In this document: in pieces, positions 1 through 64,000 of the stretch
Layout of the letters: the number at the start of each line of letters is the position of its first letter
How positions within the stretch are numbered: the first letter of the stretch is position 1
NCBI GenBank assembly: GCA_910574455.1
Contig: CAJSYZ010000001.1
Location: 4,323,424-4,387,423 of the forward strand
DNA from: Trichaptum fuscoviolaceum
Lineage: Eukaryota; Basidiomycota; Agaricomycetes; Hymenochaetales; Trichaptaceae
DNA: 64,000 nucleotides
Direction of reading: 5' to 3'
Position numbers and translations under genes: made by a program
Notes under the pieces: model-generated
The model's input: only the letters and a program-made list of their open reading frames with translations
Databases searched by the model: none
What the model was told of the DNA's origin: nothing

Positions 1-79
1 CCAGAACGGAGACGCAGACAACGACCGTCATTCCTCCCTACAACCCACTTCTCACAGCAGGAACTCTTCGTCTTCGTCT

Positions 80-1789
80 ATGGCTCTCTTCAGGATAAAC
101 AGTGATCATCGTGCCTCTCGTGGCGGGGCACGGCGGAGAAGGCAATTGAAACTCTTGGCGAGCTATGGCACAGACTGGTGCGTATCTTCAACTAATTTCT
201 GTCAAGTCTGAAGACATCTAATGGGCTTGTTCACATTCATAACAGGTTAATAACGCTCATATTAGCGTGAATATTTTTCAGTTCGCGACGAATTTGCGTA
301 ACGGACGCTAACTCTCATCTTTGTGTTAGAGCTGTCTTCTTCTCCTTAAACGAAGTACATGGCTTTCGCAGAGAGTTCTCGATAGACGACAAAACGTGAG
401 TTCATTAGACTTTGATCGCCGCCAGAGGTTACCTATTTCTGACATCAACAGAACAGAATATCATTCCCGTGAGTTTCGGGCTATGCTCTTGAGAGTATTT
501 GGCCTCACATTTCATAAAGCTTCGCAGAGCATGAACGAGTACCGGTCCGTCCTTTGCCCACTTTACTTGATCATATCTCACAATGTCGTTAAATAACAGG
601 ATGTAGCCTTGTATTTGATAGCGATTGTTGCACCTTTTGTTATCCAGATCGGAATCAATGTTCTTACGATTCGATCCTTCTGGGATTTCCACAACTCTAC
701 TCTAGGTCGTGCGTTTCACCATTTCCTCAAACCGACTTTTCCCCGTTCACTCATATTTAACATGCCATTCTGTAATGCATAGTACTACTGGCTCTTGCTC
801 TTGCCGGGTCTATAACACAGTTCACTAAAATAACTGTTGGACGGCCTCGCCCTGGTGCGTTTTCGAAGCTTTGCCGTACCTTATCGAAGTTTCACTAATT
901 CTTCGATCCGGCGCTGTTTGCATAGATCTATTATCAAGATGCAATCCGATGTCTGGTATCACCAACCCGGAGTATGGGCTTGTGACTGATGCGATTTGTC
1001 GACAAACCGACATGAACAAACTAAGAGATGGCTTCAGGAGTTTCCCTAGTGGGCATTCGTCGTGTACGCTTTTTCAACGAATTTCTACTGTCTACTGACA
1101 GTGCTTAACGCCCTCAATATGCAGTGTCGTTCTCCGGACTCGGTCACCTTGCATTCTATACTGCGGGCAAACTGCATCTGTTCGATATGAAAGGACATAC
1201 GGTCTGTATTCACGTTCTATGCGAGATATCTGTGCTCATCACTCATTTCCAATCGTCGATACAGACAAAAGCTTGGATATCCCTGACGCCTCTTGCGGGA
1301 GCGGCGCTCGTCGCAATCTCCCGAACGATGGACTACAGACACCATTGGCAGGACGTGCTTGTCGGTTCTCTCCTCGGAATAAGCATGGCGTTCTTTGCGT
1401 ACAGACAGTACTACCCGCCCCTTAGCTCTCCGCGCTCGCATCACCCTTTCTCACCCAGGATACCGCCGAACGAGAACGGGGAAGACTATCCCAGCAGCGC
1501 GTCCGACGGGCAGCCGATCCTGCCCCTGACGAGAGCAGATGGTGAGGAGCCGGCGGTGACGCATCCAGGCGCTGCGGGAGCCAGGACAGGTGATGGGGAA
1601 GCGGGCATTGGCTTGACACATCCTTCGAACCCAATCATGCCCTTCGGCCACACTCATACTCTTTCGGGTTCACCGTACGGCGAAAGGTATAGAGACGACG
1701 GATATGCTGATGACCTCATGCATCCGGCTTCAAGCTTCAATGCTGGTGCAAAGAGTGAGGCTGTCGGGATCGAATTGAACAGAGCCTGA
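80..1789 (+). CDS. DPP1: PAP2-family lipid phosphate phosphatase (diacylglycerol pyrophosphate phosphatase-like)
   Basis: Integral membrane phosphatase that dephosphorylates diacylglycerol pyrophosphate, phosphatidate or lysophosphatidate. The ATG at 80 opens a basic N-terminus (MALFRINSDH) running into YGTDW. The reading continues through several short introns: FRREFSIDDKT near 360-395, a hydrophobic segment near 601-710, then the three PAP2 signatures in order: KITVGRPRP (about 827-854), SFPSGHSS (about 1035-1060) and SRTMDYRHHWQDV (about 1319-1357). The catalytic histidines are in the second and third motifs. The C-terminal tail of about 130 residues is polar, Pro/Gly-rich and probably cytosolic. 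It converges with the next gene. The family is clear from the motif trio; the substrate preference and exact exon ends are inferred. Confidence 0.85.
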
Positions 1790-2187
1790 AACATCGATTT
1801 AGAGTCACGATTGCATCTGTTATCATTATCACTTGCTTCTGTTAATGATCTGTCATGTACTTCCACGACATTTATGACCGATGAACACTAGGGATTCACA
1901 GATTAAAGCCACTATTACATTAGCGTCGCAAATACAATCTAATCCACCGCAATGTACAAACATACATTTTCATATATAAGCCCAACAACCCATCTTGTAG
2001 GAAATGCACTCATCTCGTAAACTGCTAAGACATCTAGGTAATGTCCTTTGTTGTTCCATGGTCATCGGAGTAACATGGTCGGCGCGTCTTCGAGTAGGAC
2101 ACAATGTGGTTGCCCATTGAGGGACATAAGCTAACGAGAATAGTTTCGTCCGACTGCTTAATGATCTAGCGAACAATGCCGAACTGC
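1790..2187. other. Convergent intergenic spacer
   Basis: This stretch lies between the ends of two convergent genes and holds their 3' untranslated regions. I see no conserved reading frame, RNA gene or repeat in it. Confidence 0.6.
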
Positions 2188-3129
2188 TCAAGTATAATCT
2201 CGTTTGATCCGCTCTAGCATAGCGTTCATACGGAGCTTCATGTTCGGCTGGCCTCTCCCAGTCATCTCTCCTTTCGCAGCTCCTCTCGCTCCAAATCCAT
2301 CTCTCGCTCCGTGACCCGGGACGCCTTGACCCCTAGCCAATTGAGAATTCCCTTTCGCATTGCCTCTGCCTCGTCCTGGAGCATTTGCTTGACTGTGCCC
2401 TGCAGAAACAACCTTGCGCTTATGAAGAGGATCGGCCTTGAAGGTGTGTAGCGATGCGGGTGAATAGGCCATACGTTCCAGGTCGTGCAGAGAAGGTTCT
2501 TCCGGTTTCGCGTTCGCCTCAGTAACTCGAGCACCAGCGCTTTTCGCTTTCGGGTTCCTTACGGAGTTGTCTGTCTTACCCTGCATCGACATCGACATCT
2601 TTTCTGAACGTGGATCATTTGGAGTGAAGCGAGTTTTTTTCCTCGACGGCCCAGAAGTCTCTCGATTTTCTTCGACATCCCCACCTAGCCGGGTGACAGG
2701 CCTAGTTGGTTCGCTTCGTTTGACATGTGCTGTGTTTCCATCATCTTCTGAATCATCGCTGCTCCCAGGCTGTGAGTCTTCGGGTGAAATATCGGAATCG
2801 TCTTCACTGCCCCGGGCCTCGGGCGCCTCCTGTGCACTGCCATCAGCCTGAAGGTTCTCGGACTTGGGTAGTGACGAAGACCTTGTAATTTCGTCAATGG
2901 AATGAGCGTCGAGGCCCTCCTTGCGCTTTTGCGCCCTCCATCGGCTCTTGAGTTTTTTCTTCTCGACCCATTCTTTCTTGAGTTTTGTAGCTTCAAAGTG
3001 AAAGCATGTCAGTTCATGCCATGAAATAAGAGAGATGTTCCACGGCGGTAGCTCACCTCTATCCCTTGGCAGATGCTGGAATGTCGGTGGCCTCTTCTTC
3101 TTTTTTACATCCTTAGAAACAACGCCCAT
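2188..3129 (-). CDS. Nucleolar-type basic protein, FYV7-like rRNA-processing candidate
   Basis: Two exons, 3129-3057 and 2990-2188, give about 290 residues. The N-terminus reads MGVVSKDVKKKKRP, then HLPRDRATKLKKEWVEKKK and KSRWRAQKRKEG. That Lys/Trp-rich block resembles the conserved core of FYV7, a small factor in 18S rRNA processing, but I cannot confirm this without a profile search. The middle is acidic and Ser-rich (two runs of DDSED type), followed by Arg/Gly and Gly/Arg repeats and a conserved-looking end, MKLRMNAMLERIKRDYT. Charge pattern and RG repeats suit a nucleolar RNA-binding protein. It shares a short divergent promoter with eIF1, which fits growth-related expression. Confidence 0.6.
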   Translation of the reverse strand: MGVVSKDVKKKKRPPTFQHLPRDRGELPPWNISLISWHELTCFHFEATKLKKEWVEKKKLKSRWRAQKRKEGLDAHSIDEITRSSSLPKSENLQADGSAQEAPEARGSEDDSDISPEDSQPGSSDDSEDDGNTAHVKRSEPTRPVTRLGGDVEENRETSGPSRKKTRFTPNDPRSEKMSMSMQGKTDNSVRNPKAKSAGARVTEANAKPEEPSLHDLERMAYSPASLHTFKADPLHKRKVVSAGHSQANAPGRGRGNAKGNSQLARGQGVPGHGARDGFGARGAAKGEMTGRGQPNMKLRMNAMLERIKRDYT

Positions 3130-3248
3130 GACTTAAATAGAGGATGGACGAAAGCACGAAGAGTGGTGAGCTAATTTGGGATCCATAATTGGTTGAGATC
3201 TGCTGAGTCATGAGGGAGTACTACTATAATTGGCAAAGGCCTCCATTT

Positions 3249-3256
3249 TATATAAG
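3249..3256 (+). promoter_or_regulatory. TATA box for eIF1
   Basis: TATATAAG lies 123 bp upstream of the eIF1 start codon, inside the 249-bp divergent spacer. A pyrimidine-rich stretch follows, as is common ahead of strongly expressed fungal genes. Confidence 0.55.
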
Positions 3257-3378
3257 GAGGTGACTCTACGCTGTTTCCATCAGTCTCTAGTTCGTCCCAC
3301 TTCCTGCCCGCTCCCTCTCCTCATACTCTCCCTCCGTTCTACACAAACCCCTTTCGTTCAAACTACACGTCTCGTTTT

Positions 3379-3955
3379 ATGAACGTAGATAACCTTACCA
3401 CCAAGGAGTCTGGTGAGTGTTGCTTGAGGCATGCGAGGCGCCGTGATACGTTATCGATGCGCTACCATCCTCATTCCGGGTTCGCATCATGGCCACCATT
3501 ACTGACTAAACTCAACAGACCCCTTCGAGGATGATCTGTTAGGAGAAACCGAAACCGTCGGTTCTCAGAAGGATAACATCCACATTCGAATTCAACAGCG
3601 GAACGGAAAGAAGACGCTCACCACTCTTCAAGGTCTGGGCGAAGGTGTGTGGCTTGTCCTGTGAATTGTTTTGGGTGAAAGGTCTCAAGCGTTGGCTTGC
3701 TCAGAATATGATTTCAAGAAGATTTTGAAGGAGTTCAAGAGAGTATGTGTCCCTATGTCACATCTGACTCTCATGTATGCGGCCGCTTACTCAGGTTGTC
3801 AAATCATATAGGAATTCGCATGCAACGGCACAATTGTTGAAGACGACGAACTCGGGAAAGTTATTCAACTTCAAGGCGACCAGCGCTCGAAGATCTACGA
3901 CTTTCTTGTACAGGGTGGTGTTGCGAAGGAAACTATCAAGCGTCACGGTTTCTAA
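3379..3955 (+). CDS. SUI1: Translation initiation factor eIF1 (SUI1)
   Basis: Small factor that binds the 40S subunit near the P site and enforces AUG selection in the 43S complex. Four exons (3379-3412, 3519-3644, 3705-3742, 3812-3955) sum to 342 nt and give 113 residues, the usual size. Visible SUI1 landmarks are IHIRIQQRNGKKTLTTLQGL, then EYDFKKILKEFKREFACNG, then VIQLQGDQR and the C-terminal GVAKETIKRHGF. All splice sites are GT..AG and keep frame. The ATG is chosen because MNVDNLTTKES leads directly into the conserved DPFEDD segment. Very secure. Confidence 0.97.
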
Positions 3956-4644
3956 TCGATCAGTCATTGATATTCGGTCGTCAGTGGAGCTTTTCGTTCT
4001 TATTTCTTCAGTGTTATATATCATCCCTTTCGCTTTTACTGCAGTGTTGATAAAGGCCAATTGACTATCCGTGGTTCTTAATGTGTCTTACGAATCCGAC
4101 TTCGATGTCTGTCGATTATGCCAATTTTCTCTGTACGAATATCATCTGTGTTCCTTTTGTCGTGAAAGAAAGTTTGATGCCCCTCGGTTGCGAAGTACAA
4201 GAAATCCGCCTTCATGTTTGACATCGAATAGTAAAGCTGGAAACACTTTCGCGTTTATTTTCATTTAGATTTACAATCAAGAATCAATTCAATTTCGACA
4301 CTGGCGGTAGGGTTGATGGTACCGCATCTCGTGCGCTGAACGAGCTAAGTGCATACCCTGTCCATATTATAACATGATCTCACACCATCGCGGTCAAGGG
4401 CGTTCTCGCTGTCGTCAACCCGCAAGAACCTTGAATGCAAAACCCTGAAAAACAGCGAAGTACCATCCGTGACAAGTGAAGCGACCCAATACTCACCGTC
4501 CATAAGTACGTCAAGTACCGTGATCCAATTGCAGCAGCTGGAAGCGACAACATGACTCGAGTAGATTCTGGGTAAGATATACAGTGTTTGAAGGAGTAGT
4601 AAATGGAAGTGCGTAATAAAATGAACCTTCGGCAATTCGTTGCT
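3956..4644. other. Convergent intergenic spacer, 3' ends of eIF1 and SNRNP27
   Basis: About 690 bp between two stop codons. It should hold both 3' untranslated regions. Reading frames here are short, lack recognisable motifs and overlap on both strands. I see no repeat or RNA gene. Confidence 0.6.
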
Positions 4645-5536
4645 TTATTTAATCTTGTCCAAGGGTCTGTTGAAACCTCCACGTCTAAGAACAAAGAGAA
4701 AACAAAGTTAGTGCACAGGTGTAGGTAGGACTTCAAGAAGTTTTACGTACCGATTCATGTACTGCCGCCATGTTCGCTGTTTCTTGATGTTCGCGCCGCC
4801 AGTCTCGTTGCCAGTGACTGGCTTGCCCTGATAAAGATACACATTACGCAGGAATTGGGATGAAATAGAAGCGAGAACGTACCTTTGTAGTATCAAACCC
4901 TCCGAAACCCATCATTGCACGCATGGCCGCCTCATCGTCGTCCACTGCATCTTCCATTGGTGCGTCCTCACCCTCCTCACCCTCCTCCCTCTCATGACCA
5001 TGGTCGTCCTGATGACGCCCATTAGAGTTATTTCCGGGCGCAGAGGAAGGTGGCAGCGAGTCACCACGCTCAGTGGTGTGCCCACGCTCCCGGTCGGTAT
5101 CTCTGCGAGGAGGAGGAATGTCGTGCTCGCGGTCTCCGTCGCGGTCTCGCCGTTCGACTCTATCTCTGGCCGGCTCCCCATTGCGCTCGCGGCCGTGTTC
5201 ACCTCGTCCTGGGTAGCGTTTGTCCCTGCTGTCATGATCTCGTCGGTCACGGTCATCCCGCTTCAAGTCTCTATCGCGTCGGTCGTCACGACCATAATCT
5301 GAAGAAAGAGCAATGCGTTGAATAGGAGAGAAGTGTAGTAGTTTTTTGTAGATAGTACCTCGCCTGTCTCGCTCTCCACCTCTCCTCGGTGGGCTCCTTG
5401 ATCTGCTGCGCCTCGAAGACCCTCCGTGATATCCTCCTCTCCCTCCACCGCCTCTCCTGTCTCGGTCCCTGTCCCTGTCGCGGTCGCTTCGCTCCCAACT
5501 GCGGTCTCTCTTTCGATTATCATTTCGTGAAGACAT
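4645..5536 (-). CDS. SNRNP27: U4/U6.U5 tri-snRNP 27 kDa protein (SNRNP27 family)
   Basis: Spliceosomal tri-snRNP component acting in the nucleus. The N-terminal two thirds are an RS/RD/RE low-complexity domain (RDRDRDRDRR, SRRSRSRSPPRR), as in other SR-like tri-snRNP proteins. The diagnostic C-terminal domain is spread over the last three exons: AAMRAMMGFGGFDTTK, then GKPVTGNETGG, KKQRTWRQYMNR, and finally RGGFNRPLDKIK ending at 4645. A roughly 60-nt intron within the RS region (about 5300-5358) happens to be readable in frame, but its GTACTA..TTCAG borders favour splicing. The C-terminal motif makes the assignment firm. Confidence 0.9.
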
Positions 5537-5760
5537 AGCTGTTTCAGATGACGAGTTTATCGGCTGTAAAATGAAAGGTATACGCGTTATTAGAGGCCGA
5601 GCTATAGTGACGGAGTTTGTTTGAGCGAGTCAAGTTGTAGTTGGCTCCTTTTGGATGCCGCGAAAGTTCTGTTGTGTCTCAATCCTTCTTCACTTTCTTG
5701 CTAGTAGAAGTCATAGACACTGGTCACGTCTGCTAGCGAACCTCTTGCTCGTAGTTGACT

Positions 5761-6702
5761 ATGAGCCATGTTTTGAGAATCCCAAAACTATTTACTAGCA
5801 AAAATCTGTTCTCTTCGACCGCGTGCGGTTCTCGTCGAACGGTTCATGACTCTGCTTCACCTTGTGAGCTCGTACACCCTCTGGAATGTCAATTTTCGCT
5901 GAACTCTTTCGATCAGGGGAGTCTAATGATGATCAGAGCTATCTTAAGCAAATACGACTGAGAGGTCTTCCAACAACTGCTACTCCTTCAGATATCAGAC
6001 GAATGGCACGGAACGTAGACAAGAACGGAACGCTGTCAAATATCACAGATAGTACGCCGTTTACTTGTGATCACTCCTCTTGTATTCCTAACTCGTCGAC
6101 CTTCATCTAGTAAAGCTGGATTACTGGCGGTTTGTCCCCACCGGACGCGCCTTCGTCGAGTTCAGTGATGTACACCATGTCGACAATGCATTAAAACTCC
6201 TTAACAAGGCCACGCTCTCCACTCTTCCCATAAAGGCCCACAAAGGACCACAGATTTCAATCCAGGGAGCTCGTCGACGGGGGGTTAAAGGTCGTGCAGA
6301 AGCGGCCGAGCGCGCTGTGTTGGAGGGCAACGGTCCTGGGGCGGGCGTGTCACCGAAGGGCTGCGACGTGGTGATGTACGGTCTACCTGGCGCGACGACT
6401 GGTCCGGCGCTGAGACTGTATCTGAGGAGGATTGAGATGGTGGGTGCAGACGATGCGGGAAGACCGGATTGTGAAGTGGTGAAGATTCCAATGTGGGTGA
6501 CCTCTTTCCTCGAAACTAGATTTTGGTAAACTGAACTCCCGAACGTAGCCCGAAGAGAGGATACTCCTTGACATCAAAATTTTTCATACGACTGAATACC
6601 GTTGCGGAGGCACATGCATTTGTGCGACGCATGCATATGACTTACTTCTTCCCCGAAGTTTGGGGGTCAAAATTCTTAATACGAGCTAGAGTAATATACT
6701 AA
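5761..6702 (+). CDS. Probable mitochondrial RNA-recognition-motif protein
   Basis: The ATG at 5761 gives MSHVLRIPKLFTSKNLFSST, a basic, Ser/Thr-rich, acid-free leader typical of mitochondrial import. An intron follows (about 5866-5917), then IRLRGLPTTATPSDIRRMAR, the beta1/helix1 of an RRM, and FVPTGRAFVEFSDVHHVDNAL as the RNP1-like strand. A second, weaker RRM-like unit follows: DVVMYGLPGATTGPALRLYL and, after an intron, the C-terminal exon with VRRMHMTYFFPEVWG ending at 6702. The protein is about 250 residues. I recognise the fold pattern but not a named family. Function in mitochondrial RNA metabolism is inferred. Confidence 0.7.
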
Positions 6703-6861
6703 TCCGCACGCTAATAGACTGGGTTTCACGACTTCAAACAGTGGCACGTAGAATCAGGGTGTCTTGGACAGTGGGGTAGATAAAAACGTTTTGGCTACGA
6801 AAACAACTACATGATAAGTTACACTAGTCAAATATGAAAGCAGAGAAAAATGAAGGAGAGA

Positions 6862-7807
6862 TCACATCCTCTCTACCTCAGCATCATTATCATCAGTGCG
6901 CAAGCGTTGTCCCTATCCCAACAGTTCAGTTAAAGAGTTCTCCAAGTTTGGTGACGAATGAAAGGACTCACCGTTCTTGACGTATCTTCCTCTTCCGGAG
7001 ACCGCCCGCGTTTGAGATTCTGCTCCGGTACTGCTGATGCCTTCCAGTCTCCACCACCAATTGCAACCGCACCAGGACCATCTTCTGCATCTGCATATCT
7101 CTCTTCGTGCACCCGCCGACGTTCCATTTCTGCCCGCTGTGCCTGTGCGCCCCAGCCTCCTCGGCCCGCATCGTAGTCTGTCCTATGTTCGTCTCTTACC
7201 TAGAAAGAAAGAGGAGTGTCAGATCCATCAGCAGAAGAGTCGGAGTAGTGGATATCAAGTACCTGTCCACCACTCCTTCCCCGTCCAAATTGTCTGCCTT
7301 CCTTGTACCCGAGATCAATGTCACACCGAATGACACGCTCGTCTAGCTTCGTTCCGCTAACGTAGCGCAAGCATGCGAGGGCCTCAGCATGCGAGTAATA
7401 CTCAACAAAGCAAAAGCCACAAGGTGTCCTAGATCGAGATGTTGTACCCTTGAGTTCTATTCACGAACATAGTGTTTTGCAACAACGCACCTTGTATTTC
7501 TATCCAAGCCCATGATGATACGCTTCACACCTCCGCCCTCTTCCGGGCTTGCGCATTTTGAAAATAGTTCATAAATCTGTTCCTCAGTCGTGTAGAAACT
7601 CAGATTACCGACCTATGCGCACAAGAACGTCAGCCTCGCGGCTTTTCGTAGTTGTAGTATTGTGAGGCTGGACGTTCCGGACAATTCAATACTTACATAT
7701 AAAGTAGAAGATTTTAAGAGGAGGTCATTCTGTATTTGCCTGTCTACCTTGGCTTGCGAGTCCTTATAGTTCGACGGTTGGTCTAATGATGCAACGACGT
7801 GTGCCAT
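6862..7807 (-). CDS. CBC2: Nuclear cap-binding complex subunit CBP20 (NCBP2)
   Basis: Binds the m7G cap together with CBP80 for splicing, export and decay of RNA polymerase II transcripts. Start at 7807: [20 protein letters not shown], the CBP20 N-terminal signature with the cap-stacking tyrosine. The RRM follows with RNP2 [20 protein letters not shown] and RNP1 [14 protein letters not shown], then [20 protein letters not shown] and [15 protein letters not shown]. The Arg/Tyr-rich tail is also conserved. The last exon is small: the frame passes a GTGAGT donor and ends at 6862 after AEVERM, whereas unspliced reading would run to 6930. Secure. Confidence 0.94.
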
Positions 7808-7984
7808 GACTGACAGCTGCACTTTGGTCTAGTACTGGAAGAAAGTAAACAAGTTGGGAGAATCACTGGCATAGCGTGACTGGCACCCGTACACGCGTTA
7901 TCCTTCCCCAAATGTATGTCACGCTGCATACTATCACGAACGCACCTGGCAGTCGCGATCCTCTCAACTTCCTCAATCTCCACC

Positions 7985-8575
7985 ATGGTGAGCATATAAG
8001 TATAGTACGATTTCGTCTGGTTAACTATATTAATCAGTCCAGGACCGTCGATATTCCAGATGAGCTCAAGAAGTCCATGCGCAAATTTCGATTTGCGCGC
8101 CGCGACGCTGGCAGCGCCGCATTGATTGTGAAGATCGACAGGAATAAGCACATTATGGAAGAGGTCGAGCAGTTCGATGACATCGCATTAGAGGATTTAG
8201 CTGAGGGTATGTCGATTTTTCCATTGAAATAAACACAATCTTAATAAGTTACCGCCCAACAAGAACTACCCGCGAATCAACCACGGTACGTGTTGTTGTC
8301 TTACGAACAGCACTTCGATGACGGCCGCAAGTCCTTCCCACTCATCTTGATCAACTGGATTCCGACTACTTGTGAGACGGGAGCGTTGACACTACATGCG
8401 AGCGCAATACTTGACTTCGAGAACACGGTTCGTTCGGCTTCTTGTGTCTTATGGACCTGTCCTCAAACATAGTCCTTTTGCTTTACAGGCAGGTGTGTCG
8501 AAGGTGATCGAAGTTCGCGACGGAGAAGAAGAGTTGACGAAGGAGGCTATCGATGCTAAGTTGAAGACCTTGTGA
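7985..8575 (+). CDS. GMF1: Glia maturation factor (ADF-H domain, Arp2/3 debranching)
   Basis: Cytosolic ADF-homology protein that binds Arp2/3 and dissociates actin branches. Homology begins with SRTVDIPDELKKSMRKFRFA directly after an acceptor at 8037. The initiator ATG (7985-7987) is immediately followed by the donor GTGAGC, so the first coding exon is a single codon. Further landmarks are AALIVKID, LPANQPRYVLLSYEQ, DGRKSFPLILINWIP and GVSKVIEVRDGEEEL. About 139 residues, matching the family. It is divergent from CBP20 across 177 bp and converges with PIG-M. Confidence 0.9.
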
Positions 8576-8688
8576 CCGCGCCCACCATCAATTCCGTTCA
8601 TCGCCATTCGCTACCGTTTGCTCTGTACTGTTTTCTTAACACCCCAATGCACTGTAATAATACATAACAAGACTCACATATCAGAAGA

Positions 8689-10210
8689 TTAGTCTACCTT
8701 CTTCGTCGTTACCTCGCCACGTGGTGCCGCCCACCGATAAGCACGAACGATCTCGACGATCTCCCAACAGTTCACAATGAGAAATAAGATACTGCAGCTC
8801 CACACAATGTTATGTACTGGCTGGTGAAGGAATTCGAGGTCATATGCGAATTTAAGCCAGATGGCTTGTCCTCCAACCCATGCGGCGACGAGAGTAATTG
8901 CCTTCGATGTTGTAAAGGAAAGCGAGGGAAGAACGAGAGGGAAGATAGTCAGGTACCAGAGAAAGTACTAGGATGGAGGAACAAATCAGCGTTGCAATGC
9001 TGCTCCACGTTCGGATATGACCTTACCTGTGATGTGCAGACCTTATTCAAGGTTACAAAAATCGCGGTCTGAACAAACCATGTGAATGGCAGATGCTCTG
9101 CCCCTTTCCTTCCAAACAGAAGACCTGAGCCCAGGGCAAGCAACATTTGCGGTACAAAGGACACCAATGGTGAAAGGACAATTTTGTGCCACAATGCTTC
9201 ATGGCCCGGGTTGCGTTCTGCAAGCTGTATCGGGAGCCAATAGGGCGAGAAGTTATGTGCGCCATCGAGGCGGTGGATATGATAGAGATAGGTCTCATAG
9301 AGAAACGGGTAGCCCCAACTGTTCTGAATCAGGCTCTATATGTTCGAGAAATATTCCTGAAGACGTACATTGAATATACAATCCCATTCAGCAGCATGAA
9401 CGTCCCCGCACTCAGCAGAGCGAATCTTACACTCTGGACGTTGACCAGTGCCCTCAACCACGCAAATAGTCCATCCTCTCCTCTACCGGCTTTGCTTCGT
9501 TCGGACGCGATAACAGCAATCAAGCTAACACCGTAGATGATTGGATACACTTTCCAATGCGCTGATATTCCAAGCATCACGGCCGTAACGTCCCAGCGTC
9601 TCTTTGATCGCGTCATAGCAAAGTAAAGAGTCCCAATTACAAGGGCTCCCAATGTTGACTCGGAGGAGCCCCGCGTGGAAATGGAGAAGACCATAGGGCT
9701 GAACAGGTGGAGCGAAGCATAGAATGTCGCCTGGCGCTTCCGTTCAACTTCAGGTAAGGACCTCGGCAAAACTGAGGAGAGGAGCAGCTTGTAGAGCAGG
9801 ATACCGACGACTATATCGCACAGAGAGAACAAGTATTTCCCGAATGTGGGATGGAGCCAAATGTTTGGTGTCATGATTAACGCGAGAAGAGGCGTGTAAC
9901 GATAAGTTTCGCGAAAGTACGGGCTAGCGACAAAGGATTTAGTGAGGTACGAATCAAGATGTCATAATACTCACTCTCCAATGAGAAAGCTCTGCCCAAG
10001 AGGCCCCTTAGCTATATTATCAGGTCCGTCTGGTGTCCGAAATGGAAGCATGAGGTACTGAGCAGCATCCGTGAATACACGGTAGTCAATGTCGGTGTAC
10101 TTCACGACGGCATGTTTGTCATGCCATTCGCTGTAGAAGATGAGGAGCACACGAATCGCAATTGAGATTATAACAACATTTTTGAATGAAATATCTTGCA
10201 GCGCAATCAT
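8689..10210 (-). CDS. GPI14: GPI mannosyltransferase 1 (PIG-M / GPI14)
   Basis: ER multi-pass enzyme (GT50) that adds the first mannose to GlcN-PI. The start at 10210 (MIALQDISFKN) precedes the first hydrophobic segment and the luminal motif KYTDIDYRVFTDAA, which carries the DxD-like acidic pair expected of PIG-M. Later landmarks are YRYTPLLALIM, FSISTRGSSES, GISAHWKVYPIIY, WGYPFLYETYLYH, HNFSPYW, and the C-terminal QAIWLKFAYDLEF with the terminal TTKKVD, a lysine-rich ER-retrieval-like tail. At least three short introns are needed (near 9967, 9370 and 9020). An upstream in-frame GTG-initiated extension to 10300 was not used. Confidence 0.9.
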
Positions 10211-10383
10211 CAAGGAAGAGGGGCTGAAAGGTTGGTCGCGGTTGACTGAAAAGAGTGCGGCCGAGACGATGTTCAGAAAGCGACGTCGATCATGGCCCAC
10301 GTGGTTTTCGGTCGGCGCATTTTGATGTCAAATCATGGTCAAGTTCGGTAGTCTTCGAGACAGCCTTCAGACGTCCACTACGA

Positions 10384-11354
10384 ATGTCATTCAACAAAGC
10401 AATTCTGCGTACATACGCACAGCATCAATCACCAAACTCACTACCTCCCAATATCTACTTTCACCATACAGACAACACCATTACAATATTCGATGCTTAC
10501 CCTAAGGCTATATTCCACTTTCTCGTACTTCCCCGCATAAGCAAAGAACCGTACTCGGCATCAAACCTGATAACTTTGAAGAAGTTCCTGGCATCTCCAC
10601 AGGTCGGAAAGGAAAGAGCTCGTGAACTAATACATACTCTGAAGGATGATGCGGAGGAGATTGTGGAAATGATAGGGGAGGAAATGATGGAAAGATTTGG
10701 GTTCAAGTGGCGAGTCTACACGGCCTTTCATGCGGTTCAATCAATGGAGTAAGCAAATAATCGTCATCTGAATTCAGAACTTCTCTAACTCTGGCTCAGC
10801 CACATTCATCTTCATGTTATCTCAGATGATCTTTGCTCACCAAGTTTGAAGACAAAGAAGCATTACAATTCTTTTCATCCAAAGCTGGGATTCTTTTTGC
10901 ACATCGACGATGTTCTATCTTGGTTCGAAAGCGACAGGACTGAGTCATCCTACAGATCAGTGAGCTTGCATGCTTTCGATATAAGAGAGTGCAATAAATG
11001 ATAAAGCATTTTCTACAGTTGATACGCTTAGAGGAAGCTTCGTATGAAAAGAAACTAAAGGATCCTCTGGAGTGCTTCAAATGCGGACAAGAGCTGAAGA
11101 ACATGCCTCTACTGAAAACACACTTGCAGGAGCACTTTGACCGCGTGGCTAAGCGTTATGCTGACAGAGCAAGGAAACCGGAACCGCAAGCATCCAGCCG
11201 AAAGCGTAAGGACGAGACTACAAGTGATAAAAAAGACGAAGACAAGTCAATGGCAAGAAGAACTGGGGAACCTGATGATGCAGACACGAGTGCGGAATCT
11301 CGACCCATCAAGAAGCAAAAATCCTCCGACTCAGCTCTGGACGGGGATTCATAA
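10384..11354 (+). CDS. HNT3: Aprataxin-like HIT and zinc-finger protein, copy 1
   Basis: Aprataxin-family enzymes remove 5'-AMP from abortive DNA ligation intermediates in the nucleus. Exon 1 starts MSFNKAILRTYA and carries PPNIYFHHTDNTITIFDAYPK and FHFLVLPR. After an intron the histidine triad reads HIHLHVI, followed by HYNSFHPKLGFFLHIDDV. A third exon encodes the classic aprataxin C2H2 finger, C-X2-C-X12-H-X3-H (ECFKCG ... HLQEH), and a Lys/Arg-rich tail with a possible nuclear signal (IKKQK). About 275 residues. A divergent 173-bp promoter is shared with PIG-M. A second copy lies 830 bp downstream in the same orientation. Confidence 0.88.
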
Positions 11355-11949
11355 TCGTGTGATCGAGACAACGGTTAGGCGGTACGTACAGAAGCCTAGA
11401 CACTCTTTCAAATATTGTGCTTGAACGGGCCAGTGATCAGTGTCACCCGCAAGTGAGTTGCTAAATGACTCGTTGTGTATACTATACAGACAGCAAGTGG
11501 ATTTTTAGGGTGCATTGCCGTATTTTATGACTATTGTATAACTTATACTCGTGGCATGAATACGGTTATCAAGTTCTTCCTCTGAAGTAGAACCCTGTGC
11601 TAGTTCTTAGATGATTGAGGGACATATATCCGTACGTGGTTACAGAAAATGAGATTGCTTTCCACCAATAATGAGTAGAAAGAAATTGTATGTATTTTCA
11701 AGATAGAGCATTATCCTACGGATAGTGGATAGCTATGAGCGATTTTGAGAAGAGCGAATACTTCGGAATAAGTAGGAGTTTTCCGTACTCGACGGTCTTC
11801 CTACATACGCGCCCGAAGACACGAGTGAGTCACAAGCACGTGAATAGTGTCACATCGTGAGTCAGCCTTTCAAGCAAGTTGCAGGAAGAGAGAGACAAGC
11901 GAGGGCTGAAGCACGCGACGAGACGGCGACCTTGATCAAAGTAAAAACT

Positions 11950-11969
11950 CTAACGTTAGCTAACGTTAG
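11950..11969. repeat. 20-bp perfect palindrome in a promoter region
   Basis: CTAACGTTAGCTAACGTTAG equals its own reverse complement and also consists of a tandem TAACGTTAGC unit. It sits 218 bp upstream of the second aprataxin-like ATG and about 90 bp upstream of its TATA box. A dimeric factor site or a cruciform is conceivable; function is unknown. Confidence 0.6.
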
Positions 11970-12059
11970 CTCTTGAGTTCTACGGACGTAAAACCGCCTG
12001 CCAGTGATACTGACAATGAGCGTCTTTCCCCCCTTTTCGCTTACTCCAGAGCTGGATAA

Positions 12060-12067
12060 TATAAAGG
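12060..12067 (+). promoter_or_regulatory. TATA box of aprataxin-like copy 2
   Basis: TATAAAGG lies 120 bp upstream of the ATG at 12187, preceded by a C/T-rich stretch. Confidence 0.5.
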
Positions 12068-12186
12068 GGAACAGTTACCCTCTCCGCTTCTGTTGACAAA
12101 GCTCTCCTTCCTCCAATATTCGAGTCAGCTACGACGGTCAGTGCGCTCTTATCCAGGCCGCGAACGAGTTTTCCCTAGCGACACCT

Positions 12187-13177
12187 ATGAAAGATACATT
12201 CGACATCGCGATATTCAGTAAATACGCAGAGAGGAGACATCCGGAGAAGTACCCACCAAATATCTATTTCCACCATACTGACCGCACCGTCACTGTCCTC
12301 GACGGATACCCAAAGTCATATTTCCATTTGCTCCTCATTCCACGTGTTGATGCAGCAGGGACTGGCTGGACAAAGCCGAACCTTGTTAACCTACAGACTC
12401 TCCTGAACTCTCCAGAGGTATCGAAGGCAGAAGCGCTCGATCTGCTTCTGATAATGAAGGAGGACGCGCTGGAGATCAAGGCCAGGGTTGAGGAGGAGAT
12501 GATTGAACGATTTGGATTCAAGTGGGATGTGTGGATGGGATTTCATGCTACGCCCTCCATGGAGTAGGTTTTCGGAGCGTTTGTAATCAGAGTCATTGGA
12601 ATGCAATGCTCATTGTTTCCTTTTTGTCTTTTATCTTCAGACATCTTCATCTGCATATCATTTCCAGTGATCTATGCGGGGATGGACTGAAGAAAGCGAG
12701 ACACTATAACTCGTTTCACCCGAAGCTTGGTTACTTCTTGCATCTTGATGACGTGCTTGAATGGTTTGAGGCCGTCGACACAGTCTATAGATCGGTGAGA
12801 TAGATTATCTTCTTGACTTCAAGTCAATCTTGTAATCTTGCCGATTAATTTCTTCACGATTACAGAAGAGGACCATGTACAGGAGCCAATATCGGGAGAA
12901 GCTAGATGAGCCTCTTCATTGCTTTTACGAGAATTGCTTCAAGAACTTCGATGATTTCAACTCCTTGAAAAAGCACCTCAAGGAGCACTTTGAGCGAATT
13001 TCTGTGGAAGAAAAGGCAAGGGCAGAGAGGCGGAAGAGAATCGAAGAACAGCTTGCTCGCCAAAGGCAGAGGCGCAAGATGGAGAAACAGAGAGAGGAAG
13101 AGCTTGAAGGAGACGATAATACGGGCAACGGCGTAGCTGCTGGATCCGGAGTCGAAGATCTCGGCATAGGCCAGTGA
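12187..13177 (+). CDS. Aprataxin-like HIT and zinc-finger protein, copy 2
   Basis: Tandem paralogue with the same three-exon layout. Exon 1 begins MKDTFDIAIFSKYAERR, then PPNIYFHHTDRTVTVLDGYPK and FHLLLIPR. The triad after intron 1 is HLHLHII, followed by RHYNSFHPKLGYFLHLDDV. The finger is spaced differently from copy 1: C-X4-C-X12-H-X3-H (HCFYENC ... HLKEH). The tail is a long Arg/Glu/Lys helix (EEKARAERRKRIEEQ) that copy 1 lacks. All catalytic histidines remain, so activity is likely. Both copies are clearly related across the whole HIT domain yet well diverged, so the duplication is not recent. Confidence 0.86.
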
Positions 13178-14370
13178 TGGTACATCGTTGTTTTTGACAG
13201 CATCAGGCGCCCGCGTGGGCCAACTGTGTATATCTTGTTCGAAGGTTCTCTCTGGATCCTCCTGTACACACCGTGACTGTACTGTGTATCGAATCCGCTT
13301 CCCGTTTTGCGGAACCTATTTATTTCGGCGTTGTATGTGTTTCACCTATCTTGCAGCTTTGGGATCACTCATGAACATCTGGTCCGCAGGATCGTAGCAC
13401 TTTGCCTGCTGCAACTTCGTGACTAATCGGAGAGCTATGCCTAATGGCCTCTAGATTCGTCACCCTATGCCCCGAGCTTCTATGACTGCGCAGTCAGATC
13501 TACTGCTTGTCCTAGGGCATCGAAGACCGCGGAATTCTATCTTCTGTCTTCTCTCTCTGGGTAGTCAAGTCGGTACATTGTTGTTTACACCGCTTCTGGA
13601 TCCCTGCGGCGGTTCATCATTCAATGCGACGAAGGCGATTTTGTTTTGCAGTTGCAGTTTGACATGCTGGTATCTTTGATGGGCGGGCGTCCTGTGTACT
13701 TTCTTAATCACTGACTCTTCTGTATTCGTGTAACCATACGTAGTTCCGCTTATTCGGTCCGCAGAACCTGAAACTTCATTCAAGGATCTTGAACATGTGC
13801 AAGGCTTTCCTGGCCATCGTCTTGATGTGTCTCGTCCTGTCCATGTAAACGTCACTTTACAGAGGTCGAGGATCGCAAAAGGACAATGGTTGTCATTGTG
13901 TAGATCCTCCCCATTGATCGGACCTGTCTCTCGTCCTTGGTTTCTTGTAAGGATCAGGCACGGAATATTTCCTATTATTCCCCTTTGTGAACAGTTAGGA
14001 TTGATGACATTTATCTCGTGCTTAGAGAATATATGGACCGATAACCGGACAGAATATACGAACATGGCTAATGAGCCACGTACAATATCGAAAGTGCCTG
14101 ATAGGTCTATCTTTGACAGAAAGAGTAAGGGATGGAATGAGCTGACTATTTGGAACGAGATAGATGGATCATACCATGAGAGGTACGACATCCAGTGCTA
14201 CCTGGAAAGCTAGTAGAGCATATTATAGGAGATATCTAAACGATGTCGCGATCGTATCTATGATACCCACTAATCAGCTAATCAAAATTATCCTCTATGG
14301 GTAAGGAAGGCTGGAAACACATACTGATCATAGCTATCCTGAAGATTGAAATGTCGATGGGCTATGACGA
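13178..14370. other. 1.2-kb region with overlapping ORFs of doubtful coding value
   Basis: A minus-strand frame at 13565-14191 (about 208 codons) overlaps a plus-strand frame at 13797-14213 (138 codons). Neither shows a domain I recognise. A plus-strand start near 13795 (MCKAFLAIVLMCLVLS) looks like a signal peptide but meets a stop with no good splice site. Either a small unknown secreted protein gene or non-coding DNA; I cannot decide. Confidence 0.3.
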
Positions 14371-14660
14371 CTACGTGTTCTGAAAGTACTGCCACCCCAC
14401 CCAATTGGCGATAACGAAGAAGACAGTCATTGGCACTACGAGTACAGAGAAGTACTTGTAGTGCGTGTCCTCGGCCAGAGCATCAAGCAACTAAAGGATC
14501 GTAACATGAGTTTTAAGGATTTGATGAACACGAACGGACATACATTTACTCCTGTCGGAGGAAGAAACGAACTGAAAAGCACAGCATACCCTGCGATAAT
14601 GAAGAAGAGAAGCGAAGCTGTGATAAGGAGATGACCTTCGTTGACAGAAACCGAGGCCAT
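14371..14660 (-). CDS. PIG-Y-like subunit of GPI-GlcNAc transferase
   Basis: Very short membrane subunit of the ER enzyme that makes GlcNAc-PI, the first GPI step. Exon 14660-14550 plus exon 14490-14371 gives 76 residues; animal PIG-Y is about 71. Exon 1 encodes a transmembrane helix (HLLITASLLFFIIAGYAVLF). Exon 2 encodes DTHYKYFSVLVVPMTVFFVI and then NWVGWQYFQNT, matching the family end with its conserved aromatic run around a W-x-G-x-x-x-F core. Two helices in a hairpin are expected. Identification rests on length, topology and the C-terminal motif. Confidence 0.75.
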
Positions 14661-15556
14661 TGCGGTGGCCTGAAAGGCTGAATCACTTTTCTATCCAGCC
14701 AGTCGAGGTCAGCTGCAAGCATGCAACTTGTCTCTCGTCGCACTTTTTCAAGCTATTTCGTTGGTCATATCGTGTGAGGGTCTATCGTTAGTGAATGTAC
14801 AGGTGGTCGTCAGTCATAACAAGACATGGTGAGTACTTAGGCTGATAGTATAGCGTGAGCCTGAGTAAACGTGACATAATATGCACACTCATGTTGAACA
14901 TCCAACTTATCCGTCATCCAGTCAGGCTTCTCCTCAGGCTTCCGAGTCAAGTTTCTCGAACCGGAAAGGATGGATTATCTTGAGCTCGTCAACACATCTT
15001 TCTGTTTTCGTGATTGCTATGCAAATCATGCAGTGCGTTTATGATTGTGGCAGTACCGTACCACTGGCAGTGCTACTAGTATCGGGATAACTTGTGTGTA
15101 CTGCCACTCCGAGTCTTCAAGAAAGCACACCCTGACTCTGCTTGCAAATTTCCAGCGCCCGAGTCTACTAGGGCAGATAGATGCGCGCTCTTGTCTAGGC
15201 TTGTACATAACTAAACAATGGGCGCTGAAGATAGGCACAACTGCCGAGATTAGGTCGCCGAAAATATGTACAAAAACGTGTTGCGCGGTAGAAGAAGTAG
15301 GATGGTCTTCTCTTTAACAACCACCACTCCGCTGCCGCAGGACAATTCAATCTATATTTGCCCGAATCAATAGTATAAGGCTGTGAATAAAGCCTGAGCT
15401 GTGCGTAGAATGTTTTCGTCGTGCTGTTCATAGGTCCATTCTAATTATATTATAGGTGGCGTTTGTGGTTCTGAATCCACAGTTACTAGACCTTGCGCGG
15501 AATAAAAACGTATAAGATCGTGGCTCTGACCCATACAGAACCCATCCCCCTTATCA
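14661..15556. other. Intergenic region upstream of the Gly/Ser-rich membrane protein
   Basis: About 900 bp without a convincing gene. Frames are short and overlap on both strands. An upstream exon carrying a signal peptide for the next gene may be hidden here, because that protein lacks one at its visible start. Confidence 0.4.
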
Positions 15557-17140
15557 TGATACTGCCCAGCTCAGAATTAGTCCACGGTTCCTCGCATAAT
15601 GATGCAGGCGATTTTCTAACTAGCATTGCAAATCCTTCTCCGTTACCATTCCCGAAGCTTTTCCCTCGTAAAGGTGGAGGGGGTCACGGTGGTGGCCATG
15701 GTAGTAGTGGAAAGGGCGGAGGCTCAAGCTCATCATCAAAGGGCAGCCCAGCAGCCTCTCATGGCGCATCATCTGCCTTCACCAGCTCGAGAAGCGCTGG
15801 CGGGTTTAGTGTCTCGAAATCTGGAAAAACAACCACAACAGCTACTGCATACTCCAATGGGGGTGGAAAGCAATTCACCCTAAGCTCAGATACACCATTC
15901 AGCGGACGCCTGGCTGGTGGTGGTGATAGGGTACGTGTGCCTCGACTTCAAGGCGTGTTCCTCATCTGACAGACGTCTAAACTCAATTGTTTCCGGATAT
16001 CTTTAGAGTACTGTTTATGGAACAACACGTTTCGGTAGCGGATACCCGTATGGTGGGTACGGGTACTATGTAGATTACAGGCCATTTCCCTACGGGTTTT
16101 ATCCAGTTTCTCCTGCGTACCATTACTATGGCGCTGACGAGGTATGCACTTTCCCAACTATGCGTCTTACCTTCGCGATCTTGAATATGGCGACTCGACT
16201 TTTCTAGTATCTGAACATGAACGAGACACAGAGACCCGGCGGTAATCTTGTTTCAGCTATCGTCCACCCCTCATGGAACACGAGTGTCACATACCGGCTT
16301 CTGGGGGATAACAATTCAGTTACCGCCGTCTTCGATGCATTAGTGGCGAATTGCTCTGTGGTCAACTCGTCTTCTGCGATTACAGCGTACACACCTTCGC
16401 CGATGACATGGCCTCTCCCAGAGCAAATTATACAGTACTACCGCGCGTCGACATTCGCACTTTCTCTGGACGGCTACAATAATACCGCATCATTGCCTGC
16501 AAACATGCCCGCGAATAACGACACGGCTCCATGGCCTCTCTCACAGGACTCGCCTTTACCAGCGGGACTGAACAACACGTTCTTGGTGTGCGTTAACACC
16601 ACAATCGGCGCCAGCGTCCCCCTAATTGACGTTGAGAGCCACAAACTCTCAGCCGGCCAGATTATCGAAATCGTTGGCTTGTCCATACAAGGAATCATTG
16701 TACTCAGCTGTATTCTGTGTTGGATCAGTAGCTGCTGTAGGAAACGCCGGGAAAGGAAAGATAAGAAAACGACACCAAGTAATTCATCCATCGAGCATAT
16801 CGCCGAAGACCTGTCGCTTAAGGAAATGGAAGCTGCCCAGGAGAGGAGGAGCAACACAGCTATAGGGGGTTGGTGGCCACGTACGCCCTTTGCTCGTAGT
16901 CTAGGGTACCGTGCCATTCAACCTGACTCTACGAATCTACCAGAAGCTGTAAAACATGAAGAGCATGGGAGTGAAGGGGAAACTTCCCAGTCTACGAAGG
17001 ACGATGCGACGAAGAGCATGGATGACTCCAGACCACCAGAATACAACGAAGCAAGCTCGGTCCCAATGCCTGGTGCCTTTGGATCTTCTTCGAAGAACAT
17101 TGGTGGTCCCCAGTTTCCGAAGCCATATTCACTTGATTGA
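15557..17140 (+). CDS. Gly/Ser-rich single-pass membrane protein of unknown function
   Basis: Three exons are visible. Exon 1 has a low-complexity Gly/His/Ser stretch (RKGGGGHGGGHGSSGKGGG) and Ser/Thr-rich sequence. Exon 2 (about 16007-16141) is Tyr/Gly-rich (YPYGGYGYYVDYRPFPYG). Exon 3 encodes a domain with many N-glycosylation sequons (NTS, NCS, NNT, NNTF) and paired cysteines, one transmembrane helix (IIEIVGLSIQGIIVLSCILC), a CCRKRRERK stop-transfer stretch and a polar cytosolic tail ending GPQFPKPYSLD. This architecture recurs in mushroom genomes but has no assigned function. The start at 15557 is uncertain because no signal peptide is seen there. Confidence 0.7.
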
Positions 17141-17544
17141 TGAAACGAAAGAATTTTGCCCAGTCCATCAAGTATACCCCGCTTTACGAGCCTGTGTTAT
17201 ATACCCTTTCCTCCTACAGCTTCACTCTCTTTTCTTTGGTTCGTGGACTATGAATTATGACTTTCCTCCTTTTCTTTGGTTTATGGACTATGAATTATGA
17301 CTATGGTTAATAAAGATATTCCATCTCTTAGTCTTGCTATGTTTCTATCAGTTTTGTGGCCAGAGACTTTGTGGACGACGAGTATATTAGCTTCAAAATG
17401 ATATTGTTTTGCAACGGGAAGGCAAAGCGGCGATAGATTATGAGACGAGTGACCATCAGTCTACGAAGTTGTCTTATCGCGTTGGAATATTTCCCCTGTC
17501 GGAATTGTAGTGAAAATGAGATCTTCAGGCTGAAAGATAGGAAT
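17141..17544. other. Convergent spacer with a short direct repeat
   Basis: 3' untranslated regions of the membrane protein and uS7m genes. A roughly 30-bp unit reading CTTTTCTTTGGTT..GGACTATGAATTATGACT occurs twice between about 17229 and 17302. No coding potential is seen. Confidence 0.55.
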
Positions 17545-18240
17545 TTACCTATTAACCATAGCAAGTTTATGCAGGGCATCCCTCGCGTTCAAGGCCTTGC
17601 TGGTTCCATTCAAGACGAGTACGATTTCCCGGGCCAACCGCTCCTCAACCGTTCGTCCGCCCCTCGACTCACTCTCCTTCAACATCCAGTGCACCGCCCT
17701 CCTCACCTGCTGCTTCTCTTTCAACGCAACCGGAATGATGATCTCCTTCGTCGCATGCCTGTGCCTCACAGTCCGGACGCTCGGTGACACCTTGAATATC
17801 GCCTCTCGGAGCAAGGGCAGCGGCTCGGCGCGTGTCAGGGTGTGCAGGAAGAGCAGCATGCGCTTGACGCGGCGCTCGGCTGTGTGCCGCTTCCCGTCGT
17901 GCTGGAGCGCAGAGGTGATGTACTGGATGAGCGGGTCCGCCGCGGGCGGGATGTCCAGGAAGATTTTGTGGTCTGGGAGGTCGAGGTATGCTGGTCGGTG
18001 TTTCGGTGTTGTCGGTTGAGGCAGGATGGGGTCGGATGAAGACGAAGGGACGGGCTCGACAGGCGCTGGCTGAGCGACTGAAATAAGTTCTTGTAATAGA
18101 GAACTTTTGGAGAGAAGACCGCCGTTGGACTCAGGCGTTGCGTCGGCTTCTCCTGGTTGTAGATTGTTAGGAATTGTTGTCATTCGGCGGACGTATCGAG
18201 CTGGTGCAAAAGCCAGAACTCGCTGTAAGCGCGATAGCAT
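17545..18240 (-). CDS. RSM7: Mitochondrial small-subunit ribosomal protein uS7m
   Basis: Single-exon gene of 231 residues. The N-terminus (MLSRLQRVLAFAPARYVRRM) is a strong mitochondrial presequence. A Ser/Pro-rich linker leads to the S7 domain at about residue 100: LIQYITSALQHDGKRHTAERR, then FKVSPSVRTVRHRHATKEIIIP and RRAVHWMLKE, ending ARDALHKLAMVNR. The HR-R-G-x-x-P-type strand of bacterial S7 is modified but recognisable. It assembles the head of the mitoribosomal small subunit at the 3' domain of the 12S-type rRNA. Confidence 0.88.
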   Translation of the reverse strand: MLSRLQRVLAFAPARYVRRMTTIPNNLQPGEADATPESNGGLLSKSSLLQELISVAQPAPVEPVPSSSSDPILPQPTTPKHRPAYLDLPDHKIFLDIPPAADPLIQYITSALQHDGKRHTAERRVKRMLLFLHTLTRAEPLPLLREAIFKVSPSVRTVRHRHATKEIIIPVALKEKQQVRRAVHWMLKESESRGGRTVEERLAREIVLVLNGTSKALNARDALHKLAMVNR

Positions 18241-18485
18241 ATTGACTTCACTCAGTTTTTATCGTCCTCAACCAGATTTCGTCAGTAGCGTAGCCCAGAA
18301 ATACTTAGAGTAAGACAATGTTAGTGGTAGTGGCTTGAGCAGCAAAAGCTGGCTAAGAAAAGTTGCATCTTCAAGTTGTTAGATTCTCAGGCTTTTGCCA
18401 AATATGTAATACAGTATTCCTTCCTTCAAGTTGTCGAACGTCCTACCTTCATTCATCATCTCGTCTCGACGAAAAATCATTCAGA

Positions 18486-19153
18486 ATGGAGGAAGGTACA
18501 AAGGCTAAGAGGACTGTTTTTGTCGGAGGTCTAGGCGATGATATCGACGAGGCCGCACTTTACGAATCGTTTCAAACTTTCGGTTAGTCAACTTCGACGT
18601 TGGACAAACCGTATGCTGAACAACGCAATCTCTTTGCAATGTATAGGCGACATCATTGAGGTGCAAATCCCTCCTGCCCAGACAAACACGTATCAGCGTG
18701 AAAACCGTTCGTCATTCCATCATCTTTGACTGCCCTCCATAATTTTGACACGCATTTTTCTTATGCATTCATAGAGCCTAAGCACCGTGGTTTCGCGTTC
18801 GTGACATTCGCGTCGTCGGGTGACGCTCAGGACGCTATCGACAACATGGACTTGAACGAACTACGAGGACGCGTTCTGCGCGTCAATCTTGCGCGTCCGC
18901 AGAAGATGGCCTTGCAAGGGTCAGGCAATCATGCGAGTGCGTATCCCATATCAATCGTACCTTCAGTTCGGTATACTCAAAACTGACATGTTTTGTATCT
19001 CTAATAGTTTGGGAATCAGAGGAATGGCTCAGAGAGAACGCCAAGCCGCTCGGACAGAGTGGTGGTGTTGGGGCACGGGCGGCTATTCGTTCGGGCTCAG
19101 GGGAACCAGAGAATGCGGACGGTGAGGATGGGGGCGAGGCAATGGAAGAGTGA
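18486..19153 (+). CDS. CYP33/PPIE-type RRM protein without the cyclophilin domain
   Basis: The RRM closely follows the N-terminal domain of cyclophilin [69 protein letters not shown]. Then IWESEEWL matches the Trp/Asp linker that joins the RRM to the cyclophilin part in animal PPIE. Here the frame continues into a Gly/Asp/Glu-rich tail and stops at 19153 (EEAMEE-type end), with no cyclophilin sequence following. Introns lie near 18583-18648, 18705-18774 and 18935-19006. A nuclear, spliceosome-associated RNA-binding role is inferred from the family. Confidence 0.82.
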
Positions 19154-19827
19154 GATACCCGTCTCGACTTGGGGGGAAAGGGCGCAAGTGAAGCAGGAGG
19201 AGCAGTTCGAGTGTCGCTTTCGGAGGAGCAAAAAGGGGCGAGTTGACCAGAACGACGAAGAAGACACCGTCAAAGCCTTTACGAATTGCCGCTAGCCAGT
19301 ATGGCTGTTCTCAAAAGATGTCTGAGAGCTTAACGACAAATGAAGCCTGGAAGTCATTCTTTTGCACTGCTCATCATCACAAGATTTCCGAGTCGGAGTA
19401 GGAGAGCGGGTAAAAAGGAGTTATAAGGGGCAATATTCAAGTCCTTGACCTTTTTGTCCTAACATCCCTGATGTTCGTTACAACCGAGTTCCGGATTATG
19501 CGTCGACGCTCGCACGATTCTCCACAACATGTCGCCTGCATTGGTGGGGTCGGTCCGAGGTCCCTCAAAGGCAATGTGGACCAAGCATTTCTATCTAAAG
19601 TGCGAGGAGGTACAGTAGGGGATTGAATTGTTGCTCAAAGCGTAGCACGGGCACTCACAATGCTCTTCCTGTTATGATTTTTGTCCTTCTAACAACAATG
19701 CGATTAGCTACTCTACTTACAATGTTAGTCTACGCGGAATACCAAATACTATACAGAATCATCCCATACGTATCATACAAACATCAGAGTCTCTTCAGAG
19801 CCTAAGTCTTTACCATGTAGTTAAGAG
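19154..19827. other. Convergent spacer before TAF13
   Basis: About 670 bp of 3' flanking DNA of the RRM gene and TAF13. No recognisable gene, repeat or RNA. Confidence 0.55.
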
Positions 19828-21195
19828 CTAGAAGTCTACCCCTCCACCACCCATCTCATCGTCGTTAAATTCTTTGCGTGCTCGCTTGATATCTTCTTGC
19901 ATGAAGAGCAGTTCTTCCATACGTGCGAGTTTCTTCGCGTCCGCTGGCCTTGAGAGTACGCGTCGCACATCCTCTATTTGCAAACGTTGCTTGCGCGAGG
20001 GGGTTAAAGCGCTCGAGCACTGTTATGGGGAAAATTTACCGTGTGGGATGCAAGTTAGGGAATGGAGCATTGCAAGGAGATGCGAAGCACCGGTCAAGTG
20101 ACAGGGCAACAATGATAGAATGCCACGGAGGAATGTGATGTTGATTTGGACAGCACAGTGGTGATGATGTGGTCGATTCGGAATGCAAGACGAGAATAAG
20201 CACAAGACCCGGAATGAAAATCAGAGAGATACGAACGCACCACGTCGATGATATACTCGATTAGAATCTCCTCCATGACGGCAACCGTGTCATTCGCCAC
20301 TTGCTTGTCATCACCGAAGGCGTACATCAGCTTGGGTACTACAGGGAAGCGAGTGAGCCAACCGTTTTAGCCGTATTGATGAACATAATGCACAAAGTAC
20401 AAGGTGTACAATTGTATAAAGAAGAAGGCATAAATATAGAATGAAATAGGGTGGGCGTGGCTGGCCAGCGCAGACGATCATTAATTTTAACATTTCTTGG
20501 CTAACGAGCGTTCAAGTAACGGCACTTTCCAGCGTGTAACGTGAACCCACCGGCGCCCATGAAGACGCATAAAGTACCGCGTGATAACGGTTTCCCGATG
20601 AATAGGAGGTATTCTAAGCTCAAAGCCAGTACATTCAGGAAGTCTGTCCACCACACGAATTGCTTGCATTAATGTGCTCCGGACAACACAAGGAAGTGTA
20701 GGTTTCCGCCCAAAAGAAGGTAAGAAGGCAGAGATGGAGAAGGAAGGTGAGTTGGAAGGTGACGGAAGGCTAGGACTCACGTTCTTTGGAGAAGAGTCCT
20801 CTGAGCTGCGACTTCCGCGAACCATGGCCACGAGTCGTTGTCCCTGTCGAATCGCGCGCTTGGGTGGGATTATATGTCGAGAATGTGGATGTTGTGCCAG
20901 CGGGCTGAGCAGTCGGAATTACAGCTATGGTTGCATTTTGCTGAGGTGTATTATTTGTAGGAGTTGGGTTGGTTGTAGTAGGAGCAGTAGGAGCAGCAGC
21001 AGCAGCGGCTGCGGCGGCCGCGGCTGCAGCTGCACTAGCTTGGGCAGTCCTGGCGGCGGCGGCCTGTTGTTGATAATAATTATACGCCCAGTATGCTTGG
21101 GCAGCCTGATAGCTGTTCGAGTCAGTGTATGAGGAGAACGTCTGATAGGGAGTAGTCTGTTGAGGAATCTGGTAGTGATAATGCCAGCCTGCCAT
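19828..21195 (-). CDS. TAF13: TFIID subunit TAF13 with a long Gln/Ala/Thr-rich N-terminus
   Basis: Histone-fold subunit of TFIID that pairs with TAF11. Exons 21195-20781, 20338-20241 and 20019-19828 sum to 705 nt, 234 residues. The histone fold spans the junctions: GLFSKELPKLMYAFGDDKQV, EEILIEYIIDVC, RLQIEDVRRVLSRPADAKK, LARMEELLFMQEDIKRARKE, ending GGGGVDF. Yeast and animal TAF13 are shorter at the N-terminus; here about 135 residues precede the fold, with YYQQQ, an uninterrupted run of about 15 alanines and Thr/Asn/Pro stretches. The first intron is 442 nt, unusually long for this window. Confidence 0.9.
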
Positions 21196-21958
21196 TGGAA
21201 TTGAAGACAGTTGTTGTGGACAGAGGTAAAGCAGTCGTGGGGACCGGTGTCCTAAACCGGGGATTGTTTGTGTCTCCAAACAAAGCGCGCTTGAGTAGCT
21301 TTCCTCGAAGTAGTGCCACTCTTCTCACCCTACCACTATCCTAATGCCTAGCTTTTGCTGTTTTTTGCAGCCTTTACCGTGTTTTGGCTCTGCTGTCCCA
21401 CCCTCCTTCGCCGTCGTCGCCATCGATATCGGCGATTGACTGCACTTGGCAGTTTGTTCGGACGTACCGCGGCGGCCAGCTGAACACAATCATCTTCCTG
21501 CTGGGAAAGGACGTACCATCTCCAGCCCGCCAGTGAGCAACGCAGTCCTAATGAGCCATCTTGAGCAAATGTGTTTTGTTCGTGGACGACTGCAGCATGA
21601 AAGATCTCGGCCTCGTCTCAGCCGCCCCTAGTTGTGATGCGATGTCGGACCCACATCGTGGTCGAATAAGCTCCTTATGCGGCTCCGCGCTTCATTATCA
21701 CTGTGTCCCTGCCGGCCACTATGCACTTTTCTAGCCAGCCTCCTACCCCGAGTTTCGGACCTGGAGGCCCTAATAGGAACAAGTGTTCTCGTGTACTATT
21801 GGTCCTAAGCGCAGTGAATCCGGAGGATCATATAAAACCTCCTCGGGAGGCTATACTTATGCATTTCATACTACACATCCTATCCCGTCTCCCATTCTAT
21901 CCATCTGTCCGTCGTTCTGAGGCACGGAAGCTCTTGCGCGATCGCGATCTCTCGGCCC
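21196..21958. other. Divergent promoter region between TAF13 and the kinase-like gene
   Basis: About 760 bp. It contains a TATA box for the plus-strand gene (listed) and no frame with domain evidence. Confidence 0.5.
21831..21837 (+). promoter_or_regulatory. TATA box of the kinase-like gene
   Basis: TATAAAA lies 128 bp upstream of the ATG at 21959 in an otherwise mixed-composition spacer. Confidence 0.5.
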
Positions 21959-23623
21959 ATGCATTTCGTCAGCCAGAACAAACTGCTTACATCAATGCGG
22001 CCTCGCATGAGCTCCATCTCCAGTAGCTCATCGCTTTCGTCGTCTTCGTCCACTTCTTCCCTCGACGAAGACGACGAAGACGAGGTAAATGTCCGTACCT
22101 CTCCCTGCTGGGAGAGATACCGTTCCACGCTTGAACGTCGTGGTGTCAAACTTGATACATATCGGGACGTTAAGCAATATTATGAACGAAACTGGGCAGA
22201 TAATGGTGTTGTCCCGGATCTATTCGACACTTGTCATAAGAACGGATACCTGCGAGCATGCAGGGGTGCAAACCCAGACGCGCTATGCAAGGATGCCGGT
22301 CTTGTGAGTCATACCTTCATCTTATGTTGTTTCTCTCGACATCACTGTCAACTCTAAAATCTAATTGCCGCATAATCACTTGCGCCGTCCAGTTGCTTTT
22401 GACATCATAGCTGTCGTCTTGAGCCAAGCGCTACATGACTTAACACTTCATTGTTTCGTCTTTGTTTTGTCATTCATCTTTCAATTCAATGATGGCTGAT
22501 TTCATTTCATTAATTCCAATCAGCCAGATAGCCTATTTCGCGGAACTCATCGATCTGGACTGCCTGTCGTAGTCAAAGCAGTTCACCTGCGGTCGCGAGA
22601 GCTTCACACTGTGCGTTTACTATCATCCCCTTCCCTTCGTGACGATCCACGAAATCATACAATACGTGTGTACTTTCTCTCTTCTCGTCAAGTGTTTCGT
22701 GCTAAACTCACGTTAATTTTACTCTTTTCTCCGTCTTGGCGCATTGTCCCTCGGAATGCAATCCATTACATACGATCGCTTTCTGAATGGATAGCAATAC
22801 TGGACATCATTGAAGTTCCAGAGGATAATCTTGGGCTCATCGTTCAGGAAGAATGGTCTCCTCAACTTATTGTTCCCAGCAACTTATGTTCGCTCCGAGA
22901 TTTCTTGAACGCTCTTCGACAATGCATCGAGGTATGTATTTCCAACGTCATGACAACCGTTTCACAAGCCCAAAAACAATTCCGACTTTAAATACAAACA
23001 TACTAATGTATCTTCAACTATAGGGCCTCGTATTTATGCACTCCATCCACATCGCACACCTCGATATTTCACTACGAAACGTGCTCACGGACTACCACGG
23101 TCATTACCGGTACATCGACTTCGAGTTATCCCGACGATACGATAATCTTGGAGGTTCAGGCAAGGAACCTAGAATCTCAGGCTGCCGTGGTACGGAAATA
23201 CCTCCAGAACTCGAGCGCGGCGAACAAAGTGATCCTTTCAAAGTTGACGTGTGGGCGCTCGCTGTGCTCATATTGCGCGCATGTAAGGTGGGTGTTCGAA
23301 AGTAGTTCGGCGCTCGGAGCATGCGTTATTGGCTGCTACGTCAATGCTGTTGTTATTTCTGCTGCGCAACAGCCTGGGCTTGCCATGATCCCATGCGTTC
23401 TTTCTATACCATCGTCCCCCATCTCGTTTTACTATTCGCTGACGTTTTATCCGCAATTCTGCAGCTCACTGGATACGACATCCCTGAACTCGTCGAGCTC
23501 ACGCGCCCCATGCTGCAACCTACCTTCGAAGCCCGCCCGACCGCACGAGCAGTGCTGGAGGCCTTTGATCGCATGACCTTGCGAATAACCGAGGCTCGGC
23601 TTCGCATGCTCCTCGTCCACTAG
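21959..23623 (+). CDS. Divergent protein-kinase-like protein
   Basis: Starts MHFVSQNKLL with a Ser-run and acidic DEDDEDE stretch, then a conserved-looking RYRSTLERRGVKLDTYRDVK region. The kinase fold follows across at least five exons: FRGTHRSGLPVVVKAVHLR (beta3 with the lysine), ILDIIEVPEDNLGLIVQEEW (beta4-5), HIAHLDISLRNVLTD (catalytic loop, HLD in place of HRD), YIDFELSRRY (DFE in place of DFG), GCRGTEIPPE (activation/P+1), VDVWALAVLILRA and the C-lobe ELTRPMLQPTFEARPTARAVLE. Catalytic Asp and Asn are present. Such kinase-like genes are expanded in Agaricomycetes; substrate unknown. Confidence 0.72.
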
Positions 23624-24188
23624 TCCAAGCGCGTTGAAGAACGTCCGTCCGATGAGGTTACTTTCGGCCATGTCTTCTCTGAACTTTCCCTCTAGCCGAG
23701 TCCGTGTTTACTCCCGTCTATTATTCGCACGTCCACCCCGTGCTTCCTGCGCACTTTTTAACTCTTGTTTGGTTCTGCTCTCGCCTTTTCCTCCTCCTCT
23801 CACTACTTGTCCTCTATTACTTCCACGTATCGCAGTCTCCTGTCTCTTGGGTGAACGGACCATATAGTTTATAGATTCTCTTCTGCAGTTTTCCGCGCCT
23901 TCTTTTCTCGCACGCACATCGCCCGCCTCTCTCAGCATCAGCAAGAATGTATATAGTACAATGTGTATTATACGGTCCGCTCTTCTTGAAGTACAAGTAT
24001 CACATAGGTTTTAATATTACATACTGGATGTGAATGCTTATGCAGTCCGTGGACATGGCGCTGGAATTCCGGCGTCAGATGTTACGGTAAAGGCTTATCA
24101 TCTCCACTTCATTGGTCTTACTCCCCGCGACGCCCGCGCCAGACGTGTGGTACACTGTCCATAATTCAAGCGTACGTCTAGTCTATGT
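23624..24188. other. Convergent spacer, pyrimidine-rich
   Basis: Between the stops of the kinase-like gene and NSRP1. The stretch 23690-23860 is strongly C/T-rich on the plus strand. No gene is seen. Confidence 0.5.
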
Positions 24189-25515
24189 TCAACCACCGCC
24201 GACGCCCTGTGCTTCTCTATTTGGGTTCGGTGTGGGTTCCTCAAGCCGCCGGCGCTTACGCTCAAGATAGCGCTCCCGGGCGCTTTTCACATCTTCCTCT
24301 GTATTTCGTTTCGCAACTACACGCTGCATGCGCTCTCGTTCGCGCCGGTCCTGCTCTTCCTTCGTGCGCTCCTTCTCCTCAGCCAGCTGGCGCTCGATCT
24401 CCCGTCTTCTCCGTTCGTTGATCTCCTTCAATGATGCAGCGCTGCCGACTGCCGTATGTGTCCGAACCTCGTCAGCGCCGTCTCCCTTCGACTTTGAGGA
24501 GGATCCTATCCCGAGCCGCCGCGTGTTGGGCGCAGAGAGGTTCAGCCCAGCGCTAAGTAGATCGCGCTTGTCGACGATTTGGTTGTCGTCATTCAACTCG
24601 ACGTGCTTGCCCTCCGCCTCTGCAGCCCGAGCCATCTCGAGGTCGCTCAAGGGTGTGAAATCCGCTGGTTTTGTGATCGTCAGATTTTGTCCAGAAGGAC
24701 CTGCTGAGGGGCCGATGGTCTTCTTTCCATTGGATACTTGTTGTGTGGCCTCGATGGTTGCGGTATGCTCCTTTTCCGATTGTTCGAGGAGTTGACGGTA
24801 AAAGTAGCTGAGTCCCGTAGAAGACTTCCGCTTAGCTTTCTCCTCCTCTGTGATAAAAGTCATGAGAAAATTAGTGTTATGAGCATTGCAATATGTAAGC
24901 ATACCTTCTCGTTTCTTCTCCTCCGCTTCGGCCCTTCGAACTTCTGCCATCTGATCCCTGTAAGCTTGGGTGACAAATTGTTCCTTGTCCACGAATTCAT
25001 CTCCCTCTTGTTCTCGCTCCCGCTGAATCATCTTTTCCTCTGCGCGAAGATGATCCAGCTTCCGTACTGTCGCAGCTTGTAGTAGGGCGCCGATATATTT
25101 GGGCTGGACATCAGCGTGGAAGAAACAATATAATTCAGCTACCACATGCAGTGCTCAGGATGCGCAATGTTTTTACCTTCTTCTGTTGCGAATCAACCTC
25201 CTTCTTCTCCTTTTGCCGCTGCTTAGCTTCTTGTATTTTGTCGTACACCTCGTCATACTCGAACACGGTCTGGTCGACTTTGAGCTCCTCCTCAAGGCGC
25301 TTTCTGAGCGTTTTAGACAGATGTCCCGACGATTGCGCGGCGAGCTTCTTGTTCACGTCTGTTCGCAGCGCACCAGTTCCGGAGCTGCATGCAGTCGGCG
25401 CAGCGTCCAGCGGCTCATCGTCGTCGAATGATGCGAATGCAGCTGTCGGTTTGAGAGACGCTGAAGGGGCTGCAGTATTAGCCTTGCTTTTGTTAAGTGA
25501 GAAGGAGACCTTCAT
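24189..25515 (-). CDS. Nuclear speckle splicing regulatory protein 1 homologue (NSRP1/CCDC55)
   Basis: Start at 25515, MKVSFSLNKSK, then the family signature YDEVYDKIQEAKQRQ, a short intron (about 25180-25110), PKYIGALLQAATVRK and REREQEGDEFVDKEQFVTQ. After a second intron (about 24910-24850) comes EEEKAKRKSSTGLSYFYRQL, then a linker and a long charged Arg/Glu helix (NERRRREIERQLAEEKERT), ending NPNREAQGVGGG. About 395 residues. NSRP1 proteins are nuclear coiled-coil factors affecting alternative splice-site choice. The signature blocks in order make the family secure; the role here is inferred. Confidence 0.87.
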
Positions 25516-25669
25516 GAGTTGAAATGACGAACATGGAAAGTCGGTCGACTGAATTTGGAAATATTTATTTACTCTTGTTTGTTGTGTACTGCCTCTGCAA
25601 AATTAGAGTTACGCGCTTCTTTCCCTTTCGCCAACCTCCTTCCACGCTTCCTAGCATCTCTACCAATAA

Positions 25670-26742
25670 ATGGCACAAATATCCTTTGACAGAAGGAGAA
25701 TAAACGGACCTGAAGAAAGCTTCAGTCCGATATATGAAGACGATGTCGAAGAAAACATTCCAAACCTTGATAATGAGACGCGTCGAGGACGTGGTCCTTC
25801 TGATATCCGTCCCATTTGTACGCATTTATGTTTCGTTAAGGTATCTAAACTAATAACTCTGAATAATCTGGATATATATATAGTCTTGAAAACAGGTCTT
25901 ATCAGCCAAGCAAATGGCTCTGCGTACATTGAAACAGAGAAAACCAAAATCGCGTGTGCAGTGTCCGTATCTAATATGTATATCACGAGAGCAGCTCCTT
26001 AAACGTCACTAGATACGGTCCAAGACAGTCAAAAAGCTCAACGTACAACGAGAAGGGCAAACTAAATGTTGAAGTGAAATTCGCGCCCTTTTCCTGTGCA
26101 AAGCGGCGGGCGCCAATGAGAGTAGGTTGTTGTGATCATATATTGGACCAGTGAAGCTTATGATTGCAAGAGGATGCCGAAGATCGTTCTGTGTCTGTCC
26201 TGATCCATCAATCACTAGTACCCGCAGTTCGCCTGGAGCTATTACCCAAATCTACCATCGACATCTTCCTTTTCGTCATAGAAAACGATGGAATTGAAGG
26301 TTGTGTGGCATCCGGCTCTGTCGCTGCAAGCACTGCTCTAGCAAACGCCGGAATTGATATGCTTGGCCTCGTTGTGTCCTGCTCTGCTGTATGTGCTACT
26401 TCAACTCCTATCTGAATCCCTGATATTTTGACGAAGCTGTACTATACGTAGGCTGCAATGCCAAAGGAGATATGGCTTGATCCGACGACAGAAGAAACAA
26501 AAACCGCTCAAGGATGCCTGACACTCAGCTTTGTTCCGGCACTTGGGCTAATAACAAATGTCTGGCAAGTTGGCCAGATGAGCATTGAGGAGGTGGAAAA
26601 GGTAAAATTTTGATTTCATTTCCCGAACTCATTTGACGGATGTTCACTCATAACCTATCAGTGCGTGGAAGCATGTCAACAGCGATGTCTAGACATACAC
26701 TCCGTTGTTGCACAGGCACTCTTAGAGAACGTCCCGCCATGA
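25670..26742 (+). CDS. MTR3: Exosome complex component MTR3 (RNase PH domain)
   Basis: Subunit of the nine-protein RNA exosome ring, catalytically inactive in eukaryotes. Start MAQISFDRRRINGPEES at 25670. Exons then give FLKTGLISQANGSAYIETEK and TKIACAV, YGPRQSK, VEVKFAPFSCAKRRAP, and the C-terminal half of the fold: VSVLIHQSLVPAVRLELLPK, GSVAASTALANAGIDMLGLV, EIWLDPTTEE, ending LENVPP at 26742. The GPRQ and A-GS-AYIE elements are the RNase PH hallmarks shared by EXOSC6/MTR3 and RRP46. I favour MTR3 by the N-terminal extension and order of motifs. Confidence 0.82.
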
Positions 26743-26955
26743 CGAGGATTCCGATAAGGTTCTATTACTGTCACTGCCCTTTCTCGAGATAGCAAGCACG
26801 TTCCGTATACTACTCCCAAGTTGAGAGCAACTTCGCCTTGTCAGGCCAAACTTTTCCTGACTGAAAGCCTCTTTCTCGAACAAGGTGATGTCTACCTCCT
26901 CTATCTTTGCAGTACATAACAACAACCAAGTCGACGATCTACTGCAATTGCGTTG

Positions 26956-28053
26956 TCATACGTCAGGGGCTACCTTTCTATGGATGAATACCATTAATGT
27001 TTCATGAGGTAACTTCAACAGCCCTTTACTTTCGTCCACCCACTCCAGTTCATCACCTTTCTGGATAATTCGTCTTACCTCCGCTTTGATCTTCTCTTTC
27101 TCTTCAACCCCCTGGACGGCGACGGCGCTCCAGGTGAGTACCCTATCGACGACGTCTTCAATGGAGACTGTCAGATAGTGCGGAAATACTTTCTCCTCTG
27201 ATGGTTCGAAATACGAATCGTATAATGGTGAGTCGTAAACTGCGCGCCAGAGGTTTCCTTCGTGATGTCGCTTTGGGTCGTATCGTGAGGGGATCTCCCA
27301 TAGCTCCTTCACCCAGGCAACTGATCTTCTATGGGCGACATATGTAAGAGTATTACCCGGCATATTCGTTTAGGGTGAAAGCTTGAGCACGAACCCTGCC
27401 AGTGCATTCCAGGTGAGGCATACGACACCATCGGGCTTGAGAACTCGAGTGAATTCCTTCAGTGCGGCGTCGAAGTCCAGACACCAATGAAATGCCTGTT
27501 TGCATGCTCGCCGGGGTTAAATTATCATAGCATTTCCCTACGGAGACTTACATACCGTTGCGATCACGATCAGGTCTGCCCATCCGTCCGGAACTCCAGT
27601 GTTGTCAAAAGTGCCGTCTGATATGCTTACTCTCGTGTCGTTAACGGTCCTTTGGAACACGATCCTCATGCCTTCGCTGGGATCAATCGCTTTGAGCTCT
27701 GAGATGTCTGATGACCATTCTGGGTGCTTCAGGAGACCTCGAGTCAATATGCCTGTGCCTGCTCCAATTCTTGTATACTGTAAGTACATACAACCTTAGG
27801 CTAAGAAATATAGATGTGGCGATTAAAACTCACTCTACTATTTGTAGCGATGTCTTTTGACCAAGATGCTTGCGGAGATATGATATACCATCTGATGGAT
27901 ACGTAGGGCGTACTCTGTTTGGTAAGAGTACCGCAAGTTCAGTCTTAATCTCACTCGAACTGTGGCTGAACATTAACTACTGTACCTATCATACTCTTCG
28001 CCTTTATCCCCTGAGAATCCTTCACTAGCTTGTGGATGGACTTGCAGCGGCAT
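26956..28053 (-). CDS. SAM-dependent methyltransferase (class I, methyltransferase 11-like)
   Basis: Start at 28053 gives MPLQVHPQASEGFSGDKGEE, then after an intron VRPTYPSDGISYLRKHLG, matching fungal methyltransferases of the trans-aconitate/juglone type. Motif I is IVEIGAGTGILTRGL. The acidic loop follows (LKAIDPSEGM), then WADLIVIATAFHW, VLKPDGVVCLTWNA and the C-terminal exon 27363-26956 with PHYLTVSIEDVVDRVLTWSA. About 300 residues, soluble. The substrate cannot be told from the sequence. Confidence 0.83.
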
Positions 28054-28238
28054 AATGTAAAGGGGGAAGAGCTATCGCCGCACGGCGCAACTTGAACTAC
28101 CTCTTCTTTATATTAGAGAATGCCGTTCCTGAGCAGCTATTTCTAATTCAGGGACACCGACTGTCCTCGGACGGAGTTCCGTCGATCACTGGCATGCTAA
28201 GTGGTCCTGCGACTCGGACTGCTATACATACGCTCATA

Positions 28239-28246
28239 TATATAAG
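28239..28246 (+). promoter_or_regulatory. TATA box of the haloacid dehalogenase gene
   Basis: TATATAAG lies 119 bp upstream of the ATG at 28365, within the divergent 311-bp promoter shared with the methyltransferase gene. Confidence 0.5.
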
Positions 28247-28364
28247 GTCGACCACCCGCTATCACATGTTTATTTCTTCCTTCCTTCCGTTACTTGCACT
28301 GACTTTGTCTTCAAGCTGCAGATACGAACAGAGTGAGATAGTGACTGCCAGTCGATTTTCGGGA

Positions 28365-29523
28365 ATGAGCCCTCCGCAAAGTGTCCTACCGGGTGTGGAA
28401 GCTCTTACGTTCGATGTCTTCGGCACGGTTGTAGATTGGCATGGTTCGGTCGTCCGAGCTGTGAAGGCGAAAGCTGCTAAGGCAACGGGTATTGACGTTT
28501 ACTCAGATGAAGGTGATCGCGATCTGGTATCCCGGATGCATTGGCTGGGTTGACCTTGATGGTTTCTCATAGATTGGTCTGATTTCGCTAAAGAGTGGCG
28601 GAATGGCTACCTCACGAATACGTGAGCGGTTGCATGCTAATCCTCGTCTATGCTATCTAGAATTGACTAAATTTCATAGACGGCTGATAGCCCACGGAGG
28701 GGAGGGCTCGCTAAACGTAGATGTTATGCACAGACAGGTACATATACAAGAAAGCCAAGAGAGAATCGAAGCAGGGGCCTGCCAAAATGAAACACAGTCA
28801 CGCTCATAGAATGGCTTAGATTCTAGATGGTATGCTTGCGTCAGAGCGATGGTCTTCCCTCGGTAAAACATGGGGAGAGGAGGACAGAAAGGAACTTGTA
28901 TATATCTGGCACGAACTCGATGGTCAGCATAATCATACCCTATTCCTACGTTGTGAGGAAATAGTCGATGGTTATCACATCTAGGTTGGCCCGATAGCTC
29001 GAAGGGTCTTTATGAACTGAAGAAGAAACTCGTTATTGCGACCTTGTCGAATGGAAACGTCCGGCTTCTCGCCGACATGGTATGTTGTGAGTCTTTTGAT
29101 TACTGAAAACACGCCTCTTACTCTGGTACATAGGCTAAGCACGCAGATCTCCCTTGGGACGTCGTCTTCTCTGGAGAACTACTTGGTTCCTACAAGCCGT
29201 CAGTATATTTCTTTCTCGTAATTATTATGTTGAGTAATGAGTTATAAACAACCTACCTACGCCCGCCATTCAACAGGAACCCCAAGGTCTACCTCGGCGC
29301 TGCACAACATCTCTCAATAAGGCCAGACCAATGCGCAATGGTCGCCGCTCACATTTACGACCTCCAGGCCGCGGCGAGTCACGGCATGAAGACGATATAC
29401 GTGCGTAGACCTACGGAAGACCTGGGCGCTCGCGAGAACGTGAAGACGAAGGCGGAGGGTGGGGACGTAGATGTTGTTGTGGATGGGTTTGAGGAGCTTG
29501 CCAAATTATTAGGAATTTCTTAG
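28365..29523 (+). CDS. Type II haloacid dehalogenase-like hydrolase
   Basis: HAD-superfamily hydrolase; family members dechlorinate L-2-haloacids with inversion. Start MSPPQSVLPGVEALTFDVFG places the nucleophile Asp (TFDVFGTVVDW) near residue 17. Exons continue with DWSDFAKEWRNGY, a cap region, WPDSSKGLYELKKK, IATLSNGN (motif II Ser), WDVVFSGELLGSYKPNPKVY (motif III Lys) and CAMVAAHIYDLQAAASHGM (motif IV Asp). Ends EELAKLLGIS at 29521-29523. Seven exons joined by short GT..AG introns keep frame. All four HAD residues are present, so it should be active; the true substrate is unknown. Confidence 0.87.
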
Positions 29524-29617
29524 GTTGACTATGATGGAAAGAATCTCTTGAGTCTTTGTCTGCCAGACAATCAATTAAACGAGTATTTCGATGACGTATA
29601 TAAGGGCTCTATAGCCG

Positions 29618-30735
29618 CTATCCCTGAGCTCGCCCACTGGTATAGCCGTCGAGAGGCTTAGTTTTCATTAACGTCCACAAATAAAAAATCATCAAGGTAC
29701 GCACAGTCCAGATGCTTCTATTGCTGTCAAAATTGCCAGCCCTGGGGGATAATATCAAACCCAAATAGGCGTTCTCCTTCGGTCTGGTGTAACTGCCGGT
29801 AGAGCTGCTGAGAGAGCTTCTTTCAGACTGTTGGACTGGCCAGTATACGCCTTTGAAACCCGGGTCAGTCAAGCGATCAGAGTTCCGTAGATTACAGACT
29901 GTGCCAGTGATCGTACTATCATCGTAGCATGGTGCCCGGAACCCTGGGCTTGAATTTGTTGTAGAGTGACACGAATGATCAAGCATGAAGGTGGTTTTTG
30001 CCAGGCGCCGTTTGAGATATCCGCTCGGGTTGCTGTATTGTACATAGAAGCGAAGAGTGTGGTGGTAACTTTGCTTCGGCCTCGGTGACAAATCACTGAT
30101 TCTCAACTGAGGTCTTCGCCGCAAACCAGTGCCATCGGGCATCAAGCTACCGAGTGTCATTGGTGTACCGCGTCTAAAGCTCGATGATATGAGATTCCGG
30201 TAAACGGACCGGTTGAATAATGGGTTATAACTTTCTCGGAGGCAGAAGAGATACAGATCATTGGGTTGGTCGCCATGCCCAATTGCGTATGGTCTTCCCG
30301 CCGGTGAGATGGTAGCAGGACATTGGCAGATGTGCGAACCGACCGCTAACCAAAAGTGGGCGAGCCGGTTGGCCAAGAGTGCAAGGATTTGAAGGTGAGC
30401 TTGTAGTTACGGAAATCCTCGAAGTCTTTGATCGTGATGGAGATCGGCTTTGTCTCCTGACCCACACCACACACATAGCGAGTGCATATAGATTTGCCCA
30501 GATTACGACCTGTGCCGTCGGCCCCGTCAGATGAGGATAGCGAACACATGCTGACCAGCGTCCAGCCTAGCAACGAGCCCACCCACAAAGAATAGGCACT
30601 GAACACACGTTTCTTTGATAACGCCGTCCAGCCTGAGAGCATAGTCGAGTAAGCTACGAATAAGATCTTCATGCGTATGATGGTGTTTCTCCGGAAAGTC
30701 AAGACAAAAGGAGGGACAGAACACAAGGCAGGCAC
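29618..30735 (-). CDS. Possible hypothetical gene left of the transposon
   Basis: Two overlapping frames suggest a spliced gene. The upstream one contains MKILFVAYSTMLSGWTALSK and a following hydrophobic segment, then ITIKDFEDFRNYKLTFKSLH. The downstream one (to 29618) encodes a Ser/Arg-rich stretch with NPLFNRSVYRNLI and RPKENAYLGLILSP. I cannot find a convincing splice junction or recognise a domain. It may be a lineage-specific secreted or membrane protein, or decayed sequence. Confidence 0.25.
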
Positions 30736-30849
30736 AATTGCGTGAGTTACAATTAGGATGGTAGTCGGAGACTTGTATCGCGGACCTGTTACAATTAGCC
30801 CCGCTCATTAGAAAGCTGTTAGTTCCCACGATTACAAACTAGATTTGGG

Positions 30850-30876
30850 CATACATCAGGGAAACTACTTTCTGCT
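30850..30876 (+). repeat. Left terminal inverted repeat
   Basis: 27 bp beginning CATACATCAGGG and ending TTTCTGCT. All 27 positions match the reverse complement of 50868-50894; the match stops exactly on both sides. Confidence 0.88.
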
Positions 30877-31179
30877 TACGGCGACTGACGCGTCCTGATT
30901 TGGCTGGCACCTGTCTGAAGGGTCGCTACTTCGTCTGAAAATACACTGATTGCCTTAACTCACTGAAATAAAGAGTGTTTCAGGATGCAAGCCATCTCTC
31001 AGTACATCAGAATGCAAGTCAGGATTTCAGTGCTCAAGTAACATGGGACTTGGAAAATTTTTACGATTTTTGTTACATCTAAACTTGAATTAGGAAACCA
31101 GTTGAGAAAACTTGAAGTGCGGCAATGCCAATTGCCTCTTCCTCCACCATCCATGTTCAAATTAGACGGAAATCAAACT

Positions 31180-34039
31180 GGGCTTGTGGACTGCCTTGCG
31201 TGCGGAGATTCCTAACGCGTCGGACGGAATCATCGACATCATTGTGAACAACCCGCCTTCGCAGGACGGCACTTCGTTCACGAATGCACGCGACCATCTC
31301 CTTGTGCGCAAGGGCTCCGCGCGCAATCCTATGATCTTCCCCTCTGCGGACTACGACAACGATGCGTTCGGCTTGGACTCGGGTTCTGGGAAGTACACGT
31401 TCACGCACCAGGCGCTGGGCGCAGATATGTTCAGGTTCTTGTGGAATTATGGTCAAAACTGGACGACGTGGACGGCGTATGAGGATGTGACGAGCATAGA
31501 TAAAAGCTTGTTTGACAATGATGAGAATTGGTGGGCGGGCGAGCATATTATTGTGCAATGTAAGTGCTCTTACTCTTATACTAGTATGTGCTGTGATCTG
31601 CTAATCAATTTTGCAATAGGCTGGTCTGCTATTGCTGCATCATCCTATACTGTTGTACATGCGAACAGGAACTATGCTCATCAGTGCCGTGTTCCTCAGT
31701 TCCTTGCTCGTGGTCCGTTCAATACCTGGGGTTTCCACAGAGGAGTGAGCTTCCAGATGGACAATACCGCCGACGGACGCTGGGAGCTCGAAATTATGAG
31801 TACATGGCCGACGTACCTACAGCTCAACGTTTTTGGCTTCGATGACTACTTCTACGGTGACACGGACGGCAACGGCGTCATGACCGCCTCCCGCCCAACT
31901 TGGCTGCGCCCAACTACTTGAACGTCAGTGCTCCGCCGCACCCGCATCTCGCGTTGTACGCTGGTCGTAGATGACGCGACGATGCGGTGGAGCCTCGAGC
32001 CGCGTGGGGAGAGCACTGTGGGCGCTATCATGTACGCGCTGCTCCTGTCGATCCCGGTTGTCACTGGTACATTGGCAGTGGCGATCTTCATGTGGAGCTT
32101 CTACGGGATCAAGTACAACCAGTGGGGTCTCACGGAAAAGAAGCCGGATCATTCGCACAATTTCCCCGTCATTGGCTCGCTGGGCTCGAAGTCTGCGCAA
32201 GACCTGCATGTGGCGCCGATGTCGGAGAAACACTCGAGCCATGGACACGCGCATACAGGCGACATCATTGGCTGGCCGGAAGACAAGAATAAGCGGAGGA
32301 CCATGCTCATTGCGACTTTGGAGTACGAGATCATATTGGAAGTTGAAGGTCAAGATCGGTGGTCTTGGTGTGATTTGATGGGCAAGGCAATGTCGGATAT
32401 CGACCTGATTTAGGTTGTACCAAAGGTTAAAGACATTGAGTACCCTGCTGGCGAACCTGCAGAACCTATCGAAGTCATTATCTTCGGCGACCCGTACCTT
32501 ATCGAGGTTGAGACGCATGTCCTCGACAACATCACGTACATCGTCCTCGACTTGCCTGTCTTCCGCGCACAAACAAAGGCGGACCCGTATCATGCGCGCA
32601 TGACGATATCAGCTCAGCTATCTTCTACTCGACATGGAACCAGGCTATCACAGCAACCGTTAGGTGCTACCCGCAGATTGATATCTACCACATTAATGAC
32701 TACCACAGTGCGCTCGCACCTATCTATCTGCTCCCGAAGGTCCTCCCCATCTGTCTGTCTCTCCACAATGCGGAGCTCCAGGGGTTGTGGCCACTCCGCA
32801 CGAAGGAGGAGATGAAGGAAGTGTGCTCGGTGTTCAATATCAGCAAGGAGCACGTTCGTTCAGTTCGGAAACACGTTCAACTTGCTCCACGCCGCAGCAT
32901 CCTTCATCAATGTGCACCAGAAATCGATCGGTGTCGCTGGTGTCTCTGACAGTATGGTAAACGGTCGTGGGCGCGTTACCCGGCGCTTTGGACACTCAAG
33001 CATGTCGACTCGCTCCCGAATCCGGACCCAACGGTTATTGCTGCTTTGGACGAACAGCCTGTTCAAATCAAGGACATTCAGATTGATGAGGAAGCAGAGG
33101 CGAAATGTACGGAGTTCAAGCAGCAGGCTCAGGAGTGGGCTGGTATTGCACAGGATCCTTAGGCAGATCTATTCGTGTTCATTGGTTGTTGGTTGAAGCA
33201 AAAGGGTGTAGATCTTATTGCAGACATGATGCCTTCGCTGTAAGTTATTTCTTAATCCTATTTTGCTAAGTAAATGAATGTTTGCTCATTTATTAATGCC
33301 AGACTGGAAAAACACCCTTCGATTCAGTTGAATTGTGTCGGGCCTGTCATTGACTTGTATGGACGTTTCGCTGCGGAGAAGCTTGCTCGTCTCATGGAGA
33401 TGTACCCGAACCGAGTGTACTCAAAGCCAGAGTTCACTACTTCGCCTCCATACGGTGGTCTCGGTCTCATGCCTGGTTGGGTAAGTTTGCATTCGTTTTT
33501 TCTAATGTTTTGCAATCTGACTTTGAACACAGTGGTTCCCTGTCGAATCGAGTTCAACAGCACACATGTTGTCCCAGCTTACGAAAACAATAAAAATGGC
33601 GCTTAAGTCTACGGAAGAAGAACATGCTATCTTGCGTGCTCGTTCGGCTGTTCAGCGTTTCCCGGTTGTTGAATGGCGTCAGCGCATGGGAGACTTCCAC
33701 AAGCGTAGCATTAACTTTACTAGTCGTCAGATCGCGGGCTCTTTAGCATGGAGACCTTCTGATGGTGAAGCTGAACATCGGGAAGAACCGACGCAACCCA
33801 ACTGGGATACCCGAAGCACATACGACAGCCCACACAACTCGATCACTGGATCTCCTGGAGCTTGGAGCCATTCGACACTCGTGCCTCTGGAGCAGCATCT
33901 GCTCCCTCCTCGCACTTTGAAATTAGAAAGGCGTGGTTCAGCAAGCTCTGATGTATCCGAAGGCGAGGACTACTTTGCGCGCGCGGAATGCGAGTACGGA
34001 AGGTTATTGCGAAGCCTGACGGGGACAAGCTGGCTCTGA
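31180..34039 (+). pseudogene. Alpha-1,3-glucan synthase (AGS1/mok1) C-terminal relic
   Basis: Homology starts inside the protein, at ALRAEIPNASDGIIDIIVNN and PSQDGTSFTNARDH, and runs to the C-terminal [20 protein letters not shown] region. It covers the end of the amylase-like part, a membrane helix (YALLLSIPVVTGTLAVAIFM) and the glycogen-synthase-like GT5 part. The whole N-terminus, over 1,000 residues in the family, is absent. Frame changes occur near 31880, 31960, 32334, 32375, 32600, 32850 and 32950, and stops replace codons at 32411-32413 (where W is expected) and 33160-33162. Near 33450 a segment of about 35 residues that includes the donor-site E-x7-E region of GT5 is missing. Clearly inactive. 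Confidence 0.88.
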
Positions 34040-34516
34040 CACTGGACTATATAATAAAATAATATAATGCATCAGAGCAGACAAATCTGCCACTGACATA
34101 GTACTACTATTGGAGGAAAAATAGTTGCTGCACCGCTTGGGTAAAATATGTAGCTTGTGATTACTTAACGCCCAGAGGTGTTCGGGTATCGCCAGCAAAA
34201 AGCTGGCCCGTCCGGGCGTTATATTGAATTGTCTTGAAAACTTTGAAGTGTCTTGAAAAAGCACTAATAGTGGTGTTGAAAACTATTTAATCCATTGGGT
34301 TGCTCACAGCAGACAGACACCATTGGCGACATCTTCCAAACCACTTTGATACCTCAGACTACGGTGATCATTCGGGAAAAAAAAGCAATTCAATAATAAA
34401 TTTTAATCATGAATCTCCTGGCAACTTTGAAAGACAAGAGCATGTGCACAACAATTTACTCGATAACTCAAGCACATTTGGTCAAACCTGCTACTGGTGG
34501 GCCTCAGCCTACTAGA
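34040..34516. other. Spacer after the glucan synthase relic
   Basis: A/T-rich sequence with short direct repeats such as TTGAAAACT and GTCTTGAAAA near 34230-34290. No gene is seen. Confidence 0.45.
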
Positions 34517-35558
34517 TCAAGCCTCGAAGTTCTTGATGTACTTATCCGGTAAGGGTGGGTGGCTTTGGCTCAGGGCCAAAGCTACAGCAAACGTGCTGTG
34601 AACATCAATGGCAGCATCTAGTATTCCAGTACAGCAGATCATGCAAGTGAGAACTTGAAGATGGTTGATCTTGAGCAACAAAATGATAACTTACATTGTA
34701 TTTGTGCCGCTGATAGCTCGTTAGCTGCCCAGTCACTCATCGTGACCTCACTACTCTTCTTGACGTTCAGCCTCAATACTTCTCCCACTATTTTTTCGAG
34801 CTTGACAGTCGGAGTCGGATGCTGGAACCAGAGACGAGGGTTTAAGAGCAGTTGGGACCAGGTCGGGTTTTTGGGCCAGACTTCCGGGTAGACAACGCGC
34901 GCCCAATCTGTCAGATCGACACAGGAGCGCACAGAGGTGCAAAACTTGCGCTTTATACGCACTGCGTCACCTGCCATTTCTTCTGGTTGGCCACCTCGCA
35001 GGAGAAAAGATAAGTTATTCATACCGTTGATTCCAGCTGAAACTTTCATGACTGTACCATCCCCAAGGAGTTGCGCCAACGTAGGAGGAAGGTCAGTAAG
35101 AGTATGCGTCCTGACCAGATAAACCTGGTTTTGAACTGCGAGTTGGATGAGGTCTACGCGATGATTGGACCCTTTTCCGCCACTTGCCCACTCGATGTCG
35201 ATCGAGACAAATCTCCTAGCTGGTACCTGTGGCAAAGATGCATATATTGCAGTCATTGCGTTGTCCACATCCAAGCCCGTGCAACACTGTATCGGAACTA
35301 TATTATGGGGCCTATATTCATCTAATTCGGAGAGAGGTGTTGGTGGTACCCCGAGGAAATCAAGAAACGTTTGCAGTTTCTTGTGTATCTAGCAACAAGT
35401 CAGTGTACAGATCTTGATATGAATGAAACAAGTACCTTCGTTTGAGCCCTTGCTGTCCAGCGTTGAACGAGCTGAAAGCGGAGGACGGTGCGGAGGTGCA
35501 GGCGTGCGTAATCAAGGGAGAGGAGGATGAGAAGGATAGTACGAAGATTTGAGAACAT
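34517..35558 (-). CDS. DEDDy-type 3'-5' exonuclease domain protein
   Basis: Start at 35558 gives MFSNLRTILLILLSLDYARL, a possible signal anchor. An intron follows (about 35436-35390), then HKKLQTFLDFLGVPPTPLSE. The exonuclease fold begins at RRFVSIDIEW (Exo I, D and E), continues VDLIQLAVQNQVYLV, VRSCVDLTDWARVVYP (Exo II region) and LNVKKSSEVTMSDWAANELS, and closes across the last intron with IQYAAIDVHSTFAVALA, which supplies the Y-x3-D of Exo III. Ends KYIKNFEA at 34517. About 300 residues, resembling RNase D/WRN-type nucleases. All acidic residues I can assign are retained. It lies inside the mobile element, so it may be captured host cargo or an accessory nuclease. Confidence 0.75.
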
Positions 35559-35815
35559 GATTCACGGTGGAATGGCTGGATGATGATCTTGGGGACGATA
35601 CCCGCTCCCACTTCACACTTATACAAAGTAGTTGAAGTCAGTTTTCTGATTTCCCATTCTTCTAGAAAGAGAGAGGGAGCTATTAGTGCTTTGTACTATG
35701 ACTTGGATAAACCGCAAGTTGAACTGATAGGAGATAACAAATGATTTCTTCCGGATGACTTGATTATAAGGCTTCTTTTCATTTTAAGCACAAACGAACA
35801 AGAAAATGAGTCATG

Positions 35816-36417
35816 TTAACTCCGAAGAAGTCGGGAGGATACAACCCACTGCACAAGAAGCTGCTCCATCAGCTCTAGAAGGATTTCGAAGAAAGCCACG
35901 AGTAACTCACCATACAACCAGTCATCCCTGTACTCAACCCGAAACTTGAACTAGAACCGTGCCAAAATGGGAAATGGGCCAACTTGAACTTGAATGCATC
36001 CCAACCCGCTTCGGAAGGAGTAATTTGCATGAAGGCGCGTTTCTCGTCCTCGGAGCTGAGGGAATCGCGCTGTCGGCCGACGATCAACTCATACTGCACA
36101 TTGAAACCGAGCGTTCTCCATTTAGGCGGCAATGGTGGCGGGGCAGAGGTGTTTGGCAAGGAATGGGGACACGACAACTTGGATGATGTCGAAAATGCAG
36201 TTATAATCATTCCCTTCGCTGCATTTGCAAATTGAGTTGTGAGTCGCTTTGTCGACGTCTGGTGGACTTTGTGCATGCAAGCGGAATATTGGGACGCATC
36301 AAACTGCCCGGTGATACATAGCCCCGTATATACGAATCCGACCGCGCAACTTCGCAACTTTTCTCTCCTCACTGTTGTATGTGTTGAGAGAGCGTAGCTG
36401 TTCAGCATCCTTCCCAT
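35816..36417 (-). CDS. Hypothetical protein inside the element
   Basis: Start MGRMLNSYALSTHTTVRREK. The central part (KWRTLGFNVQYELIVGRQRD, EAGWDAFKFKLAHFPFWHG) looks protein-like, with a pattern of aromatic residues. A GTGAGT donor at about 35910 and an acceptor near 35848 would add a short last exon ending at 35816. No family is recognised. It slightly overlaps the WD40 relic on the same strand, which suggests either a captured fragment or a young gene. Confidence 0.35.
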
Positions 36418-36429
36418 GTTTTTGGGCTC

Positions 36430-37151
36430 TTTCGCCGCTCAGGCCAGGCGAACTTAGGCTTAGATGTCGATTGAGCAGGGATCCCTGAGGTGAGTGTAGA
36501 CGGTAGGGATAGAGACTCGTCCCCTGACTGCTCAGTGCAAGTCCTGTGGCCGCTTATTGTTGAGCTGGAGATGGTCGAGGAAAAGAGGAACGATGAAACG
36601 AGAAGAAGCTGACGCGGCCATCGTTCCTTCCGGTGACAAGAAAGTCGGAGTCGTACTGAAAAGTTGTCACTGACGAGTCGGGGATGAATGAATGTGAAGA
36701 AAATCATACCCATTTGCAGATTCCATACGCGAACGGATGTGTCCAATCCCCCACGCCCAAGAAAAAAGACAATACAATTTTCGGCGTAAATCTTATGCAG
36801 ATTTTCTCGGAGAACGTATGGACATTCCCCGTGCCGATGCTCCAAAGCTGAAGAAGCCTGTGAGTATTATGATTCAAAAAATAAAAGAACAACTTACTCG
36901 AGAAGTACAGTAGAAGCTTTCGCTCACTGATTACCGCACGCACATCCCCTCCTGGTGCCTGTGAGCGCCGGTTCAGTAACTTGCCTCTTTGCACATTCCA
37001 AACGTCGGTGATGCGTCTCGCGATTCAAAACCTGGGAGGAACAGACCTCGGATGCAAGTGCAGCAACCAGTTTTAACGTCCTGCACTCATCAGCCACCAC
37101 TGATGATGAGCTCTCTGGCGTAGCTCTATCCATTGGAGAAGGTTCACTCAT
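36430..37151 (-). pseudogene. WD40-repeat protein relic
   Basis: Pieces of WD40 blades appear in different frames: RITDVWNVQRGKLLNRRSQ (near 37020), LLQLWSIGTGNV (near 36855), GGLDTSVRVWNLQMG (near 36745) and DFLVTGRNDGRVSF (near 36650). The second and third are out of frame with one another within one exon. A start-like MSEPSPMDRATPES at 37151 precedes them. Only about three or four of the usual seven blades remain. The blade style recalls F-box/WD40 (CDC4-type) proteins, but the parent cannot be named. Confidence 0.6.
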
Positions 37152-37689
37152 GATATATGGTGACGGATGTAATCACTCTACCATCACCAATTGCTGAAGG
37201 AATTCGTGTTGTCAACTGTGGAGGTAGACGTGTGCGCATGGCCCCAGTGTGCTCGCCATTGCTTTAGTCGGTAAGGGGATACGCGTCGGGATAAATTTGC
37301 GAGAGAAGCCTGGGGCAAGACTTGGGGCAACCACCTGCTGTGGGCGCAGTAAATTGCGTAGACGGTAGTGGTTTCGTGTCCTCTGCAAAAGCGGTCGAAC
37401 TCCTACCCCCTGGGTTTCCATACGAGCCGTGCCGAACGAGCCGAAACGCGTCGACCCACAGGGAGCTACAAAAGTATCGTGCAGACGTACGTGAGCTGCG
37501 CAAGGCGTTGAAACCGATAGAACAATTTGAGCATGCTGAGACAGGCAGAGTGAGTGAGTCGGCAGATGCGCGGCGGAAGAAAAAAGAGAGTATACACAGC
37601 AAACTCAACAGTGAAACGAAAGGCCTACTACCTCTTGTAGTAGTAACCTCAGTTCTAGTTGGTGGCATTCACGAGTCGGGGCGTAGAGC
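37152..37689. other. Element segment with overlapping ORFs of unknown value
   Basis: A plus-strand frame (37322-37702) encodes a charged helical stretch (RELQKYRADVRELRKALKPI), and an opposing frame spans 37668-37264 on the minus strand. Neither is recognised. The plus frame looks more protein-like but has no good start context. Confidence 0.3.
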
Positions 37690-38886
37690 AGTAGTAACTT
37701 GAAGCCTGTGAGACTCCGAGTCCAAGTCGGAGGAGGCTCGGCTCAGCTTCAACTTGAAGTTCTTGAATTGATGACGAGTCAACTTCAAGTTGAACTCTGA
37801 CCCGACTCCGACTCAGCCTGAGGCTCCAACTTGAACTTGAACTTGAACTTGAACTTGAACTTGAAGTACCGCCGTCACGCCGGCCGGACAGCCTGAGTGC
37901 CACTCACCAGTGCTGGGCCAGCCTTCAAGCTCACTCAGGTCCGGTGTCCGGCCTTGAACTCAGGCTCGGACTCGGACTCGGACTCGGACTCGAACTCGGA
38001 CTCGAACCGTATACTACTACTAGTAGTAGTAGTAAAGTTGAGATTGTGACAACTTGCCAGTCTGAGTGGACAGAACTGGAAGCTTAAGCTGCTTAAGACT
38101 GGATCATTCAGCTGCCAGTGGCTAGTAGTAGTACGGTACCCTGCCAGTGAGTACTAATAGTAGGTAGTAGTAGTCGCCAAACATCACTGGCATGCCAGTG
38201 GCATTCAAGTTCAATTTCAAGTTGAAGTTGTCGGCGCGCGCAACTTGAATGCCAACTCCGAGTCGGATCATTCAGCCTGCCAGTGAGTTGCAGTGATCAT
38301 GATGTCCGACTCCGACGGCCCGGGAGTCACGGCAGTAGTACGTGGCAGCCTGAGGTACTAGTAGCGTTTCCACTCCGAGCCGTCGGACTTTCAACTAGTT
38401 CAAGTTCAAGTTCCGAATTTAGTAGCCTGAGTACCCCATGCCCACAACTTGACGTTGCACCCCAGTGAGCCTGAGCGACGTGTCGTGCCCGAGTCTAGTA
38501 CTTAGGCTTGTTCTTCAACTTCACACATCAACAGCTTGAAGCCCTCTCATCCTGAAGTCCACCTGAATTTCATCCTACTTGTAGACTGCTGGCACTGGTG
38601 GTGAGTGAGCTTTCAGCCTTCTAGATCTACTTCATCCACTAACTGAGATCTTCAAGCTTGTACTTCTAGTACTACTAGTAGTAGCTCTACCGATTAGAAC
38701 CACTCAGGCTACAGCCTCAGGCCGAGCGTGAGCCTGATCCGCTTCAAGTTCGCTACTACTACTTAGTACTACTACTCGCTACCGAACTTCCGCGTGAGGT
38801 AGTACCACTACTACCACTACCACTACTATTACTAATATTCGGCATCACTACTCACGGCAAGCCTGAGACTCCTCCAGTTTGCAGTT
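37690..38886. repeat. Low-complexity mosaic of short repeated words
   Basis: About 1.2 kb built from a few recurring words on both strands: TTCAAGTT/AACTTGAA, CCAGTG/CACTGG, GCCTGAG, GGACTC and TAGTAG/CTACTA. It holds a tandem ACTTGA array (37828-37866), a GGACTC array (about 37965-38007), an inverted CTACTACTAGTAGTAG block (about 38009-38035) and CACTGGCATGCCAGTG, a 16-bp palindrome near 38187. No coding potential. The same words return in other spacers of the element (41450-41765, 45780-45960). Confidence 0.7.
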
Positions 38887-41316
38887 ATGCCATCATACAA
38901 TAGTAACAAGCGTCAGCGCAGCCCGAAAAGTGAAGGTGAGCCTGAGTTTGAGTCGGACCCCTCGCCGGTTCTGACAATTATTTCGAAGAATCCGAATCCG
39001 AGTCGGAGCGCGTTTCTGTCGAGCGTCGTTCCAGTGGTAATCGGAATGCCCATGAACGTCACTATTCACCGCCGTATTCACAGAAACACTCAGGCTGGCA
39101 CAGGAAGGACAAGAAGTAATAAACGGAGGAGGAACGATCATGAGTACAGTCCCACGAGCACTCCGGGGCCGAGCCGTACTAGTACCAGCGCCAGTGGGCA
39201 ATACCGAGACAGGACCAGCTCTTCATACCCTGTGGAGGCGTACCGCGACTATAGAGGCAGCGCACAACACGTACACAACAGTTATAACCCGCGTGAAGAA
39301 CTTGGAACATACTCTGGCGCCAATGGCTATCGAGGGGAGACTCAGAGGCGGGACGTCGCGCAGAACGATCCGACTATTCCAAATAAGAGGGTTCTTCAAA
39401 TTAGCGTCCTCAACCCTTCAACCCCTTCACCTACTCCTCGGCCTCGATTCAGCCCACGTAGTACTCCAAATGACATGTTGTCGGATTTGCGTTCTAAAGT
39501 GTCTGCTGCCCAAAAATCTATGCGCAGTTCGCCGGCAATTGGAGTATCGGATTCTCAAGTTGATAACGTCGATCCAAGCGAAGGTAACGCATTCTTCCTC
39601 CCTTTTCTATCATAGTCTGTGTCCAAAGCTAACCCTTCACTGGCACAGAAAACATCGAATCGGCTCACTTGATCCCAAAGAGTTCATCTCATTCGCCAAC
39701 CCCCTCTGAGCTCGCGCCCTTATACGATCCAAATGCAGGAGTCAAGCAGCTGCAGGACTTGACCAAGAAGCTGAAAAAATGGGAGGAATTTCATAAAAAG
39801 GATTCCAATGAATTGAGGGCTCGAGTTACGGATTTGGAGAAGAGGTTTGCCGTGATGGAAGGAGTCCAGAAGAACGTTGCAGATACTTTAAATGACGTAT
39901 CAGCGTCAATCGATCTCGTGGAAGACAAAATGTCTGGGGTAAGTAACATGATCACATTTCTAAAAAGAGTGACATCTAAAAACATACCCTTGTTAGTCAC
40001 GGCAAGCAGGCAACGCTGTAAGAATGAGGAAGCTTACAGATAATCTACTGACCTACCTCCGGGAAGGCTGTGCAATTGTCCTTGATTTCACTGGCGAGGA
40101 GATACTGAGAACCAAGTACTCACATAATTCTGTTCCCGGCACTCTCAATTACTTTGCCGCCAACTTTAAGACATTGTCTGTCGTCATGCATGAACACTTT
40201 AAACGATACCTTCGAGTTTACTTGCCACCTCCGACTTCGAGTCGTTCCCCGGAACCGGAAGAATACACTGTGGTAAAAGACCCACCACATGTCAAATTTA
40301 TCCTGAATCGTGAAGCTCGGCAACGTCAAAACCTGCCATTCGACGCATCTCAGGTGAACAAATTAACTGCTTTCCGGTTCTTTCTACCATATTTCCAGCT
40401 CCATTACAACGCACTTTACGATTTCATCGTAGAAATTGACAAACTCCTCCAACAATCGGCAGCTCTTCAGTTTAATTTCAAGCCCAATGCACAGGAAAGG
40501 CTCTACTCAATGACGGTGGACAACCCAGGAACTTTCGTAACGCCTGCGGTCCAACTGTTTGGGGGATTGCCTCAGGTACGCCCTCAGCCTGACGTTCACA
40601 AGCATCTAGTCTTTAAAGACTCGGAGATTGGACGGAGACTGGCGCTCACACTTTGGGACAAGGTCCGCGCACTCCATAACGGTGAAGAAGTGCCGAACTT
40701 TGTTATGGCCGACGACCTTCGCATCAAATCTGTTGAAGACATGAAAAGGACCTTGAAGGCCTTGGGGCCTAATCCCTCTTTCGCTGATTTTTTGAAGAAA
40801 CTCGACTTACGAGATGTCCGTCGTTTGGAAAGGATTCAGCGGGAGTTGATACATGGTTTTAAAGTCGTCAAGAGGTGGTTGCAAATAGTCCTCAACGAGG
40901 ATCTTTTCTACACAGTCATGGGTAACCAGCTATCCCGTTCAATCCGCCACGTAATGAACGATATCATACATGCTCGGGAGGAGAGGACTGACGCAGTCCT
41001 TGACTCTATTGAGAAGTTCACGGCTTACGTAGACTTGAAGGATACCCGCAATAGTACCCGCTATGATAAATTTCAAGACCAACTGATAGCAACGGTGCTC
41101 GAGATATGTAACGATATACCACCCGGAGCGAGGGTTACGGCCGGGGCTTCGACTGCCAGGACGAGTTTATCACCGGGAGAGATCTACAACTCACAGTATC
41201 GCGATTATCTAAGCGAAGTGATGAACCGAAAGCCTGAGGATATTTGCACACCGATGTATCTTCCTAATGGCAAGCAGGAAGAAAGGTCTCTTAATAGAAA
41301 CAGTCACCACAACTAG
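38887..41316 (+). CDS. Coiled-coil accessory protein of the Plavaka element, unknown function
   Basis: Exon 1 is Ser/Arg/Pro-rich with basic runs (SNKRQRS, SNKRRRND). An intron (about 39585-39649) leads to a coiled coil: LTKKLKKWEEFHKKDSNELR then VTDLEKRFAVMEGVQKNVAD. After a second intron a globular region of about 400 residues follows without a break (GCAIVLDFTGEEILRTKYSH ... LPYFQLHYNALYDFIVEIDK ... RRLERIQRELIHGFKVVKRW), ending at 41316. No known domain. From about 38975 to 39113 a different frame reads a natural-looking Ser/Glu-rich stretch (NYFEESESESERVSVE), suggesting two compensating indels or a missed intron. It may assist transposition or bind element DNA; that is inference from position only. 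Confidence 0.65.
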
Positions 41317-41765
41317 CTGTTGCGGGGCAGAGCTGGACTCGGAGGTGAAGCTATGACTTGGAGTTCCCATGTAATCTTTGCGCTATGCTAGTGTCTACAG
41401 TTTTTCCTTGTGTCGCTTTGTGATTTGCTGATAATAACATTGCCTTGACCAACCTGAATGAAATACTACTGCCATGATATCATTGCCAGTGTACCACTAG
41501 TAGTATACTGTACAACCTGAAAGCAAGCCAAGAACACCATAACTTGAAGTTGAAGTTAAAACAGTGTCATGGTACTACTAGTCTTTAAGAGCCAATGCTG
41601 CAATGCCAGTGTAGTACTACGTTACATACGTAGTACTAAGGTCTGTTTCGTCTAGTACATCCTTTTGTTTCATTGCCATATCCGAGTCCTCACTCGTAAG
41701 TTTCAATATAGTACATTCAAGGTTGTGTATGCTAATTGAAAAGCTTTACTTCAAGTTAGTAGTAA
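41317..41765. repeat. Spacer with the element's repeat words, convergent gene ends
   Basis: Between the stops of the coiled-coil gene and the transposase. It contains GCCAGTGTA, ACTAGTAGTA, AACTTGAAGTTGAAGTT and a TAC/GTA inverted block (about 41620-41635). The vocabulary matches the 37.7-38.9 kb mosaic. Confidence 0.55.
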
Positions 41766-44700
41766 TCATTGTCTAGTTTCGTACAATGTTTCGTGCATGT
41801 GCATGTCAGCAAATCTGTTAACGTAGAATCTATCGAAAAAGTCCAGGGATTCCTCAGGTGTCAATGACTTCGGAGGAGATTCGTCACCCTTCGGGACCCC
41901 AAGGAGGTGAGCTAAACGAAAGATGTCCCCTATATCTATCACAGACAGCTTCGGAGCCTTGCAGTCACGGTGATAGTGATGTCTGCCACTGTCATTCACT
42001 CCGGGACAGCGTCCGACACAGGCGGTAGAGCTCTCCAACTCATATGCTGGTTCAACTATCCACATTCTTGTTTTCGGGTCGGGCGATTCTCCAACACGCT
42101 TGAAAAACTGGACGAGAGCGCATTCCTGACGTTCCACTTTAACGGTGAATGAGAAAAAAAGTATAACCCTGGCAACTCTCATTCCTGCGAACCCCTGTTT
42201 GCGGGAACCACCTCGGACAAGAACTGCATCTCGTCGAGGTTTTCCGCGCCAAGAGGGACTGGACCTGATCACCTCCCTCATTGCTTGTTCTATAGGGATC
42301 GATTCACCACGATACGCAAAGAACGCGGTGGCTGAATGGAAAATTGAAAAGTCATTGCTAATATCCAGTTTATAGTGTTCAAATCCGTTGTAGTTTAATT
42401 TGGCTTGCCTGCTACTACTAGTAGTAGCAGAACACTTTGAGTTGGTGTTACAACTTTCGTACTTGTTGAATAAGTGTTTCTTGATGAGTTGTCGGAGTTG
42501 TCGAAGTTCTGGATAGCCTTCTATTGCCGCGAGAGCATCGAGCTGTTTAGGGTACACTTTACTGGACTCTGCAAGGATAACAATAAACAAGTTGGATTTG
42601 CAGCACCAAAAGGATGTTTCACTAACGTTTTTTTGAAGCCATTAACGTAAAGCTCAAAGGGTCATTCTTGCCACCCAAGCGGAGCTGGCGTTCAGCATTT
42701 CCTACGCCATGAACCGCACCACGCTGTGGCTCATCTATTAAACTTTCGGAATCGTCCCAAATCTGCAATTTCGTTGAGCTCTTGAATACCCACAATGGCA
42801 TCGAAGAAGTCATCTGTATCATCAGCTTCACCTACTACTAATACGTCACGTTGTTGCATCTGCTCTCCCCCACTGGCATCAGGGTCCCTCTCAGCGTCAT
42901 CCGACTCTGACTCTGACGACATATTCTTGCGCAAAACATCTCGCAAAGCTCTCCACGAAGCCTCGGCTAACGTATCATCCAGCATTCCACGCCTTTTGAA
43001 GTCTGCCCTTGATGCAATAAGTTTACTGAGTCGTTGGTTTGCTGTGATCATCTGACCCAAGGGATCATTTTTGTTTGAGCGTCGCCATGTTTCCTTGACC
43101 GCGTAAATGTGCTTATTCTCTGTGATCGATGAACATAGTCCACTCGGTGCAGCGAACAGAGGAATCATTGTAGGATAGTGGACCATGGCATGCTGTCGTG
43201 GTAGTGAGAAGTTGTCCCGGATACCCATAGCTATGAATATTTGCCGATATTGATGAAAGCAATCCAGAGAGGCTTTGATCTGATCAAGTGTTGAGGCTGT
43301 AATCGTGTACCGACGCACAAGATAACAGAAGTCGAGAAATGCACTCAATGCATGAATTATATCATCCTGCACAATGCCCACAATAGCCGGAAGATACACC
43401 TAAGCGGTTTACATCGACTACTATCAGCAAACGACCGCCTCGAACAAGAAGGAAAAATCACATACTTTCATAAGTGCCTTTGAATCATTGCCTGTCCATT
43501 GCTTGAAGCCTCGGCCTTCGGGGAATCTACGTAGTCCAGGAAAAGGAGCAGCGACTCTGATTCTACGCGGAGGTCAGCGATAGTATTCATATTATACAAA
43601 TTGTTTGAGAATGGCACCTTTTATCCACAATATCCAGCTCTGTTGTGGTCAAGCTCTGGCATATCCACTCGACAAGATGATCCTTGAAAACACCTTTGAT
43701 GATTTGGTGCAATAGGTCCGGAGAAATGAGATCGCATATATCTGCGCGCGAAAGTCATTGGTGAAGGGCTACGGGAAAACATAGTTCTTAGAAGCGCATC
43801 CAATGGAGAATTTGGAGCACATACCACGATATCTTGGTGGAACCCATACTCTTTGCGAATTGTTGCTCTGGTTAAGTTGTTGTCATTTACCTGCTCTATC
43901 AATCGTTCGTGTAGCTCTTTTGTTCGAGGATTTGATGCAAACTCCGGATTATCTAGGTCCTTGTGGGGAGCTGTGCATCTATATAGCCACCGTAAGCCAT
44001 TTCCTCAGACTCCTATGCGATTTTGGAAAGGATGGTACTTACTTGCAGCACCATCCAGTGCATATTGCGCATAGACTCACCTGTTCCGGATAATCGGCTA
44101 TATACGAGCCGAGTCCGAGAACCGACCTACGCAAGTGACCATCAGGGCACCGGAGAATGGTCTGTTCATTGTTTATGGACATGGCGGTCTTCAGTGAACT
44201 CAAGATTCTCGATATAGATGAATGAAAAATTTGATGTCTAAAGCGACGGAAGTCATCTGACTTTTCGTACTGTCGCTCAGCTGCAAAAAAGCGTCAAAAC
44301 ACAATTGAATGGCTCAGTTTTTGACACACACTCTTTGGTATTGCTAAAAATGCTACAAGCTGGACTGTATTCAACTTTTGGGACCGCCGGGCCTTGTTTG
44401 ATACATTTCCTATTGAGAGATATAACGGATAATATTCGTTGTTGCCAGTTCCAACGGAAACTGTTGTCTTGTCGCTCCCCAAGATCACCGGAACGAACAT
44501 AGATCCATGGACTGCTTTATCTTCGGCGTAGATCTTATTCTAAGTCAAGGATAATCAGTATGTTTCCTGCGAGTTCATGAGTCATGACCTACAGCCTGTT
44601 CCCAAGCAAAATTTCCGGACATGTAATTTCTGAACACTCGTTCTTTGTCATTGATGTCATCAGATTCCTCCTTTGGCTGATATTCACGAAATGGGACATA

Positions 44701-45770
44701 GTCGAATTCGCCTTCTAAAGCCGTATTATCCACCAAATTTCGGATCACTTCCAAGGGATCCCGATACCATACATCATATCCTTTCCTCTTCCATGACTCG
44801 GTGTTCTCGTCTGTCGCTTTTTGGCCATTGTTGTCCGTGTAGAAGTTACTAAAGGATTTCCAAGGCACATCACCAACTCTCGTAGCGTCAATGACATTGT
44901 ACAACTTTTGTGCGTCTCCATCGAGTAGCGTACTAGTGGGATCCAGATCTGAGTCATCATCGGGCTTAGTTACGTCCAACTCAGAATATCCGCCAGATTT
45001 CGCGTTCTTCACAGACTGAATTCGCTGGTAAGCCTTCATGATTCCGAGAAGCTTTGTTATATTACCAGCAGACATTTGCTCATCGCGATAAAGAAAGTCT
45101 GCGAGCTCAAAATCTGCTCGGCACGAATAGGGAGACCAGTCATTTGGTGCAGGTTCATTTCGCGGAACAGGTGGTTCGTCGTTTTCTAAGTTGTTTCCTT
45201 CCGCATCACACGGGGTGGCTGCACGATGTTTTTCATCAGAGTGCTATCAAACCGAGGACAATATACTTGGTGCGCACCATTCATATATCTGTGATACACC
45301 TTTAGGTCACCATCACTCTCCTCATGATCTCCAACGTCGAAGTCCAAATCTTCAGAGGATGCACTACGGCCACTGTCACTTCCGGTGCCAGAATGGGACA
45401 GAGAATCAGGTCTGTCTAGGTCTTGAAGCAGCTCGTCTCGGCCTATACTGAGCATCGAGATATCCTGTGTAAGCATGGAAATATCGTAATCGTAGGAGTC
45501 AGGGCCGCTCTCAAAATGACCCTCTGTTGGAAGTTCGGACGACCTCGGTAGAGGTTGAGGAGTTGGAGCTCGTGTGGGTCGAATAGGTGAAGGATCATAG
45601 TAGTCGTGACCACAGGCAGTAGATCTTGCCACGGATGACATCGGATGAGCTGAATATTCATGTCTTGCTCTTCCAGATTGACTCTTGAACGTCCTACTAC
45701 AGCTGGGCAAGGTGCATCGAATAGTTGGTGGAAAATGAAGGGGATCGTGCTTTTTCCGTGTCGCTGGCAT
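41766..45770 (-). CDS. Plavaka-type DDE transposase
   Basis: Start at 45770 (MPATRKKHD), then a C2H2 finger (CTLPSCSRTFKSQSGRARHE). A GTGCGC donor near 45280 and later introns restore frame into NDWSPYSCRADFELADFLYR, FVPVILGSDKTTVSVGTG (first catalytic Asp), NEYYPLYLSIGNV, RCPDGHLRRSVLGLGSYIAD, GWCCKCTAPHKDLDNPEF, RADICDLISPDLLHQIIKGV with FKDHLVEW (second Asp region), FSLPRQHAMVHYPTMIPLFA and SSITENKHIYAVKETWRRSN (catalytic Glu). The C-terminal domain follows: PSWRGKPRRDAVLVR, VARVILFFSFTV and TRMWIVEPAYE, ending LYETRQ. Every exon joins in frame with GT..AG borders, so the gene looks intact. A Cys/His-rich insert (CVGRCPG..HHYHRDC) interrupts the C-terminal domain. Confidence 0.85.
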
Positions 45771-46017
45771 CAATGTAACCTTCAGTAGTACATGTCGATG
45801 ATTGGGACTCACAGCTGAGTGCCAGCAGGCTGGCAGTGAGTGAACTTGAACCTGAGTTAAAATTAGTCATAGAGTAGTCACGGTAGTAGTGGGCGTAAAT
45901 TTTCAACTTGTCTAAGATAGACGCCCCCGCCTCCCTGATCTTGAACTAGCACCTTCGATCCATCTTATTATCACCCAAGTCTCAAAACACTGCACAAAAT
46001 GTCAACTCGAAGACAGA
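45771..46017. promoter_or_regulatory. Divergent promoter spacer inside the element
   Basis: About 250 bp between the starts of the transposase and the acid-tailed gene. It contains element words (GTAGTAC, CTGGCAGTGAGTG, AACTTGAACCTGAG). No TATA box is evident. Confidence 0.4.
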
Positions 46018-49000
46018 CGAGGGGCTAAGAACAATAACCAGCACCCCGGAGCAGTAGTTGACCAACTCAGAACAAGACGAACAAAGGAGGAGATATTGCG
46101 GGAGAAGGAAGAAAAAGACAAAAGGAAAGTACAGCAGGCAGCGAGGCGGGATGAGGCATTGAAGGAGAAGGAGGAGAAGGAAAAACAGAAGGAAGAACGG
46201 GCAGCTTTCCGCAGAGCTGCGGCCCAGCAAGTCGCGGTCGCGAAAGAGAGGAAAAAACTCGCTGCGGAGCAGAAACGGGCAGCAAAAGAACAAGAGGCAG
46301 CTGACAAGGTACGAAAGAAGGTGACTGCAGCAGAAAACCAAGAAGCAGCGATGCTAGAGACCGTAGAAATTGAAAACAATTTGTCGAAGGCTCTTGAGAC
46401 ACGCACCCAGATGGGCTCAACAGTGCCTAAACTCGCTGGAAAACGTGGATGTAGGAAGCCGAAGGGCGAAGCTAGTAGTAAGTCTTCAACCTCAGATCAG
46501 TAATTACATAGCTTTGAACTGGCGTAAGCAGGCTCGAAGAACGATGTTAAAGACGTGTCGGGTTGTGAAGTTGAATACAACGAAGACTTAGACATTGGTG
46601 AGTTATACTGCCTATACATTTTCAGATGTTTTCGAAGCTTGGAGGTTGACTACTTTGACTCACAATATGAAGCGGCGAGTACGGATGCGTCAAACAGAAA
46701 GCCTGCAAAAAAGGCTAGGAAAGAAGATCCCAAAGGTGAACTTCCATTTCGCACCCGTGTGCAGACCGCAAAGACGTCGAGATCTGCCGCCACTCCAAGC
46801 AACATTTTCTTTCACGCACCTGCCGGACAGAACGAGAGCCTTTCTGGTGAAGAAACGGATATAATAGACTCGCCCGCTACGTCAAAGCGGGACGACAAGA
46901 CAAAGCGACCTGCCAGGGCGCTTCGCAACACAGATGAATCCACTTTCATTGGTGAAGAGGATGGAGGACTTGAGGTGGCTGGGATAGACTCGAGAGGGAT
47001 CAATTTGTGAGTTTAAATTTGAAATCTTGCAATGCGTACGGGATCAATTTCTGGAATGCACGATGTAATGGTAAGTGTGAAGCTTGATTTAGACTCAGCT
47101 AAAGCTCATAGTTTGATCCACTGGCAACTAGATTACTAATGTTCATGCTAAAGAAGCGGATCATGACGCTCCGACAACGGGATCAAATTTCCTTCTACCT
47201 ACAACGATGACACTCTCGTCTTTGTTACCATATTATGAGCTTCGCTGACGCCAAGCTACACTAGACACAGCATCTCATTGCAAGACAATGAAAACTTAAG
47301 TCCTTGGGAGGATGAAGGAGAAACAATAACCCTCGCAAGCTATCATGGTGTAAAGAATAGCTCAATCAGCGTGCAACAGACAGCACATTTTGTCGATTCG
47401 GACACAAATATTGTGAGTTGACGGAACATTAGAATGGCAGATGCAGTCTGAATACCTTGCTTGTAGGGCGAAAGCGATCCGAGGAGGCTGACAAGGCCGG
47501 CTCAAGCTAGTGTGAGTGTGACTTATTACTGTTCGATTCACGTCAGTTACCCCATGACCGTTTGATCATATCCCTTCGTTATTATTTTTCTGCCAACTGT
47601 CGTGTAATGAACAGGATGGAGGTAGCAGCAACTTGAACTCAAAGAAAAGGAAGTTGCTGCGCGACACTCTCTCCGGGTCGCAGGTTTCAACGGTAAGCGA
47701 CGTCATATCATTCCTACCTTTTCCAATCTACTAACCAATCCCTTTCCGTACTTGAGGATAAGAACAACGAGACAAAACCAGGTGGACAGGTGAGTGCCAG
47801 ACAGTGAAGCACAGTGATCCTCATGCTACATCCTTCCTTCATTGCTTGCTGAATTGATCTTTGGACAGGATGCAAACAAGAGAACTGCCAATTCGCAGCT
47901 CAGCGCACCGGTAAGTCCCATCTTAATCCAGTTTCTCTCGTTTCCCCCTGATTTATGGTTGTAAGGTGCATTCACTAGCCTTGGAACCCCGTATACAGGT
48001 ATGTGTGGGCGTCGATGCACCGTAGGCTCACTTCCGCTGTAGCAACTGTTCGTTCCCTTCCTCACATCGGGTTGATCACTAATTTGTGCCTATAAATAGG
48101 ACATCATAGTCACAAAAAACAGAAAGAGAAAGTCGCCACCGGACATCGACTCCCAGGTTGATGTGGTAATTCTTCCACCTTCACGTGTAATGGATTCCTT
48201 CATGTTTATGTTTACTTACTTTACACCATCTCAATAGGCTAGTAAGAGTGTCAAGGTCAAGAAGTCATTGTTGACTGGCATGGACACACAGGTCGGTGCC
48301 ACAGTAAGTGTCAATTCTTTGGTAGCCGGCATTTTAAGTTCGTTTCTGACCGGGCGAAAAGGATTTGAGTAAGAAGAGGAAACCCTCTGACACTCCTTAT
48401 CGGCCTGTGGCCGACACGACGGTAATTGCTTCCTTTCGAGCTGCTCACTTGCCATGGATAACAGCTTTCTGACGTGTTGCAGTCTGAGATTGGATCCGCT
48501 ACCTCACATCGCAAGAGGCAGTCGCTGGTGGCTGATAATGAAGCAAGTGTGGGTCGATTGATACACTCTGAATATGAGCATTCACTCACTATTCTTATTA
48601 GACCGGTGGTCGAAAGATGCCGTTAGCACCCCGAACACAGTCGCTTGCAATGACGAGAGTATCCTGCACTCCCGGACCCGAAGTGTTAGTGACTGGGGCT
48701 TATCCTGGTCATCGCAAAGTCTCTCGGACTACTAGCTCAGTGTGTCGAATCAAATTCATTTCTATGACATATTTTTGCTGATTCACTTATATGCAGACAT
48801 CAGTGGGGCTGGAGGACAAGGGCCGAAATGAAGGAAAGGAAGGATCTCGCGTGCCAGGCAGAAAAAGGGCGACGAACCAGTGTCTCCCTCCCGGTACTCA
48901 GGCCGGTTGGACTCATATTTTATTACCTTCACTATTTCGCGCAGTGGGAAAGTCCATCACGCCATGGCAAAACCCGGACAATGAGTTCATCAGCACACTG

Positions 49001-50295
49001 TGGGGGAAAGTGTTTGATTCTGTGGAACTAAGTTACGAAACACAGTTCGCCGACATCTGTTCTCTAGTTGAGTCATTCTTAGTTATCTTCAAGTTACCTT
49101 TACCAGATTGAGATGCAATCCTTGTATTTCAGGCGGCCCAGAGATGCTCTGATAGCTGGCGCAAGAAACTGTTTGAGAAAGCTGAGCATTCAGTTGCGAG
49201 TTTTATCAGCAGCGAACAATCAAAGTCAATGCAAAACGAAGCAATTGTGAAGACGTTGCAGACGCTAGTTGATAAGAAGAAAGCCGAACCGTTTCTATGG
49301 GAAAGCTGGTATAGTATGGAGAGGGTAAGTAAAAGAGTATTTATTGTCGCATTTTGTGTCCATGTATTGACCCTAAATGTACAGAAGCAAGGACTGTTCT
49401 GCTCTGACCTTGTGGTCTCAGTGTTGTCCGTACACATTGTATTGGCCATGGGTCGGCATAAAATACTGGACAGAAACACCATAGGAAAGCCTATCGGTGC
49501 CCTCGCCCTTGCGGCAACAGCGGTATCTATTTTTTTCAGTACTTATATTGTCCTTATTCGCTGATCTTCTCATGGATAGGTCAAGGTTGCCATTGATAAA
49601 CAGGTGGCTCGGTTGCAAAATATCAAAGAAGAACTTGGCGGCGCTGAGTGGTATTTCACTAGCGCTCTGTGGCAGCCTCATACGGACGACTATGTTAACT
49701 TGTTGTCGAATCCCTCTTTCTTCACTGAATCAAACTGGGAAAAGGTTCGATCCCGCCTCCTAGCTTACGATGCCAGTACAGATATCGATACGAGAAAGAA
49801 CACCGAACTTGTTGGATCGGGTATCACTGGCAGGGACTTTTCCTTGTACTTTGACATCGTAGATGCAGATTCGACCTGCGAGAAAGCGTATGACGAAGGC
49901 GCTGGTGATTGGGAAGACGGGAGCGATGATAAGGGCGACGAGCGTGAAGGAGCTGAGCATAGAAGCGATGTTGAAGGTGATGCAGAGGACGAGGATGCCG
50001 ATGCTAAAGGAGATGACGACCTGAGTGAGAGCGGGTACGAGGGCGCTGACAAGATTGAGGGCGAGGGCGAGGACGAGGGCGCGGACGAGGACGAGGGCGC
50101 GGACGAGGACGAGGGCGCGGACGAGGACGAGGGCGCGGACGAGGACGAGGGCGCGGACGAGGGCGCGGGCGCGGCGACGAGGACGAGGACGAGGGCGCGG
50201 ACGAGGGCGCGGAGAAGGATCCAGGCGGAGATGGCGATAATGAGGAGGACGACGCTTCAAAATGGGATTCGGCCACGGACTGCGTAGACTTCTAA
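46018..50295 (+). CDS. Acid-tailed accessory protein of the Plavaka element, frame-disrupted
   Basis: N-terminus MSTRRQTRG, then GAVVDQLRTRRTKEEI and a long Lys/Glu/Arg/Ala helix to about 46502. Many small exons follow, each with a short Ser/Lys-rich piece. A globular region (about 48790-49760) has GWTHILLPSLFRAVGKSITP, WRKKLFEKAEHSVASFISS, KTLQTLVDKKKAEPFLWESW, IGKPIGALALAATAV and GGAEWYFTSALWQ. An acidic tail contains a GADEDE repeat. Frame is lost twice: just after the start (one base too many in GGGG near 46027-46030) and in the repeat near 50170, after which the natural acidic frame ends at 50295. Similar proteins accompany Plavaka/KDZ transposases in mushrooms; function unknown. Confidence 0.55.
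50069..50165 (+). repeat. 18-bp tandem repeat encoding Asp/Glu/Gly/Ala
   Basis: About five copies of GAGGACGAGGGCGCGGAC, in frame with the acid-tailed gene (GADEDE units). The opposite strand reads as long Arg-Pro or Leu-Val runs, which are artefacts of the repeat. Confidence 0.85.
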
Positions 50296-50867
50296 GGGCA
50301 AATCGTTCACTGGTGAGCCTCTTCGTTTCGTCTCTGTCCGTGCGCTCAATAACTTATTACCATCGACTCGCAGAGCAGCCTTCGTTTCTACTGGCACGCC
50401 AAAGAACATGCAGAATTGAAGGCACGGTAGCGAAATGGGCCTGCCACTGCCCGTGGCAGTGGTTCAGAATCGTGTCGTGGCGGGTTCCATGATAGTGACT
50501 GCTATGCTTAGTCTTGTGTAAATGACTGATGTACTTGAACGCTGAGGCACTGATAGCTACTTACCGTTGTCTTATATTACTTCTGATGCAATGAAATACT
50601 TGGATCGTTCTTATGCACTTGAACTCTTGAGCACTGCAGTTTGTCTTACAACACTTGTCTCCTGCTGTAATTAAAGGATGAAGCACTGAAGCACTGGAGC
50701 ACTGGGGTACAGATTGCCTGAAACACTTAGAGCACTGATTCAGCCAACTCGCCCTTATTTCAGCCAACTGGTCCTGAATAATGGGAGGACATGCATGAAT
50801 AAGTGCGGTTTGCCTTATTCAGACTTCAAGTCACTCAGGACGTTTAAGTAACGCTTAAGTCACTTTC
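50296..50867. repeat. Right subterminal repeat region of the element
   Basis: Contains TGCCACTGCCCGTGGCAGTG, a run of GAAGCACTG/GGAGCACTG units (about 50680-50710), AGTTGGCTG and CCTGAAACAC on the minus or plus strand. The reverse complements of several of these words recur within 200 bp of the left terminus. No gene. Confidence 0.65.
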
Positions 50868-50894
50868 AGCAGAAAGTAGTTTCCCTGATGTATG
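50868..50894 (-). repeat. Right terminal inverted repeat
   Basis: Begins AGCAGAAAGTAG and ends CCCTGATGTATG; it is the exact reverse complement of 30850-30876. STE11 leader sequence begins just beyond it. Confidence 0.88.
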
Positions 50895-51406
50895 TCTTTT
50901 GTTTTCTGGCTATTACAGCGTCAAGAGTCTACAGGTTGCCTTTATACTCTCGTACCTCCTCCTCACCGTCCCGCTCATCGTGCTCGTCGTGAACAGCAAC
51001 GAGCTCGAACTTTGCGCCTATCAACAGCTGCGGCTTGGAGCGCTTCTCCTTCACCGAGTCGCGCGGACTCTCCGGCTGTCGTCGTCCTCTCTGGATTTGA
51101 TTTCTTGTCCTACATCAATCACTCTGGTCTGCACTTTTCTCATCCCAAAGCATCTTCTTCGCTATCTTTGCACTTTCCACCTCGCTTTCGTCTCTCCAGT
51201 CGCCGACAGAGTTGCGCAAGTGTCCGACGTTCGTGGGGTTTGCTACTTTCAGATTGTACGTTCAAGTACGCGATATTGCGCTTAGACCAAACCTGACGGC
51301 AACGCGTCTCTCAGAACTAGCATTCCCCAATCAAATTGCATATCAAGTTTCTACTACAGGGCGTCAAAGATAGTTGTGCCTTCCTGCGCAGTATTCTACT
51401 CATATA
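50895..51406 (+). promoter_or_regulatory. STE11 upstream region / 5' leader
   Basis: 512 bp between the element end and the STE11 ATG, rich in C/T with CTCC and TCGTC runs. Frames here are open but show no domain and are likely leader. There is no clear TATA box, so the original promoter may have been partly displaced by the insertion. Confidence 0.45.
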
Positions 51407-54400
51407 ATGACAGCTCTCGCACCATCCAACATGTCGCTTGTACCTGGACCGTCTCAGCCTCCGTCACAGTCTTCTTCACCAGCATCACCGTCTGCGAACT
51501 TCTCCATTCAGCAGGCAGGTTCCTCAGGCTCAAAGTCATTCCGCACAGGGAGCCCACGACCAGGAACACCGAGTAACAACGGCGTGACTGCCTCAAAGTA
51601 CTCGTCCTTCAGTGAAGCTGGCTCTCAAAGCCCATTGTATATGAGTTACGCCAGAGCGAACGTGAATCCGCCAGACATTATCGATGAAGTGAGGAGTTGG
51701 AACGACGCCGGGGTTGCGCGCTGGTTGGCGACTCTCGACCCCGCAGGACGTTGCGCGCAACATGCTTCTGCATTTCGCGCGAACGATATACGGGGCGAGG
51801 TAATTCTTGACCTCGACCAAGCCATTTTAAAGGAGATGGGCGTCCACTCCATCGGCGATCGCATCCGCATCCTCAACGGCGTCAAAGTACTTCGCATAAA
51901 GTGTCAGCAGGCTCGTAATCATCGCGAATATGGACAATACCAACCGGCCGTGATGAGGTTAGGACAAGGTGGTAGTAATGGGGGTGCGACGAGTTCGAGC
52001 AGCGCAAGCACAGCGGTCGCACATCCGTCACCGAAGCTAACGTTGAACGGTACGGACCAAGTGGAGTTCCCGCGTCATGGACACCCGAGCTCTGAGGACC
52101 GAACTCAGCAACAAGCAAATGGTACTCAAGCATCTCACACTTCCCGTAGTCGAGCTCGACCAGCCCCGCTCCAGTTGCGACATGCTCAGCAGGCAGATCT
52201 TCCTAGACTTATTCGTGATCCCGCTCCTCCCCCTGATTCTGCACGCTCGACAACTCCGCTTCGCCCTCTTCCTCAACAGCCTCCAGCTTCCAACTCGTCG
52301 ACACCAGCTGCTAATACCCCGCAACAACAAGGGTCAGGTGTGAATCAGCATCATACTTCTAACTCGGGCCCACGTCTAAACCTTCCTCCTTTGCCCCCAC
52401 CTCCGCGCTCCCAACCGCCTCTTCCTCCTTCAAATTCATCAACTCCTTCTCGTGAACGCCAGCAAACGCGCTTCCAGGCACTTACTTCCCAACAATCCAC
52501 GGGCCGTCGTACTCCCACCCAGTTCGAAGCACCCCAATATGCTCTCCCTCCTGTCCCCCCTCAATCTCAATCCCAATCCCAGCTCCAGACACCCGTAACG
52601 CAACAAAGTGGACTCTACACGCCAGGTGCGGCAACGCCTGGTACAGGAAACGGTTGGAAAGGCGAATATGGCCTCCCAGCGGGACCACGGCCTGGCAACC
52701 TCGGGTCAAGCCGCGCGACTTCCCCGCTTCCTGGAAGCGCAGGCACGGGCGGGATAAACACGCCTACGCTAAATCTCAACACCGTCGGGCCTATTTCGCA
52801 GCTTGCTCGGAACGCTAACGCTCGGTCCCCTGGTGCGGGGCATGGGAAGACGCCGAGCTTGAGCAACCTCAAGGGCGCTATAACGAGCGGCATTGCGTCT
52901 GCGCTTGGCAGTCGTCCGAACACGAGCAGCGGCGTTACGTCGAGTCATCCTTACGCCAATGCTGGTGCAAGCACTAGTGGAGGCCTTGCAGCGCCGAGTG
53001 CCAACGCTGCCATACTCAGCCCGATTGCTGAGTCTTTCATCTCGCAACACAGTGCGCTTCCGACTCCTTCTCCGCCTACTGCGACATCCTCTGGTTCCAT
53101 TCCAACATCCTCTGGATCTACCTCCAACTCCAATCCTGGCTCAACGCCTGGATCCAGTTCAAACCCGAATGCATCAGCATACCACGTCGGTCGTGGTCCG
53201 TTCCCGCGACCAAGTACCCCACAGCATGCTGCCGCACCTTCGCTGGACGACCTTAAGCGCAAGCTTGTGCGTTTCAAACTCGGGGACTATAGCGTTACCA
53301 TCCTGGCTTCGGAGTGCAAAGATGGCGTTGACCTTCTTGAGCGCGTTCTAAAGAAGTTTGGGAAGTTAGGAGGTACCGGGCGTGGAGGTAGCAGTGACGG
53401 GGATATCGACTATGTGGAAGCGGACGACGGAGGATTGACCATTGACGGATGGGGCGTTTATCTTGACTGGGGTCAAGAAGACGGGCCAGGTAAACTCTTT
53501 TCACTTATTCAAGGAATTATATTCTAATATTTATGCTAGGCAAACCACTCCGAGAGGCAGAACTCTTGTCTATCTGTTCTGCCGGACCCGATCACCCTGT
53601 TCGCGAACATGGTCTTACCGTGCGTCGCACTGGCAAGCCAAAACGTTCCAAGGCTCTCCAACAGATATTTGGCGAGGACCCCCTTCAGGGCATGTCTGGC
53701 TCACCAAGCAGCCCACGCTCTCCTATATTTGCCGCACCACCGACAGACGATGGCGATGGTGACATCTTCCTTTCCACAAGTAATCAGGATAAGGGGCTGA
53801 ACATGAAGCGAGCGAGCTCGATCAGTGTGCTCAGTGGTCTTGGTGTCCGCGATCCAGAACGGGTGCTACAATCTTCAGGCGTCAACACAAGCAGTAACTC
53901 ATCGAACTCAAACCTCAACGCGCAAAAGGATCAACAACAGACGTCGCAGAAGAGCCCCTCTGCGTCGAGTTTTGCCGGCAAGATTCGTACTTTCCTTGGA
54001 CAGCGTCCGCCGTCCGAGCTCATCGCCACCCACCTGCCTGCTTACTTCCCTTACACTCAGCCAAAGGTCCTTCGTCACGCTGTGCGACAATCTATGCGCT
54101 TCTCCACCATCCACGGTGGTGCAGGCGCTGGTCGTCGTGACAGTGGCGTCTCTGTATCACAGCTGGCAGCAGCAGCGAATGCGGGCGGGCCGCGCTCGCG
54201 CTTCTCTAGTAGCACAGTTGGATCGCAGTTTGGTCAGCGGAGATCTATCAGTCCGAGCCGAGTGAGCATGCAATCATTACCTCCACCGCCTGTCCCGGAG
54301 AAGAGCCCTCAGAAGCAACCAGCAGGCAATGCTCCTGAGAGGTCCGATAGCGATTCTACAACGGACGAGCCGCCCAGGATGTCACTGTCCACTTCTGACG

Positions 54401-55971
54401 GTCAGTCCATTGACCTTTCTCGTGAAGGGGGTAGTCCGGAGAATCCGACAACACATCTATTACCTCCTGTCAACTTCCCGAAGGAATCGTTCACGGAATC
54501 CTTGGGCAAGTTCACCGGAGGCGCGCGCTCTGGCGCATCTCCAGCTGTTTCACGCACTGCATCGAATGCTTCTCGCCGCTTCAGCTACATGACCGAATTG
54601 CGCAACCGTCGTGACCGCTCTGACACGGCGAGCATGCTTACAGTCGACGAGATCACCGCTGAGGTAGAGAACCACCGCAAGAGCATTGTCGCGAGTGTTC
54701 GTTCTCAAGAAAGTGCGACGTTGGCGGGCGATGCTGTATCCATTGTAGATGTAGCTGTGACAGAAGAGCCTGAGGAGCTTTCTGACGAGAACTACGACAT
54801 GATGGATGACGAGGAAGAAGATGATGAAGATGAGATGACCCTGCAGGATGACGAGATTGAGGAGGAAGTGGAAGAGTCGGACGCTGAGCAGGAGAAAGAG
54901 GATAAGCCAGTCACATCGACGGGTAAGCATAAGTTATGGGAGTTACAAGTCGATTTTTCTAAGTTAAATTGTTCTAGGCAAACGAAAGTGGATCAAAGGT
55001 GCACTCATTGGAGCAGGCTCTTTTGGCAACGTTTACCTCGGAATGGACGCTATGAATGGTCTCTTAATGGCTGTCAAGCAGGTAGATTTGCCATCTGGCT
55101 CCGGTCCAAATGAGCAGCGTAAGAAGAGCATGCTTGATGCTCTCGAGCGCGAGATCGACCTTCTCAAGGACCTACAGCATGACAACATAGTGCAGTACCT
55201 TGACTCATCCGTCGATGCGGACCACCTGAATATTTTCCTTGAATACGTGCCCGGTGGCTCAGTCACTGCCATCATCCGTAATTACGGAGCCTTTGAAGAG
55301 ACGCTTTGCCGACACTTCGTCCGTCAGATTCTGCAGGGTTTGAACTACCTTCACGAGCGGGACATTATCCATCGTGATATCAAGGGAGCGAACATACTCG
55401 TGGACAACAAGGCTGGAGTCAAGATATCGGACTTTGGTATCTCAAAGAAGGTAGAAGATAGTAAGTTATATACTGACATTATTTCATCATCATGTTATGG
55501 CAGTTGATACTGATTCTTTTATTTTAGCTCTTAACAGTGGCTCTCGTGCCCATCGTCCTTCTTTGCAGGGCTCCGTCTACTGGATGGCCCCGGAAGTCGT
55601 AAAGCAGACTTCATACACTCGCAAGGCTGATATCTGGAGCATTGGTTGCCTCGTCGTCGAAATGTTGACAGGCCAACACCCATTCCCTCGACTTGACCAG
55701 ATGCAAGCGATCTTCAAGGTTAGTCGTTTAATTACACACATGTCATCTCAGCGACTAATAAACTTTCTTGTAGATCGGTTCCTGCGCAAAGCCGACTATC
55801 CCGTCAGACATCTCGCCTGAAGCGACTGATTTCCTCGAGCGTACCTTTGAGATTGACTATAACGCTCGCCCGTCCGCTGCTGAGCTTCTTCAGCATGACT
55901 GGATTGTAAAAGATCCGACTTCAGCATCAACCAAACCTACAAACACAAAGGGAAAGGCTGGCAAGTCTTAA
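51407..55971 (+). CDS. STE11: MAP kinase kinase kinase of the STE11/BYR2 type
   Basis: Five exons (51407-53489, 53540-54922, 54978-55460, 55528-55718, 55774-55971) total 4,338 nt, 1,445 residues. After a Ser/Pro-rich start comes a SAM domain (about residues 100-165: [20 protein letters not shown] ... [20 protein letters not shown]), a long disordered stretch, a Ras-binding-type domain ([20 protein letters not shown] ... [14 protein letters not shown]), the [12 protein letters not shown] segment typical of STE11, an acidic run and the C-terminal kinase: [59 protein letters not shown] plus Ras-binding plus kinase marks the pheromone/filamentation MAPKKK rather than BCK1. The ATG at 51407 is chosen; upstream in-frame sequence lacks an ATG. 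Confidence 0.92.
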
Positions 55972-56281
55972 TGCTTTTAATTTTTATTCAATGCAAAATT
56001 CATTTCTCTACACTTCGAATTTCTCTCAATGTTTTCGGATCGATATCGTTGCACATAATCATGTTTTCCGCACTCAATAATGCTGCGATGCTTACGACAC
56101 GTAGTAATCTTCACTGTATGAACTACTAGACACGACCTGCCTGGTTTGCTGCTGTGTTTTTCTCTTCGACTTTATATGTATAATGACTGTTGTATTTCTT
56201 CGGATCGTGCGGGCACTACTACTGCAATGTAATAATGGCTAATACAAACAATTTTGACACTTAAGATGGTGTGCTAATGCT
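55972..56281. other. Convergent spacer between STE11 and TRM1
   Basis: 3' untranslated regions only; A/T-rich after the STE11 stop. Nothing else is seen. Confidence 0.55.
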
Positions 56282-58937
56282 TTAAGTTTCCTCTTCATCA
56301 CCATTGCGTTTTCGCTTCCCGGTAGCTTTCCGTCCGGGTCCCCAGTTCGGTGTAGGGTTCTGTTGATAGCGGACAAGTTTTATCTTGGAGGATAGTGTCG
56401 TTGATTGAGGATGATGAGCGAAATTTGCCTCGAACCTGTTGAGAGGTGGACAATAAGAGTTAGACGGTCGTATCTCAATCTTAAACAATAAGAGCCAGAG
56501 GAACATACCGAGGCTCTTTGGAATGCAAGTAGTGCGCTGGAGAGGTAGGGGATATGCTTTCGGCCTTCACAGGATGAGTCTTTACCCAGTTACGGAAGAC
56601 GTCATGGATATCCTGCCGTGTCGCTGTTGTCTTGAGTGATCCTGGGAGGGCATGTGAACGGGAGACTTGGAACCCAGCGTGCAGCAAGGCATTCCTAGAA
56701 CGAGACGAGACAATAAGCGACCACATCTATCACATCCCCTCCTCGAGCCCAAGGCAAGTCAAAGAAACCCGAATACTCACGAGGTGTCTTCCAGCGAAGG
56801 GGATTGGCAGTGGAAGAACCCTGCGACCCGGTTCGGCGTGAAGTAAAAGGGAACGTTTAGTTCCTAGTGTATTGACGCCAAGAAGTGTTCAGATAAATTA
56901 TAGGTTTCGGGATCCAGATGAGCATGACGAGGGAAGGAACAATAAGGGCATGAGGGATACACGCACCTCCTTAGCAACGGTGAGCATACCCTTCATCCGT
57001 GCAGAGGTTCCATATTTGTCCTCGTTAGCCTGGACATGCGTAAGGACCTTGTTCACGAAGTCGACGTCATGAAGCGGGCCGGACCACATCGGGCCAGCAA
57101 TCTACCGGGCAAAATTCGAACATAAGTTATTGAGACTGAACAGGAATTTTGGACACATACATGTAGGACACTGTTGCATTCGGGGCATTTATCACCAACC
57201 GGGGGACCAGTGTGCTGTCTAAATAATACGTGCGCCTGCCCTGACTTTTCAGAAATCTTTTCGGCAATTTTGCCTAGCGGTTGTTCGTAGGGAGACTGGC
57301 AGCCCGTGCAGACATAGTATGTCGAAGTCTTGCTAGGAGGTCCATATCAGTTCGTGCCCTGCATTTGCAATTTCGCCTTCGCCCCGCTCCTGAATGGCGA
57401 AGTTATGACATCCAAACGCACCTAGCAGCTTTCTTGACTTCATTCGGCCCACTCTGAATCTGTATGAAGAGGCGAACATAGAAGTCGATCGATAAGGATA
57501 GTAGCGGTTGGATGTATCGCCCGTAACGTGAAGCGGAGGACGAGACCGCATGCAATACTAATCTGAGTGCCTGTGCATATAGTTTTAATGAGCACGCCGA
57601 ATAGCCAGGAGCAGCGGAGACAATAAGCTTGCCGATTCGTGACAGTACTCCGCCTTCAGAGACGTTCCGCCATAATTTGAGAAGCTGGTTCCAAGTCGGT
57701 CATCTGAGTGGGCTTTACGAGGCAAAGTATGGAGGTGACGCATACCATTTTTCTGGATAGTTGTTAGTTGCAAGGACTGCCAAGTCCGTGCAGGTCACGC
57801 AAAGGAGACCTAGAAATTTATGGGTGTTATCAATTGTTCTTATTGTACAATTGGCCACTGACCTCCGTCATGGACGCTCTGAACAGCTGCATCGATGAAC
57901 GGTGCTGCCGTACCATACGGATCCAAGTCTACGCAATCGACGCGTAGTTTTTCCGACCGGTGGGAGTACATCAACGAACTATACGTGCCATCTCATGTTA
58001 AACCTCCATACAGACTCAAATCAGAAGAGAATAATGTGCTGCGTACCAAGCGTCCCCTTCGTTGATCCTCACCTTCGCCAGAATTTTCTTCGGCGGCTTT
58101 TCTTTCCATTCCGGCTGCACAACACTGCCTTCTGGCTCCTCTGCTGTTTTTACGACAGCAGGAGTAGCAACGGGCACTTCATGTTCATGCAGATCGTTCA
58201 GCTCAACGTTCCGCTTGATAGCCTCAACGGCCGCGGGGGATAAGTCATTTGCGATTACATACCTACAGAAGAGCAGACCGTCCATGAGTACGAGCCAATC
58301 ATATGTAGTACGAGGGTACTTACTTTACGAGCGGGATCTCCTTAGCGTAACGAATTGACCGAAGCCCTGTAGCAGATAGTGCTTCAAGGATGGTGACTCG
58401 CTGAGGAGCATACTGGGCATTTCTTAGCATTAGCCAGCGTTTTCTGGACTCTGAGGCGCATGCTCATGAATCGCATACCTTTGGAAGCTGTTTCGGTGCA
58501 TCTGGCTTTATTTCCGATGCTGCAGGAGCCTTCGACACTTCATCCATAACGACGTCCTCAGTCTGCGGGACCGGGGGCTTAACTTCCTCAGCACCCTCGA
58601 TAGCTGGAGAATCACTGCTTCAGCATGGTTATTCCTTCCTCCGCTCTGCACACAACAACTCACTCTTCAGTTTCTTCTTCCCCTTCCCCTCCGCACCACG
58701 ACTCGCTGCCTTCTCCATCTTCTCCCTCCACTTCCTCTCCTTCCCGGCACTCAGCTCCTCGCTCCAGACACGTATGCACGCGACGCTCATATCTCTATTG
58801 AACTCCTGCACGGGGTTCAAGAACGCTTCGTCCGTCGCAGGGAGAAGGATGCGCGCACTGTTCTCTGTGTGTAGGGTGAAGCCTTCCGGGATCGTCACCG
58901 GTACGCCATCCGATGCACTTGATGAGCTCGCTGCCAT
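56282..58937 (-). CDS. TRM1: tRNA (guanine26-N2)-dimethyltransferase TRM1
   Basis: Makes m2,2G26 in nuclear and mitochondrial tRNAs. Start at 58937, [20 protein letters not shown], then [20 protein letters not shown]. Further exons give [40 protein letters not shown] (the catalytic DLDPYG motif), [20 protein letters not shown], the zinc-like CTGC...CPEC pair around [17 protein letters not shown] and [18 protein letters not shown], then [20 protein letters not shown], and the C-terminal [20 protein letters not shown] with a [11 protein letters not shown] end that resembles a nuclear signal. An upstream in-frame extension rich in Arg/Ala/Leu would look like a mitochondrial leader but starts with TTG. 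Confidence 0.93.
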
Positions 58938-59234
58938 TGAATATAATCTTACACAACCAATACGTCTGAGTGATGCTGCCCTTAGGCAGCGAAGTGCAAG
59001 AATGGCGAAAGCTTTCGAGTCAGCTACTATGTGCAAGAAGAACCTGTGGAGGCGCTCGCATTCGAAACTTCCAAGTTTTTAGAGTGATCGACAGCACGTG
59101 ACTCAATAATGGAAATGTTATTTTATAACCGGTTTAATTCGCATTATAAATGGCGAGAAACAAAGAATAAAGACACAATACACGTATGTAATATGAATAC
59201 AGAATCATCAAAGGAATCAAACATCGCCGCCTCT

Positions 59235-59912
59235 TTACTTGGCTCCAGCAGAGAATTCTAAAAAGTTGAGTAAATACTAAGAATAACGTTTGAGAGTAGC
59301 AAAGTTTACTTACTGGTCACAGATTTCGTACCCTCGGAGATGGCATGCTTCGACAACTCACCAGGAAGGATCAACCTTACTGAGGTCTGGATCTCACGAG
59401 AAGAAATAGTCGACTTCTTCGAATACGACGCGAGTTCTAGACAAACACCAACATCAGCTTCTATAACGAGACCATCAGATAGGCAGCACATACTGGAAGC
59501 CTCAGTGGCAATCCGCTCAAAGATATCATTCACAAACGAGTTGAGGATGGCCATCGCCTTGTTGGAGATACCAGTATCAGGGTGCACTTGCTTGAGCACT
59601 GGACCAAGTCGGGGAGGTCAGCAACACGGCCACTCCTTGACTGGAGCTAAGCCACGTACCCTTGTAGATGTAAGAGCTGTAAGTCTCCTTGCGGACCTTC
59701 CTGCGCTTCTTCTTATCGCCTTCGCCACCAGCTGCACTCTTCTTCGCTGTCTTCTTTGCCGCCTTCGAGCCCTCGCTAGTCGTCTTAGCGGGTGCCTTGG
59801 AGGCAGTGGAGGCAGGGGCCTTGCCGGCGGTGGAAGCGGGCTAGTAATCACCGCATGTCAGTATCACATTCCAATCGCCTATTCAATACGAGTCACTTAC
59901 TTTCGGAGCCAT
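59235..59912 (-). CDS. HTB1: Histone H2B
   Basis: Core nucleosomal histone. Start MAPK, intron, then a Lys/Ala/Pro tail ([20 protein letters not shown]), [17 protein letters not shown], intron, [20 protein letters not shown] and [15 protein letters not shown], intron, [20 protein letters not shown] and [20 protein letters not shown], last intron, TKFSAGAK. The four introns keep frame. The ubiquitylated lysine region (GTKSVTKFS) is present. The adjacent divergent slot where many fungi keep H2A holds other sequence here. Confidence 0.96.
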
Positions 59913-60443
59913 TTCAGTTAATTATTTGCTTGAAGTCGGTGAAAGGGCAGACTACAAGTCCAAAGCGAGATGTCAGACCAAATCTTGTCGTATCAGAGCG
60001 AAAGTAAGAGCAATGCGTACAGTAAGTGGTGCGTATGCAAATCAAATTCGATTTACTATGCAGAGAGACAGCAAGGGGGTGGTGGTAGGGGAGAAAGACG
60101 ATGAGCTCACTCGTCGCGACTTCCGCGCCCTTTATATAGGCGCGATTTGCCGAGAGGCCGGTTGTGCGGGGTTTGAATTTGAACAACATAACAACTTACC
60201 TCAGGCTCAGGCTGAACTTTTTTCACGTGACTTAATTGACGAACGCGACGCGACGCGTTTTTTAATACGACTGCATATCCACAAGAAGTACATGTCTTTG
60301 CAATGCTAATGCAACATACTGTTCGAGTTCGTTTGTACATATAACTATTACAATATCTCGAGAATTATTTCTGGATCCATGGCAAAACCTGCTTCTATCA
60401 GGGACAATGAACAACACGGAGCCGGTGATGCGCTATAGATTGC
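59913..60443. other. H2B upstream region
   Basis: About 530 bp between the H2B start and the stop of the next minus-strand gene. It holds the H2B TATA element (listed) and A/G-rich leader sequence. No H2A gene is present. Confidence 0.55.
60129..60138 (-). promoter_or_regulatory. TATA box of H2B
   Basis: TATATAAAGG on the minus strand, flanked by GCGCC on both sides, 217 bp upstream of the H2B ATG. Confidence 0.5.
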
Positions 60444-62256
60444 TTAAGGCTTGATGTTCTGGTCCTTCTTCTTGATCGAGCGTTCACTCGCTCGCCGGAT
60501 TGCCCATGTGAACTCATACGTCTTGCATGCATCCTCAAAGGAGCTCAGGATCAAACCCCCCTCCTCCGGATCCTCTTCGATATCTTCGATGACTTCAATG
60601 AGGTTTGAAACCTCAGAGAAGAAAGGGTCGTCGTCCGGGAAACGCTGAAGCTCCTCATAGTCGCTTTCTGGGCTGCGGATATACAGCCTTGGCTGGACAT
60701 ACGGGTTTACGAGCCTTTTTTGATTGATTAGCAAGTGTAAGTAGAGGATTCTAAGTTTTCTTTCTATTCACTGTTCTACTCACTTGAGCATGTAGCCATC
60801 GCAGAGAACTTCCAGCTCACAGCTGTAGTTCGTCCCCTGCAAGCTGACCATATGTGTCAGAGAGCCAACAGCGCCATTTTCGTATTTCCAAGTCGCAGCG
60901 GTAACACGCGGAATCCTGTTCTCCGGAGCAATCTTTCCCTCGTCTATCGGGATTTTTGAAAGGTGGCCTGCCTCCTCGTCCCACTCCAGGGAGTGTGCGG
61001 AAACAGATGCGATATCAACCTCGCCACCGAAGTAACGAGAAAGGTCGCAGAAGTGGGTGCCCTGCTCAACTATAGGTCCACAGCTGTCAATATGTATGTG
61101 TGAACAAGATACGGAGAGTTTAATGTTTAGAAGAATACCTCTTTGATTTATCCCACCAATCTGGTTTCGCAATCTTCTCGTATGCGCACGCGTAGCGAGC
61201 GACGGTTGCCATAACTGTCAGATTTTTCTCCAAGATGATCTGCTTCATCTTCTGAACTGCTTTAAGATAGCGCAACATGTATCTAATCAATTCGTCAGAG
61301 GCTAATAACGCTCGCTTCCGGCACAGAAGTTTCATATCACATACCCAACAGAGCAAATTACACCACTGTCGCTAATGGCTTTCGCAACATGGAAAGCCTC
61401 CTGAATCTCTTCCTCAGGACCGGTCGCAACCGGCTTCTCAATGAACATCGGGACACCCGGCAGGTGCTTCAGGATCTGCATCTCGATGTCGCGTCCGGGC
61501 TTTGTAGTACCGCGGAACATCGGCGGACTGCCGACAATAACTGCATGTGGGCGCTCTTTGTCAGTCATCCCTGCGATGAACTCTTCGAAGGATTTGTATA
61601 TGCGTGTGTTTTGGTACGCAGAGACAACGAAGGACTCGCATTTCTTGCGAAGCACAGCCTGTGCACGCTCGATCGCGGGGTCGATGAGCGCAACGACCTT
61701 GAGACGTGGTCCCAACTTGCTAGAATCGTAACATCGTCGTTAGAGTAGCCAGACGATCCGATAATTATGGAGCATTTAAGCAGAGTGAAGGTAACAATCC
61801 ATTAGATGCGTCTTGCCCGGATGCGCAACGAATTGACGATACGCACTGTTCGAAACGGAAAGAATGGTTCCACGGGCCCTCGTCCGAGCCTGTTTCGAGT
61901 TACGTTGATCGGCCGGAGTGGTAAGAGAGCAGCGAAAGCAATGGGATAAGTCAGCGGATCTTGGCCTCGTTCCGCGTCTAGTGTGGGGATGCGAGTTAAA
62001 CGGCTGTCCATTCGCCGTACTTACCGAACATGATGTTGCCTGCGCCAATGAAGACCACATTGAAGTCAGTCGCGCCTGGAAGGTGCCCAACTCTGCATCA
62101 AAGATTGTGGTACACGCATATATCGATACGGAGAAGTGGAGATTGCGCAAATTTGAATGATATTTCGAGGTAGCAACAGAGCGTAACGCGGGCATGCAAC
62201 GAACACTGTGAGAACGGTGGGACGCGCTCAGAGGGGACGAGACTCAACTTGTCCAT
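60444..62256 (-). CDS. Gfo/Idh/MocA-family NAD(P)-dependent oxidoreductase
   Basis: Rossmann-fold dehydrogenase. The N-terminal exon can start at 62256 (MDKLSLVPSERVPPFSQ) and splice with GTGTTC..GCAG into VGHLPGATDFNVVFIGAGNI; a longer in-frame start at 62357 is possible. Tiny exon GSDEGPWNHSFRFEH follows, then KLGPRLKVVALIDPAIERAQ, PHAVIVGSPPMFRGTTKPG, VPMFIEKPVATG (the conserved E-K-P), YMLRYLKAVQKMKQI, GPIVEQGTHFCDLSRYFGGE (substrate-site G-T-H) and a beta-rich C-terminal domain (VTAATWKYENGAVGSLTHM) ending KKKDQNIKP. About 425 residues. Substrate unknown, probably a sugar or inositol derivative. Confidence 0.85.
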
Positions 62257-63077
62257 ACGAACGAGCCTCGATGGGTCAATCGACTCTCTGCGCGACGGCG
62301 CCGACGGCCTGCGCTCAGAAGCGCGGCGAGAAGGAGGCAGCGAGCGGTTGAGCATATTGAGCCTGTCTGTATGCTGTGAGATGGTGGTGGAGGGAAAGCA
62401 AGAGGGATTCTGGCTCACGGGAGTCTGCGCAGACGGGGTAGGAGCTATTTGTAAGGAAACAGATGTCGTTTCTTGGAGTAACGGAATTGATTGTTTTGTA
62501 TCTTGCAGACGACTTGCACGTTCGGACACAACTCCAGTCCGGCCTCGGTCCGTCTATCAGCGCATTACGTCTATAATAGACACGGACCCCGGCTCTTCTC
62601 CTTTTCAGCTTCCGGAAACTCCGGATATTGGTTATATTATAATACTATTTTAGGACATGCAGTTTGACATTTCACACGCTAGGCCGGCCGGAATACGCCT
62701 CTGAGCGGGTCATCTTCCGGGGTCCGCGATACACCCGCCTTACCCCACACAGAATTCATTAAAACACGCCGAACCTGCGATTTGAAGATAGAAAGATAGA
62801 AGCGCAGAATAGACAGTAGATGGCAATCCGATATGAAGTGCCCATTCAAACCCGAGGAACGTGGGGAGCACAGGCAGGCGGGCAGGGATATCAAGGCATT
62901 TGACTAGGTGCAAATGTTAACGCGAACAGGGACGAAGAGGCGCATACATAGACATATAGCTATGAAGAACCGGAGACTGGTGGTGACGATGACGATGAGT
63001 GTTACATGTATAAGTCCTTCCAACGGCAAGAAGACGAGAAGATTAAGTCGAAAGTTCAGGGGACCAAGATGTCGAGC
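62257..63077. other. Intergenic region without supported genes
   Basis: About 820 bp between two minus-strand genes. The part to about 62530 is open on the minus strand (Ser/Pro/Arg-rich) and may be 5' leader of the oxidoreductase. Nothing else is recognised. Confidence 0.45.
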
Positions 63078-63651
63078 TCATGATGATGATGTCGAAGACG
63101 ACTTGTCTTCCGTCGCGGGCCGCATGCCGTTTCCATGATCCTGCTGCTGACGACGCGCTTTCTCGGCGAGGAGGGCTTTCGTGCGCGCCTCGGCGGCGCG
63201 CAACCGCTCGCTCATCGCCGCCAACTCAGCGTTCAGCTTTTCGTTCTCCTCAGCCAGCTTCAAGACGTTCGACTGTCTCTTCTGTACGCGCGCCTTCTCT
63301 CTGTTGGTCCGTGCGTGAAATGACACGGGCGTTGCGGTACACCATTCATTTCAAACCACCATTAGATAGAACCGATCAGAATGAGGATACCGAGTGTCGA
63401 ACCGAGGTAAAGAGCAGTGAGAGAGTCATACAAATCAGTCGGTCAGTGAGAGGAAGCACATCCAGAATGGCTTACGCGACGTACTCGGGATCAATATCCA
63501 CATCACCAAAGGCGCTATCGCCGATGATCTGGTCAAGGGACAACGAGAGCGACGCGTCAAAGCTCGTCTCGGGTAGCCGTGGTACTCCAGGCGAGGGCGG
63601 CGGGTCCATGGTCGACATCTTGGAGAGCCGCGAACGTCTGTCCCCGTTCAT
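63078..63651 (-). CDS. Small coiled-coil protein, zipper-like
   Basis: Start MNGDRRSRLSKMSTMDPPPS, then SLSLSLDQIIGDSAFGDVDI and DPEYVA. A GTAAGC donor joins EKARVQKRQSNVLKLAEENE, a leucine-zipper-like helix (KLNAELAAMSERLRAAEART), ending ATEDKSSSTSSS at 63078. About 145 residues after splicing. The unspliced upstream part of the second exon (RTNREKARVQKRQ) would look like a partial bZIP basic region, but no full N-x7-R basic region exists. Unknown function; a regulatory dimerisation partner is one possibility. Confidence 0.6.
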
Positions 63652-64000
63652 CGATCCGTTGTACACGATTCATTTCAGTCGACGTGCAAGCAACATTCGG
63701 ATTTCGTGGAGGTGAGTCGAGAGAGAGGTGAGTGCGATGCGATTGACCCAAGAAACACGGTGCACACCTGCTCTCGATCGACACACGCGGGTGCGCCTGC
63801 TCCTCTCCCAATGACGCCTCACGACCGGTATCCATCGATCCCTAACGATGGCCTCTTCAACCGTGTATCAAGTAAAAATCAAAGGTGAAAACGTATTAGA
63901 ATCAGAGAGAGAAGAAGAAGAAGGAAAGAGTCGAATGAAATGTTAGAAGGCAGGCGTTGGCAGTGAAGCAAGCGGTGAGTCGCGAGCGAACTGACGTCTT
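63652..64000. other. Upstream flank at the window edge
   Basis: Promoter or leader region of the coiled-coil gene; GA-rich stretch near 63900-63935. No gene is visible before the window ends. Confidence 0.45.

Follow-up and report, generated by a model that had tools for sequence, protein, structure and literature searches.

The window (the whole 64,000-nt stretch of DNA analyzed here, in which all coordinates are positions) contains what is very probably a recently mobile and potentially self-sufficient PlavakaB transposon of 20 kb, in which the transposase, an exonuclease, a second gene (gene 2), and a host gene fragment would have the roles proposed below. The element has fixed ends, 23-bp terminal inverted repeats (TIRs), a 2-bp target site duplication (TSD), many near-identical copies, and a transposase with a PF18759 domain. 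The features are listed in Table 1.

Table 1. Features of the 20-kb element, with positions in the window
Feature	Position	Strand	Basis and remarks
Whole element, 20,037 bp	30854-50890		Ends corrected inward
Left TSD copy, TA	30852..30853	.	Exact 2-bp TSD in 27/29 pairs
Left TIR, 23 bp, CATCAGGGAAACTACTTTCTGCT	30854..30876	+	Repeat search, genome end matches, shuffles
Decayed alpha-glucan synthase gene fragment	31216..33999	+	L087 identity, indels/stop, part of PF08323
WRN/EXD2-like 3'-5' exonuclease, 4 exons, 287 aa, open in the window copy	34517..35558	-	Pfam, structure-sequence match, relatives
Exonuclease exons	35558-35436, 35388-35025, 34970-34695, 34617-34517	-	
Gene 2: basic low-complexity N-terminus, coiled-coil stretch, helical C-terminal domain (39997-41316)	38889..41316	+	ORFs, relatives; 5' exons provisional
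Plavaka transposase gene, multi-exon, C2H2-like N-terminus (by eye), PF18759	41766..45770	-	Pfam, copy comparison
Gene 3: basic charged N-terminus, acidic repeat C-terminus	45916..50287	+	ORFs, relatives; exon structure provisional
18-nt tandem repeat, encodes the terminal acidic tract of gene 3	49984..50252	+	Repeat search
Right TIR, 23 bp	50868..50890	-	Repeat search, genome end matches, shuffles
Right TSD copy, TA	50891..50892	.	Exact TSD test on pairs

Ends and copies of the element

A preliminary description of this DNA had bounded the element by a perfect 27-bp inverted repeat. This repeat is genuine (100 shuffles of the window gave no match, and it occurs in pairs genome-wide), but only 23 bp of it are TIR; the outer 4 bp are the TA target duplication and two chance bases. 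Across the 59-Mb genome, the left end has 33 exact matches and the right end has 40, and these recur in oriented pairs with a spacing of about 20 kb or more. We tested the 29 end pairs with flanking sequence for TSDs and found exact 2-bp duplications in 27 of them, against 4.1 expected on random re-pairing; the TSDs of the other two match crosswise, a pattern that fits an inversion. All 29 paired copies have CATCA..TGATG termini, and their lengths were 20,037 to 20,214 bp in 17 cases and longer in 12. Two other copies, compared without ∼160 middle bases, were 99.84 to 99.89% identical. The 27-mer, rather than being an unpaired dispersed repeat, does pair, and the other copies share the same end points; the paired ends and TSDs across the genome bear out the original proposal of a single 20-kb Plavaka transposon with matched ends. 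It is extremely improbable that the whole feature is instead a dispersed repeat or a segmental duplication. Identical 12-base flanks at some related ends (L009/L019 and L010/L011) are probably duplicated DNA, but the 29 flank pairs are different, with the duplications lying exactly at the TIR ends, and the TSDs refute such a reading.

A search with one joined pair of 300-base flanks (copy C3:4274708-4294875) found no empty site in the same genome; the only matches were the flanks of that copy and a dispersed repeat lying in one of them. A search of 24 kb of adjoining sequence did not reveal the left end of family B, and the LB right end was not found either. An Rfam search gave no match. Subterminal words had been described as recurring inward of each end, and three 6-mers are indeed enriched (GCACTG, AGCACT, and CACTGA; 6 to 7 occurrences each versus a shuffle mean of ∼0.9 each). 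The detail is nevertheless weak overall and lopsided toward the right end, because the commonest word (7 occurrences) is not clearly above shuffles (mean of maxima, 4.6; largest, 9) and CACTG/CAGTG occurs mainly at the right end (9 versus 3 in the end bins).

Classification within Plavaka

PlavakaB elements are defined by the termini 5'-CATCA..TGATG-3' and a 2- or 3-bp TSD (Kojima 2025, PMC12730594). By its sequence features, namely, the termini, the 2-bp TSD, and the PF18759 domain, our element fits this lineage. The earlier label of Plavaka/KDZ was wrong in its KDZ part: section 3.2.2 of the same paper assigns Plavaka to the CMCT (CACTA-like) group and not to KDZ, and the paper gives the KDZ element Zisupton an 8-bp TSD, so that both the 2-bp TSD and the published reclassification rule out a KDZ placement. 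The transposase translations contain CCKC, HAMVH, and then ENKH in that order, as read by eye. A 2014 PNAS paper reportedly dealt with TET/JBP and KDZ. TET-bearing Plavaka elements have a TET/JBP dioxygenase gene inside the TIRs; a scan of 20 element ORFs, from the 42 listed between 30000 and 52000, gave no TET/JBP family at an E value of ≤0.1.

Compared with the PlavakaB elements described in the portion of PMC12730594 consulted, ours shares the termini, the 2-bp TSD, the Plavaka transposase, and the presence of an accessory gene, which some of those families have, and differs in its exonuclease, gene 2, gene 3, host gene fragment, and 20-kb length. The enlarged En/Spm (CACTA) families of Chondrus crispus (16 to 20 kb with 4 to 5 ORFs; PMC6431247) are alike in broad group, size class, and gene number and differ in host kingdom, being from a red alga. 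The giant Plavaka repeats of Amoebidium (up to 50 kb, with many genes encoding tyrosine recombinases; PMC11244446) are likewise large units with extra genes beside the Plavaka transposase but are described there as tandem gene clusters with tyrosine recombinases.

Transposase and autonomy

The transposase had been called intact looking. PF18759 confirms it as a Plavaka transposase (E value of 1.1e-92 on the spliced 573-aa part; profile positions 4 to 287 of 325), but the window copy is frame-shifted by single-base differences relative to its sisters L040 and L042. Since every copy compared has private single-base indels, the shift may be an assembly error.

We consider it unlikely that the transposase of the 20-kb copies is dead and that they are moved in trans by the transposase of a related family, for instance, family B. 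The frame shift in the window copy would agree with such movement, as would the ends and 84% transposase nucleotide identity that the families share and a short element (L086; 5.26 kb) with the same kind of ends. However, codons 1 to 573 are open in all three copies read, and the shift in the window is absent from two sisters, each with single-base differences elsewhere, which looks like sequencing noise. For a self-sufficient element, the transposase, with its zinc finger-like N-terminus, would bind the TIRs, its DDE center would cut both ends, and it would then join the ends to target DNA at cuts staggered by 2 bp.

A WRN-type exonuclease

The exonuclease gene reported inside the element was confirmed by its PF01612 domain, for which the match improved from an E value of 9.2e-6 to 4.1e-15 on splicing, and by its match to the WRN structure 2fbt (E value of 3.2e-9). 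WRN and EXD2, which are DNA exonucleases, are its best solved relatives by sequence. Alignment to 2fbt indicates that the catalytic D-x-E, D, and Y-x3-D are retained, and the protein is predicted to be a DEDDy 3'-5' exonuclease. It shares the PF01612 domain and these residues with WRN and EXD2 and differs from them in being encoded in a DNA transposon and in having no helicase domain.

For the exonuclease, 150 of 355 candidates from a genome search were scored. Among the matches listed, at least 20 places were at 100%, at least 5 at 98 to 99%, at least 55 at 91 to 93%, and at least 30 at 60 to 62% (query residues 137 to 240 only), with single ones at 43 to 69%. Approximate dN/dS values, run through introns and frame shifts, were 0.14 to 0.35 in five of six comparisons and 0.71 in the sixth (L106). 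Four diverged copies (L107 to L110) were read, and all four are individually frame-shifted; the catalytic residues are kept in family A and also, by eye and across frames, in these four. A public 1,274-bp jgi contig carries an intron-free relative (P0002; 288 aa, 96%) in which all three introns are missing where predicted, and we infer that P0002 is a transcript. A PF01612 family search of the genome (5 candidates) did not pick up the element copies. The sole other PF01612 gene found, L093, gave no codon alignment above 20 codons with the exonuclease, which is therefore not a recent copy of it.

No report of a Plavaka exonuclease was found in the literature searched, where phrases for a transposon-borne exonuclease also had no match. 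The word "exonuclease" is absent from the main text of Kojima 2025 (PMC12730594), and the Plavaka paper PMC11244446 mentions an exonuclease only as a laboratory enzyme. The passenger set, as had been suggested, was not found described in the literature searched.

Gene 2, gene 3, and the host gene fragment

Gene 2 has relatives in the genome at 31 to 100% identity, including open frames of 339 to 468 aa at 31 to 36% identity, four with one stop flagged. Against the nearest family (L111), dN/dS was 2.42, and the differences by codon position were 60/51/22. By these comparisons, gene 2 seems to be fast evolving and diversifying. For gene 3, one unspliced ORF matched DUF6532 with 13.8 bits, versus a Pfam cutoff of 24.

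The preliminary description had also listed relics of host genes. The glucan synthase relic was upheld: it is 88% identical to locus L087 at the nucleotide level over 2.25 kb and 82% over a further 0.6 kb, with deletions, an in-frame stop, and numerous indels that change the frame. These indels and the stop exclude an intact glucan synthase as useful cargo. The WD40 relic was dropped, since Pfam gave no match to it (E value of ≤0.1) in any of the 20 element ORFs scanned from the 42 listed (30000 to 52000). Transduplication, in which DNA transposons and Helitrons carry host gene fragments, is a known parallel. The element resembles Pack-MULEs and Helitrons (both named in PMC6431247) in carrying a host gene fragment in many copies, but here the fragment is only side cargo of a complete element. 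Three loci with a GT5 domain (L088, L089, and L091) are located 1.9 kb inward of related left ends of the LC type.

A cargo of host-like genes thus describes the glucan synthase piece, the sole cargo part shown by sequence comparison to be host derived, but not the exonuclease and the two genes of unknown function. Since each of these three also has diverged relatives in the genome's other Plavaka families, to which the relatives were assigned by position, the three are not recent passengers. It is very unlikely that all nontransposase genes are inert passengers, persisting only through the youth of the copies. Such a reading would account for the plain decay of the glucan synthase piece, the ∼99.85% identity of the A copies, and the frame shift in each of the four diverged exonuclease copies read. 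Set against it are the low approximate dN/dS of the exonuclease in five of six comparisons, its retained catalytic residues (by eye across frames in L107 to L110), and the open frames of gene 2 at 31 to 36% identity, and for the exonuclease we disfavor it.

Possible roles of the cargo

The exonuclease would most likely trim DNA 3' ends that arise as a very long element is excised, inserted, or restored by gap repair. It is possible, if rather doubtful, that it is instead an anti-silencing tool degrading small RNAs or other silencing intermediates directed at the transposon. Its weak solved-structure match to a homologue of the exonuclease mut-7 (E value of 0.0078), which takes part in RNA silencing, would suit this role, and the diversifying change in gene 2 would be expected under conflict with host defense. 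Moreover, the same Plavaka lineage is reported with TET/JBP as a presumed anti-silencing gene (PMC12730594), a role proposed elsewhere that the exonuclease would then share. The closest solved relatives by sequence, WRN and EXD2, argue against it. Gene 2 may be a fast-evolving factor acting against a partner that itself changes, for example, host silencing or the ends specific to a family, and the glucan synthase piece may be a host fragment acquired as DNA and decaying while carried.

We tentatively raise the idea of a giant-Plavaka lineage that has evolved a standing set of four genes, namely, the transposase, the WRN-type exonuclease, the rapidly diversifying gene 2, and gene 3. Within this set, the exonuclease together with gene 2 might handle the broken DNA ends of so long a mobile element (20 kb) or else counteract host silencing. 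If true, such elements would be the eukaryotic equivalent of those large prokaryotic transposons that carry modules dedicated to end processing or counter-defense. Between the recent burst and the conserved DEDDy exonuclease, these elements provide a direct way to test whether large transposons depend on having an end-processing enzyme of their own, and the gene 2 signal points to an ongoing conflict that could be mapped. On contig C6, two inverted copies have exchanged flanks, which is what an inversion between them would be expected to produce; near-identical 20-kb copies seem to reshape the genome in this way.

Ends, copies, and target site duplications

The window lies at C1:4323424-4387423 in the 59.09-Mb, 12-contig genome of Trichaptum fuscoviolaceum. 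The inverted repeat that the preliminary description placed at 30850 and 50894 is real (a match was found in 0 of 100 shuffled windows) and its ends are paired, but, compared with other copies, the element proper runs from 30854 to 50890, its first bases being CATCAGGG and its last CCCTGATG, and TA lies just outside each end. The perfect terminal inverted repeat is 23 bp long, and complementarity between the ends is 85% over 40 bp.

Features of the element and the surrounding window
Feature	Window position	Strand	Details
Direct repeat	17229-17302
Plavaka element	30854-50890
Glucan synthase fragment	31216-33999
Exonuclease gene	35558-34517	minus	4 exons, 287 residues, without stop
Gene 2	38889-41316	plus
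Transposase gene	41766-45770	minus
Gene 3	45916-50287	plus
18-nt repeats coding acidic tract of gene 3	49984-50252
SAM-domain gene	51374-53527		Pfam SAM_2, E 4.8e-12; ORF starts ~0.5 kb right of element

A 38-base left-end pattern occurred in the genome 33 times exactly and once with one mismatch (231 places at ≤3 mismatches, best 100 of 231 listed), and the right-end pattern was exact at 40 of 219 places (best 100 of 219 listed). Position and strand pair 30 of the 33 exact left-end matches with an exact right end facing them at 20 to 64 kb, as expected of a paired end rather than an unpaired dispersed repeat. Of the other three, one has no partner among the matches listed, one is opposite a variant right end at a distance of 5.3 kb, and for one the nearest exact right end is at 72 kb.

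Flanks were compared for 29 of the 30 pairs (C3:2393675/2426875 was left out). In 27 pairs, the dinucleotide preceding the left end is identical to that following the right end, compared with 4.1 of 29 expected on random re-pairing; a 3-base agreement was seen in no pair (0.34 expected), and thus the target site duplication (TSD) is 2 bp. Seventeen pairs span 20,037 to 20,214 bp, and the remaining 12 (21.6 to 63.4 kb) presumably carry nested insertions. The two pairs lacking a TSD are neighboring copies in opposite orientation (C6 452878-510746, L067-L070), separated by 16 kb, whose flanks agree crosswise (TG/TG and TT/TT). Recombination of one copy with the other that inverted the intervening 16 kb would leave such a pattern, and we infer that this took place.

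Over each half, copies on C5 and C9 (L039-L042) are 99.84 to 99.89% identical to the window copy, in a comparison covering each copy except ~160 middle bases. There are 3 to 5 substitutions per 9.9 kb, and the remaining differences are mostly single-base indels that look like residual assembly error. The family is young in the sample compared.

Elsewhere in the genome, two pairs of loci with related ends (L009/L019 and L010/L011) share their 12-base flanks at different chromosomal positions, which probably reflects duplicated DNA. At L036, Plavaka-type ends of two different families lie 8 bases apart (C3:4500428 and C3:4500437).

Transposase and classification

The first 573 transposase residues (introns of 51 to 64 bases, spliced by eye) match Pfam Plavaka at E 1.1e-92, and the motifs CCKC, HAMVH, and then ENKH follow the order of the CACTA-like CMCT group, as judged by eye only. 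Kojima 2025 (PMC12730594) places Plavaka in CMCT and not near KDZ, and describes Plavaka A (TGT..ACA termini, 2-bp TSD) and Plavaka B (CATCA..TGATG termini, 2- or 3-bp TSD). The element has the termini and TSD of Plavaka B on that scheme, so that of the original Plavaka/KDZ label only the first half is retained. The ends, TSD, and transposase family would imply cut-and-paste mobility, which is established for the group.

This 573-residue stretch is open in each of the three copies compared (window, L040, and L042), but the transposase, initially described as intact looking, shifts frame further downstream in the window copy and not in L040 or L042, each of which has single-base differences elsewhere. 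Exon by exon, dN/dS against a copy of the related family B was 0.17 to 0.61. Genome-wide, Plavaka transposases gave at least 165 matches (123 of 834 candidates scored).

Mushroom Plavaka elements with TET/JBP genes, in Plavaka B families of two species, are described in Kojima 2025 (PMC12730594); in contrast, this element carries an exonuclease, and no TET/JBP family was found among its 20 ORFs scanned. A red alga is reported to have large CACTA elements with 4 to 5 ORFs (PMC6431247), and in Amoebidium, Plavaka transposase is reported to flank giant repeats (PMC11244446). An exonuclease in Plavaka goes unmentioned in the accessible literature, which excludes Repbase, supplements, and most subscription papers.

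Exonuclease

The proposed exonuclease gene was confirmed, with the PF01612 match improving from E 9.2e-6 unspliced to 4.1e-15 spliced. The closest solved structures are WRN (2fbt, E 3.2e-9) and EXD2 (6k17, E 6e-9), and its DIEW, GD, and YAAID align with WRN residues. A genome protein search (150 of 355 candidates scored) found, for family A (the element and its near-identical copies), at least 20 places with 100% identity, two of them flagged for one stop, and at least 5 at 98 to 99%. Relatives occupy at least 2 places at 94%, at least 55 at 91 to 93%, and, for residues 137 to 240 only, at least 30 at 60 to 62%, with single places at 43 to 69% among the matches listed. All seven of the 91 to 93% places checked by hand sit 4.1 kb inside left ends of the related LB type.

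The dN/dS values, which are approximate because the alignments cross introns and frame shifts, were 0.34 against L105 (LB), 0.35 against L110, 0.71 against L106, and 0.20, 0.14, and 0.14 against L107, L108, and L109, with synonymous sites near or at saturation for the last three. Frame shifts occur in each of the four diverged copies read (L107-L110), independently where comparable.

Five public proteins match the exonuclease. P0002 (288 residues, 96%, jgi, 1,274-bp contig) has none of the three predicted introns, and P0003 reads through the introns, as genomic DNA would; judged from sequence, P0002 would most simply represent the transcript of a related gene. As to function, we tentatively put DNA-end processing first, at somewhat below an even chance; anti-silencing comes second and is rather unlikely, and other roles take the remainder.

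Mosaic families and the glucan synthase fragment

A family B copy (L084, L100, and L101) is 82 to 88% identical in nucleotides to the right half of the element (41352-50890), and to the left of this half no similarity was detectable in the 24 kb read. Its transposase gene (L084 plus L100, C1:680525 element) is interrupted by a 6.7-kb insertion. LB elements share the left end and an exonuclease at 91 to 93%, with a gene 2 at ~36% nearby. The first 9.9 kb of one LB copy, L083, had no similarity to the window past the ends; its exonuclease sits at a greater distance from the end than is typical, and thus this copy may hold an insertion. Because of the shared blocks, Plavaka families here look like mosaics that swap blocks, judging from positions and partial LB sequence.

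The suspected glucan synthase relic is a decayed piece, with several non-multiple-of-three indels and one in-frame stop relative to genomic locus L087 (C1:4175602). A 2.25-kb block is 88% identical to L087 and another of 0.6 kb is 82% identical; between the two, 108 L087 bases are absent. The alignment seemingly runs through introns, which suggests that the piece was probably captured as DNA and not as spliced message. In a search for this family, 30 of 46 matches were the short GT5 piece as in family A copies. An uninterrupted, near-complete GT5 domain occurs inside related left ends at C8:226773, C3:924601, and C7:5226766, and a 5.26-kb element with related ends (L086:101-5359, C6:2784494) also carries a glucan synthase piece.

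Genes 2 and 3

Searching with the C-terminal 439-residue frame of gene 2 (96 of 210 candidates scored) recovered at least 25 places at 94 to 100% and (nearly) full length (3 with one stop flagged), as well as at least 3 places at 76%. Further families have it at 31 to 36%, with open frames of 339 to 468 residues (four with one stop flagged). It had no Pfam family above cutoff, distant database relative, or informative fold.

Against L111, from a sister family, dN/dS over window 39997-41316 was 2.42. The first and second codon positions hold most of the differences (60/51/22), and Fisher's test (127/1000 versus 16/290) gave a P value of about 0.0004, approximate because site counts were rounded. 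Against distant families, dN/dS was 0.57 to 0.68, with high dS. Within family A, gene 2 of the C2 copy (L115) carries 27 substitutions, distributed 12/9/6 over the codon positions, plus a 6-base insertion, a divergence of 2.0%, compared with 0.53% in that copy's left 1.5 kb (L020) and 0 to 0.20% in the ends of other A copies compared. Likewise, divergence in two sister-family copies is 1.9% and 3.0% at the right end, versus 8.9% for L111 gene 2. Gene 2 divergence is thus several-fold that of the ends compared. Recombination between families could contribute to this divergence but does not alone account for the surplus of replacement substitutions. Gene 2 is probably pitted against a partner that itself evolves.

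The acidic C-terminal frame of gene 3 had at least 158 matches (150 of 498 candidates scored), at 74 to 100% identity among the matches listed. Its dN/dS against family B was 0.52, and the unspliced ORF matched DUF6532 below cutoff. Among the matches listed, C-terminal frames vary in length between copies.

Outside the element, no kinase domain was found in the two ORFs scanned of the SAM-domain gene, which may be an STE11-like kinase. The direct repeat left of the element consists of two 34-nt copies, 94% identical, that start 40 bases apart.
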